NCBI GenBank assembly: GCA_947460255.1
Contig: CANHIS010000021.1
Coordinates: 1-43,559, forward strand
DNA: 43,559 nt
Direction: 5' to 3'
Source of the DNA: Bacteroidota bacterium
Lineage (GTDB): Bacteria; Bacteroidota; Bacteroidia; M30B66
Both the position numbers and the translations under genes were made by a program. Of the stretch, positions 1-43,559 are shown piece by piece. The notes beneath the pieces are model-generated. The model saw only the letters and a list, made by a program, of their open reading frames with translations. It was not told the DNA's origin and did not search any database. Numbering within the stretch: position 1 is the first letter of the stretch; each line of letters starts with the position of its first letter.

Positions 1-2
1 AA

Positions 3-968
3 TTAAACACTTCCCTAAAAGGGGAAAAGTACTTGGGAAATAAATTGAATTATTTGGCAAATGCTAATAAAAAAGATCAATTTCCGATGAAGCAAGAATT
101 CTCTGCATCTGTGATTTATCAAATGTTTGAGGCGATGGTAGAAGTGAATAGACCTGGAGAAGAATCCAATTGGCGCTATTTAGGAAATGGGAATAAAATT
201 GCATGGAAAACCGGAACCAGTTATGGATTTCGAGATGCTTGGAGTATTGGATTAACAAGAGATTATGTAGTTGGTATTTGGATTGGAAATGCAGACGGAG
301 AAGGACGTCCAGGGCTGACTGGAATTTCGATGGCAGCACCAGTTTTATTCGATCTTTTCGATAAATTACCGAGATCAAATTGGTTTGCCAAACCACAATA
401 TGATATGATTCCTGCAACAATTTGTCGACACAGTGGATTTAGATCAACCGAAAATTGCGAATTAATTGATACGCTCATTTTACCCAAAACAATGGCACAA
501 TTAGAAGGATGTAAGTATCATCAAATTGTTCATATAGATAGAAAAGGTGAATTTCAATTGAGTAGAGCTTGTGCCAATGAGGATGAAATTCAGACCAAAT
601 CATGGTTCGTTTTGCCTCCAGCGATGGAAGAATACTACAAAATGAAGTCTGCAGATTATAGCCTACTTCCACCATGGAAGGAAGGTTGCAATCCAATTAC
701 CGACAATGAAAATATGGCGATCCATTATCCTAAGAAAAACAGTAGAATTACAGTTCCGACTGGTGTGGATGGAAATAAAACATCGGTTGTTTTTGAGGCA
801 AGTCATAGAAGAATTCAAACTGAAGTGCACTGGCATTTAGATGACCAATACTTAGGGAGCACAAGAGAAATCCATCAGATGAATATGCAACCAGAAGTTG
901 GCAAACATCGGTTGTTATTAATTGATGAGCACGGAGAAAGCGTGAGTACTAGTTTCGAGGTGAAGTAA
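3..968 (+). CDS. pbpC: Penicillin-binding protein 1C, C-terminal part (5' end outside window)
   Basis: The frame is open to the left edge, so this is the 3' end of a longer gene; the TTG at 33 is internal. The visible part carries the transpeptidase KTG box (K-T-G-T-S-Y at bases 207-224) followed by the conserved run ending in WSIGLT, then G-I-W-I-G-N, typical of class A PBP transpeptidase domains. After about residue 215 comes a beta-rich tail resembling the C-terminal domain of PBP1C (BiPBP_C). PBP1C is a periplasmic, membrane-anchored peptidoglycan polymerase/cross-linker. In many Gram-negatives pbpC sits beside a bacterial alpha-2-macroglobulin gene; if so here, it lies upstream of the window. 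The glycosyltransferase domain and the SxxK/SxN boxes are not visible, so the 1C subtype rests on the C-terminal tail. Confidence 0.85.
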   Translation, partial: LNTSLKGEKYLGNKLNYLANANKKDQFPMKQEFSASVIYQMFEAMVEVNRPGEESNWRYLGNGNKIAWKTGTSYGFRDAWSIGLTRDYVVGIWIGNADGEGRPGLTGISMAAPVLFDLFDKLPRSNWFAKPQYDMIPATICRHSGFRSTENCELIDTLILPKTMAQLEGCKYHQIVHIDRKGEFQLSRACANEDEIQTKSWFVLPPAMEEYYKMKSADYSLLPPWKEGCNPITDNENMAIHYPKKNSRITVPTGVDGNKTSVVFEASHRRIQTEVHWHLDDQYLGSTREIHQMNMQPEVGKHRLLLIDEHGESVSTSFEVK

Positions 969-1012
969 ATAGTTGAGTGAAATCAATTGTTATCTTTACC
1001 GAGAGAAACAGA

Positions 1013-2125
1013 ATGAATTTCGATTCAATGTTGAAGACTTCAAAATGGATATTGGTGCTTTTGTGCTGTATTGCAACTGAAATAATGCAAGCACAAAATA
1101 ATAGGTTGAAGGATATAAGATTTCAAACTGAATATCAATACGGATATATTTTACCTGAATATTCGAATCTTAATTATCTGCTAAACGCTCCAGTTCAAGC
1201 AGTTAATTTAAGTGTAATCAAACAGTCGATTGGAAAAACTGAGTGGGAAGAATTGTACAAATATCCTCAATTTGGACTTTCTTTTTTTTATACCACTTTG
1301 GGAAATGATGAAGTAAATGGTAGAGAGTGGGCAGTTTATCCATTTTTCAGATTTAATATAATTCAATACAAGAGAATTAGTTGGTTTTTACAAACTGGAA
1401 TTGGTTTTGGAAGAGTGAGTAAGAAGTTTGATTTGGCAGATAATTATCTGAATATCACCACCGGATCGAAAAACAATATTCATTACAATTTGAAATCAGG
1501 CATTGAATTTAAATTGAATGATCATCTTCGAATTAATGCAGGAATTGGCTTGGATCATTTTTCGAATGGAAATACCAAAGAACCAAATTTAGGATTGAAT
1601 TCACTTACATCTATCATTGGATTGAGTATTCAGCCATATAAATCGAGTGAAAAAATTAAAAATGAATTCTCGAAACATGAGGTTCGAAATCGGCCTGAGT
1701 TAAGTGTGAGATTTGGAGGAAAAAGAGCGCGTGCTTTGGCTTCGCAGTATTTTAATACAGCCACAATATCATTTGCAGTTCATCGAAATATTTATCGAGC
1801 ATTTCATTTAGGCGTTGGAATTGATGGATTTTATGATTCATCCACGGAAACAGAAATGATTGCTGCGAAATCTGGTCCTTACAAAGGATCAAATGATTTT
1901 CAAACAGGAATTTCTGTGTCACAATCTATTGTTTACAATAAATTAAGAATCATCTTTCAAGAAGGCATTTATGTTGGATTAACTTATAAAGTAAAGCGCC
2001 ATCCAATATATACGAGAGGAACTGTGAGCTATCAAATTACGGATCCATTAGCAGTGAGTATTTCTATGAAATCGCATTTACATGTTTTAGATTACCCAGA
2101 AATTGGAATTAACTACAGATGGTGA
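1013..2125 (+). CDS. PagL-like lipid A 3-O-deacylase (acyloxyacyl hydrolase family)
   Basis: A predicted outer membrane beta-barrel enzyme that removes an acyl chain from lipid A. A hydrophobic signal peptide ending near MQA-Q is followed by alternating beta-strands. The diagnostic motif L-D-H-F-S-N-G-N followed by E-P-N-L-G-L-N is present; in PagL the His and Ser of HxS are catalytic (here about H182 and S184). At 370 aa it is longer than PagL proper (about 150-190 aa), with an additional C-terminal barrel-like half, as in many Bacteroidota homologues. The start is uncertain: ATG at 1013 or 1028, and a GTG at 977 would give a poor signal peptide. A TATCTTTA -7-like box (991-998) lies just upstream, but its TTG partner is only 15 nt away. 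It overlaps the next gene by 7 nt. Confidence 0.75.
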   Translation: MNFDSMLKTSKWILVLLCCIATEIMQAQNNRLKDIRFQTEYQYGYILPEYSNLNYLLNAPVQAVNLSVIKQSIGKTEWEELYKYPQFGLSFFYTTLGNDEVNGREWAVYPFFRFNIIQYKRISWFLQTGIGFGRVSKKFDLADNYLNITTGSKNNIHYNLKSGIEFKLNDHLRINAGIGLDHFSNGNTKEPNLGLNSLTSIIGLSIQPYKSSEKIKNEFSKHEVRNRPELSVRFGGKRARALASQYFNTATISFAVHRNIYRAFHLGVGIDGFYDSSTETEMIAAKSGPYKGSNDFQTGISVSQSIVYNKLRIIFQEGIYVGLTYKVKRHPIYTRGTVSYQITDPLAVSISMKSHLHVLDYPEIGINYRW

Positions 2126-2847
2126 AAATGAAAGGGATTGGAAAAACTGTTTTAGGAATTGGAATGTTGTTTTTGCTTTCAAACTGCAAGAAGAGTAATG
2201 ATTCTGTAGAAATTAAAAAAGATGAATTATCGGCATTTAAAGAAATTGAATTGAACGATGCCTTTGATGTTGTTCTTTATCAAGACAGTGTGTTTTCAAT
2301 TCAAATCGAAGCAAATGAGAAATTCATTGATGCAGTTGAATATTCAGTTCAGGACAGTATTTTAAAAGTAGATTACGCATCGGGTAAAAGATGGAGAAAT
2401 CCTGAAATAAATAAAGTGAAATTGATTATTCGAGGGGATAGGCCACGAAAATTACAAGCCAATGAGAGCTGCTTCGTTAGAACTGGAAATGAAATTGTAT
2501 CTGATGAATTTGGCTTGGTGTTGTTCGGTAAATTAAATCAGGCGGATTTACAATTGGGAGGAAGAGTGTTTTATTACTGGAACAATCATCCTTGTGGTGG
2601 TAGAGTAAAATTGACAGGAAAAGTTGATCAATTGAAATTGTGGAATTTTGCTATTATGCAAGTGGATGCGTCGGCTTGTGAAAGCAGATATGGATTGGTG
2701 GAAAATTATTCGAAAGGTGAATGTAAAATACACATCACCGAAAAACTTGATTACAGTTTGGTTGGAGAAGGCAATATCATCCTAAAGGGAAATCCAGAAT
2801 TACAATTACTTCAAGAAAATTCCTCTGGAATATTGATTTACGAATAA
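2119..2847 (+). CDS. DUF2807 (GIN-domain) lipoprotein
   Basis: A lipoprotein of 242 aa with a signal sequence ending in the lipobox L-L-S-N-C-K-K, so it is probably anchored in the outer membrane. The body (from A-F-K-E-I-E-L-N-D-A-F-D-V onward) matches the start of the DUF2807 'putative auto-transporter adhesin, head GIN' family, a right-handed beta-helix fold common in Bacteroidota. No enzymatic function is known. The start overlaps the end of the PagL-like gene by 7 nt (or follows it by 2 nt if the second ATG at 2128 is used), so the two are probably co-transcribed. It converges on proC with only 9 nt between stop codons, and I see no terminator hairpin there. Confidence 0.75.
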   Translation: MVKMKGIGKTVLGIGMLFLLSNCKKSNDSVEIKKDELSAFKEIELNDAFDVVLYQDSVFSIQIEANEKFIDAVEYSVQDSILKVDYASGKRWRNPEINKVKLIIRGDRPRKLQANESCFVRTGNEIVSDEFGLVLFGKLNQADLQLGGRVFYYWNNHPCGGRVKLTGKVDQLKLWNFAIMQVDASACESRYGLVENYSKGECKIHITEKLDYSLVGEGNIILKGNPELQLLQENSSGILIYE

Positions 2848-2856
2848 GGAAATTAA

Positions 2857-3663
2857 TTATTTACCCAATTCTTCTGCGCGATTCAATGCTGCAAATGCAC
2901 CATCAATAATTTCTTTGTGAATGTTACTTGAATCGAATGACTTTAATGCCGCTTCTGTTGTACCGCCTCTTGATGCCACCTTTGAAATCCATTCAGTACA
3001 AGAGAAATTGGATTTATTGAAGAGATCAACAGCACCAGTAAAAGTTTGGACCACGAGCAGTTCTGCTTCAGAATTCGAGAAGCCCATTTCTCGCGCAGCT
3101 TTCATCATGGCATCCATGAAGTAATAAACGTATGCAGGTCCTGAACCTGAAATAGCGGTTGCAGCATCAATCATTGTCTCTTGTTCCACATAAAATGCTT
3201 TTCCTGTTGTGGCAAGAAGGTTTTGAACCATGGCTAGTTCTAATCGAGTTACCTCATCAGACGCAGTAAAGACAGTCATCCCCTGCCCTATTTGAGCTGG
3301 AAGATTTGGCATAGCACGGATCACTTTTTTAACGCCAAGCATCTCTTGTATTTTTTCCATTTTCACACCGGCCATGATGCTTAGAAACACTTGTTGAGGA
3401 TCCGTATTGATACGAATTTGAGAAAACAAATCCTCACAATCTTGTGGTTTCACGGCTAGAATAATAACATCAGCCTTTTTCAGACATTCGGAAGAATCGA
3501 GATAAATGTCTGCAATATTGAGTGAACTAAGTGCTTCAGCTTTTTGCGGGAGATGTTCAAGGATCATCAATTGTTCTCTTGAACTCACATGAGAGCGAAT
3601 AAATGCCTGGGCATACGTGAGGCCCATGTTTCCCCCACCAATAATTAATATGTTCATATTCAT
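2857..3663 (-). CDS. proC: Pyrroline-5-carboxylate reductase
   Basis: Cytoplasmic enzyme of the last step of proline synthesis, reducing 1-pyrroline-5-carboxylate with NAD(P)H. The N-terminus has a Rossmann nucleotide-binding motif (I-L-I-I-G-G-G-N-M-G). The C-terminal dimerisation domain has the family signature around A-I-S-G-S-G-P-A-Y-V-Y, and R-A-M-P-N-L-P is also present. Length (268 aa) is normal for ProC. The start is either the first ATG or the one two codons in. It stands alone, separated by 57 nt from the small membrane protein gene upstream. Confidence 0.95.
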   Translation of the reverse strand: MNMNILIIGGGNMGLTYAQAFIRSHVSSREQLMILEHLPQKAEALSSLNIADIYLDSSECLKKADVIILAVKPQDCEDLFSQIRINTDPQQVFLSIMAGVKMEKIQEMLGVKKVIRAMPNLPAQIGQGMTVFTASDEVTRLELAMVQNLLATTGKAFYVEQETMIDAATAISGSGPAYVYYFMDAMMKAAREMGFSNSEAELLVVQTFTGAVDLFNKSNFSCTEWISKVASRGGTTEAALKSFDSSNIHKEIIDGAFAALNRAEELGK

Positions 3664-3720
3664 AATAGCAAGAATGTAGGCTATCCCACGAAGTGAAACC
3701 CTATTTTTATAAATAGTAAA

Positions 3721-4005
3721 TTATGCTTCTTTGAAAAACTTGATGAATATGTAAAGTGCAGCATAAAAAAAAGTAACCAATAAAATTCCTTTTCCTGTTT
3801 GCTCATATTCAGGTTTCTTCATGTAACGACTGAAGGGAATCAAGTTCACTGCGATTGAGAGCACCAGAGAAGTTGCCTGATCGAAACGAGGTGTTGAAAT
3901 TCCATTGCGTTCAACTGTAAATCCTTCTTGAAGAATCATATACAACAAAACCGGTAGCACAGCACCTAACGATGCTCCAAATGCTAAGCTGTTCTTTTTA
4001 AACAT
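3721..4005 (-). CDS. Small membrane protein of unknown function downstream of surE
   Basis: A 94-aa protein with three hydrophobic stretches (about residues 7-25, 43-60 and 72-90), consistent with an inner membrane protein. I do not recognise a named family. Its start overlaps the 3' end of surE by 8 nt (-), so it is translated from the same message. Small membrane ORFs following surE are common in Bacteroidota genomes, which argues that the gene is real, but its function is unknown. Confidence 0.7.
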   Translation of the reverse strand: MFKKNSLAFGASLGAVLPVLLYMILQEGFTVERNGISTPRFDQATSLVLSIAVNLIPFSRYMKKPEYEQTGKGILLVTFFYAALYIFIKFFKEA

Positions 4006-4768
4006 TTAACTCCCAATTTTTATAATGTTCCAAAGATTTGTGAGCCGTGACATCGAACTGACAAGGTACTATAGAAACATAGTTGTTTTCAAGTGCCCAA
4101 ATATCAGTATCCACACCTTCGTCGAAATTTTTAAAAACACCTGTTAACCAATAATATGGCTTACCATTTGGATCTTTTCTTTCATCAAACTCTTCTTCCC
4201 AATTGGCGCGTGCTTGGCGGCAAACCTTAATACCTTGAATCATTTCGGTGCTCACATTTGGAATATTCACATTTAAGCAAATCCCAGCAGGCATTTGATC
4301 GTTGAGCGCTTGGTTGATAATTATTCTTGCATAATGCTTGGCTACGGAAAAATCGGCATCGATGGAATGATCCAAGAGCGAAAATCCTATAGACGGAATA
4401 CCTTCCATAGCTCCTTCCATGGCAGCCGACATAGTTCCAGAATAGATTACATTAATGGATGCGTTGGAACCGTGGTTGATTCCAGACACTAGAAGATCTG
4501 GCTTACGATGAAGTATTTTATTCACCGCCAACTTAATACAATCAACGGGAGTACCTGAACAAGCATATTCAAGAATGCCATCAGATCTCATTGGATGAAC
4601 GCGTAACGTTGAGTTTATAGTAATTGCATGACCCATGGCAGACTGAGGTTTATCGGGTGCGACAACTACAACATCACCAAATTCACGTGCTACCTCGATA
4701 AGATTTCTGATGCCCGGTGCGGTGATTCCATCGTCGTTACATACCAAAATGAGTTTTTTGTCGGCCAT
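3998..4768 (-). CDS. surE: 5'/3'-nucleotidase SurE (survival protein)
   Basis: Divalent-metal-dependent nucleoside monophosphatase. The N-terminal metal-binding acidic pair is clear (C-N-D-D-G-I, residues about 10-15), followed by the family segments S-G-T-P-V-D-C, S-G-I-N-H-G-S-N and Y-S-G-T-M-S-A-A-M-E-G-A, which supply the conserved Ser/Asn ligands. Length (256 aa) is normal. A good -7 box (TAAATTTG on the minus strand, plus positions 4785-4792) lies just upstream, implying a short leader of around 10 nt. It is first in a two-gene unit with the small membrane protein. Confidence 0.95.
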   Translation of the reverse strand: MADKKLILVCNDDGITAPGIRNLIEVAREFGDVVVVAPDKPQSAMGHAITINSTLRVHPMRSDGILEYACSGTPVDCIKLAVNKILHRKPDLLVSGINHGSNASINVIYSGTMSAAMEGAMEGIPSIGFSLLDHSIDADFSVAKHYARIIINQALNDQMPAGICLNVNIPNVSTEMIQGIKVCRQARANWEEEFDERKDPNGKPYYWLTGVFKNFDEGVDTDIWALENNYVSIVPCQFDVTAHKSLEHYKNWELNV

Positions 4769-4784
4769 TTTCTGGATTTTGGGG

Positions 4785-4792
4785 CAAATTTA
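4785..4792 (-). promoter_or_regulatory. Putative -7 box of surE
   Basis: On the minus strand the sequence TAAATTTG matches the Bacteroidota -7 consensus TAnnTTTG exactly. No convincing TTG -33 element is found 17-23 nt upstream. The expected transcription start would be only about 10 nt before the surE ATG. Confidence 0.4.
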
Positions 4793-4877
4793 GGGCAATG
4801 ATCGGGTATTTTCACATGTTTCGAAAAAACTAATTCCCTATAAATCAAACAGAAAACGATTATTTTCAATGAAGTTT

Positions 4878-4905
4878 TTGGAAGTAAATATTTTTTATAC
4901 ATTTG
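4878..4905 (+). promoter_or_regulatory. Promoter of tRNA-Ser / tRNA-Pro unit
   Basis: TTG (4878-4880), 17 nt, then TACATTTG (4898-4905): an exact fit to the Bacteroidota housekeeping promoter TTG-N17-23-TAnnTTTG. The predicted start lies a few bases before the tRNA-Ser 5' end at 4917. Confidence 0.75.
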
Positions 4906-4916
4906 CACCCTCCCAC

Positions 4917-5003
4917 GGTGAGGTGGGTGAGAGGCTGAAACCACCAGTTTGCTAAACTGACGTACGGGAAACTGTACCGCGGGTTCGAATCCCGCCCTCA
5001 CCG
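4917..5003 (+). tRNA. tRNA-Ser(GCT)
   Basis: Seven-base-pair acceptor stem GGTGAGG/CCTCACC with discriminator G, a long variable arm as expected for a class II tRNA, T-loop GGTTCGAATCC, and anticodon loop TTGCTAA giving anticodon GCT (4951-4953), which reads AGC/AGU serine codons. CCA is not encoded. It is followed after 34 nt by tRNA-Pro and shares its promoter. Confidence 0.95.
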
Positions 5004-5037
5004 CGCACCGAACGAAAAGAATTGGCTTAGGCCGGTT

Positions 5038-5112
5038 CGGGATGTAGCGTAGTCCGGTCATCGCGCCTGGTTTGGGACCAGGAGGTCGCAAGTTCGAATC
5101 TTGCCATCCCGA
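5038..5112 (+). tRNA. tRNA-Pro(TGG)
   Basis: Acceptor stem CGGGATG/CATCCCG with discriminator A, anticodon stem CCTGG/CCAGG with loop TTTGGGA (anticodon TGG), and T-loop AGTTCGAATCT. The C at position 1 is typical of bacterial tRNA-Pro. CCA is not encoded. It is co-transcribed with tRNA-Ser. Confidence 0.95.
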
Positions 5113-5114
5113 CA

Positions 5115-5142
5115 AAAGCCTGTGAGAAATCACAGGCTTTTT
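5115..5142 (+). terminator. Rho-independent terminator after tRNA-Pro
   Basis: Perfect 11-bp stem AAAGCCTGTGA / TCACAGGCTTT with a GAAA loop, followed by a short T run. It is placed directly after the tRNA-Pro 3' end. Confidence 0.85.
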
Positions 5143-5304
5143 CATTTTAATGCAATTCAATTTATTGAAAAAAAAACAGATCGAAATTTATTTATTAAAA
5201 TTTAAATGATACGAAGGATTATTATCAATTCATTCAAGAATTAATTAATAATTCATATTTGTCCCTTGAATTTCCCTTCAAAAAAACGAAAGAAAATTAG
5301 TATT

Positions 5305-6303
5305 TTATCGTTTCCCCTTGCTTGTTCGACTTCTTCCTTTGCTAGGATTGGAAGTTGATCTAGTTCTACCTTTAGTTCGATCTTGTTTATTCACGCTCGA
5401 TTTAGACTTGGATCTTTCTCTGTTTTGCCCTGGAGAATTTGTTTTTGAATAATCGGCAGATTTAGATTGAGTAGCACCAACACGATTTTGTGCATTTCGT
5501 TTTGAAGAATTAGACTTCTTAGTACTTGGTTTAGCTTCAGATGGCTTTACAGTATCTTGATTCTTGATGGCCTTAGGAGAGGAATTAGATGAACCAATCA
5601 ACATAGATTGAATTTGAGCCATTTCTACTTGATTTAAATTTCTCCAATTCCCTTGTCCTACATCAAGTTTAATATTCATGATGCGCACTCTTTTCAACCT
5701 AATTACCTCGTAATTTAAATATTCGCACATCCTACGAATCTGTCGATTCAAACCTTGCGTAAGGACAATTTTGAATTCATCAGCTTTTGTTTGTTCGACC
5801 AAACACTTTTTAGTTGTACCACCAAGAATTGGAATACCACCGCTCATTTTAACAACAAAATCCTTGGTAATTGGACGATCAACTGTAACAATATATTCTT
5901 TCTCATGCTTATTCCCTGCACGCAAAATTTTATTTACAATATCACCATCGCTTGTGAGAAAAATTAATCCTTCGCTGTCTTTGTCAAGTCGACCGATTGG
6001 GAAAATTCTTCGTTCATGCTTAATAAAATCAACAATATTATTTCGCTCATTCAAGGTGTCGGTTGTGCAAACAATCCCGACAGGTTTATTGAAAGCAATG
6101 TACACATGTTCTTCAACGTCATTGTCAATAAACTGGCCATTCACCATTACTTTATCGCCTGGTAAAACCTTAGCTCCTATACCGGCAATTTGTCCATTCA
6201 ACTTGACCTTGCGACCTTCAATCAATTTATCAGCTTCTCTTCTTGAGCAGAATCCGATTTCGCTTAAAAATTTATTCAGACGAGTACCTTCGTTAGTGCT
6301 CAT
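5305..6303 (-). CDS. rluF: 23S rRNA pseudouridine(2604) synthase RluF-type
   Basis: Cytoplasmic RNA-modifying enzyme of the RsuA/RluF family. An N-terminal S4 RNA-binding domain (about residues 8-55) precedes the catalytic domain, whose motif G-R-L-D-K-D-S-E-G-L contains the catalytic Asp. The run D-G-D-I-V-N-K-I-L-R-A-G-N is characteristic of RluF over RluB or RluE. A Lys/Ser/Arg-rich tail from about residue 240 to the end is low-complexity and basic, presumably an extra RNA-binding extension. It lies 3 nt after VF530 in a two-gene operon. Confidence 0.9.
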   Translation of the reverse strand: MSTNEGTRLNKFLSEIGFCSRREADKLIEGRKVKLNGQIAGIGAKVLPGDKVMVNGQFIDNDVEEHVYIAFNKPVGIVCTTDTLNERNNIVDFIKHERRIFPIGRLDKDSEGLIFLTSDGDIVNKILRAGNKHEKEYIVTVDRPITKDFVVKMSGGIPILGGTTKKCLVEQTKADEFKIVLTQGLNRQIRRMCEYLNYEVIRLKRVRIMNIKLDVGQGNWRNLNQVEMAQIQSMLIGSSNSSPKAIKNQDTVKPSEAKPSTKKSNSSKRNAQNRVGATQSKSADYSKTNSPGQNRERSKSKSSVNKQDRTKGRTRSTSNPSKGRSRTSKGKR

Positions 6304-6306
6304 AAA

Positions 6307-6552
6307 TTATTTGGACTTGCGTTTCAAAGCATTTGTATACATGATTTCTACTTTCTCTCTAGCCCAAGGAGTTGTTCTAAGAAACTTCAAACTTGACTTG
6401 ACTGATGGTTCATCTTTAAAGCAACGAATATTGACCAGTTCTGCCATCTTCTCCCAACCTAGATTCTCAACCAAGTAATTTAGCATATCTAGCAATTTAA
6501 CTCCATGAAGCGGGTTATTAGCTTGATTCTCAAAGCTGGTAGGTTCTGACAT
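6307..6552 (-). CDS. VF530-family (DUF2132) DNA-binding protein
   Basis: An 81-aa protein carrying the signature of the VF530 family: N-N-P-L-H-G-V near residue 12, a central N-I-R-C-F-K-D-E-P-S, and S-S-L-K-F-L-R-T-T-P-W-A-R-E-K-V-E. The fold is a small double helix-hairpin; the founding member is annotated as DNA-binding, but its cellular role is poorly known. First gene of an operon with rluF; its promoter lies directly upstream. Confidence 0.85.
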   Translation of the reverse strand: MSEPTSFENQANNPLHGVKLLDMLNYLVENLGWEKMAELVNIRCFKDEPSVKSSLKFLRTTPWAREKVEIMYTNALKRKSK

Positions 6553-6569
6553 TATCTAACGTTGAAAAA

Positions 6570-6597
6570 CAAAAATAGGAATAATTCATGATTACAA
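6570..6597 (-). promoter_or_regulatory. Promoter of VF530-rluF operon
   Basis: Read on the minus strand: TTG (plus 6595-6597), 17 nt, then TATTTTTG (plus 6570-6577), an exact TTG-N17-TAnnTTTG match. The start would fall about 12 nt before the VF530 ATG. Confidence 0.6.
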
Positions 6598-6668
6598 GAT
6601 CGACAATTGCTGAAGACTTTTGAATTCAATAAACGAAACACAATCTGAATAACATTTTATTCAAACTA

Positions 6669-6703
6669 TTGCTAGATGTGTAATAATGAAATAAATATAT
6701 TTG
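6669..6703 (+). promoter_or_regulatory. Promoter of the O-acetylation cluster
   Basis: TTG (6669-6671), 24 nt, then TATATTTG (6696-6703), an exact TAnnTTTG box. The predicted start lies only a few bases before the ATG at 6711, so the message would be leaderless or nearly so. Confidence 0.5.
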
Positions 6704-6710
6704 CAACGAA

Positions 6711-7142
6711 ATGAGCACATTGAAGCAACTATTTTTTGTTTTATTCATAAATATATCAAGCATAGCTTTTGCTGGTATTTCCAATAAAGCGGATACAGTT
6801 GATGTACATGAAGTATACCGATACATTAAATGCAGTGGAATTCTTTATCCAGACATTGTTCTAAGGCAGGCTATTTGGGAAACAGGATGGTTTAAATCGA
6901 AACACTCTATACAAAAGAATAACTTGTTTGGATTTCGATATTCAAAAAAATATATGTCGTTTGATAGCTGGAAGGCTTGCATAGATTATTACAAAAGTTG
7001 GCAATTAAGAAAATATACGAATCCGGATGAAGATTATTATAAATTTCTAATTCGGATCAAATATGCCACATCTCAAAAATATATCAGCAGCTTGAAAAGT
7101 CTTAAAATAGAGATTCCTGAGGTAAACTGTGATGAAGAATAA
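6711..7142 (+). CDS. Exported glucosaminidase-domain protein
   Basis: A 143-aa protein with an N-terminal signal peptide ending near A-F-A-G. The rest fits a compact mannosyl-glycoprotein endo-beta-N-acetylglucosaminidase (FlgJ/Glucosaminidase) domain: R-Q-A-I-W-E-T-G-W carries the expected catalytic Glu (E57), followed by N-N-L-F-G-F and a Y-S-S-L-type C-terminus. Such enzymes cut the glycan chain of peptidoglycan in the periplasm. It overlaps the next gene by 11 nt (to the ATG at 7132), and the whole four-gene unit to 11211 is on one strand, which links this lytic enzyme to the SGNH/MBOAT genes. Confidence 0.75.
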   Translation: MSTLKQLFFVLFINISSIAFAGISNKADTVDVHEVYRYIKCSGILYPDIVLRQAIWETGWFKSKHSIQKNNLFGFRYSKKYMSFDSWKACIDYYKSWQLRKYTNPDEDYYKFLIRIKYATSQKYISSLKSLKIEIPEVNCDEE

Positions 7143-8502
7143 AATCCACGAACCTTTACTTATCTTGTTATTCTCCAGTGCAATTCTTGCAATGGTATCA
7201 TTTATTCCAAAAGGTTTAACCAACTTTGAATTGCCTGATTATTTAAGTGATTTAAGAGAAACAGAAAAGAAACAAACGATACACCCCGAGCAAAAGAAAT
7301 ACAAAGGCCAGAGGGATTCTTCATTCATTGCACCAGCAAAAATGCTTGCAGATACAACTGTAAACAGTTTTGGTGATTTAACTAAATTCTTCGAAGCTCT
7401 TTATGCATTGCAAACAAATCCAAATGCAATTCATATCGCATATTTCGGAGACTCCATGATTGAAGGCGATTTAATTACCATGGATTTACGTTCGATGCTT
7501 CAAAAAAGATTTGGAGGAAGAGGTGTTGGTTTCATGCCTATGACGTCTATCACAGCGGGTTTTAGATCAACCATCAAACATGAATTTAACGATTTGTGGC
7601 TTACGAGTAACTTCAATGAAAAAACAGTAAAGGGCAAATCTTTGGGATGGAGTGGATTCTGCTTTACTGCGCCTCAAGGAGCAAACACTACTTACAAAAA
7701 AGCCAAAGGTTATTCTGCATTTAACCACGTAAAGGCTTATCTAAGAAATGCATTTCCAACAAACCTAGAAATCACTGCTGGAGAGAATACTTTTGAATTA
7801 AACTTAGCAGTTTCTGATTCGATCCAAACAATAGAAATCAGCGATAGCTTAGAGTTTGATAAATTAAAGATTGAAGTAAAGTCAGGTAATACTGATTTTT
7901 ATGGATTAAATTTTGAAAATGGAAATGGGATTTATGTTGATAATTACTCATTCAGAGGAAATTCAGGAATTCCCTTGAACACAATTGATGACAACATTTT
8001 TGCTTTTGCATCAAAAAACTTGAATTGCAAACTTGTTGTTTTACATTATGGCTTGAACGTTGTGGGGCATGAATCGGGAGATTACTCCTGGTATTTGTCA
8101 CCATTTCGGAAAACAATAAGAAAAATTAAAGCTGCCTTTCCCAATGCAACAATTGTTTTAGCAAGTGTTGGGGATAAATCGTATAAATATGGAAATCAAT
8201 ATCACACAGAACCTGATATCCCATTGTTTGTTGGCATGCAAGTTAAATTGGCACGTGAAGAGAATATTGTTTTTTGGAACATGTACAAAGCGATGGGCGG
8301 ATATGATAGTATGAAGCGATGGGTGGAGGAAAGTCCGAAGAAAGCAGCTAAAGATTACACACACTTGAACCATGCAGGAGCTAAGGAAATCGCAACGCTA
8401 TTCTATGATTGGCTGATGGAAGAATACAATACATTTTTGCAAAAGAAATTAGAGGAGGTTTCGGAATCAAATCCGAAGAATAAAGAAATTTTGATTCAAT
8501 GA
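7132..8502 (+). CDS. Exported SGNH/GDSL-like protein 1 (MBOAT-associated)
   Basis: A single N-terminal hydrophobic segment (about residues 8-26) acts as a membrane anchor or signal peptide, followed by a charged linker. Block I is A-Y-F-G-D-S-M (Ser about 108), block III/IV regions contain L-H-Y-G-L-N, and block V has D-Y-T-H-L-N (Asp 408, His 411), so the Ser/Asp/His triad is intact. Proteins of this shape next to an MBOAT act as extracytoplasmic O-acetyltransferases or esterases on cell-surface glycans (AlgX/AlgJ, PatB as precedents). I chose the ATG at 7132 over the GTG one codon before. The stop overlaps the next start (ATGA). Confidence 0.75.
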   Translation: MKNKIHEPLLILLFSSAILAMVSFIPKGLTNFELPDYLSDLRETEKKQTIHPEQKKYKGQRDSSFIAPAKMLADTTVNSFGDLTKFFEALYALQTNPNAIHIAYFGDSMIEGDLITMDLRSMLQKRFGGRGVGFMPMTSITAGFRSTIKHEFNDLWLTSNFNEKTVKGKSLGWSGFCFTAPQGANTTYKKAKGYSAFNHVKAYLRNAFPTNLEITAGENTFELNLAVSDSIQTIEISDSLEFDKLKIEVKSGNTDFYGLNFENGNGIYVDNYSFRGNSGIPLNTIDDNIFAFASKNLNCKLVVLHYGLNVVGHESGDYSWYLSPFRKTIRKIKAAFPNATIVLASVGDKSYKYGNQYHTEPDIPLFVGMQVKLAREENIVFWNMYKAMGGYDSMKRWVEESPKKAAKDYTHLNHAGAKEIATLFYDWLMEEYNTFLQKKLEEVSESNPKNKEILIQ

Positions 8503-9737
8503 AAAGGACGATAATACTATTCTTGCTGATTTCATTCAAAATGTATGGTCAAAACGATAGTTTACCATTCATTCGCGACTCATTTAATGTTATTCAAAAT
8601 GCATCAGGATTAGATAAATATTTTAAATCCATAAAATCTTATAAAAACAAATCATCAAATGAAATTAATATTGTTCATGTTGGAGATTCGCATGTTCAAG
8701 CGGGTTTTTATAGTGAGCCTATTAGAAAAGACCTTCAAGCAAAACTAGGAAACGGGGGCAGAGGTTTGGTATTTCCATATCAAGCAGCTAAAACAAATGG
8801 TCCAACAGATTATTCATTTTCATCAAATCAAACCTGGAAAGCCAAAAGGAATTGTATTGAAAAGGGGAATCTTCCTACAGGAATATCGGGGCATGCCATT
8901 TATAACAATTCCAAAGCAGCTGTTTTGACCTTTAAACCTCGAGATAGAAACTTGATAGGCAAACCAACAGAAATTGAAATCTATCATCTTTCCAATCTTG
9001 ACAGCAATTTCACGTATCAAATTACCGATAGCTTAGGACAAATAATTGGTAGCATTGATACGATTAAGAGCACTCCTACCAAGTCAGTTTTCAAAGTTTC
9101 GAAACCTGTATTTCAATGGAATATCATTCCGAATTTAACAAATGACACCGGCAAGTCATCTACTATTTTGGGCATGAATTTGATTAACAACGCTGGCCTA
9201 AAGATGCATACAATTGGTGTAAATGGTGCTGAATATAAACACTATCTCAGAAGTGAATTTTTCAACATACAATTAAAAGAATTAAATCCTGATTTAATTA
9301 TAGTTTCATTGGGCACAAACGAAGCCTATAACACAAAAGACTTTGATCCAATTAAGTTTGAAGCTATCGTTGATTCATTTATAGTTATAACCAAATTAAA
9401 TAATGAAAATGCATCGATTTTACTCGCTTCGCCTCCTAGCATTGGACAAGCAACAGTAACTCGAAATAAGAAAAAAAGGAAGGTTTATCAATACACAGAA
9501 AACAAGAATATTCCGATAGTTTGTGAAATATTGCAGCGACAAGCAATTAAGCATCAATGTGCATACTGGAACTTTTACGAAGTAATGGGTGGGTACAATT
9601 CAATAAATAAGTGGTTTGCAAAAGGAATGACAGATAAACGGAGGATTCATTTCAGCAAAAAAGGATACCTAATTCAAGGCAATTTACTCAAGAATGCTTT
9701 AAATTCTGAGATGCAACAAAAAATAATTCAAGAGTAA
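8499..9737 (+). CDS. Exported SGNH/GDSL-like protein 2 (MBOAT-associated)
   Basis: A 412-aa protein with signal peptide (cleavage near M-Y-G-Q). Block I is V-H-V-G-D-S-H (Ser 64), the block III region is S-L-G-T-N-E, and the C-terminal block V has H384 in R-R-I-H-F-S-K-K-G-Y. The Asp usually three residues before this His is Arg381; a nearby Asp379 might substitute. Its start overlaps the stop of SGNH protein 1 by 4 nt, so the two are translationally coupled and probably work together. Likely role: acetyl transfer to, or binding of, a periplasmic glycan with the MBOAT protein downstream. Confidence 0.75.
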   Translation: MKRTIILFLLISFKMYGQNDSLPFIRDSFNVIQNASGLDKYFKSIKSYKNKSSNEINIVHVGDSHVQAGFYSEPIRKDLQAKLGNGGRGLVFPYQAAKTNGPTDYSFSSNQTWKAKRNCIEKGNLPTGISGHAIYNNSKAAVLTFKPRDRNLIGKPTEIEIYHLSNLDSNFTYQITDSLGQIIGSIDTIKSTPTKSVFKVSKPVFQWNIIPNLTNDTGKSSTILGMNLINNAGLKMHTIGVNGAEYKHYLRSEFFNIQLKELNPDLIIVSLGTNEAYNTKDFDPIKFEAIVDSFIVITKLNNENASILLASPPSIGQATVTRNKKKRKVYQYTENKNIPIVCEILQRQAIKHQCAYWNFYEVMGGYNSINKWFAKGMTDKRRIHFSKKGYLIQGNLLKNALNSEMQQKIIQE

Positions 9738-9738
9738 T

Positions 9739-11211
9739 ATGCTTGATTTGGATCGTTTATTATCACTATTGGTCTATAATCCTGATGATCGACTACTGTT
9801 CAACTCAGGTTTTTTTCTGTATTTTTTACTGATCTTTTTCATTGGATACTTTTCACTGAAGAAATACTCAAACGCAAGAATTGCATTTGTATCATTGTTC
9901 TCGCTTTACTTCTTCTATAAAGCTTGTGGATGGTATGTGGGCTTGGTCATTCTTGCTGCAGTGGTTGACTTCAATTTGAGCACAATCATTTACAAATCAA
10001 GACACAAAGCAAAAAGAAAATCACTTTTAATTTTTAGTTTAATTTTAAACTTAGGATTACTAGGGTATTTCAAATACACTGACTTTTTTATTGGAATAAT
10101 CAATGACATTCAGAACAAAGACATTCAACCGCTTAAACTAATATTACCTGTTGGGATTTCCTTTTACACTTTTGAAAATATCAGCTACACAATAGACATT
10201 TACCGCAGAAGCTGCAAGCCAGTGAAGCGGTTTATGGACTATTTGTACTTCTTATCATTTTTCCCAAAGTTGATGATGGGTCCTATTGTGAGGGCTGCAG
10301 ATTTTATTCCTCAAATAAGAAAACCAGTTTGGCTTACCGGTGAAGATGTTTCAAAAGGTTTGTTTTTAATTCTAACTGGGTGCTTTAAAAAAGTCGTTAT
10401 ATCTGATTATTTGAGCACACATTTAGTGAATAGTGTTTTTGATGATCCATTACGATATTCTGGAATAGAGTGTTTAATGGCTGTTTATGGATACGCACTT
10501 GTGATATATTGTGACTTCAGCGGTTATTCTGACATGGCCATTGGAATTGCCAAATGGATGGGCATTGATGTGAATATCAACTTCAATGCACCTTATCAAA
10601 GTAAATCAATCACAGAATTTTGGAGAAGGTGGCATATTTCATTATCGAGTTGGCTTCGAGATTACCTATACATTTCGTTAGGAGGGAATAGAAAAGGAAA
10701 GCTAAGAACCTATTTCAATTTGATTGTAACAATGGTCATTGGAGGTTTTTGGCATGGAGCAAGTTGGAATTTTATTTTTTGGGGTGCTGCGCATGGAATT
10801 ATCCTCGCAATTGAAAAACTTTGGAAAGACAATAGAAAACCTTCAACTCAGCAAAGTGGCTTCCTGATTAGAATGTTCCAAACCTTCATCACCTTCCACA
10901 TTGTTTGTGCTTTGTGGGTTTTCTTTAAAGCTGAGTCTTTCAGTATTTCATTGGATATGTTTAAACAAATAATATATGGTTTAGACATTTCAATCCTTCC
11001 AGCCTTCTGGAAAGCATATCAAGGAACGATTTTAATTATGGTTGGTGCATTTATTCTTCATGCTTTTCCAATGAAATGGAATGATAATGTAATTTCAATT
11101 TCAACTAAATTGCATTGGACGGTAAAAATGCTTGGAATGACGATCGTTCTTGCTTTGATGTACTATTTCAACACTGCAGGACAAGTGCTACCAATTTACC
11201 TTCAATTTTAA
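9739..11211 (+). CDS. MBOAT O-acyltransferase (AlgI/PatA-like)
   Basis: A polytopic inner membrane protein of 490 aa with about ten hydrophobic segments. Diagnostic MBOAT motifs: S-F-Y-T-F-E-N near residue 140, P-K-L-M-M-G-P-I-V-R, C-D-F-S-G-Y-S-D-M-A, E-F-W-R-R-W-H-I-S-L-S-S-W and G-G-F-W-H-G-A-S-W containing the conserved catalytic His. These proteins move acetyl groups from cytoplasmic acetyl-CoA across the membrane to partners that modify alginate, peptidoglycan or other polymers. It starts 1 nt after the SGNH protein 2 stop. The substrate is unknown. Confidence 0.9.
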   Translation: MLDLDRLLSLLVYNPDDRLLFNSGFFLYFLLIFFIGYFSLKKYSNARIAFVSLFSLYFFYKACGWYVGLVILAAVVDFNLSTIIYKSRHKAKRKSLLIFSLILNLGLLGYFKYTDFFIGIINDIQNKDIQPLKLILPVGISFYTFENISYTIDIYRRSCKPVKRFMDYLYFLSFFPKLMMGPIVRAADFIPQIRKPVWLTGEDVSKGLFLILTGCFKKVVISDYLSTHLVNSVFDDPLRYSGIECLMAVYGYALVIYCDFSGYSDMAIGIAKWMGIDVNINFNAPYQSKSITEFWRRWHISLSSWLRDYLYISLGGNRKGKLRTYFNLIVTMVIGGFWHGASWNFIFWGAAHGIILAIEKLWKDNRKPSTQQSGFLIRMFQTFITFHIVCALWVFFKAESFSISLDMFKQIIYGLDISILPAFWKAYQGTILIMVGAFILHAFPMKWNDNVISISTKLHWTVKMLGMTIVLALMYYFNTAGQVLPIYLQF

Positions 11212-11232
11212 TTTGAACTCATTCCCAATGCT

Positions 11233-11589
11233 CTAATTCTTATTGAATTTTAACACCTTCCATGCCCAATATATTAATAGGAATTGAATTGGTAAACGAA
11301 TGTAAGCAACAATTTTAGAGCCTATTGCAGGAAACTCTTTGAAAACATCTATTACATGCAAAGGCAGAAAAACAATCATCATCAAAAAAATTACCTGAGC
11401 AGATAACAGCCTTGTAGGCTTATAAAAATATGCTAAGCCAACAATAATTTCAATAAATCCAGATATGTAATTAATAAATTGTCTAGGAAGAAATTCTGGA
11501 ATGAAAGCTTGAAACATTTCTGGTTGAAGAAAATGGGAAACTCCACCCAAAATAATGAATACAGGCAAAATAAAAGACAGTTGCTTCAT
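11233..11589 (-). CDS. DoxX-family membrane protein
   Basis: A 118-aa protein with four predicted transmembrane helices and the small-residue pattern of DoxX proteins (G-G-V-S-H-F near residue 17, I-S-G-F-I-E-I-I-V-G in the second helix). The ATG at 11589 gives a start directly before the first helix; an upstream start at 11637 would add an unlikely basic leader. Function in this organism is unknown; family members have been linked to thiol and redox metabolism. It converges on the MBOAT gene with 21 nt between them. Confidence 0.75.
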   Translation of the reverse strand: MKQLSFILPVFIILGGVSHFLQPEMFQAFIPEFLPRQFINYISGFIEIIVGLAYFYKPTRLLSAQVIFLMMIVFLPLHVIDVFKEFPAIGSKIVAYIRLPIQFLLIYWAWKVLKFNKN

Positions 11590-11709
11590 TTGATTAAACT
11601 TTAAATTAATAAAAAAAGATCGAACTAATCGATACAAATTAAATCTATTCTAACAAATAAAACATGATTATAAACAGAAAGCAATAACAATATCTTCTAG
11701 ATTACAAAA

Positions 11710-11745
11710 TAAAAAAGCCTTTCCGAAGTCAATCAGAAAGGCTTT
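11710..11745 (-). terminator. Terminator of tRNA-Arg
   Basis: On the minus strand a 10-bp stem AAAGCCTTTC / GAAAGGCTTT with a 12-nt loop is followed by a T run, just downstream of tRNA-Arg. Confidence 0.8.
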
Positions 11746-11750
11746 ATCAG

Positions 11751-11824
11751 TGATCCCGTTTGGATTCGAACCAAAGACCCACAGCTTAGAAGGCTGTTGC
11801 TCTATCCAACTGAGCTACGGGACC
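11751..11824 (-). tRNA. tRNA-Arg(TCT)
   Basis: Minus strand acceptor GGTCCCG/CGGGATC (one G-T wobble) with discriminator A, D-arm beginning TAGCTCAG, anticodon stem ACAGC/GCTGT with loop CTTCTAA (anticodon TCT), and T-loop GGTTCGAATCC. CCA is not encoded. It has its own promoter and terminator. Confidence 0.95.
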
Positions 11825-11836
11825 GGAAAACGGGTG

Positions 11837-11865
11837 CAAATATAGGAAAAGATCTTTCGGTTCAA
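11837..11865 (-). promoter_or_regulatory. Promoter of tRNA-Arg
   Basis: Minus strand TTG (plus 11863-11865), 18 nt, TATATTTG (plus 11837-11844): an exact Bacteroidota promoter match immediately upstream of the tRNA. Confidence 0.7.
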
Positions 11866-11998
11866 GCAGTTTATCCAAAAACAATCATTAGCCTAATATT
11901 CAAGCTAATACAATCTAATCATTCCAAAGCAAATTGTTAAAAATGACTATTAAAGCAGTTTGACGAACGAGAATCTTCAACCTAAAGAAGCAGTACCC

Positions 11999-12016
11999 AT
12001 CACTAGTATTAGTGAT
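11999..12016. promoter_or_regulatory. Perfect dyad, candidate operator of the three-gene surface module
   Basis: Perfect inverted repeat ATCACTA-N4-TAGTGAT. Its right end shares a base with the TTG -33 element (12016-12018) of the promoter serving the operon from 12070. The geometry suits a dimeric regulator binding at or next to the -33 element. No cognate regulator is encoded alongside. Confidence 0.45.
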
Positions 12017-12046
12017 TGACCAACACTATATGCAAAGGTACTTTTG
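12016..12046 (+). promoter_or_regulatory. Promoter of the three-gene surface module
   Basis: TTG (12016-12018), 20 nt, TACTTTTG (12039-12046), an exact Bacteroidota consensus match. The predicted start near 12053 supports ATG 12070 as the real first codon, since the in-frame TTG at 12016 would be the -33 element itself. Confidence 0.65.
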
Positions 12047-12069
12047 GAAACAACCTAACCGTTTTACTT

Positions 12070-13740
12070 ATGCTTTCCAGAATCCTTGCGCTTACAGTAA
12101 TTTTGATATCCTCAGCGGAATTGCTGGGTCAAGATCTGGAAGGCATTCGTAACAAAAAACCATTGGAATTCGGAGGCAGTCTTTCAGCTTTTGCAGATGG
12201 CTATTTTGTAGATGGAATCGCACCACGCAGCACGCCATTCAATTGGAGATTAACGGGAAGCCCAACACTTACTATATACGGAATTACACTGCCATTTTAT
12301 TTTAATATTGGTTCTCAGGCACGAAACTTTACACAACCATTCAATCAGTTTGGCGTGAGTCCGAAGTACAAATGGGCAACAGCTCATCTTGGATGGAGAA
12401 ACCTAACATATTCACAATACACGCTTTCTGGTATTTCATTCTTTGGAGCTGGTGTTGAATTGAATCCTGGCAAATTTAGGTTTTCCGCCATGTACGGTCG
12501 ATTTAATAGAGCGATCAGATTTGATACAATACCACAACAATTTGTAACACCTGAGCCAGTATACGAAAGAAAAGGCTTTAGCACCAGAATCGGATTTGGA
12601 AATGCATCAAATTTTTTAGATTTCATTTTCTTCAAAGCGAAGGATGATTCGAGTTCATTCCAAAATGCGCCATATAAAATCAAACCAGCAGAAAACGCCA
12701 TTTTTGGAATTACATCCCGGTTGCTTCTCTTCAAACATCTTCAAATACATTTAGATGGAGCATTGAGCGGATATACAAGAGATTTAAGATCCGATTCAGT
12801 TTCTGATGAATCATTGCAACGACTAGACTTTATCCTAAAAACAAATGCGTCCTCGCAATTACTATTTGCAGGAAATGCAAGTTTGGGATATGTATCAAAA
12901 TATTTTGGTTTGAAAGTGCAGTATAGACGAGTAGATCAGGATTATAAATCCATGGGATCCTTTCAATATCAAACAGATATACAAGCCATTACGGTAGAAC
13001 CATCTATAAACATCCTAAAAAGTAAAATCAGATTAAGTGGAAGTATTGGACAGCAATCAGACAATATCTCCAGGTCTAAAATGATTGCTACTTCAAGAAC
13101 CATAGGATCAGTGAATTTAAGTCTAAATCCTAGCAGAAAATATGGATTAGACATTCAATACGGTAATTACGGAGTTACCCAAAGAGCAGGCATCATCCCA
13201 TTAAACGACACAATTAGAATGGCCATAGCCAATCAAAACGTGAATGTGATTAATCGTTTCACTACGATCAATAAAACACGTGCATTAACAATTGTATTGC
13301 TCAATACTTACCAAGAAATGACCAATTTAAATCCTCTGTTTCCTGCATTTATTGAAAGTCAGGTCATCATTGGAAACTTAAATGTTAATTATACAATGAT
13401 TAGGAATGGTATTAATTTGAGTGGAGGATATAACTATAGCAGAAGTTCGTTTTCCCAAGGTATCATTGAACTGAGTGGACCAATCATTGGCTTCGGAAAA
13501 AATATGCTTAAGAATAGAATGAACGCATCAGTTAGCGGTGGATTTCAATCGAGTAAATTCAATGGAAATTCGAATGGAATTACAATTAATTCTGGGGTTA
13601 ACTTAAATTATAGAATTTCAAAATCAAACAATTTCACCTTGAATTTTAGGTTGATTAAAAACACTTCCAACAATCCTGTTTCAGTTCCATTTACAGAAGG
13701 ATTTATCTCAGCTGGTTATCAGTACACACTCGGAAAATGA
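12070..13740 (+). CDS. Predicted outer membrane beta-barrel protein, first gene of three-gene module
   Basis: A 556-aa protein with signal peptide (cleavage near L-L-G-Q) and, over its whole length, alternating hydrophobic/polar strands with turns, ending in an aromatic-rich strand S-A-G-Y-Q-Y-T-L-G-K. This pattern fits an outer membrane beta-barrel of roughly 20 or more strands. No TonB box, plug or OmpA domain is visible. I do not recognise a named family. The upstream promoter fixes the start at 12070. Its stop overlaps the start of the 2232-aa gene (ATGATG), so the pair is translationally coupled; the barrel may serve as the membrane partner or exporter of the giant protein, which is inference from context. 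Confidence 0.7.
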   Translation: MLSRILALTVILISSAELLGQDLEGIRNKKPLEFGGSLSAFADGYFVDGIAPRSTPFNWRLTGSPTLTIYGITLPFYFNIGSQARNFTQPFNQFGVSPKYKWATAHLGWRNLTYSQYTLSGISFFGAGVELNPGKFRFSAMYGRFNRAIRFDTIPQQFVTPEPVYERKGFSTRIGFGNASNFLDFIFFKAKDDSSSFQNAPYKIKPAENAIFGITSRLLLFKHLQIHLDGALSGYTRDLRSDSVSDESLQRLDFILKTNASSQLLFAGNASLGYVSKYFGLKVQYRRVDQDYKSMGSFQYQTDIQAITVEPSINILKSKIRLSGSIGQQSDNISRSKMIATSRTIGSVNLSLNPSRKYGLDIQYGNYGVTQRAGIIPLNDTIRMAIANQNVNVINRFTTINKTRALTIVLLNTYQEMTNLNPLFPAFIESQVIIGNLNVNYTMIRNGINLSGGYNYSRSSFSQGIIELSGPIIGFGKNMLKNRMNASVSGGFQSSKFNGNSNGITINSGVNLNYRISKSNNFTLNFRLIKNTSNNPVSVPFTEGFISAGYQYTLGK

Positions 13741-16700
13741 TGAAATTTCAAATAAATTCAAGTCAAAAAATGTTTAGAATTGCTGCGTTTATTGTTTTTA
13801 GTATTGCTCTAATATTAGGAAAAAGCAATAAACTGAAGGCACAAGGTCAACCGATAAACATAAGCATTTCGGTAAATCCACCATATTCTGTGGATGCTTT
13901 GGATTACTTCAATTCTCCAACACAAACCACACTCACGCTGGTAAATACCTCGCAGCAAGCTCAAAGTGTATTTCTTGCTGGAAGTTTAAGAAATCTTAGC
14001 ACAGATCAAAGCGTTACCATTCGAAATGATATAATACCGGCAGTACCGGCACTTGTATTAAACCCAGGAGTAACTGTGATGACTGGTGTTGATTTACAAA
14101 TATATGTGGATGAAGCTGCTCTTCAATTTGCAGGAATTACCCAACAAGAAGCGCTCAATGGAAATTTGCCAGAAGGAGAATATCAATTGTGTTTGCAAGC
14201 ATATGATTATTCGAATTTAGAATTGCGATCTCAGACAGAACCTTTGGGATGTTCAAATATTTTCACCATTCAATTTGTTCAACCGCCGCTTTTAATTACA
14301 CCAACGTGTTCAACAGAAGTTTCATTTAGCAATCCTCAAAACGTAGTATTCAGCTGGGTTCCACCTTCGGTAGCAATAAATCCAGCATTTCTAAATTATG
14401 AGTTTAAATTAATTGAAGTTCCTCAAGGAATGAATGCAATTGCAGCAATGAATGCCGTTGGAGTTCCAGTAATTACATTGAATACGAACTTCACCACGAT
14501 TGTTTATTCTGCAATTAATCCAACATTAAATCCTGGACGACTTTATGCATGGCGAGTAAAAGTTACTGATGCATCAGGAACTGTGGCGTTTTCTAACAAT
14601 GGAATAAGTGAAATTTGTGAATTTACTTATGGCCTTCCTTTCACTCCTGATTTACCCAATCGAGGAAAACTAATTTATCCAGTACCTGGAAAAAGAACTC
14701 CATTTAGAAATGTTCCAATGATTGTTCAATATGAGCCATATGATTCAACATTCAGAAGCTATAATTTCAGAACAACAATAACAGAAAATGGAGAACAACA
14801 CGATCTCATTGAGAATACAGTGAATTGGCCCAATGGAGCAGAAACATTTTTACAGCAACAACTTACATTTCCGCCATCATTGTTGCAATTAACGAGCCTT
14901 CAGGTTGGACGAAATTTAATTACATCTCCAGGATCAACAACACTTAGAGCCAATAAAACATACAATTTAAACAGCGCAATTACTTTCACGAAGAATGATG
15001 GAACAGAAGAAATTGTCCAAATAAATGACAATTTTACTCAAGGATTTGAAAAACCCTTGCTCAAGCAACCAGCGAGAGATACTGCCATTTTAAATCGTGT
15101 GGTTAAATTCAAATTCACCAATTCTGATACTGTGAGATTTAATCCTGGTGATGCGGGTTTAATTCCACCTTCTGAAGTAACAAAAGCACTAAAAGGAACC
15201 AGTGATAAATTATTCAAAGCAGAAGTAAGAGAACGATATCGAATTGAAGTATCTAAAACAATTCAATTTGATACCATAATTGCAGCCGGAAGTAATTTAT
15301 TTAATGCGTCGTTTAATGTTGTTCCTGGAAACATCAGTAATTTCCTTAAGAATACGATTTACAAAGAACTTGAACATGAACTTTATTTACCTGACACTGG
15401 ACAATATTACTGGCGTGTTCATTGGCTAACTGATGTTGCAGACACAGCATCAATACCATATGAAACTAGCGCGATTCAATCCTTCAGAATATTCAATGCG
15501 CCTTCGGCAGATAGCATCAGCAGTGCTTGTGTCGACGATTGTAATGCACCAATAATTACGAATCGAAACCCTTCAACCGACCTGCAGCCGGAGCAAATCG
15601 TACGTGTTGGAAAATTCCAAATGACTGTTAGATCCGTTAATTTCAATGGACCAATGGCAAGTGGACTAGGTGAAATCAGAGTGCCATTCATGAATACAGT
15701 TGTGAAGGTTCAATTTTCTGAAGCCTTAATTAATTCGGAAAAACAACTTTACCAAGGAAATGCAGTCGCACGCTACGATACCATTGGTTTTATGCCCAAT
15801 ATTCCTGGATTGGGGAAACTCACAGTCACAAATGCCAGAGAATTGCTGAAATATGTTGAGAATGATAGATATGCTTCTGTTTTCGATCCAAACATCCCAA
15901 TGGGACTTCCGCTAGGATTAGACAAAGAATACACAGGAGAAAGATTTATGATTGCCATAGTTGGTATAAATTTCAATTCTGAAAGAGCGACATTGGCCGC
16001 TGCTGCAAGTGTAGAACTTCCTTTCCTTGATGATCGCTTGTCGGATGGTGGAAAATACTCCGTCGGACTTGGGGCTTCAGATATTTGTTTTCATCCTGAT
16101 GGATTAGCAGGAACAGGATTAGGTGCACTTTACCTTACCGATCCAGTTGAAATTCCATATTCGGAAGGACAATATGTGATGCTAAAAAATTCAATCATTG
16201 ATCCATCAACGGGTTCAGTTGCAGATTCAGGCACTTACTACAGCTGGGATTGTCATGGTTTCAGACTTTTGCATGTGGAAGGTGAAGTTTCATTTAGCGA
16301 TTCAGTTTTAATTAAAGCTTCGAACAATAACAGCAAAGCGTTAGGTGATGTAAAGGCGAGATTTGGATTTAATGTGAGGAGATCAGGAAACTGGCTTGCG
16401 TCAATCGATGTAGATCCATTTCAAATACCAGGATTAGAAGATTGGAATTTCATTATTGATGAGGCAACAATGGATTTTAGTGATTTAGAAAATCCGCAAT
16501 CGATGGTATTTCCGGCAAATTATCCTGGGGAAAGAAGCACGTTATGGAATGGTTTTCATTTCAAAAGTTTAAGGGTCGGATTGCCAAAGAATTTCAAAAT
16601 TAGAACACCAGAAACCGATGTAGCATTAACAGATTCATTGCTAAAGGATCGTGTTGTAATTGGAATTAACAATGTTTTAATAGATAGAAGTGGTGTTTCA

Positions 16701-19700
16701 GGAAAATTGGAAGCACTTCGGTTATTGGAAATTGAAAATGGAATGCTTGGTGAATGGGGATTTGGCATTGATACCATGAGCATTGAAATTACTTCCAACA
16801 GTTTTGTTCGAGGTGGATTTTCAGGGAAATTAATTACTCCACTCTCCCCTACTCGAATTAAATACGCGTCAATTTTATCACAAGGAGCCAACAATGCAGG
16901 ACTAACCTATCAATTTAATGTAAAGCTTGATACGCTTACTGTTCCAATTTGGGCAGCAAATATGACTTTATTGCCTACTTCTCATATTGCTGTAACGATT
17001 ACATCTCAATCGTTTACACCCGAATTAAATCTGAATGGATCTTTTGATATCACAAGGAAAATTGGGGAAATTCCTGTAAAATTCGCTGGAGTTCAATTTC
17101 AGCAGTTAAAATTATCATCCACTGCACCTTATTTATCTTGCAATTCATTTGCCTTTGCTAGTCCGCAGAAGGAAATGTCGGGATTCCCAGTAACCATAAG
17201 TAATATAAATCTTGGGCAACAAGATTTCCATGGCTTGTTTAGTTGGGATGATGCGCCTGGACCAAGGATGGCTCTGAATTTTACATTAAATGTGAATTTT
17301 ACAGGTGAAGCAAATACATTCGGAGGAAGCACTACACTTGCGGTTCTAGGAAGATTTAAGCCTGGATCAATACTTGGAGGTGATGAAGAAAATCCATGGC
17401 CAAGTTTAGCATTATCGGGTGTTGACTTGAAAAGCATCAATATTCAAGGTGATTTAGGTTTCGTGGAATTAAAAGGATATGTGAATTTTTATGCACAAGA
17501 TTCTATCTATGGACAAGGCTTTAATGGCGGAATTGAAGCTACATTCATCAAAACAATTAAAGTTTCTGTAGTTGGTGGATTTGGCGAAATAAATGAGATG
17601 CGTTATTGGTATGTAGATGCCATGACCAAATTCGTTCCTGGAATTCCAATGGGAATTACACCGTATCAAATTCCTATGGATATTTATGGATTTGGTGGTG
17701 GTGCATTTTATAAGATGCGACTGGCAGATCCTCCGCCACCGGCTGGCAATATAAGTACAGCTGCTGCGCCAACGACACCGCCACCTGGAACTACATTAAC
17801 AAATGTTCGCTTGGTGCCCGATGAAAATACGTTATTCGGTTTAAAAGCCACGGTGATAATTGGAACTACTGGCGGTGGACAAGCATTTAATGCCGACATT
17901 ACACTTACCGCAACATTTAATAATTCAGGAGGTATATCTCAAATTGCATTCGATGGTGATGGATATTTCATGACCTCGGTAATGGACAGAAGTTTTACTG
18001 CAGTGAGAGCAGGAGTTTTGTTGCAATACGATTTTAATGCAAAAATTCTCACTGGAAATTTTGATGTGATGATTAATGTTCCACTGACATTAAAGGGCCG
18101 ACAAGACAACAACATTGCAGGAAATGCATATTTGTATGTTGGTCCAGACAAGTGGCAAATTTTAGTTGGGGAACCCGTTCCAGATGCAGCAAGAGTTGGT
18201 GTGAGATTAGCAAATTCATTTGATGCAAGTGGATATTTAATGGCAGGAGAGGAATTACCTGCACCACCTCCTCCTCCATCCAAAGTTTTAGAAATCTTGG
18301 GAGAATTAAATTCAGTAAGAAGTCCAGGCATTTCTAACGGTACAGGATTCGCATTCGGAGCTTCATTTCAACCGCCAAAAATCCAAACTGAGATTTCGCC
18401 ATTCTACTGTAATTTGGATGCAGAAGTTGGGTTTGATATGAATTTGTTTGACTATGGATCTACACGTTGTGATGGTATGAATCCAGGTGAACGAATGGGC
18501 ATAAATGGATGGTACGCCAATGGCTCAATTTGGGGCTATTTTGATGGAAATATCGGTATCGAAGCGAACATTTTCGGTGATATTCAGAAGTACAATATCC
18601 TAAATGTAAAAGCTGCAGTTTTGATGCAAGCGGGCTTTCCAAATCCTTACTGGATAAAAGGAACATTAGGTGGAAGTTATACTTTGTTGGGCGGATTAAT
18701 TGAAGGAAATTGCAGATATAAAATAGAACTCGGCGATTTTTGCGCACCTGCTCCAGAAACGCCTATATCTGGTGTTAAAATGATTTCTGAAGTTTCCCCA
18801 GCCAATGCACTAGCAGATGTTGACTGTGGAATTTCTCCCGGAGCTATTTTCAATGTTGATGTTAACAAGGTGTTTGATCTACCTGAAAATGCATCAGACG
18901 GTTCCGTAATAAACAGGAAATTCAGATTTATAATTGAGAATTTTAGCCTACGTAAAAGCAGTGCATCTGGAACAATTATTACCACTACACAATCAACAAG
19001 TTTAGATGGCTCACAAGCCATGTTAAGCACTGCTGATTTGTTGGATGCCTACACAAATTATTTCATTTCAATTACAATTGTGGCTCAAGAATTTATCAAC
19101 GGATCATGGAGAACAGCGAAGCGGAATAACAATACTGAAATTCGTGAAATTGTATCACAAAGCTTTAAAACTGGAGCTAGACCTGATAAAATTAGAGACC
19201 AAGATGTTTTGTATTGCTATCCATTTAATAAGCAGCGCTATTTCGTGAAAGACAATACCGAATTCGGCTTGATTAAATTGAAGTATTCAATGGCATATTT
19301 ATTTAACACAGCGCCAGCTGTAGGATACAATAGAACCTACCATGTAACATTTCAACCAACAACTGGAGGAACTCCAATTGAAAAAACTGTTACATACGTT
19401 AGTTCAGAAAATAGAGTCAAATTTGATATGCCCGTATTAAATCCAAATACAATTTACCGAATTAGAATTCTACACAGGGATACCAGAAATCAAACAGCAT
19501 CTAATAGTTCGAATTTATTGGGTAATGGTTTTCAATTAGCCAATAATCAATTTGTGTCGATATTGGGCGACAATGTACTTATCAGAAACAGAAGATTTTC
19601 TGAAAATCAGATGATCAGAGATAACGAACATCTCCTTTATGAGTATTATTTCAGAACCTCTGGCTTCTCAACTTATACAAGCAAAATAAATGCGCTTTCC

Positions 19701-20435
19701 GTTACAGGTACAAGCAGAGAATTTAGCAGTCCGATTGAGAATTTAGTCCTAAAAATGGGAGGAAATGAAGGTTTCGAAAAATTTGAGGTGGATGGATTCC
19801 TTTATGTTATAGGCTTTCAAACCAATTACTTAAAAAGATTAGAAATAAAAGATGCTTATTCGAATACCGCTTGGCATTTTAATTTCTTGAAATCTTCGAT
19901 GTATGACCTTTATTCTCAAGTGGTGAACAACAATTATTCAACCTTAAGATTCGGCAGGTCAAATCCTGATGAAATTGGCATTCCTCCAACAAAAATTGAA
20001 GCCTCCTATCAAACAAAAGGACCTCTAACAGCAAGTGAAATAAATCCTTCAGCGGAGAACAGTACCAGTCAAAATCTCACTGTACAAAACCCAGGAATGA
20101 ATCTTGGCTTCTTCAATCAATCGCAACCAGAACAAATGTTGATTCTCTCAACTTCTTATTGGGCAAGAGAAGATTACAACGACTTGAAAGCCATCGTTGC
20201 GAATATGAAAATTAGATATGGCAGCAGTTTAAATGGTGTGAATACATTTACAAAATCAAAGATTTCAGCATTCAACAATATTACATCCTACAAATACATG
20301 TCGACTGGAAATTACGATGTAAAATTCACAACAAAACATATCACAGGAAGTGCAAATTCTTTGAGTCCAATTATTCTCACAAAGACCTTCAATTACCCGC
20401 AAACAATCACACTCATGCAATTTGTTACCTTCTGA
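13737..20435 (+). CDS. Giant exported protein (2232 aa), second gene of three-gene module
   Basis: The N-terminal signal peptide ends near residue 35 (L-K-A-Q-G). Residues about 36-290 resemble two immunoglobulin/fibronectin-like beta domains (F-S-W-V-P-P and L-Y-A-W-R-V-K-V are FN3-like). Another FN3-like stretch near residues 440-580 has Y-Y-W-R-V-H-W. Residues about 620-1320 are long repetitive amphipathic beta-strands. Two proline-rich linkers (about 1331-1350 and 1504-1514) bracket a further beta domain, followed by Cys-containing segments and a C-terminal beta-rich region. No T9SS sorting domain, enzyme motif or transmembrane helix is apparent. Overlaps the upstream barrel gene by 4 nt and the downstream FN3 gene by 1 nt. 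Function unknown; a surface-exposed structural or adhesive polymer is the simplest guess. Confidence 0.75.
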   Translation: MMKFQINSSQKMFRIAAFIVFSIALILGKSNKLKAQGQPINISISVNPPYSVDALDYFNSPTQTTLTLVNTSQQAQSVFLAGSLRNLSTDQSVTIRNDIIPAVPALVLNPGVTVMTGVDLQIYVDEAALQFAGITQQEALNGNLPEGEYQLCLQAYDYSNLELRSQTEPLGCSNIFTIQFVQPPLLITPTCSTEVSFSNPQNVVFSWVPPSVAINPAFLNYEFKLIEVPQGMNAIAAMNAVGVPVITLNTNFTTIVYSAINPTLNPGRLYAWRVKVTDASGTVAFSNNGISEICEFTYGLPFTPDLPNRGKLIYPVPGKRTPFRNVPMIVQYEPYDSTFRSYNFRTTITENGEQHDLIENTVNWPNGAETFLQQQLTFPPSLLQLTSLQVGRNLITSPGSTTLRANKTYNLNSAITFTKNDGTEEIVQINDNFTQGFEKPLLKQPARDTAILNRVVKFKFTNSDTVRFNPGDAGLIPPSEVTKALKGTSDKLFKAEVRERYRIEVSKTIQFDTIIAAGSNLFNASFNVVPGNISNFLKNTIYKELEHELYLPDTGQYYWRVHWLTDVADTASIPYETSAIQSFRIFNAPSADSISSACVDDCNAPIITNRNPSTDLQPEQIVRVGKFQMTVRSVNFNGPMASGLGEIRVPFMNTVVKVQFSEALINSEKQLYQGNAVARYDTIGFMPNIPGLGKLTVTNARELLKYVENDRYASVFDPNIPMGLPLGLDKEYTGERFMIAIVGINFNSERATLAAAASVELPFLDDRLSDGGKYSVGLGASDICFHPDGLAGTGLGALYLTDPVEIPYSEGQYVMLKNSIIDPSTGSVADSGTYYSWDCHGFRLLHVEGEVSFSDSVLIKASNNNSKALGDVKARFGFNVRRSGNWLASIDVDPFQIPGLEDWNFIIDEATMDFSDLENPQSMVFPANYPGERSTLWNGFHFKSLRVGLPKNFKIRTPETDVALTDSLLKDRVVIGINNVLIDRSGVSGKLEALRLLEIENGMLGEWGFGIDTMSIEITSNSFVRGGFSGKLITPLSPTRIKYASILSQGANNAGLTYQFNVKLDTLTVPIWAANMTLLPTSHIAVTITSQSFTPELNLNGSFDITRKIGEIPVKFAGVQFQQLKLSSTAPYLSCNSFAFASPQKEMSGFPVTISNINLGQQDFHGLFSWDDAPGPRMALNFTLNVNFTGEANTFGGSTTLAVLGRFKPGSILGGDEENPWPSLALSGVDLKSINIQGDLGFVELKGYVNFYAQDSIYGQGFNGGIEATFIKTIKVSVVGGFGEINEMRYWYVDAMTKFVPGIPMGITPYQIPMDIYGFGGGAFYKMRLADPPPPAGNISTAAAPTTPPPGTTLTNVRLVPDENTLFGLKATVIIGTTGGGQAFNADITLTATFNNSGGISQIAFDGDGYFMTSVMDRSFTAVRAGVLLQYDFNAKILTGNFDVMINVPLTLKGRQDNNIAGNAYLYVGPDKWQILVGEPVPDAARVGVRLANSFDASGYLMAGEELPAPPPPPSKVLEILGELNSVRSPGISNGTGFAFGASFQPPKIQTEISPFYCNLDAEVGFDMNLFDYGSTRCDGMNPGERMGINGWYANGSIWGYFDGNIGIEANIFGDIQKYNILNVKAAVLMQAGFPNPYWIKGTLGGSYTLLGGLIEGNCRYKIELGDFCAPAPETPISGVKMISEVSPANALADVDCGISPGAIFNVDVNKVFDLPENASDGSVINRKFRFIIENFSLRKSSASGTIITTTQSTSLDGSQAMLSTADLLDAYTNYFISITIVAQEFINGSWRTAKRNNNTEIREIVSQSFKTGARPDKIRDQDVLYCYPFNKQRYFVKDNTEFGLIKLKYSMAYLFNTAPAVGYNRTYHVTFQPTTGGTPIEKTVTYVSSENRVKFDMPVLNPNTIYRIRILHRDTRNQTASNSSNLLGNGFQLANNQFVSILGDNVLIRNRRFSENQMIRDNEHLLYEYYFRTSGFSTYTSKINALSVTGTSREFSSPIENLVLKMGGNEGFEKFEVDGFLYVIGFQTNYLKRLEIKDAYSNTAWHFNFLKSSMYDLYSQVVNNNYSTLRFGRSNPDEIGIPPTKIEASYQTKGPLTASEINPSAENSTSQNLTVQNPGMNLGFFNQSQPEQMLILSTSYWAREDYNDLKAIVANMKIRYGSSLNGVNTFTKSKISAFNNITSYKYMSTGNYDVKFTTKHITGSANSLSPIILTKTFNYPQTITLMQFVTF

Positions 20436-22561
20436 TGAAAAAGCAACAACTATCTAATGCTAACTTCTTGCATAATTTAATTGTGATTGGAACCATTGTG
20501 CTTAGTACAATTTGCAGTTCTGCTATTGGACAAATCAGCAATCAACCCAATACACAAGATACTGCCTTGATACAAATCATTTCGAAAGTATCGGCAGACA
20601 GTCTTGTTCTTCGCTGGGCACCAAACCATCCTGGAGCTTGGGAACAAGCACTTACAGTTGGTTACACAATTGAAAGAGCCGAAATTCCAACCGATAGCAC
20701 GCGGCAAATACAAATTGAAAAATTGAGCAATCCAAGCATTCTTCCGTTGCCAAAAGAAAGTTGGAAATTAATCTTCAAATCCGACAATACAATGGCTGCA
20801 TTGGCCGCTAGTCAGATTTACATAAATCAGGGTTCACAATTATCAATTGATCCAATTGCCCTTCAAACCAAGCAAAATGAATTGCTGAACCGACATGGTT
20901 TTACATTGTTTGCATCCGATCGAGATCTAAAGGTTTCTATCGCTTCGGGCTTGGGATATATTGATAAATCCTACAAAAAAGGGGCGAATTACTTGTATCG
21001 AATTTATTTCACAAAACCATTAGTGGGAATTTATGCAGATACTGCGCTGATATTTATTAATACAGGAGAAATAGATAAAACTCCACTCACAAGAACTCCC
21101 GCCGTAAATGCAGGTGACAGCAAAATCGAATTAAGATGGGATGCAGGAGTTAAAAGTGGATTTAGTGGTTTTTATGTGGAAAGATCTGCTGCAGGTAAAA
21201 ATGAATTTAAAAGACTAAATACCGAGCCCATCGTGAGTTTCAGGAATGAAAATAAGGAACAAAACATGAGCTATTTTATAGATTCAATTTCCAACTACAT
21301 TTCATATGATTACAGATTAATTGGTCTCACGGCATTCGGAGAAATGAGTCAGCCATCTGAACCAATTCGTGCCATGGCCACCGATCAAACACCTCCATTA
21401 TCGGCAGTAATTACTGCTGTTAAAAATGAAGATAAATCCAAACTAAGAATCAATTGGGTATTTCCACAAAAATCCGCTGATTTTGATCACATCACCATTG
21501 CGAGAAGTTTGAACAACGATGGTCCATTTCAGAATATTAGTCAATCGTTAAATAAAGAGCTTACAACCTATCTCGACGAAAATCCGGAGCCACATCAAGG
21601 CAATTTCTATGTTGTATTGTGTTATGATACAGCTGGTAATATTTCGAAATCACTACCATTTTATGGCATTGTACAAGATGATACACCACCAGAAATTCCA
21701 TTGAATTTATCAGGTTATATTGATACATCTTCGGTTGTTCATTTAAATTGGAATTTAGGAAAGGAAAAAGACTTGCAAGGATACCGAGTGTACTATTCTA
21801 ATTCTCCAGATCATGAATTCAGCAACATTACTCCTCAAATATTGAAGGATACTATTTTTCTAGATACTATTCAAAAACGAACCTTATCGAAGCATATTTA
21901 CTACAGAATTGCAGCAGTCGACAATAACTACAATCACTCAAAATTATCTCCTTGGATACAAGTTAAACGACTTGATGTAATTGCTCCTGTGGCTCCAATT
22001 TTCAGCGCAATTGAGGTACTTGATACGGCTGTTGTTTTAAAGTGGATTAATAGCAGCAGTGATGATGTTCAATCGCAATATCTATATCGAAAAATGCAAG
22101 GAGAAAGTGATTGGACAATGCTCAACAAATACGAAAATCATCCTTTCCCAACTGTATTTTTGGATCGCAATTTTGAGAAAAAGAAATTCTATGAATACAA
22201 ATTGCAAGCATTGGATAGTAGTGGATTAAAATCTGAATTTTCACCCATAGGAAGCGTTAGAACCTACGACAATGGTTTGAGAAAGGGTGTTACAGAATTT
22301 GCATTGTTGTTCGATAAAGAAAAGGGCAAGAACGTACTCAATTGGAAATATGAAGAAAAGGGAGATTACCAATTTTGGATTTATAGATCAGTTAAAAATC
22401 AACCGATCACCAAACACAAAGTTGTAAAAGGAGATTCCAGAATGTTTGAAGAAGAAGTGGTAAATGGAGTCAACAATCAATACCAATATGCTGTGAAAGT
22501 TGTGTATAAAAACGGTGGAGAATCGCCACTTTCGCCTATTCGGGTACTTGAAACGAAATAA
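20435..22561 (+). CDS. Exported fibronectin type III repeat protein, third gene of three-gene module
   Basis: A 708-aa protein with signal peptide (cleavage near S-A-I-G-Q). From about residue 220 it contains four or five FN3-like repeats of roughly 95-100 aa, recognisable by the L-x-W strand (I-E-L-R-W-D, L-R-I-N-W-V, V-H-L-N-W-N, V-V-L-K-W-I, N-V-L-N-W-K) and the later Y-x-Y/Y-x-V strand. The 200-aa N-terminal region has a further L-V-L-R-W segment and is otherwise unrecognised. No T9SS sorting domain is visible. The start codon overlaps the stop of the giant gene (TGATG). FN3 arrays are typical protein- or glycan-binding modules, so this may cap or cross-link the giant protein; that is inferred. 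Confidence 0.75.
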   Translation: MKKQQLSNANFLHNLIVIGTIVLSTICSSAIGQISNQPNTQDTALIQIISKVSADSLVLRWAPNHPGAWEQALTVGYTIERAEIPTDSTRQIQIEKLSNPSILPLPKESWKLIFKSDNTMAALAASQIYINQGSQLSIDPIALQTKQNELLNRHGFTLFASDRDLKVSIASGLGYIDKSYKKGANYLYRIYFTKPLVGIYADTALIFINTGEIDKTPLTRTPAVNAGDSKIELRWDAGVKSGFSGFYVERSAAGKNEFKRLNTEPIVSFRNENKEQNMSYFIDSISNYISYDYRLIGLTAFGEMSQPSEPIRAMATDQTPPLSAVITAVKNEDKSKLRINWVFPQKSADFDHITIARSLNNDGPFQNISQSLNKELTTYLDENPEPHQGNFYVVLCYDTAGNISKSLPFYGIVQDDTPPEIPLNLSGYIDTSSVVHLNWNLGKEKDLQGYRVYYSNSPDHEFSNITPQILKDTIFLDTIQKRTLSKHIYYRIAAVDNNYNHSKLSPWIQVKRLDVIAPVAPIFSAIEVLDTAVVLKWINSSSDDVQSQYLYRKMQGESDWTMLNKYENHPFPTVFLDRNFEKKKFYEYKLQALDSSGLKSEFSPIGSVRTYDNGLRKGVTEFALLFDKEKGKNVLNWKYEEKGDYQFWIYRSVKNQPITKHKVVKGDSRMFEEEVVNGVNNQYQYAVKVVYKNGGESPLSPIRVLETK

Positions 22562-22668
22562 GGTTATCTCGAAATCTTAGGAGATTGACACACCTGTAGA
22601 ATCGAACATTTCAGGAAAATTCGCCTTCTTTGCAAACAAATTAAGCCTGATAGGGCTTTAATAGCGCA

Positions 22669-25104
22669 ATGAAGGAAATCATCACAAGTATCATATTGCT
22701 GTTCACAATTCAAGGAATAGCACAAAGGGGAATTGTTCAGGGTAAAATACTTGATGCACGAACACAGGAGCCTCTAGAATTCGCAGTTGTTGCAATTTAC
22801 AATGCCAAAGACAGCTTACTGGGCGGATCACTTGCAAAATCCAATGGAGACTTTCAAGTTGACCGATTGCCTGCAGGCAGTTTAAAAGTCAAATTGAGTT
22901 TTGTTGGCTACAAAACACAGGAAATTCCAGTAATGCTTCCCCCTGGGAATTCATTCAAAGATATCGGAAACGTAAAATTGGAATTGCATGAAGCTATGCT
23001 CAATGGAGTGGAAATCGCAGAGGAAAAGTCAACAGTTCAAATTGGAATTGATAGACGAATTTACAATGTTGATAAGGATTTGAGCGCTCGTGGAGGAACC
23101 GCCATTGATGCCATGAAGAACATTCCGGGTTTAACGGTTGGTTTAGACAATTCGGTGACTTTGAGAAACCAAAATCCTACAGTGTTTGTAGATGGTCGTC
23201 CTACTTTGATGACATTGGACCAAATTCCAGCAGACGATATCGAAAGAATCGAAGTGATCACAAATCCTTCTGCGAAATACGTTGCAGATGCCACGGGAGG
23301 GATCATCAATGTGATCATGAAGAAAAACCTCAAACCAGGCTATTTTGGAAACATTACTGCAGGAATTGGAACTGGAGATCGTTACAACTTAAACAGCAGC
23401 ATCAGTATTCGTGAAAAGAATTTAACGGTGCAGCTTTCAGGCGGATATTACAATGCGCTCAACAACAACAATGGTTTATCGTATCGAGAGAATATTCTAT
23501 CGGGCAGAGTACTTGGTGGATATGATCAAGATAACCTAAATGAATCCACAAGAAATGGCTTCAACAGTAGGCTTCAAGTGGATTACAAAACCAGTGTGAG
23601 AAGTTTGTTGAGTGCATCATTGAGCTATTCAGACAATGATTACAATTCTAGTGAACGCCAGAACTATTTCTTTTTTGATAGTTTGGATGTGATGACAGCT
23701 GATGGATATCGCCAAAACGAACAGATAAATAATTGGAAAACATTTACTGCTGGAATTAATTACAAAAAAGCATTTGCAAAAGCGGGCAAAGAGCTCACTT
23801 GCGATTTAAGTTTAGTGAGTTCATGGAATGAAAACAATGGAGATTATCGCACATTCGACAATGCCACTGCAACAGAGAATGCAGTTCAAATAAAGCAATT
23901 AAATACAGGAAATCGTGAAGCTGATTTAATTACTTGGCAATTGGATGTTGTTGATCCGAAAGGCGACAATGCAAGATTGGAATATGGTGCACGTGCTGCT
24001 TATAAATTATCGTATTCTGACTTCCTGGTTCAATATGAGGATTTACTTAACAACAGCACATTGTTGGATTCTGGCTTGAGCAATGATATTCGCATTGATG
24101 ACTTCGTTGGTGCAGCATATGTAAATTACGCTGGAATGTGGAAAGGAATTGGCTACCAAGCTGGTTTACGTTACGAACATACTTGGTTTGTTGGGGAATT
24201 AACAAATACAGGAGAAACGTTTAATTATATCTATCCTAAATCGTTAAAGGAAATTGATAAAGTTTTATTTCCAGCTATTTATTTGTCGAAGAAAATTAAA
24301 GAAAAACATGAATTTCAGATGAATTATTCGCGTAAAATCGGGCGACCAGGTTTCATGCAATTGATTCCATTTATCATGTATGCAGACCGTCAAAGTGTGC
24401 AAATTGGAAATCCAGTATTGGGGCCAGAATTTATTAATTTGGGAGAAGTGAATTACAGTTTCACCGGAAATAAAGGCAGTTTGTTAACCAGTGTTTATGC
24501 GAGACAAACTTTGTTTTCAATTACGCCTGTGGTTTATACATCAGAAATTGATCCTGAGATATTAATTTCATCTTATGTAAATGGCCGTGATAAATTGGAT
24601 TTAGGTTGGGAAACCACCATAAAAAGAAGCATTACAAAATGGTTAGATTTCACCACCAATGGAAATGTGTTTTACACCAAAGTGAGCTTAGAACAGGGCG
24701 GAATTTTGGTCAATAATGAAGGGTTAAGCTGGAATATCAAAGGTATGTTGAGCGTGAAAGCTTCTAAGAAATTAAATTTCCAATGGAATGGGAATTATGA
24801 AGCGCCGAGAATTATTCCGCAGGGGAAAGTGAATCCAATTTGGTTTATGGATTTCTCCTGTAGCTATACGTTTAACAAGAAATTCTCAGCATCGGCAACC
24901 TTGAGTGATGCATTCAATACGAAACAATACGGCACCTTATATTTGACTGACAATTTCACACAACGTAGCGTTAGAAGATGGGAATCGCGCTATTTCCGGG
25001 TGAATTTAACTTGGAAATTCGGAGAACCAGATGTGTCGATATTTAGAAGAAGATCGGGAGGCCGCAGAGAACCAGGTAGCGGTGGCACCGAAATGGAAAT
25101 GTAA
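22669..25104 (+). CDS. TonB-dependent-receptor-like outer membrane protein (outer membrane beta-barrel family)
   Basis: An 811-aa protein in the usual order: signal peptide (to about residue 19), carboxypeptidase-regulatory-like domain (about 20-100; G-K-I-L-D-A-R-T, then S-F-V-G-Y-K), plug domain (about 120-220; M-K-N-I-P-G-L, V-F-V-D-G-R-P, I-E-R-I-E-V-I-T-N-P-S-A-K-Y) and a barrel of about 570 aa of the 'outer membrane beta-barrel protein family' type found in Bacteroidota. It ends in an Arg/Gly-rich tail and not in an aromatic strand. No SusD partner is adjacent, so a glycan-utilisation role is not supported; substrate unknown. It lies 107 nt after the FN3 gene, with a small AAGCC/GGCTT hairpin (22643-22658) just before the start codon. 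Confidence 0.85.
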   Translation: MKEIITSIILLFTIQGIAQRGIVQGKILDARTQEPLEFAVVAIYNAKDSLLGGSLAKSNGDFQVDRLPAGSLKVKLSFVGYKTQEIPVMLPPGNSFKDIGNVKLELHEAMLNGVEIAEEKSTVQIGIDRRIYNVDKDLSARGGTAIDAMKNIPGLTVGLDNSVTLRNQNPTVFVDGRPTLMTLDQIPADDIERIEVITNPSAKYVADATGGIINVIMKKNLKPGYFGNITAGIGTGDRYNLNSSISIREKNLTVQLSGGYYNALNNNNGLSYRENILSGRVLGGYDQDNLNESTRNGFNSRLQVDYKTSVRSLLSASLSYSDNDYNSSERQNYFFFDSLDVMTADGYRQNEQINNWKTFTAGINYKKAFAKAGKELTCDLSLVSSWNENNGDYRTFDNATATENAVQIKQLNTGNREADLITWQLDVVDPKGDNARLEYGARAAYKLSYSDFLVQYEDLLNNSTLLDSGLSNDIRIDDFVGAAYVNYAGMWKGIGYQAGLRYEHTWFVGELTNTGETFNYIYPKSLKEIDKVLFPAIYLSKKIKEKHEFQMNYSRKIGRPGFMQLIPFIMYADRQSVQIGNPVLGPEFINLGEVNYSFTGNKGSLLTSVYARQTLFSITPVVYTSEIDPEILISSYVNGRDKLDLGWETTIKRSITKWLDFTTNGNVFYTKVSLEQGGILVNNEGLSWNIKGMLSVKASKKLNFQWNGNYEAPRIIPQGKVNPIWFMDFSCSYTFNKKFSASATLSDAFNTKQYGTLYLTDNFTQRSVRRWESRYFRVNLTWKFGEPDVSIFRRRSGGRREPGSGGTEMEM

Positions 25105-25123
25105 TTCTCACTGTTTTCATGAT

Positions 25124-25208
25124 GCCCGCGTTAGGGATTGAAGCGGAAAGCCTTTTGTGAGGTACGAGCAAAAGCTTGAAGCAAAAGCCCGACCCTTGGG
25201 GAACGCCC
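25124..25208. repeat. Dispersed intergenic repeat element, copy 1
   Basis: An 85-nt block much richer in GC than its surroundings, bounded by GCCCGCGTT and GAACGCCC (GCGTT/AACGC can pair) and containing the internal direct repeat AGCAAAAGC-TTGA-AGCAAAAGC. From memory, blocks starting GCCCGCGTTAGGGAT and ending in a Gly-Cys-rich CCCGACC...ACGCCC are found between genes in many Bacteroidota genomes. A diverged inverse copy seems to occur at 39495-39575. It is not coding. Confidence 0.55.
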
Positions 25209-25223
25209 AAAAAAAATATTTAA

Positions 25224-25251
25224 CCTCGGACTAAAGTCCGAGGCTGCGGGG
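25224..25251 (+). repeat. REP-like palindrome, forward copy
   Basis: Perfect 9-bp hairpin CCTCGGACT-AA-AGTCCGAGG (25224-25243) followed by the tail CTGCGGGG. It forms an inverted pair with the element at 25294-25321, the arrangement seen in REP/BIME elements mobilised by RAYT (Y1) transposases. No RAYT gene is in the window. Confidence 0.65.
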
Positions 25252-25293
25252 AAAGAAGCTGCTTGCGTAGAGGTCGGAATAACACATTTGCCT

Positions 25294-25321
25294 CCCAGCA
25301 TCCATGGACTTTAGTCCATGG
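25294..25321 (-). repeat. REP-like palindrome, reverse copy
   Basis: Perfect 9-bp hairpin CCATGGACT-TT-AGTCCATGG (25302-25321). Read on the minus strand it has the same GGACT-AA-AGTCC core and the tail ATGCTGGG, parallel to CTGCGGGG of the forward copy; the outer stem pairs differ but with compensating changes (TC/GA versus AT/AT). Confidence 0.65.
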
Positions 25322-25368
25322 GCAAAGGCTAAACAAATCACGAGCTCACTTCAGTTCTGAGATTTTTT

Positions 25369-27270
<1,902 letters not shown>

Positions 27271-27296
27271 CGGTGATGGTCAAATTTTATTTTTGG

Positions 27297-27327
27297 TGAA
27301 AGTAGATTGATACGAACCTTTCTGCAA
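27297..27327 (-). promoter_or_regulatory. Putative promoter of acs
   Basis: Minus strand TTG (plus 27325-27327), 20 nt, TACTTTCA (plus 27297-27304): a near match to TTG-N-TAnnTTTG (last two bases differ). The start would lie roughly 20 nt before the ATG at 27270. Confidence 0.4.
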
Positions 27328-27392
27328 TGATAAAAGTCAGCAAATTTCCGTTTAGAACAAGCAGAACATTGCTAATTTGATATAGTTAAATT

Positions 27393-27488
27393 TTCCCTCC
27401 GGGGAATGGCATCCGAGTTCATCTGAATTCGAAACTTGCGGTGAACAATGAGTTAAGTGCGCGAAATGGCATTTTCCTCCGGGGAAAC
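27393..27488. repeat. Pair of short GC-rich direct repeats in acs upstream region
   Basis: TTTTCCCTCCGGGGAATGGC (from 27393) and ATGGCATTTTCCTCCGGGGAAA (about 27468-27488) share TTTTCC(C)TCCGGGGAA. Each can form a small TTCC/GGAA hairpin. On the minus strand they follow the aldehyde dehydrogenase stop codon, so one may assist termination, but neither has a T tract. Confidence 0.35.
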
Positions 27489-27494
27489 GGAACT

Positions 27495-28922
27495 TTAAAA
27501 AACCAACAAGCGCGTTTCAGTGAAGGCTTCCATAGCATATCGAATACCTTCCAATCCTTCTCCAGAATCACCCAATCCTCCATAAGGCATGTGATCAAGC
27601 CTAAATCCTGGTGCTGAATTGATGATTAAACTGCCTACACGAATCTGTTGCAAGGCCAATTTCATTCTATCTAAACGCTGAGTAAAATAACCACACTGCA
27701 AACCAAATCTGGTATTGTTCGCCAATTCAAAAGCATGCTCAGCATTTCTGCAAACTTCAAAAGTGATGATTGGACCAAATGTTTCATCAGCATTTACGGG
27801 CATTTCAGGCGTTGTTGCAGTCAAAATAGTTGGTGCAAAAATATTCCGCTGAAAATCGATGGTTTGTCCACCAGCCAAAACCGTTGCACCACCTCGAATT
27901 GCTTCCGAAACAAGCCTTTCCATGCGCAACAAAGCTTCTTTAGAAATCAATGGACCATTCAATGTGAGCTCGTCGCTCGGATCGCCGGATTTAATTTTCG
28001 CAGTTTCAGAAATCAACAAATCCCTGAACACTTCTGCAATCGATTCTACTACATACACGCGCTGTGTAGAGATGCAAACTTGCCCAGCAAACATAAATGC
28101 TGATGTTGCAATTTGCCGAGCAGCATCATGTAAATCGGCAGTTTCATCAACAATTACAGCAGCATTTCCACCCAATTCTAATGTGCAACGTTTTTTACCG
28201 ACATCTTTTTTCAACATCCACCCTACTCTATCACTTCCTGTAAATGAAAATGCTTGATAACGCTCATCTGCAAGCATGTTGTATGCTGTTTGATTGTCGC
28301 AAACGGTGATATTCAATGCGCCATCTGGCAATCCAGCTACTTGAAATGCAGCAGCGAGCGACAAAATGCTCAATGGTGCTTGTGGCGGCGCTTTCAGGAC
28401 GATGCTACATCCAACTGCCAATGCTGGTACAATCTTGTGAAGTGCTAAATTCAAAGGAAAATTAAATGGTGAAAATGCCAAGACTGGCCCAACCGGAAAC
28501 TTTGCAGTGAAAGCATGTTTTGCGCGGCCACGACCAAAATCCATTGGAACAACTTCACCACTATAATTCATTACTTCACGTGCACCAACATGAAGCGTTT
28601 GAATCGACCGTTCTACCTCAACTTTAGCCAATGAAATGGGTTTTCCTGCTTCAGCTGCAATAAGTTGAGTATAAAAATCTATTTTGGAATTTAAATGTGA
28701 AGCTACATGATTGAATATTTGGGCTTTTTGTGAAGCATCGAAATTCTTAAGTGCTGCAAAACCGCTGAGTGCAGACGAAATGAATAAATCGTGCTCTGCA
28801 TTGGTGGTTTGGGGAATTGTAGCCACCAAAGAACCATCATACTTATTAAAAACATCAAGTTTATTGCTGTGTAAATTCACCAAATAACGGCCTCCACAAA
28901 AGGGAAAAGGATGCGCAATCAT
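27495..28922 (-). CDS. Aldehyde dehydrogenase family protein
   Basis: A 475-aa NAD(P)-dependent aldehyde dehydrogenase. Visible motifs: F-S-P-F-N-F-P-L-N (Rossmann entry, catalytic Asn), F-T-G-S-D-R-V-G, L-E-L-G-G-N-A (catalytic Glu), and F-A-G-Q-V-C-I-S-T with the catalytic Cys. The Q-V-C-I-S-T form and overall length resemble lactaldehyde dehydrogenase or non-phosphorylating glyceraldehyde-3-phosphate dehydrogenase (GapN-like) branches; the substrate cannot be settled by eye. The neighbour acs would take acetate onward if acetaldehyde were the substrate, but this is only suggested by position. Confidence 0.85.
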   Translation of the reverse strand: MIAHPFPFCGGRYLVNLHSNKLDVFNKYDGSLVATIPQTTNAEHDLFISSALSGFAALKNFDASQKAQIFNHVASHLNSKIDFYTQLIAAEAGKPISLAKVEVERSIQTLHVGAREVMNYSGEVVPMDFGRGRAKHAFTAKFPVGPVLAFSPFNFPLNLALHKIVPALAVGCSIVLKAPPQAPLSILSLAAAFQVAGLPDGALNITVCDNQTAYNMLADERYQAFSFTGSDRVGWMLKKDVGKKRCTLELGGNAAVIVDETADLHDAARQIATSAFMFAGQVCISTQRVYVVESIAEVFRDLLISETAKIKSGDPSDELTLNGPLISKEALLRMERLVSEAIRGGATVLAGGQTIDFQRNIFAPTILTATTPEMPVNADETFGPIITFEVCRNAEHAFELANNTRFGLQCGYFTQRLDRMKLALQQIRVGSLIINSAPGFRLDHMPYGGLGDSGEGLEGIRYAMEAFTETRLLVF

Positions 28923-28999
28923 ATTTAAATTTTATGGGTATAAGTTAGCAGAAGTTCTGCAAACTGAGCGCTAAAGAAATCTAAACTTCCAAAAATCGA

Positions 29000-30355
29000 T
29001 TACGATTTAATTATTCTTTGCGATTGAATTGAATTGCCCGAATAGATTTGAATCATATAAATTCCGGCACTTAAATCCGATAAATTAATTTCCACTTGAT
29101 TTGAATTGCCTGTAGCAGTGAAAGCAATCTGTCCGAAAATGTTTACCACTTCAATTTTATCTATCAATTGATTTTGTTGAATCACCAACGACAGATCAAC
29201 TGGATTAGGATAAATTAGAAGATTGCTCGAATGATTAACTTGTGTATTTACGAAAATACCAATCGTACAATTCACATAATCTTCCATGGCATTATTGGCC
29301 GACTCATAACAAAGTGTGGTGTTTCCATCGGTATCTTCCAATAAAATCTCACTTTCATCGAAGCCAAGTATGCCCAAATAATGTTTGTAGAGCTCCGACC
29401 TCAACACCACTTTTTGCGTAAATGCGGGTGAAGAACTTGAGCGACATTCAAGTCCGCCGTTGATGATGTTGTTCGTATGCGCAAAACCTTGCAAATACAT
29501 TTTCGGTGAAGTATATTCACCTGATTCAGGAAGCCACACACCTTGCATTACTTGGTGACAGGAAGGCTTTGGACATTGAGGCATCATCCAAAACCAAATG
29601 GCCGATTTAAAAGCCAACACACCATCTTGCTGCACCAAATCAGGATAGTCAAGAAGCACGCTAATATCATTAAAAAGGAATTTGGAAAATTGTCCGTAAT
29701 TGTAATTCCAAGACAATTGAATTGGACCTCTGCCGTAATATCCAACATTAGGATTGGGCGGATATATTGAGCTGGCTTGAGAATAAGTTCCGGCTCCATT
29801 GCTGGCATTGTAGCCTACTTCATGCACGAAATACAATCCCCAATTTGCATAATCGCCTTCTGAACCTCCACCAATTGGCATTTGCCATCCACCTGTAGTT
29901 TCTTTAGAGATATTCGCTAAAAATGCAGCCAATTCTCGTTTGTTATTTTGTGCTGAATTTGTATTGAGGAAATCAGCAAAATAAACATTGTTAATTGTAA
30001 TTGGAACTTCTGATAAATACCATGAAACATCTACATCAGAATAATTATAAGAAATTCCATCCAAAGTATTTGTGACAGTAATTAGTTCTCCATATACACC
30101 CGCTTTACGTTTAATTTCTACCACATAATTCGACATTTCATTCACTGCCTGATTCAAATTTTCAAACGAATAAAAATCATCTGTATATCCTTGTGGATGA
30201 ACGCCATAAGTACCAGCCCGACGAGGGAATAAAGAATCCCACTGTGCAGTGCTCAACAAATTTCCCAAGTTGGAATTTTGGGCGTTGAGACATTGTAAAC
30301 TTGTGAAAACGAACAATAAAATAATATTTCTTATTGAAGAAAATGATTGCTTCAT
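29000..30355 (-). CDS. Secreted GH19 chitinase with T9SS type A sorting domain
   Basis: A signal peptide (cleavage near C-L-N-A-Q) is followed by a unique N-terminal region (to about residue 130) and a GH19 domain. The domain has the catalytic Glu in S-K-E-T-T-G-G-W (E152), the second acid region F-V-H-E-V-G-Y-N-A-S-N (E179), and the substrate-binding run Y-Y-G-R-G-P-I-Q-L-S-W-N-Y-N-Y-G. The last 75 residues are a T9SS type A sorting domain (Y-P-N-P-V near its start, L-S-A-G-I-Y-M-I-Q-I near its end), so the enzyme is exported and surface-attached or released. Expected activity: endo-cleavage of chitin or related GlcNAc polymers. The start at 30355 gives a standard signal peptide; an ATG at 30424 would add 23 residues. 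Confidence 0.88.
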   Translation of the reverse strand: MKQSFSSIRNIILLFVFTSLQCLNAQNSNLGNLLSTAQWDSLFPRRAGTYGVHPQGYTDDFYSFENLNQAVNEMSNYVVEIKRKAGVYGELITVTNTLDGISYNYSDVDVSWYLSEVPITINNVYFADFLNTNSAQNNKRELAAFLANISKETTGGWQMPIGGGSEGDYANWGLYFVHEVGYNASNGAGTYSQASSIYPPNPNVGYYGRGPIQLSWNYNYGQFSKFLFNDISVLLDYPDLVQQDGVLAFKSAIWFWMMPQCPKPSCHQVMQGVWLPESGEYTSPKMYLQGFAHTNNIINGGLECRSSSSPAFTQKVVLRSELYKHYLGILGFDESEILLEDTDGNTTLCYESANNAMEDYVNCTIGIFVNTQVNHSSNLLIYPNPVDLSLVIQQNQLIDKIEVVNIFGQIAFTATGNSNQVEINLSDLSAGIYMIQIYSGNSIQSQRIIKS

Positions 30356-30467
30356 AGACACTTTGTTTTTTATCCTTTGCAAACAATTCAGGTTTAAAAC
30401 AGCAACAGTTATTGAATTTTTCATGATCCGAAATTTACTATAATGTCTTAAAGATTTATCGTGTTTT

Positions 30468-31508
30468 TCATTTTATAGTGTAGCTTACATTTCTGCCTTG
30501 GCCTTGTTTTTCGATCAATCCCTTTTCGATTAAAGCAGCTAAAATACGTTTTACTGTAGGTGATGGAATCGACAATTTATTGGAAATTTCTCCCGACTGA
30601 ATATTGGGGCGATTTTGAATAATATTAACGATTGATTTTTCTTTTGGAGAAAGTTGAGTTTCAACCCCGCTATAATTCAGTTTAGCCATTAATTGGGTTT
30701 GAATATTTGAAAGACTACTTAAAAAGAACTGCATCCAAACAGTAACATCTTCATTGGGGCGCTGTGACTGACAACTTCTAAGCGCTTGATAATATTCGCT
30801 TTTTCGGTTTTCTATTTCGTGTTCAAAACTCACGTAATGTATCCACTTGTATCCATTTTTAAGCAATAATAGTGTTGAAATTAATCGACTCAGTCTTCCA
30901 TTTCCATCTTGGAAAGGGTGAACGCTCAAGAATTCATAAACAAGGGCTGCTATTCTGATTAAAGGATGAACTACCCTTTCAGAATTGTACCAATTGAACA
31001 ATTCTCTGATTGCATCCTCTGTTTCAATCCCAGCTTCTGTTGTTTGAAAAATTAATTGTCGTGTGCCATTGGGCAATGTTGCTTCAACTGAATTACTGTG
31101 CTGCTTATAACTGCCTTTATGCCACTGGTCTTTATCACTATACTTCATTAAAGTATTGTGTAAACTTTTAACATGGCTTTCAGTAAGAACGATGCTTTGG
31201 TAAGATTCAGAAATCAAATCTAATGCTTCAAAATAACCAACAACTTCTTGCGAATCTCTATCGGTCAGTTTTGTGATATCAATCTTTTGAAGCAGCACAT
31301 CAACCTCTTCATCACTCATTTTGTTGCCTTCAATTCGGTTTGATGCTCCAACACTTCTTACCGTCGCAATACTTTTTAATTCTTTTAGACTTTGACCTTC
31401 CCTTCGCTCAATCGCTGTCCAATTTGCATCAAAGCGATCAATTTCACTTATTAAATTAATCAGCGGCCAATCAATAATTAGATTTAAATTATAAACTCCA
31501 CTACTCAT
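30468..31508 (-). CDS. Fic family protein with N-terminal inhibitory motif and C-terminal winged helix
   Basis: Fic enzymes usually transfer AMP from ATP to Ser/Thr/Tyr hydroxyls of target proteins. The active-site motif H-P-F-Q-D-G-N-G-R (residues 197-205) is intact. An N-terminal S-N-R-I-E-G (56-61) matches the class II inhibitory helix [S/T]xxxE[G/N], so the protein is probably self-restrained with an in-cis inhibitory Glu60. Residues about 285-346 form a winged helix-turn-helix (S-P-K-E-K-S-I-V, then S-P-T-V-K-R-I-L-A-A-L), suggesting DNA binding. Length 346 aa is normal for this class. The promoter just upstream is flanked by TGATACG half-sites that could be its own operator. No antitoxin gene is adjacent, consistent with class II. 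Confidence 0.9.
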   Translation of the reverse strand: MSSGVYNLNLIIDWPLINLISEIDRFDANWTAIERREGQSLKELKSIATVRSVGASNRIEGNKMSDEEVDVLLQKIDITKLTDRDSQEVVGYFEALDLISESYQSIVLTESHVKSLHNTLMKYSDKDQWHKGSYKQHSNSVEATLPNGTRQLIFQTTEAGIETEDAIRELFNWYNSERVVHPLIRIAALVYEFLSVHPFQDGNGRLSRLISTLLLLKNGYKWIHYVSFEHEIENRKSEYYQALRSCQSQRPNEDVTVWMQFFLSSLSNIQTQLMAKLNYSGVETQLSPKEKSIVNIIQNRPNIQSGEISNKLSIPSPTVKRILAALIEKGLIEKQGQGRNVSYTIK

Positions 31509-31509
31509 T

Positions 31510-31609
31510 ATGATACGAATTGATACGCAAATATGCGATTATGATTTGAAACCACAAGTACAAAATGATACGATTTGATACACTTTTATTCGATAATGAT
31601 ACGAATGAT
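31510..31609. promoter_or_regulatory. TGATACG half-site array around the fic promoter
   Basis: Five near-identical half-sites begin at 31511, 31521, 31566, 31576 and 31597 (TGATACGAAT, TGATACGCAA, TGATACGATT, TGATACACTT, TGATACGAAT). Two tandem pairs are spaced exactly 10 bp, and the single site lies 21 bp from its neighbour. They flank the predicted promoter on both sides. They are direct, not inverted, repeats, pointing to a protein binding head-to-tail on one DNA face. Confidence 0.6.
31528..31557 (-). promoter_or_regulatory. Putative promoter of fic
   Basis: Minus strand TTG (plus 31555-31557), 19 nt, CATATTTG (plus 31528-31535), one mismatch from TAnnTTTG. It places the start about 13 nt before the ATG, directly within the first tandem half-site pair. 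Confidence 0.5.
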
Positions 31610-31701
31610 TAACCTGCTTGAATTGACGATTCTATTTAGCATTGAATATTAAAGCCAAACTAACAATCAATCAAAAACTTAAATTAGTTTAAGCGAACCA
31701 C

Positions 31702-34700
31702 TTAACGAATCAAAGTAATCGAACCAGTCTTCGTGAACCAATTGTTGTTCATCCATTGTACTTCGATAATCCAGCCATAAACATCCGACTGCACCATGCG
31801 TCCTTCGAAAGTTCCGTCCCAACCTTTGTCGATATCATCAGATTCAAAAATCACCTTTCCTCGTCCATCGTAAACCCACAATTTGTAAGTCTTCACACCA
31901 TTACCACGAGGAAGAAAAACTTCATTTAATCCATCGCCATTCACAGTAAATCCTGAAGGAACAAACAAATTATATGGTTCTTCCAAGCAAATCGTGCGAC
32001 TATACACATCGCTACAACCGTTGCTATCGGCTACTTCGAGAGTTACTTCATAACCACCATGCAGAATGTATTCATGTGTTGGATTTGAACCTGCTGTATA
32101 AATTAACTCCTGTGCATCACCAAACGACCACAATCCCTGACTAGCTCCGGTACTCAAATCGATGAAATTGATATCTCGAATTTCGGCTGGAATACACTCC
32201 AAATCAGGATTAACGCTAAACTGTGCTTTCACCAACGGGAAGCCAGGCAAGGTAACGGATGAATCCAATGTGCAACCACTTGCTGGATCGGTCACTTCGA
32301 GCGCGTATGTATTTGACGCAACTCCAGACAAACTTTCGCCCGATTGGTATTCATTTCCTCTCCAATTAACGCCATAAGATTGAGCCGAAACGGGTGTGAC
32401 GGTCGCGAAACTAGGTTCACCATAACACAGTCTTTCCTCGGTTTCAATGGTAAAATCGATCTTATCAGCCACATAAATAGAAACCGTATCCCGAATGCGT
32501 GAGCATCCATCTGTAATGGTTAAAGTGTAGTCTTTGCTAATCGGTGGACTCAAGATCTGCTGTTGCAAAGGCGGTAGATTGTCGCTCCAGATGTAACTGA
32601 TAAAATGTCCATTTCCACCCCAAGCGGAGACATTTACAGAAGTGTAATCTCCATAACAAAGCGAATCATCGTTCACGGCAACTTCATAGCCAATACGCGG
32701 TGCCACGGTTACAATAGCCGAATCAACGCTGCGGCAATATCCTTCTCCAACTTCATAGATCAATAAGTGTTCGCCCTCATCAGCCAAATAAGGATTGAAA
32801 AACAAGGTATCCACCAGGCCAATTCCTGTGAGCGTTCCACCGAGCGGACTCACCTCTATTTCCAACAAAGTATCTACATAACAAACAGAACCACCTGGCG
32901 CGTCTAGATCGGCTTGAATGAATGGCTCTACCTCAACAGAAATAGTATCGGAACAACCATAATTGCTCGTGTAGATGAGCTCAATTTCACCATCACCAGC
33001 TTCCGATGGTGAGAAAATCCCCAAACTGTCATTCACGATTCCATCACCCGAAAAGATCCCTGGCAATGCGCTAGACTCGACTACAATTTGAATTTCCGGT
33101 GCTGATTCACAAATGGTTTCAGCTGGTGCTAACATCGATTGTTGCACAAAAAACCAAGCTGTATCGGCGCATGTATTGTTCGTGTATACCACCTGATGAA
33201 TCCCATTACCCGCAACATTTGTGTAGAAATAATCAGGTTCATCATCCTCTCCTTCTACAACACCCAAACCCGACCAACTACCGCCCCAAGGGTAATTCCC
33301 CATAATACTTCGAACCAATTCCAATTCATTGTCACCCTTACAAAACACAAAGGTATCCTGCTCAATACGTGTGTATTCTACATAAACAATCGCCGTATCG
33401 GTGCAGCCATTTGCTAAGGTGTAAATCACATCGGTTTGAAAGTTTTGACCTCCATTAAAGGTTGCATCTAACAAGCCATTTGTTGGATCTACGATGCCAT
33501 CGCCCGACCAAGTACCACCAATTGGATAAAAGTTCGCCAATTGAACAGTGCCTTCGGCAGGACAAGAATTCGAATTCCAACCTGCAAAGATCTCACGTAC
33601 AAATACATCCACGTCTTGAGAACATCCAAACAGGCTGTAAGTGATGGTGTGTAAGCCGCCTTCAGCTTCACCAGGATCGAATGTGCCCAAAAGAGAATCA
33701 ACAATTCCAGGTCCCGACCATCTTCCACCAGGAGGTTGCAATGTATACGAAATAGACGCTCCGCTTTGACAGATGCTGTCGATCGCCGTTGGAACACTCG
33801 AGATATTGTCGACAAAAATCTGCAAATCTTCTGTACATCCGTTCACTGAATACGTAACAGTGAAAACTCCATTTACCGTTGGATCAAACACACCCGAAGT
33901 GCTAATTCCACTGCCCGACCAGGTTCCACCTAAAGGAGTGAATCCATTCAATTGGAAAGATGGTGAGCCCGGACAAGCTGCCACTGGCAAGCCTGCATCA
34001 ATAGGTAAAATGTTGATCGCCACATAGGAAGAACATCCAAAAGTTTCGGTGATCGGTAAGTAATAGCCTACCTGATTGATTCCTGATGCGGCAGAATCTC
34101 CGTTGAAAGTCCCAACCAATGTATCGGTAATGCCCGAACCAAACCACCAGCCTGTATTGGGAGTCGCATCCAAATCCACCGGAGGTGCAGATTGGCATTG
34201 ACTAATTGCTTGAGGCATCACAGCCGGAGTGAATACCGTTATCGTAGTACTTCCAGAAGCAGGAACCGCAGGCGAAGTGTCATCTACAGTTAAGGTGTAA
34301 GTTGTCGTGGCTACAGGACATACATTCTGTGGACCAGCATTGGGCGGAAGACCATTCGACCAAGAGTATGAATACACCCCATTTCCACCTGTTACCACAG
34401 CTTCAATCTCGGTGCATTCACCTACGCAAATACTATCTCGATCAGGAAATAAATTCACGACAATCGGACAATCGTCAACGCGAAATGAATCGACCGTGGT
34501 GAAGGTCCACAAACTGTCGCAAGCATCGTAGTAATTGGTTGTTAGTTCAAGCTGGTAAGTGCCGCCCTGATTGAGTCCAGGCGAAAAAGTGAGTGCAACT
34601 TGCTGGGTACTGTCGCCGATGCAATTCACAGGCGAAGCCGACATAATCGCTTGGTCCATCAACCCTTCTAGGATTTCGGGACCTAATAGTTCGAAAGCTC

Positions 34701-35235
34701 CAGCATACACAGAGTCGCAGTGAAGCTTTTTACTCAAGTTCACAACAGCAGTGGTGGTTGAACAAGCAGGAGCGGGTAAAACGGCATCAATTTGAGGCGG
34801 AACTGGAGGAATAACTTGGGTTGTCCAACTTGCTTCCCAACCTGTACAAGCCACGTTGGCATCGGTAACAAAATGCAAAGAAAGACAACCTTGTGAAATT
34901 GAAATCGCTGGAGGAGTTGTCGTTCCTGAATAGGCGGGTCCAATTTGCGGATACGTTTCGTCGGGTCCTGCGTGAAACGTGAGTGAATCAAAGCCCACTT
35001 CCACACAGAAATAATCAAAACTCAATGTCGTAATTCCGGGTGCATCAAGGCAAATGGTGAAAGTTTGATTGGTGTTGTGCAAATAGTTCACGCCATCTCC
35101 ACCATTGTCGTACAAAATGCCTTTGCATTCTGTAACTACAGTGTCGGACATGTTAAACTCCAGCTGTGCAGATAGATTTTCAGCCATCAGCAAGCAAAGA
35201 ATGCCCAAGAGATATGTGAACTGTTTCTTCAACAT
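31702..35235 (-). CDS. Giant cell-surface protein with T9SS type B (gliding-motility-associated) C-terminal domain
   Basis: A 1177-aa protein with signal peptide (cleavage near L-S-A-Q) and a CUB-like N-terminal domain (about 25-140). Next come an Ig-like region with a Y-S-W-S-N-G-L-P SprB-type motif (about 255-340), then seven degenerate repeats of about 65-75 aa (about 350-870) with core G-G-x-W-S-G-x-G-I and a later Y-x(4-6)-G-C. A PKD-like domain (about 1020-1085, L-W-S-F-G-D-A) precedes the C-terminal CHU_C/type B sorting domain (about 1090-1177; F-V-P-S-G-F-T-V-N-G-D-G-L-N). T9SS would export it and, with type B signals, typically attach it through PorU or leave it held by a partner. 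Last gene of a six-gene operon; its start overlaps the preceding stop by 1 nt. Confidence 0.85.
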   Translation of the reverse strand: MLKKQFTYLLGILCLLMAENLSAQLEFNMSDTVVTECKGILYDNGGDGVNYLHNTNQTFTICLDAPGITTLSFDYFCVEVGFDSLTFHAGPDETYPQIGPAYSGTTTPPAISISQGCLSLHFVTDANVACTGWEASWTTQVIPPVPPQIDAVLPAPACSTTTAVVNLSKKLHCDSVYAGAFELLGPEILEGLMDQAIMSASPVNCIGDSTQQVALTFSPGLNQGGTYQLELTTNYYDACDSLWTFTTVDSFRVDDCPIVVNLFPDRDSICVGECTEIEAVVTGGNGVYSYSWSNGLPPNAGPQNVCPVATTTYTLTVDDTSPAVPASGSTTITVFTPAVMPQAISQCQSAPPVDLDATPNTGWWFGSGITDTLVGTFNGDSAASGINQVGYYLPITETFGCSSYVAINILPIDAGLPVAACPGSPSFQLNGFTPLGGTWSGSGISTSGVFDPTVNGVFTVTYSVNGCTEDLQIFVDNISSVPTAIDSICQSGASISYTLQPPGGRWSGPGIVDSLLGTFDPGEAEGGLHTITYSLFGCSQDVDVFVREIFAGWNSNSCPAEGTVQLANFYPIGGTWSGDGIVDPTNGLLDATFNGGQNFQTDVIYTLANGCTDTAIVYVEYTRIEQDTFVFCKGDNELELVRSIMGNYPWGGSWSGLGVVEGEDDEPDYFYTNVAGNGIHQVVYTNNTCADTAWFFVQQSMLAPAETICESAPEIQIVVESSALPGIFSGDGIVNDSLGIFSPSEAGDGEIELIYTSNYGCSDTISVEVEPFIQADLDAPGGSVCYVDTLLEIEVSPLGGTLTGIGLVDTLFFNPYLADEGEHLLIYEVGEGYCRSVDSAIVTVAPRIGYEVAVNDDSLCYGDYTSVNVSAWGGNGHFISYIWSDNLPPLQQQILSPPISKDYTLTITDGCSRIRDTVSIYVADKIDFTIETEERLCYGEPSFATVTPVSAQSYGVNWRGNEYQSGESLSGVASNTYALEVTDPASGCTLDSSVTLPGFPLVKAQFSVNPDLECIPAEIRDINFIDLSTGASQGLWSFGDAQELIYTAGSNPTHEYILHGGYEVTLEVADSNGCSDVYSRTICLEEPYNLFVPSGFTVNGDGLNEVFLPRGNGVKTYKLWVYDGRGKVIFESDDIDKGWDGTFEGRMVQSDVYGWIIEVQWMNNNWFTKTGSITLIR

Positions 35236-35693
35236 TATCGAACGATAGTGATAGGATCAGAAGTAACTGGAGCGCTCCATTCGCCTGATTGATCGCGCAA
35301 ACGGATAGTGAAAGTGGCCGTTTCTTGGTCGCCGATTCCTAAAAGGAACAAAGTGCTCAACCGGACGCGCAGATTACCGCTAATATCAAGCGTAAATCCT
35401 GCAGGCGCCAAAGGTTTTACATGGAAAAAATCGGGCTGACTCAAACGGCTGTCTTTTACTTCCAAATCGTTTACATCAGGATCGATGCTTCCTAAGTTCC
35501 CTTGTGAGTCTTGATACGAAATAACTACAATCACTGAGTCGACAAACTCCTTCACAGTATCGGTCGACAAGCTCACAATGCTGATAACAGGTGCAGTATT
35601 TTGAACCGGCTCTTCCTCGTCCTTCTTGCAACTGTTGAGCAGAAAGGGCAAGGCGATCAGCACCAATTGTATAATGGGCAGTCGGATTCTCAT
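35235..35693 (-). CDS. Small lipoprotein of the DUF1501 operon
   Basis: A 152-aa protein with lipobox L-L-N-S-C-K-K-D after a 20-residue signal, so it should be a lipid-anchored outer membrane or periplasmic protein. The remainder reads as a single beta-sandwich, with an opening N-T-A-P-V-I-S-I-V of the kind found in PKD/Ig-like domains, then I-R-L-R-D-Q-S-G-E-W-S. No catalytic motif is seen. It overlaps the gene before by 4 nt and the giant T9SS gene by 1 nt, so it is expressed with them; a structural or periplasmic adaptor role is possible but unproven. Confidence 0.7.
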   Translation of the reverse strand: MRIRLPIIQLVLIALPFLLNSCKKDEEEPVQNTAPVISIVSLSTDTVKEFVDSVIVVISYQDSQGNLGSIDPDVNDLEVKDSRLSQPDFFHVKPLAPAGFTLDISGNLRVRLSTLFLLGIGDQETATFTIRLRDQSGEWSAPVTSDPITIVR

Positions 35694-36634
35694 TGTTCGC
35701 CTACTTGAAATGAATAATAGTTTCGAATATGTTCAGCGCTGTTCACCGAAGGAATCTCAGTAACAACAGGCTGATCGTCTTGCACATATACCCGAATAAA
35801 TTGCTTCTGATACAAGGTTAATCCACTCACGGATAAGGTAATTTTGTGCTGATAATTCACCTGACTTCCAGAATATCCAACCTGCGAAACTCCAGCAATA
35901 GCAGTCAAACTAAGTTCAGGAAGGGCCGAAAAATTGTTGAGCGTAGCACCCGTTCTAAGCTTCAACACGCCAAGTTGATTTACAGGCGTATTGTCATCGC
36001 TGATTGATACGTAAACATCGATGCTTGAAGTACCTGTTGGGACTACCAAAGCGCCTGTAGAAACATTCCTTTCTAACGGTACTGAGCCCCCTGAAACAGT
36101 AATGAAGATACCGTTGAGTTGTGGCGCCAAGTTGCTCGTTCCCGGCGAATTGCCGTAAAGATCTTTCGCCCCGTTTTGAATCCAATTGCGAACGTTCTGA
36201 ATGTACTCGTTGCGTTTGGCGTCCCAATCGCTTCCTGGTTCCACTACAAGCGGCATGATTCCAGACTGTCCGTCGATGTCGGTCATTAATCGCGTAATCA
36301 AAACGCCTGCATCTGGATCTCCTGGCACGACCCGATAGTCGAAGGTTCCTTGCGGGTTATTTTTTATCACCGGTTGAAGCACCAAGGTATTGTAAGTGCT
36401 TTGAATGGTTCTAAAATCTGGTTCGAAGGTGCCATCATGACAACCCGAATTGGCACAAGTAGGTTGAAAGATGTTCTTGTGCAAACCTGCAATCGAATTG
36501 GGATCAGGTGAATAAGTATCCTCTTCGCTCTCAGGTGCCTTGTTTTGAGGAAGATCGTAAGGATTCTCAACTGCTTCGTCCTTCTTGCAGCCAACCATGG
36601 CGAACAAGAGGAATAAAATCAACCACTGCTTCAT
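35690..36634 (-). CDS. Lipoprotein with CX4CH haem-type motif
   Basis: A 314-aa lipoprotein (lipobox A-M-V-G-C-K-K-D). Residues about 48-155 resemble a monohaem cytochrome c-like domain: the C-A-N-S-G-C-H motif (bases 36437-36457) has four residues between the cysteines, then a later M-P-L region could supply the Met ligand, and the segment W-I-Q-N-G-A closes the domain as in many cytochrome c-like proteins. The C-terminal half is beta-rich (Ig-like). Overlaps the DUF1501-like gene by 4 nt. Analogous planctomycete clusters pair a PSCyt1 cytochrome domain with DUF1501. Whether haem is bound by CX4CH must be tested. Confidence 0.7.
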   Translation of the reverse strand: MKQWLILFLLFAMVGCKKDEAVENPYDLPQNKAPESEEDTYSPDPNSIAGLHKNIFQPTCANSGCHDGTFEPDFRTIQSTYNTLVLQPVIKNNPQGTFDYRVVPGDPDAGVLITRLMTDIDGQSGIMPLVVEPGSDWDAKRNEYIQNVRNWIQNGAKDLYGNSPGTSNLAPQLNGIFITVSGGSVPLERNVSTGALVVPTGTSSIDVYVSISDDNTPVNQLGVLKLRTGATLNNFSALPELSLTAIAGVSQVGYSGSQVNYQHKITLSVSGLTLYQKQFIRVYVQDDQPVVTEIPSVNSAEHIRNYYSFQVGEQ

Positions 36635-37974
36635 ATCCGATCGAATAAACTGGTTGAACCTGGCGCCAAGAAACCTGCATTGAGAATTTCATTCTTCACC
36701 CCTAGAATTTCGCCGATCGTTGGAACATTGTCGGACGTTTGACCAATTGGGTTTCCTTCACTTCCAATGCTCAAATTTGCAGGTACATTTGGACCAGCCA
36801 TGATGGTAAACACACGGTCTGTATTGGCATCGGAATGATCATAACCATACCAATCGTTGATGTCTTTGATTGGATTTGGATTGAGGTTTCTGCCACATTC
36901 AGGGGAAGCTATCAAAATGGTGTTGTTAGCCATTTCTGGAATCTGGTTTTGTATGTAGTTCCAAAGATGTCCTACGGCATGATCAGCGCGGTGCAACGCT
37001 CTGAGATAACCCGTAAAGTCGGCATGACAACCATCAACATTGCTAAGGTTCACCACAGTAATTGCAGGCTTGAACCACTTCATCACCTCACAAGCAAAAC
37101 CCATTGTAAGCGAATCTCCATTGTCGGTAACTGGTGGAAATGCAATGGCATTCTGCGTTACACGCTCATACATGGTGCGCATAAATTCTTTGATGTCTTG
37201 CTTCTCTTCTTCGGTATTGCCTAGTGAATCACCACCTTGTCCGACAGACGAAAAACTTTGATCCAAAAAATACTTCATTTGATAGATCGGATCTAGCTCA
37301 TTTTCTGGATGATACACCCTTGCATTGGACAAATGCTCGAACCCTAAATTGCCAAAAGTAACAGATGGTGCAAAGAAGTTTGCTCCATACCCAGAACCAT
37401 AATCTGGGTGATTTGAATAGTTCAACAATGGAACTGAATTGCCGATACCATTGCCGACAAACCAAGTCTTTGTAGCTGGATAGCCGCCATGACGTCGAAG
37501 GTATTCGAATATGGTTGGATTTCTAGGTTTCTGTTTTAGCCCTTGGGTGGTGACAGAACTTCCTTGCAAAAGATTGTTTAGTCCACCATAATGCCCAGCC
37601 GATCCTCCACGAACTTCTTTGAAAAGTAAGCCTTGGGTTTCGAGCGTCTGACTAAGAATCTGCGGAATGGGCGTACCACCTGCAGCTCCATTTCCTTGAT
37701 CGGTTCCGTAAACAATCTTGTTGTCGGGTGCTGCACCGTTAAACATATTGTACATGATATTCCCCGCCCATGGCAAACCTTGAGAATCATCGAGATATCG
37801 TTGAAGTACGGATTCCTGCTGACGAACACCGCCCGCAAAAAGCACATACACCACGTGTGGTGCTAACTGCTGACCAGTAGAGGCGAACAATCGTCCACTT
37901 GGCAAAATATACGGAACTCCAAACGCTCCAGCAGCGGCTATAGAGGCATTTCGGATGAATTTACGACGGTTCAT
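36631..37974 (-). CDS. Tat-exported DUF1501-like protein (alkaline phosphatase superfamily fold)
   Basis: A 447-aa protein from the ATG at 37974, chosen because it opens directly with a Tat signal (N-R-R-K-F-I-R then a hydrophobic A-A-A-G-A-F-G run). The body has the outline of DUF1501, a secreted relative of sulfatases/phosphatases: V-Y-V-L-F-A-G-G-V-R at the start of the first strand, a G-S-A-G-H-Y-G-G-L-N stretch, D-G-C-H-A-D-F in the second half, an A-S-P-E-C-G-R-N segment where DUF1501 typically has T-x-E-F-G-R, and D-H at Y-D-H-S-D-A. The function of DUF1501 is unknown. It starts 1 nt after the 164-aa lipoprotein gene ends. Confidence 0.75.
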   Translation of the reverse strand: MNRRKFIRNASIAAAGAFGVPYILPSGRLFASTGQQLAPHVVYVLFAGGVRQQESVLQRYLDDSQGLPWAGNIMYNMFNGAAPDNKIVYGTDQGNGAAGGTPIPQILSQTLETQGLLFKEVRGGSAGHYGGLNNLLQGSSVTTQGLKQKPRNPTIFEYLRRHGGYPATKTWFVGNGIGNSVPLLNYSNHPDYGSGYGANFFAPSVTFGNLGFEHLSNARVYHPENELDPIYQMKYFLDQSFSSVGQGGDSLGNTEEEKQDIKEFMRTMYERVTQNAIAFPPVTDNGDSLTMGFACEVMKWFKPAITVVNLSNVDGCHADFTGYLRALHRADHAVGHLWNYIQNQIPEMANNTILIASPECGRNLNPNPIKDINDWYGYDHSDANTDRVFTIMAGPNVPANLSIGSEGNPIGQTSDNVPTIGEILGVKNEILNAGFLAPGSTSLFDRI

Positions 37975-37975
37975 A

Positions 37976-38467
37976 TCAGTAATACAGATATTCGTTAGAC
38001 AATGCAAATGCGAAATAGACCAATTCGGAACTCAACTGCGGATTGGATTCAATGAAATTGATGAACCATGTTTTTTCGCCTTCCGACGGTATGCGCACAA
38101 AGAAACGCTCGTAGGTTTCCATCACAAATTTCTCAGGATTAGCGCGCATCACAGAATCGGATGGAAGAATGACTGTTGGCTCATTCATGAAATTGGAAAT
38201 GAGCACTTCACGTCCAAGTTCTTTGTCACCGATCGACTCCAAACAATCGATTATTTGCACCAATTCATTTCCCGACAAGGCTTGCTGGAAAAGGTTGGTG
38301 TGCAAGATGGAGACGTATTGCTCCTGCGATTTCATTTTGTCTTTCGCAGCAATCGATGGATATAAACGTACCTGATTCACCTCGAATTGGTCTTCTGCCA
38401 AGTCCTTTTTGCACGATTGCAAACCAATGGCGACGAGTAACATCGCTGCTAATGTGAGACGTTTCAT
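37976..38467 (-). CDS. DUF1553-C-like lipoprotein
   Basis: A 163-aa lipoprotein (lipobox G-L-Q-S-C-K-K-D; start at 38467). The helical body ends in L-V-Y-F-A-F-A-L-S-N-E-Y-L-Y-Y, reminiscent of the closing helix of planctomycete DUF1553 proteins (L-L-N-S-x-E-F-L), preceded by a T-Y-E-R-F-F-V-R-I-P-S-E-G-E helix like 'L-Y-L-R-x-L-x-R-x-P-T-x-x-E'. It follows the 304-aa lipoprotein with a 1-nt overlap zone. The resemblance is by eye and needs profile comparison. Confidence 0.6.
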   Translation of the reverse strand: MKRLTLAAMLLVAIGLQSCKKDLAEDQFEVNQVRLYPSIAAKDKMKSQEQYVSILHTNLFQQALSGNELVQIIDCLESIGDKELGREVLISNFMNEPTVILPSDSVMRANPEKFVMETYERFFVRIPSEGEKTWFINFIESNPQLSSELVYFAFALSNEYLYY

Positions 38468-38468
38468 A

Positions 38469-39383
38469 TCAGAAATTTGCATATTCGTTAGTAATCAGAA
38501 TGCGTTTTTGTAGGGCTTTCAGGTCCTTGTCAAGACCAAACTTCTGCATCTCTAACTCCATTTCGGTAGATGTTGGATTGCGCGCCAAAAGTGTATTGTA
38601 GGCCCAAATCACAACACCAAGTTTACATTCGTTCGATTGTGTGAGAATACGAACAAAGTCGGGCCGATTCTGCCCTGGTTGACCAAACAGAGATCCTGCT
38701 GTGTTGTCTTCCACCATCGAAAATCCGATTTGAAATTCGGCAGATGAAGGAAATCTGAAGAACAGATCATCAAAACAAGCATTCACAAAGTTGAACGTAT
38801 TCATGTTGATCACATCATAAACCTGATTGTCGACCATACGTGCAAATACGGTGTATAAATCGATTGCTTGATTTTGGTATTCGGAACGACTATTTAAGAT
38901 ACTTACCAAACGATTGTACTTTGCCATCTTTTCTTCGTAGCCTACCATGTTCCCGGCAAGCGAATCACTATATGCGCCAAATCGCTCAATACCGGCAGAT
39001 TCCCGCAACGATTCATCTGAAATACCCTCGATAAATCGAATTTTTGCCAATTCATGCAAACGTTTGTGGTAGGTCAATGTGTAAGAAGTATCACCATCTC
39101 GAAATGTATCATCCTGCATCAGCTTGTTAATCAGCGCCTCACGAGATGTTTTACTCACATTATCTGCTTGAAGTGTAGCCGTTTCTTGGTCCATTTCTGC
39201 ATCTAAAGGCTCTCTTCCCAACAAGTCGATAAACAAACGATTCACATAATTCCGCACCTTCACCGATGGCACTTTATCATAATAAGGCGCATCATTGTCG
39301 GTAAAAATCTGAGCTTCATCTTTCTTGCAACCCGCTATCAGCAGTGAAATCAGTATCATTCCTAACTGAAATGCCTTTATCAT
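38469..39383 (-). CDS. DUF1549/DUF4214-like lipoprotein, first gene of the six-gene operon
   Basis: A 304-aa lipoprotein (lipobox L-I-A-G-C-K-K-D). After a short linker, Y-V-N-R-L-F-I-D-L-L-G-R-E-P-L-D-A-E (about residues 46-63) and A-L-I-N-K-L-M-Q-D-D match the helical pattern that opens planctomycete DUF1549 proteins and DUF4214. The C-terminus repeats a similar helix pair (N-T-L-L-A-R-N-P-T-S-T-E) and ends in I-T-N-E-Y-A-N-F, parallel to the end of the next lipoprotein. No promoter clearly matching the consensus was found upstream. The 313-nt gap to the pirin gene contains a repeat element. Confidence 0.65.
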   Translation of the reverse strand: MIKAFQLGMILISLLIAGCKKDEAQIFTDNDAPYYDKVPSVKVRNYVNRLFIDLLGREPLDAEMDQETATLQADNVSKTSREALINKLMQDDTFRDGDTSYTLTYHKRLHELAKIRFIEGISDESLRESAGIERFGAYSDSLAGNMVGYEEKMAKYNRLVSILNSRSEYQNQAIDLYTVFARMVDNQVYDVINMNTFNFVNACFDDLFFRFPSSAEFQIGFSMVEDNTAGSLFGQPGQNRPDFVRILTQSNECKLGVVIWAYNTLLARNPTSTEMELEMQKFGLDKDLKALQKRILITNEYANF

Positions 39384-39494
39384 TTTATAACAGATTAATT
39401 ATTTCTCAATTTACCAATGAGCTCAGCATCAAAAAGTGCAAAAAGCATTTTCAACTTACACAGCGCAAACAATATTCGGATATATGTCTTTTTA

Positions 39495-39575
39495 GGGGCC
39501 ACAGGCGCGCTTTCCACGTTACGTATCGGCCCTTCGGAGCCTCAACGGTAACTTGTTCCAATCGCTGGGCCGAGC
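39495..39575. repeat. Dispersed intergenic repeat element, diverged inverse copy
   Basis: About 80 nt of unusually GC-rich sequence inside an AT-rich gap. It starts GGGGCCACAGG and ends in CCAATCGCTGGGCCGAGC, which resembles the reverse complement of the left end of the element at 25124-25208 (CAATCCCTAACGCGGGC). A central hairpin GGCC(CTTCG)GAGCC-like loop is flanked by GTTAC...GTAAC that can pair. A short ORF on the minus strand spans it (39451-39633) but looks non-coding. The rest of the 39384-39696 gap holds nothing I can identify. Confidence 0.4.
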
Positions 39576-39696
39576 AGTTCTTAAGGTGATCAGTTGGGCT
39601 CACACACTCATCTGCAGTAGCGTACAAATACACTTGTAACTGTTGAACTTTGAATGATCTTATTGGTTAATTTCATCGCACCTATTTTATGCAGAT

Positions 39697-40839
39697 ATGG
39701 AAGACAAATTCGCACGAAGGAATTTCATGAGACGAGCACTGGGAGCTGTTGGCGCTACTTTATCGCTCTATGTGCCAGGAATTGCCAATGATAGCCGATC
39801 GAAAAATGAATCAACCAAAATGAGTCCTATCAAGTCCATCAAGCCGCTCGGTTTCCAATGGGAAACTTCCGATCCATTTCTCTTCTGTGTGCATCACGAA
39901 GACGACTTCCCTTCCGGAAACGCTCAAATGGGCCCTGAAAAAACACACTTCCAAGGCCGTCATTTGGGCGATGATTTCATCATCAAAGACGGATTTCGCA
40001 TGTACCACGGCAAAACAGTTCCCGGGTTTCCCGGACATCCGCATCGAGGCTTCGAAACCGTAACAGTTGTGCGTAAAGGCATTGTTGACCATGCCGATTC
40101 GCTCGGAGCTGCCGGAAGATACGGAAACGGTGATGTGCAGTGGATGACAGCCGGACAAGGTGTGCAACATTCCGAAATGTTTCCACTCATCCACAGCGAC
40201 CGCAAAAACACCATGGAACTTTTCCAGATTTGGTTGAATCTTCCTGCCAAAAAGAAAATGGTGAAACCTCATTTCGCGATGTTGTGGAAAGAGTCGATCC
40301 CGATTTTCAAACATACCGATGCACTTAATCGCAAAACCCAAGTGGAGATCATTGCTGGAAAAATTGGACAACTCAAAGCACCAACTCCACCTCCAAACTC
40401 TTGGGCAAATGATCCCAAAAACGAAGTCGCTATTTGGAACATTCTGATGGAACCGGGCGCTGAATGGACACTCCCGAAAGCCTCCCAAGGCATTAACAGA
40501 ACAATCTATTATTACGAAGGCGAAGGTTTGAAAGTCGCTGGTCAGGTGATTGGCAAATACCAAGCGGTTGAACTTCAGCCTGACGCAGAAATCACTTTAA
40601 AAGCAGGGAACAACGAAACAAGCATTCTCGTTTTACAAGGGCGACCAATTGGCGAAACTGTTATACAATACGGCCCATTTGTGATGAACTCGAAGGCTGA
40701 AATCAATCAGGCATTTGAGGATTTTCACAAGACGAAATTTGGCGGTTGGCCTTGGCCGAAATATGACCAAGTGCACGACCGAAATATGAAGCGATTTGCC
40801 AAACATGCAGATGGTCGAATGGAAACCAAGGAAAGTTAA
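39697..40839 (+). CDS. Tat-exported pirin-family protein
   Basis: A 380-aa protein with a twin-arginine signal (A-R-R-N-F-M-R-R-A-L-G) and a cupin pirin domain (about 55-330). The metal-binding His pattern of pirins is present: H-P-H-R-G-F-E-T-V-T with the first two His, then G-D-V-Q-W-M-T-A-G-Q-G-V-Q-H-S-E-M with the third His and Glu. Some pirins have quercetinase activity and others are redox sensors. A periplasmic location is unusual, and would fit an oxidase role better than a nuclear/cytosolic regulatory one. A weak promoter (TTG-N22-TAATTTCA, 39643-39675) lies upstream. Confidence 0.85.
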   Translation: MEDKFARRNFMRRALGAVGATLSLYVPGIANDSRSKNESTKMSPIKSIKPLGFQWETSDPFLFCVHHEDDFPSGNAQMGPEKTHFQGRHLGDDFIIKDGFRMYHGKTVPGFPGHPHRGFETVTVVRKGIVDHADSLGAAGRYGNGDVQWMTAGQGVQHSEMFPLIHSDRKNTMELFQIWLNLPAKKKMVKPHFAMLWKESIPIFKHTDALNRKTQVEIIAGKIGQLKAPTPPPNSWANDPKNEVAIWNILMEPGAEWTLPKASQGINRTIYYYEGEGLKVAGQVIGKYQAVELQPDAEITLKAGNNETSILVLQGRPIGETVIQYGPFVMNSKAEINQAFEDFHKTKFGGWPWPKYDQVHDRNMKRFAKHADGRMETKES

Positions 40840-40844
40840 ACCCA

Positions 40845-40881
40845 AAAAAAGCCTCCAATCACAATGAAAGGAGGCTTTTTT
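40845..40881. terminator. Bidirectional terminator between pirin and methyltransferase genes
   Basis: A 12-bp stem AAAAAAGCCTCC (40845-40856) / GGAGGCTTTTTT (40870-40881), with A and T tracts on both flanks, lies between two convergent genes, so it can stop transcription from either side. Confidence 0.85.
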
Positions 40882-40899
40882 AATTTTATTTAAATCGAA

Positions 40900-41664
40900 T
40901 TATTTCTTGAATCCAATTCTAAAATAGAATCCTGATGCCAAGAAAGTTGGAAGAATATTCGCCAATTTCTGATCGATTTTAGCTATCGTTTTCAAAGGGA
41001 TAAAAGGCAAATAGGTCTCAATAATTGGTGCGAGGAAATAAGCCTTTTTCACCTCCAACACTTCCAGTCCAAGCGGAGCCAATTCGCGCTTCATACGAGG
41101 AACGGTGAAGAAATTCACGTGTGGTGTTTCGTAATTCTGAGAATATGGTTCTTTCTTTCCTAACACGCGTTTCACCTTGAGAATGAAATTGTTCAATCCC
41201 ATTTTGCGCATCAAATACAAAGGTTGCATCGCAATTTCGAACGGCCCTCGTCCATTGGGAACGGTAATCATTAACTGCATGTCTTTGTCGCCATTTTTGG
41301 CCAAATAGTCGAGAATTTCCGGGTAAATATCGATGTGCTCAAGTACCTCAGTGAGGATGATAAATCGATATCCTTGAAGTGGACAATCCTGCAAATATTG
41401 GAAACGGAATTTCACATTGTCCAACTTGTTGGCAGCAATCGCGATATCGAGTGTAGGCTGATGGATGTCGATCCCGAGGATTTCGGAATTGTCGATTAAG
41501 CCCAATGGAATTGTTACGTTACCTGTTCCTGCACCCACATCAAGCACTCGGGCTTGTTTACCTGGTTCTCGGAGACGTTCGATGGTGTCGTAAATCCACT
41601 CTAAACGGCTTAGGTGACAAGGATATTCGGTGTAATCGGTGTATTTTAAAGCTTCTTGTTTCAT
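40900..41664 (-). CDS. Class I SAM-dependent methyltransferase
   Basis: A 254-aa cytoplasmic protein. Motif I is V-L-D-V-G-A-G-T-G-N-V-T (about residues 40-51), the acidic end of strand 2 is L-G-I-D-I-H, and motif IV is F-I-I-L-T-E-V-L-E-H-I-D (UbiG/Methyltransf_11 type). The C-terminal third (after Q-L-M-I-T-V-P-N) is typical of methyltransferases that act on glycans or small molecules. The start overlaps the oxygenase stop by 1 nt, so they form a two-gene unit; the substrate is unknown. Confidence 0.85.
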   Translation of the reverse strand: MKQEALKYTDYTEYPCHLSRLEWIYDTIERLREPGKQARVLDVGAGTGNVTIPLGLIDNSEILGIDIHQPTLDIAIAANKLDNVKFRFQYLQDCPLQGYRFIILTEVLEHIDIYPEILDYLAKNGDKDMQLMITVPNGRGPFEIAMQPLYLMRKMGLNNFILKVKRVLGKKEPYSQNYETPHVNFFTVPRMKRELAPLGLEVLEVKKAYFLAPIIETYLPFIPLKTIAKIDQKLANILPTFLASGFYFRIGFKK

Positions 41665-42452
41665 TAGAACTTTACGCCGGCTTTCTTCAGAATGCGTTTG
41701 GCGGTATTTTTTAAGGTTTCCTTAACGTCGGTTTTTACTTTTTTCATGATACCTTCTTCAGGACGCGCCTTGAAAATGGTATCGTGGTATCCTTTGGCAT
41801 CTTCACGCAATGTGGTGTAGTAATAACCATAAAACGATTTGCGCGTTTCGCCTTCGGGAACAGAAATTTTACCATAACCGTGGTATGAGATTTCGTTGGT
41901 TTCGAAGATCACGCAGCGATTAAATGCTGGCAAATATGCTTGTTCGAGCTTCGTAACATCCTTATTCCAAAGCTCAATTTTTCCACCGTATTCTTCTTTC
42001 CAATTTTTATTGAGGAAAATCAAAAGGTTCACCCTGCGGTGGATGTTTTCCTTGTGGTGAATATTGAAATCGATGTGAATATCGAGGTAACTTCCATTTC
42101 CACCTTGATGCACACCCATTCCCAACGCATCTTCAACCGAGAAAAGTTCATCGATGCTGGTAATTTGACTCACTGCCTTGTAGAACTCAGGTGTATTGAG
42201 TGCTGCTCGAAGCTCAGTGAATGATGGATCGAATGTTTCGAATCCTGAACCTTCCGATTTGTTTTCATTCAAACCCGTGTAGGTGCGTGTCATTTTGTCT
42301 AACCCAGGGAAATTTGAGTACAAATGATCAGCAAATTCTTGATTTAGAAAATTATCGATGGATATATGTCGATAAGGTTTTCCTGCATTAAACTGCGCTT
42401 GTAAGGCTTGCAGATTGGCAGGATCGAAAAAGGATGCAGGTATAATTTCCAT
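41664..42452 (-). CDS. 2-oxoglutarate/Fe(II)-dependent oxygenase
   Basis: A 262-aa protein of the prolyl-4-hydroxylase-like 2OG-Fe(II) superfamily. The iron ligands are visible as H-I-D (in L-D-I-H-I-D-F-N) and the distal His in I-S-Y-H-G-Y, with the 2OG-binding Arg in E-G-E-T-R-K-S-F-Y-G-Y-Y-Y. A basic C-terminal tail from about residue 240 is Lys-rich. Relatives hydroxylate proteins or sugars. Paired with the methyltransferase, the two might modify one substrate in sequence. Confidence 0.8.
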   Translation of the reverse strand: MEIIPASFFDPANLQALQAQFNAGKPYRHISIDNFLNQEFADHLYSNFPGLDKMTRTYTGLNENKSEGSGFETFDPSFTELRAALNTPEFYKAVSQITSIDELFSVEDALGMGVHQGGNGSYLDIHIDFNIHHKENIHRRVNLLIFLNKNWKEEYGGKIELWNKDVTKLEQAYLPAFNRCVIFETNEISYHGYGKISVPEGETRKSFYGYYYTTLREDAKGYHDTIFKARPEEGIMKKVKTDVKETLKNTAKRILKKAGVKF

Positions 42453-42468
42453 AGCGAGTTACAACGAT

Positions 42469-42476
42469 CAAAGGTA
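42469..42476 (-). promoter_or_regulatory. Putative -7 box of the oxygenase-methyltransferase operon
   Basis: Minus strand TACCTTTG matches TAnnTTTG exactly, about 16 nt before the oxygenase ATG. No convincing TTG -33 element lies 17-23 nt upstream. Confidence 0.35.
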
Positions 42477-42517
42477 GTAAAAGACGATACCTTTCACGTA
42501 GCTGAATCGGTTAAGGT

Positions 42518-42982
42518 TTACAGGATATTGATTTGGCGTGAAAATCCTTGCTCTAGCGTGATGAAGGTCTCGGTACGTTGGATTCCACTCATCGGTTGAA
42601 TTTTCTCATTGAGCACTTCACGAAGGTGATTGGTATCTCTACACAAAACTTTGGCAAAAATGCTGTAAATGCCCGTTGTGTAGTGCAATTCTACAATCTC
42701 AGGAATGGCTTTCATTTGTTCGCGAACATCCATGTAGGCAGACCCTTTATCGAGGAAAACACCAATGAATGCACAAATATCGTAACCAACAATGGCTGGA
42801 TTGATGTTTAAGGAAGATCCAGTGATCACGCCAAGATCGATCATTTTTTTCATCCGAACATGGATGGTACCTGCAGAAACATCCAAGGTTTTGGCAATTT
42901 CTGTGTACGGAACCACTGCATCATTCATTAAAACGGTAAGAATCCGACGGTCGAGGTGATCAATTTCAGTTCCTTTACTCAT
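42518..42982 (-). CDS. Lrp/AsnC family transcriptional regulator
   Basis: A 154-aa protein from the ATG at 42982 (a start 16 codons earlier would add an unlikely leader). It has an N-terminal AsnC-type helix-turn-helix (L-D-R-R-I-L-T-V-L, A-K-T-L-D-V-S-A-G-T-I-H-V-R) and a C-terminal RAM ligand-binding domain (V-E-L-H-Y-T-T-G-I-Y-S-I). These proteins regulate genes in response to amino acids or similar ligands. No amino-acid transporter or catabolic gene sits beside it, so its target is not obvious. It has a plausible promoter upstream. Confidence 0.92.
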   Translation of the reverse strand: MSKGTEIDHLDRRILTVLMNDAVVPYTEIAKTLDVSAGTIHVRMKKMIDLGVITGSSLNINPAIVGYDICAFIGVFLDKGSAYMDVREQMKAIPEIVELHYTTGIYSIFAKVLCRDTNHLREVLNEKIQPMSGIQRTETFITLEQGFSRQINIL

Positions 42983-43007
42983 GGCGTTTTTGTTCGATAA
43001 TGTTCGG

Positions 43008-43038
43008 CAAACATCCGAATTCTTTAGCAATTACACAA
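43008..43038 (-). promoter_or_regulatory. Putative promoter of the Lrp/AsnC gene
   Basis: Minus strand TTG (plus 43036-43038), 20 nt, GATGTTTG (plus 43008-43015), one mismatch from TAnnTTTG. The start would be about 20 nt before ATG 42982. The remaining gap up to 43213 holds nothing else that I recognise. Confidence 0.4.
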
Positions 43039-43213
43039 AGAAATCGCCACTTAATTAACAAATTGCTAATTACACGCCGATGTAAATGCTATTTTTCAAA
43101 ATTGAGATAAATTTTGGGTTAGTTGAACCTTGAGATTAAACCCAAACAATGATTCATTGAAATTGCACTACAGCGATTGCACTGCTTGAACTTCTGCTTA
43201 CTAAAGTTCAGAT

Positions 43214-43510
43214 TTATATGTATTTCGCCTCATCGAGGTATTTGCGCTCAAACCAAAATGTGCCCAACGGAATAAATGAAACCGCCAATGCCAGCAATGC
43301 TTTCATGAAGCTCCACCCACATTTCAGCCAAACATTTAACAACAATACAGCGTAGGCAACGAATAAAACTCCATGCATCCAGCCCAACAATTTCACTGGC
43401 AAGGGAATTCCAGCATAATACTTCAAAGGCATTCCGATTAACAACAATAACATAAACGACCAACCTTCAATAATAGCAATCATCTTGAATTGCTTTTCTG
43501 CTTTATCCAT
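43214..43510 (-). CDS. DUF3817 integral membrane protein
   Basis: A 98-aa protein with three transmembrane helices, matching the DUF3817 pattern: I-A-I-I-E-G-W-S-F-M-L-L-L near the start, P-L-K-Y in the first loop, L-G-W-M-H-G-V-L-F-V-A-Y in the second helix and F-I-P-L-G-T-F-W-F-E-R-K near the end. The function is unknown. Its start is 49 nt from the right edge and is clear. Confidence 0.85.
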   Translation of the reverse strand: MDKAEKQFKMIAIIEGWSFMLLLLIGMPLKYYAGIPLPVKLLGWMHGVLFVAYAVLLLNVWLKCGWSFMKALLALAVSFIPLGTFWFERKYLDEAKYI

Positions 43511-43559
43511 AAATTATAGCCATTTAGGAAAACGAAATTCCTATTTTTTTAGCGGTTTC

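What the first reader, a model, noticed from the sequence alone, without database searches (positions are those of the whole stretch)
12070..22561. Three-gene surface module: beta-barrel, 2232-aa exported protein and FN3 protein with overlapping codons
Seen: three genes in one direction with overlaps ATGA (13737-13740) and TGATG (20433-20437), all with signal peptides and none with enzyme motifs, T9SS sorting domains or transmembrane helices beyond the signal. The middle protein is 2232 aa with FN3-like ends, long amphipathic beta repeats and two proline-rich linkers. Inference: the barrel is the outer membrane partner and the other two form an extracellular or periplasm-spanning structure, perhaps an adhesin or export system with its own pore. 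I recall similar size orders in other Bacteroidota but no named system.
Basis: partly seen in the sequence, partly recalled or inferred. Interest (0 to 1): 0.7.

Follow-up and report, generated by a model that had tools for sequence, protein, structure and literature searches.

The report
Outer-membrane barrel cassette with TANFOR giant
These three genes form an ancient, widely kept unit in Bacteroidota: an undescribed outer-membrane barrel travels with a giant surface protein whose front end (TANFOR) is shared with known bacterial toxins, so the barrel is probably the missing outer-membrane partner of that protein class.

Summary
In detail: three overlapping genes (12070-22561) encode a predicted ~25-strand outer-membrane barrel, a 2232-aa exported protein and an FN3 protein. 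In 79 of 80 GTDB loci the barrel gene is followed at once by a giant with the same N-terminus; an FN3 gene follows in 85 of 91 testable loci. The giant's N-terminus is a divergent TANFOR region, published only as the front of Bacteroidetes polymorphic toxins (PMC7073777), where no barrel is mentioned. Barrel and TANFOR co-occur in 55 of 61 barrel genomes out of 395, share sequence divergence (Mantel r 0.93), are fused in one lineage, and co-occur even when unlinked. Unlinked TANFOR proteins look like toxins (swapped C-termini, one TNT domain). The operonic giants do not: conserved tails, no toxin domain in 78 scanned. Eleven barrels not followed by TANFOR sit directly downstream of T9SS-substrate genes, as SprF does, which favours a T9SS-linked anchor or shuttle role. 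One intact cassette in a genome with no detectable SprA warns against certainty. Best reading: a dedicated outer-membrane partner that exports or anchors TANFOR giants. Contact and export route are untested.

The parts
12070..13740 (+). Outer-membrane barrel, 556 aa; undescribed family, ~25 predicted strands, no Pfam or NCBIfam match
   Evidence: AF2 model pLDDT 84.7, pTM 0.72; best solved-structure matches MtrB and the FimD usher; alignment A1 with 14 invariant positions
13737..20435 (+). Giant exported protein, 2232 aa: signal, TANFOR region, Fn3-like domain, CORE, C-terminal tail
13797..14651 (+). N-terminal TANFOR + Fn3-like region of the giant (residues ~21-305), shared with unlinked polymorphic toxins
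   Evidence: TIGR02542 E 7.7e-8 whole protein, 4.1e-9 for this piece; 12 of 16 relatives match TIGR02542; hhalign 100% to the unlinked TANFOR protein L163
15807..18836 (+). CORE: ~1000-residue all-beta region (residues 691-1700) with the two Pro-rich linkers; a stand-alone ~980-1100 aa gene elsewhere
   Evidence: AF2 pLDDT 73, pTM 0.45, ~55 strands, no convincing fold match
18837..20432 (+). C-terminal tail of the giant; full-length conserved in L025 (45%), mostly conserved in others; no toxin family
20435..22561 (+). FN3 protein, 708 aa; third gene of the cassette in 85 of 91 testable loci

Best explanation
The three genes are one operonic surface cassette. All three proteins go through Sec. 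The barrel inserts in the outer membrane and is the dedicated partner (shuttle, anchor or sheath) of proteins that begin with the TANFOR region. The giant is its cargo and is held at the cell surface by TANFOR docking to the barrel; its all-beta CORE and the FN3 protein form the rest of the exposed or envelope-spanning structure. Export most likely uses the type IX translocon, with this barrel doing for TANFOR proteins what PorP/SprF does for type B CTD proteins. Shown: gene order, co-occurrence, parallel divergence, fusion, barrel fold (predicted), sharing of TANFOR with toxin-like proteins. Inferred: docking, surface location, use of T9SS. In this genome the giant is probably not a toxin.
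For: (1) Synteny: 79 of 80 GTDB loci have barrel then TANFOR giant on the same strand; 105 of 128 non-redundant barrels overall; median gap 3 nt; FN3 next in 85 of 91 testable. (2) Co-occurrence in 395 genomes: 61 barrel, 59 TANFOR, 55 both (Fisher p ~1e-55); within families where the TANFOR gene is mostly unlinked, 14 observed against 5.7 expected, p 4e-8. (3) Parallel divergence, Mantel r 0.93, 0 of 999 permutations. (4) TANFOR and barrel in one ORF in L045 and L046, 1390-1396 aa. (5) Barrel model with ~25 strands, nearest solved folds MtrB and FimD. (6) Of 17 barrels followed by neither TANFOR nor CORE, 11 lie directly downstream of a T9SS CTD gene (8 above curated cut-offs). SprF-type shuttles are encoded immediately downstream of their substrates and are needed for their secretion (PMC12618676) and bind them (PMC9143113). 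(7) SprA is present in 385 of 395 genomes and in all 61 barrel genomes.
Against: No direct contact or localisation evidence. The giant has no CTD. SprA is so common (97%) that its presence says little. G561 carries an intact barrel-TANFOR-FN3 cassette with no detectable SprA, although GldL is present. The barrel is not PorP/SprF by sequence and has far more strands. The CTDs beside it match the type A model, and type A cargo normally uses PorV.
Confidence: 0.55

Rival explanations
1. Self-contained export: the barrel itself is the pore through which TANFOR proteins leave the periplasm, independent of T9SS.
For: Wide plug-less barrel, nearest folds FimD usher and MtrB; an intact cassette in G561 without detectable SprA; the giant has no CTD.
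Against: G561 still has GldL; SprA-negative genomes of that family carry the barrel less often, 1 of 21 against 28 of 160, though not significantly (p 0.21); barrels next to CTD genes point to T9SS; no periplasmic energy or targeting domain (POTRA, usher N-domain) found in the barrel.
Confidence: 0.25
2. The giant is itself a TANFOR polymorphic toxin and the cassette is its delivery system.
For: TANFOR region homologous to that of toxin-bearing proteins; unlinked TANFOR proteins of G180 and G151 are 94% identical up to residue ~1170, then unrelated, with unrelated downstream genes; one ends in a TNT domain.
Against: 78 operonic giants: no toxin family in the last 380 residues; the window giant's tail is conserved to its end in L025 and over 500 residues in L069; the next gene here is a TonB-dependent receptor, with no immunity-like gene.
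Confidence: 0.1
3. A periplasm-spanning or lipid-handling structure: CORE is a long beta sheet bridging the envelope, with the barrel as outer-membrane end.
For: CORE model is a run of ~55 long strands whose best (poor) matches are LptD and ApoB.
Against: TM-scores are below 0.2 and pTM is 0.45; the same TANFOR region carries toxins in other genomes, which need to leave the cell.
Confidence: 0.08
4. The three genes merely sit together.
For: None found.
Confidence: 0.01

Closest known systems
TANFOR-domain polymorphic toxins (Jana, Salomon, Bosis 2020, PMC7073777)
   Same: N-terminal signal + TANFOR region at the front of very large Bacteroidota proteins; FN3 and T9SS-substrate genes enriched nearby
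   Different: The barrel partner and the barrel-giant-FN3 order are not in that paper (search for 'barrel' found nothing); the operonic giants carry a CORE body and no recognised toxin
PorP/SprF shuttle + type B CTD cargo of T9SS (PMC12618676, PMC9143113)
   Same: Outer-membrane barrel encoded beside its large surface cargo and diverging with it; several of our barrels follow a CTD gene directly
   Different: No PorP_SprF match; 556 aa and ~25 strands; cargo mark is N-terminal TANFOR, not a C-terminal CTD
MtrB of the Mtr complex (6r2q) and the FimD usher
   Same: Large barrels that hold or pass a big protein partner; top fold matches
   Different: TM-score about 0.5 at best, 11% identity, partners and gene context unrelated; this is resemblance of barrel size, not kinship

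Membership tests
TANFOR-domain proteins (TIGR02542) | N-terminal domain scoring over the NCBI cut-off (67 bits) | tested here: not met
   32.4 bits, E 7.7e-8; clear homology but below cut-off; 12 of 16 relatives match, best E 1.1e-11
TANFOR polymorphic toxin | Variable C-terminal toxin domain | tested here: not met
   No toxin family; tail conserved among relatives
TANFOR polymorphic toxin | Immunity gene directly downstream | tested here: not met
   FN3 gene, then a TonB-dependent receptor, downstream
PorP/SprF shuttle | PorP_SprF sequence family | tested here: not met
   No Pfam or NCBIfam match at E 1
PorP/SprF shuttle | Encoded directly beside its T9SS cargo | tested here: inconclusive
   Not in the window; 11 other members of the barrel family lie directly downstream of CTD genes
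PorP/SprF shuttle | Required for secretion or anchoring of the cargo | not testable with these tools
   needs mutants
T9SS substrate | C-terminal type A or B sorting domain on the giant or FN3 protein | tested here: not met
Chaperone-usher or two-partner (TpsB) export | Usher, POTRA or ShlB domains in the barrel | tested here: not met
   No Pfam family at E 1; fold similarity to FimD only as a large barrel

The most novel reading that the evidence does not exclude
The barrel family is the core of an undescribed outer-membrane export route in Bacteroidota, which recognises an N-terminal TANFOR signal and can work without the SprA translocon; it serves giant surface proteins, TANFOR toxins encoded elsewhere in the genome, and, through a distant branch of the same barrel-TANFOR pair, RHS-type toxins.
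Probability: 0.22. Interest if true: 0.9.

Novelty: new variant of a known kind. Interest (0 to 1): 0.68.

Why it matters
How TANFOR toxins leave the cell is an open question: the one paper on them found could only suggest T9SS, from neighbouring genes and from the presence of T9SS in over 95% of their genomes. That last point carries little weight, since SprA is in 385 of 395 genomes of this class anyway. A specific barrel that follows TANFOR even when unlinked gives a named, testable outer-membrane partner. If the barrel is a shuttle, it adds a second kind of cargo mark (N-terminal TANFOR) to a system thought to read C-terminal signals; if it is a pore, it is a new secretion route.

Tried and rejected
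T9SS dependence from presence of SprA: uninformative, 97% of genomes have it. PorV search (NF033710) rang nowhere, so says nothing. TIGR04183 hits in the G561 genus are one short 136-183 aa ORF per genome; not counted as cargo. PDB sequence search of the giant: nothing. Fold search of CORE: only poor matches, TM below 0.2. hhalign of CORE-type against the other giant body type: one weak match (69% probability) near the C-terminal ends, so the two bodies may be distantly related but this is not shown. Within-genome swap test of barrel-TANFOR pairing: summed correlation favours matched pairs in 6 of 8 comparisons, two do not. A large barrel alignment (A5) could not seed the GTDB scan; a smaller one (A6) was used. 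Promoter/terminator scan at chance level. The short direct repeats within the giant gene look like chance.

Full report
What is there. Three same-strand genes occupy 12070-22561: a 556-aa barrel, a 2232-aa giant and a 708-aa FN3 protein, joined by ATGA and TGATG overlaps. The barrel matches no Pfam or NCBIfam family at E 1; the giant has weak fn3 and a TANFOR match (TIGR02542, E 7.7e-8, below cut-off); the third protein has fn3. A TonB-dependent receptor follows 107 bases later but is not part of the unit in relatives.

Synteny. Among 40 relatives 19 carry a homologue of the giant, and fetched neighbourhoods show barrel, giant and FN3 together. In 395 genomes drawn evenly from the class, 74 strong barrels occur in 61 genomes; 50 lie within 3 kb of a TANFOR gene, 49 on the same strand; 55 of the 61 barrel genomes also have a strong TANFOR protein (59 TANFOR genomes). 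A GTDB scan gave 448 relatives; in 79 of the 80 fetched, the next same-strand gene encodes TANFOR, in genera such as Pedobacter, Mucilaginibacter, Spirosoma, Larkinella, Dyadobacter and Runella, and also in Ignavibacteria and Kapaibacterium records. FN3 follows immediately in 76 and within three genes in 9 of 91 testable loci; median gaps are 3 nt.

Anatomy of the giant. Residues ~21-305 are the shared N-terminal TANFOR + Fn3-like region (A2; 12 of 16 members match TIGR02542). Residues 691-1700 are a conserved all-beta CORE, which in other genomes is a stand-alone ~980-1100 aa gene between barrel and FN3, for example G180, G151, G218 and L060. The tail is conserved to its end in L025 and over 300-500 residues in others. 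A second body type without a CORE hit makes up 53 of 78 complete operonic giants, 52 of them one family, with only a weak profile match to CORE.

Structures. The barrel model is good (pLDDT 84.7, pTM 0.72) with ~25 strands and no plug; nearest solved folds are MtrB and FimD at TM about 0.5 or less, meaning a large barrel, not kinship. CORE is modelled as ~55 long strands at moderate confidence, with no convincing fold match.

Link to toxins. Where barrel-CORE-FN3 stands without TANFOR, a TANFOR gene is often found elsewhere. In G180 and G151 the cassette's CORE is 96% identical and the unlinked TANFOR proteins are 94% identical to residue ~1170, after which C-termini and downstream genes are unrelated; one C-terminus is a TNT toxin domain. 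This is the polymorphic-toxin pattern of PMC7073777. Within families, TANFOR and barrel co-occur 14 times against 5.7 expected (p 4e-8; shared ancestry within genera makes this optimistic). Operonic giants differ: none of 78 has a toxin family in its last 380 residues, and the window genome has no second TANFOR protein. So the cassette may carry its own surface giant in some lineages and serve toxins encoded elsewhere in others; the second part is inference.

Physical partnership. TANFOR and barrel are one ORF in L045 and L046 (one genus, so one event). Their divergence matches (Mantel r 0.93, 0 of 999 permutations; shared organismal descent contributes, and swap tests inside genomes favour matched pairs in 6 of 8 comparisons).

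Link to T9SS. Of 17 barrels followed by neither TANFOR nor CORE, 11 start right after a gene with a T9SS CTD (eight above curated cut-offs; the session CTD model was trained partly on these). That is the SprB-SprF arrangement; [quoted passage not shown] SprA presence (385 of 395; 8 of 8 named carriers) cannot discriminate. In one family with mixed SprA, 28 of 160 SprA-positive and 1 of 21 SprA-negative genomes carry the barrel (p 0.21). The exception, G561, has an intact barrel, a 2774-aa TANFOR frame and an FN3 gene, and still has GldL. Strict SprA dependence is therefore doubtful, but one draft genome is not proof.

Verdict. It is not categorically new, because TANFOR proteins and cognate shuttle barrels are known kinds; the pairing, the barrel family and the three-gene order were not found in the searchable literature (subscription journals and preprints are not covered).

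Noticed in passing
L041-L043, L047, L051, L061-L065: A distant branch of the same pair: a 690-900 aa barrel, a ~360-390 aa TANFOR-like protein, a small lipoprotein-like gene, a 2200-2400 aa protein starting ...AYALTSGPSQPE..., then a 1800-3300 aa protein; four of these last proteins have DUF6443 and/or RHS matches and one ends in Tox-MPTase3. Looks like a multi-gene RHS toxin locus with its own barrel-TANFOR pair.
   Followed up: partly
L045:4572-8762 (-), L046:5301-9473 (-): TANFOR and barrel fused in one 1390-1396 aa ORF.
   Followed up: partly
L175:8888-13499: After a CORE gene and a TANFOR gene: a 784-aa ORF followed by four tandem similar ORFs (149-292 aa) that look like immunity paralogues.
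   Followed up: no
L139, L093, L096, L092, L111, L196, L197: Histidine kinase and/or LuxR- or LytTR-like response-regulator genes near the barrel, and collagen-like (GPxG) proteins directly upstream in Pedobacter-type loci; suggests regulated expression.
   Followed up: no
L196 (G561): Intact cassette in a genome without detectable SprA; several genomes of this genus lack SprA yet keep GldL, which is odd in itself.
   Followed up: partly
window 31702-35235 (-): 1177-aa protein with SprB repeat, PKD and CHU_C T9SS signal; a close relative lies beside the cassette in L021.
   Followed up: no
window 7129-11211 (+): Two GDSL-type acylhydrolases and an MBOAT acyltransferase in a row, directly upstream of the cassette; probably a surface-glycan O-acetylation set.
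   Followed up: no
window 977-2847 (+): PagL-like lipid A deacylase overlapping a DUF2807 (GIN domain) gene.
   Followed up: no
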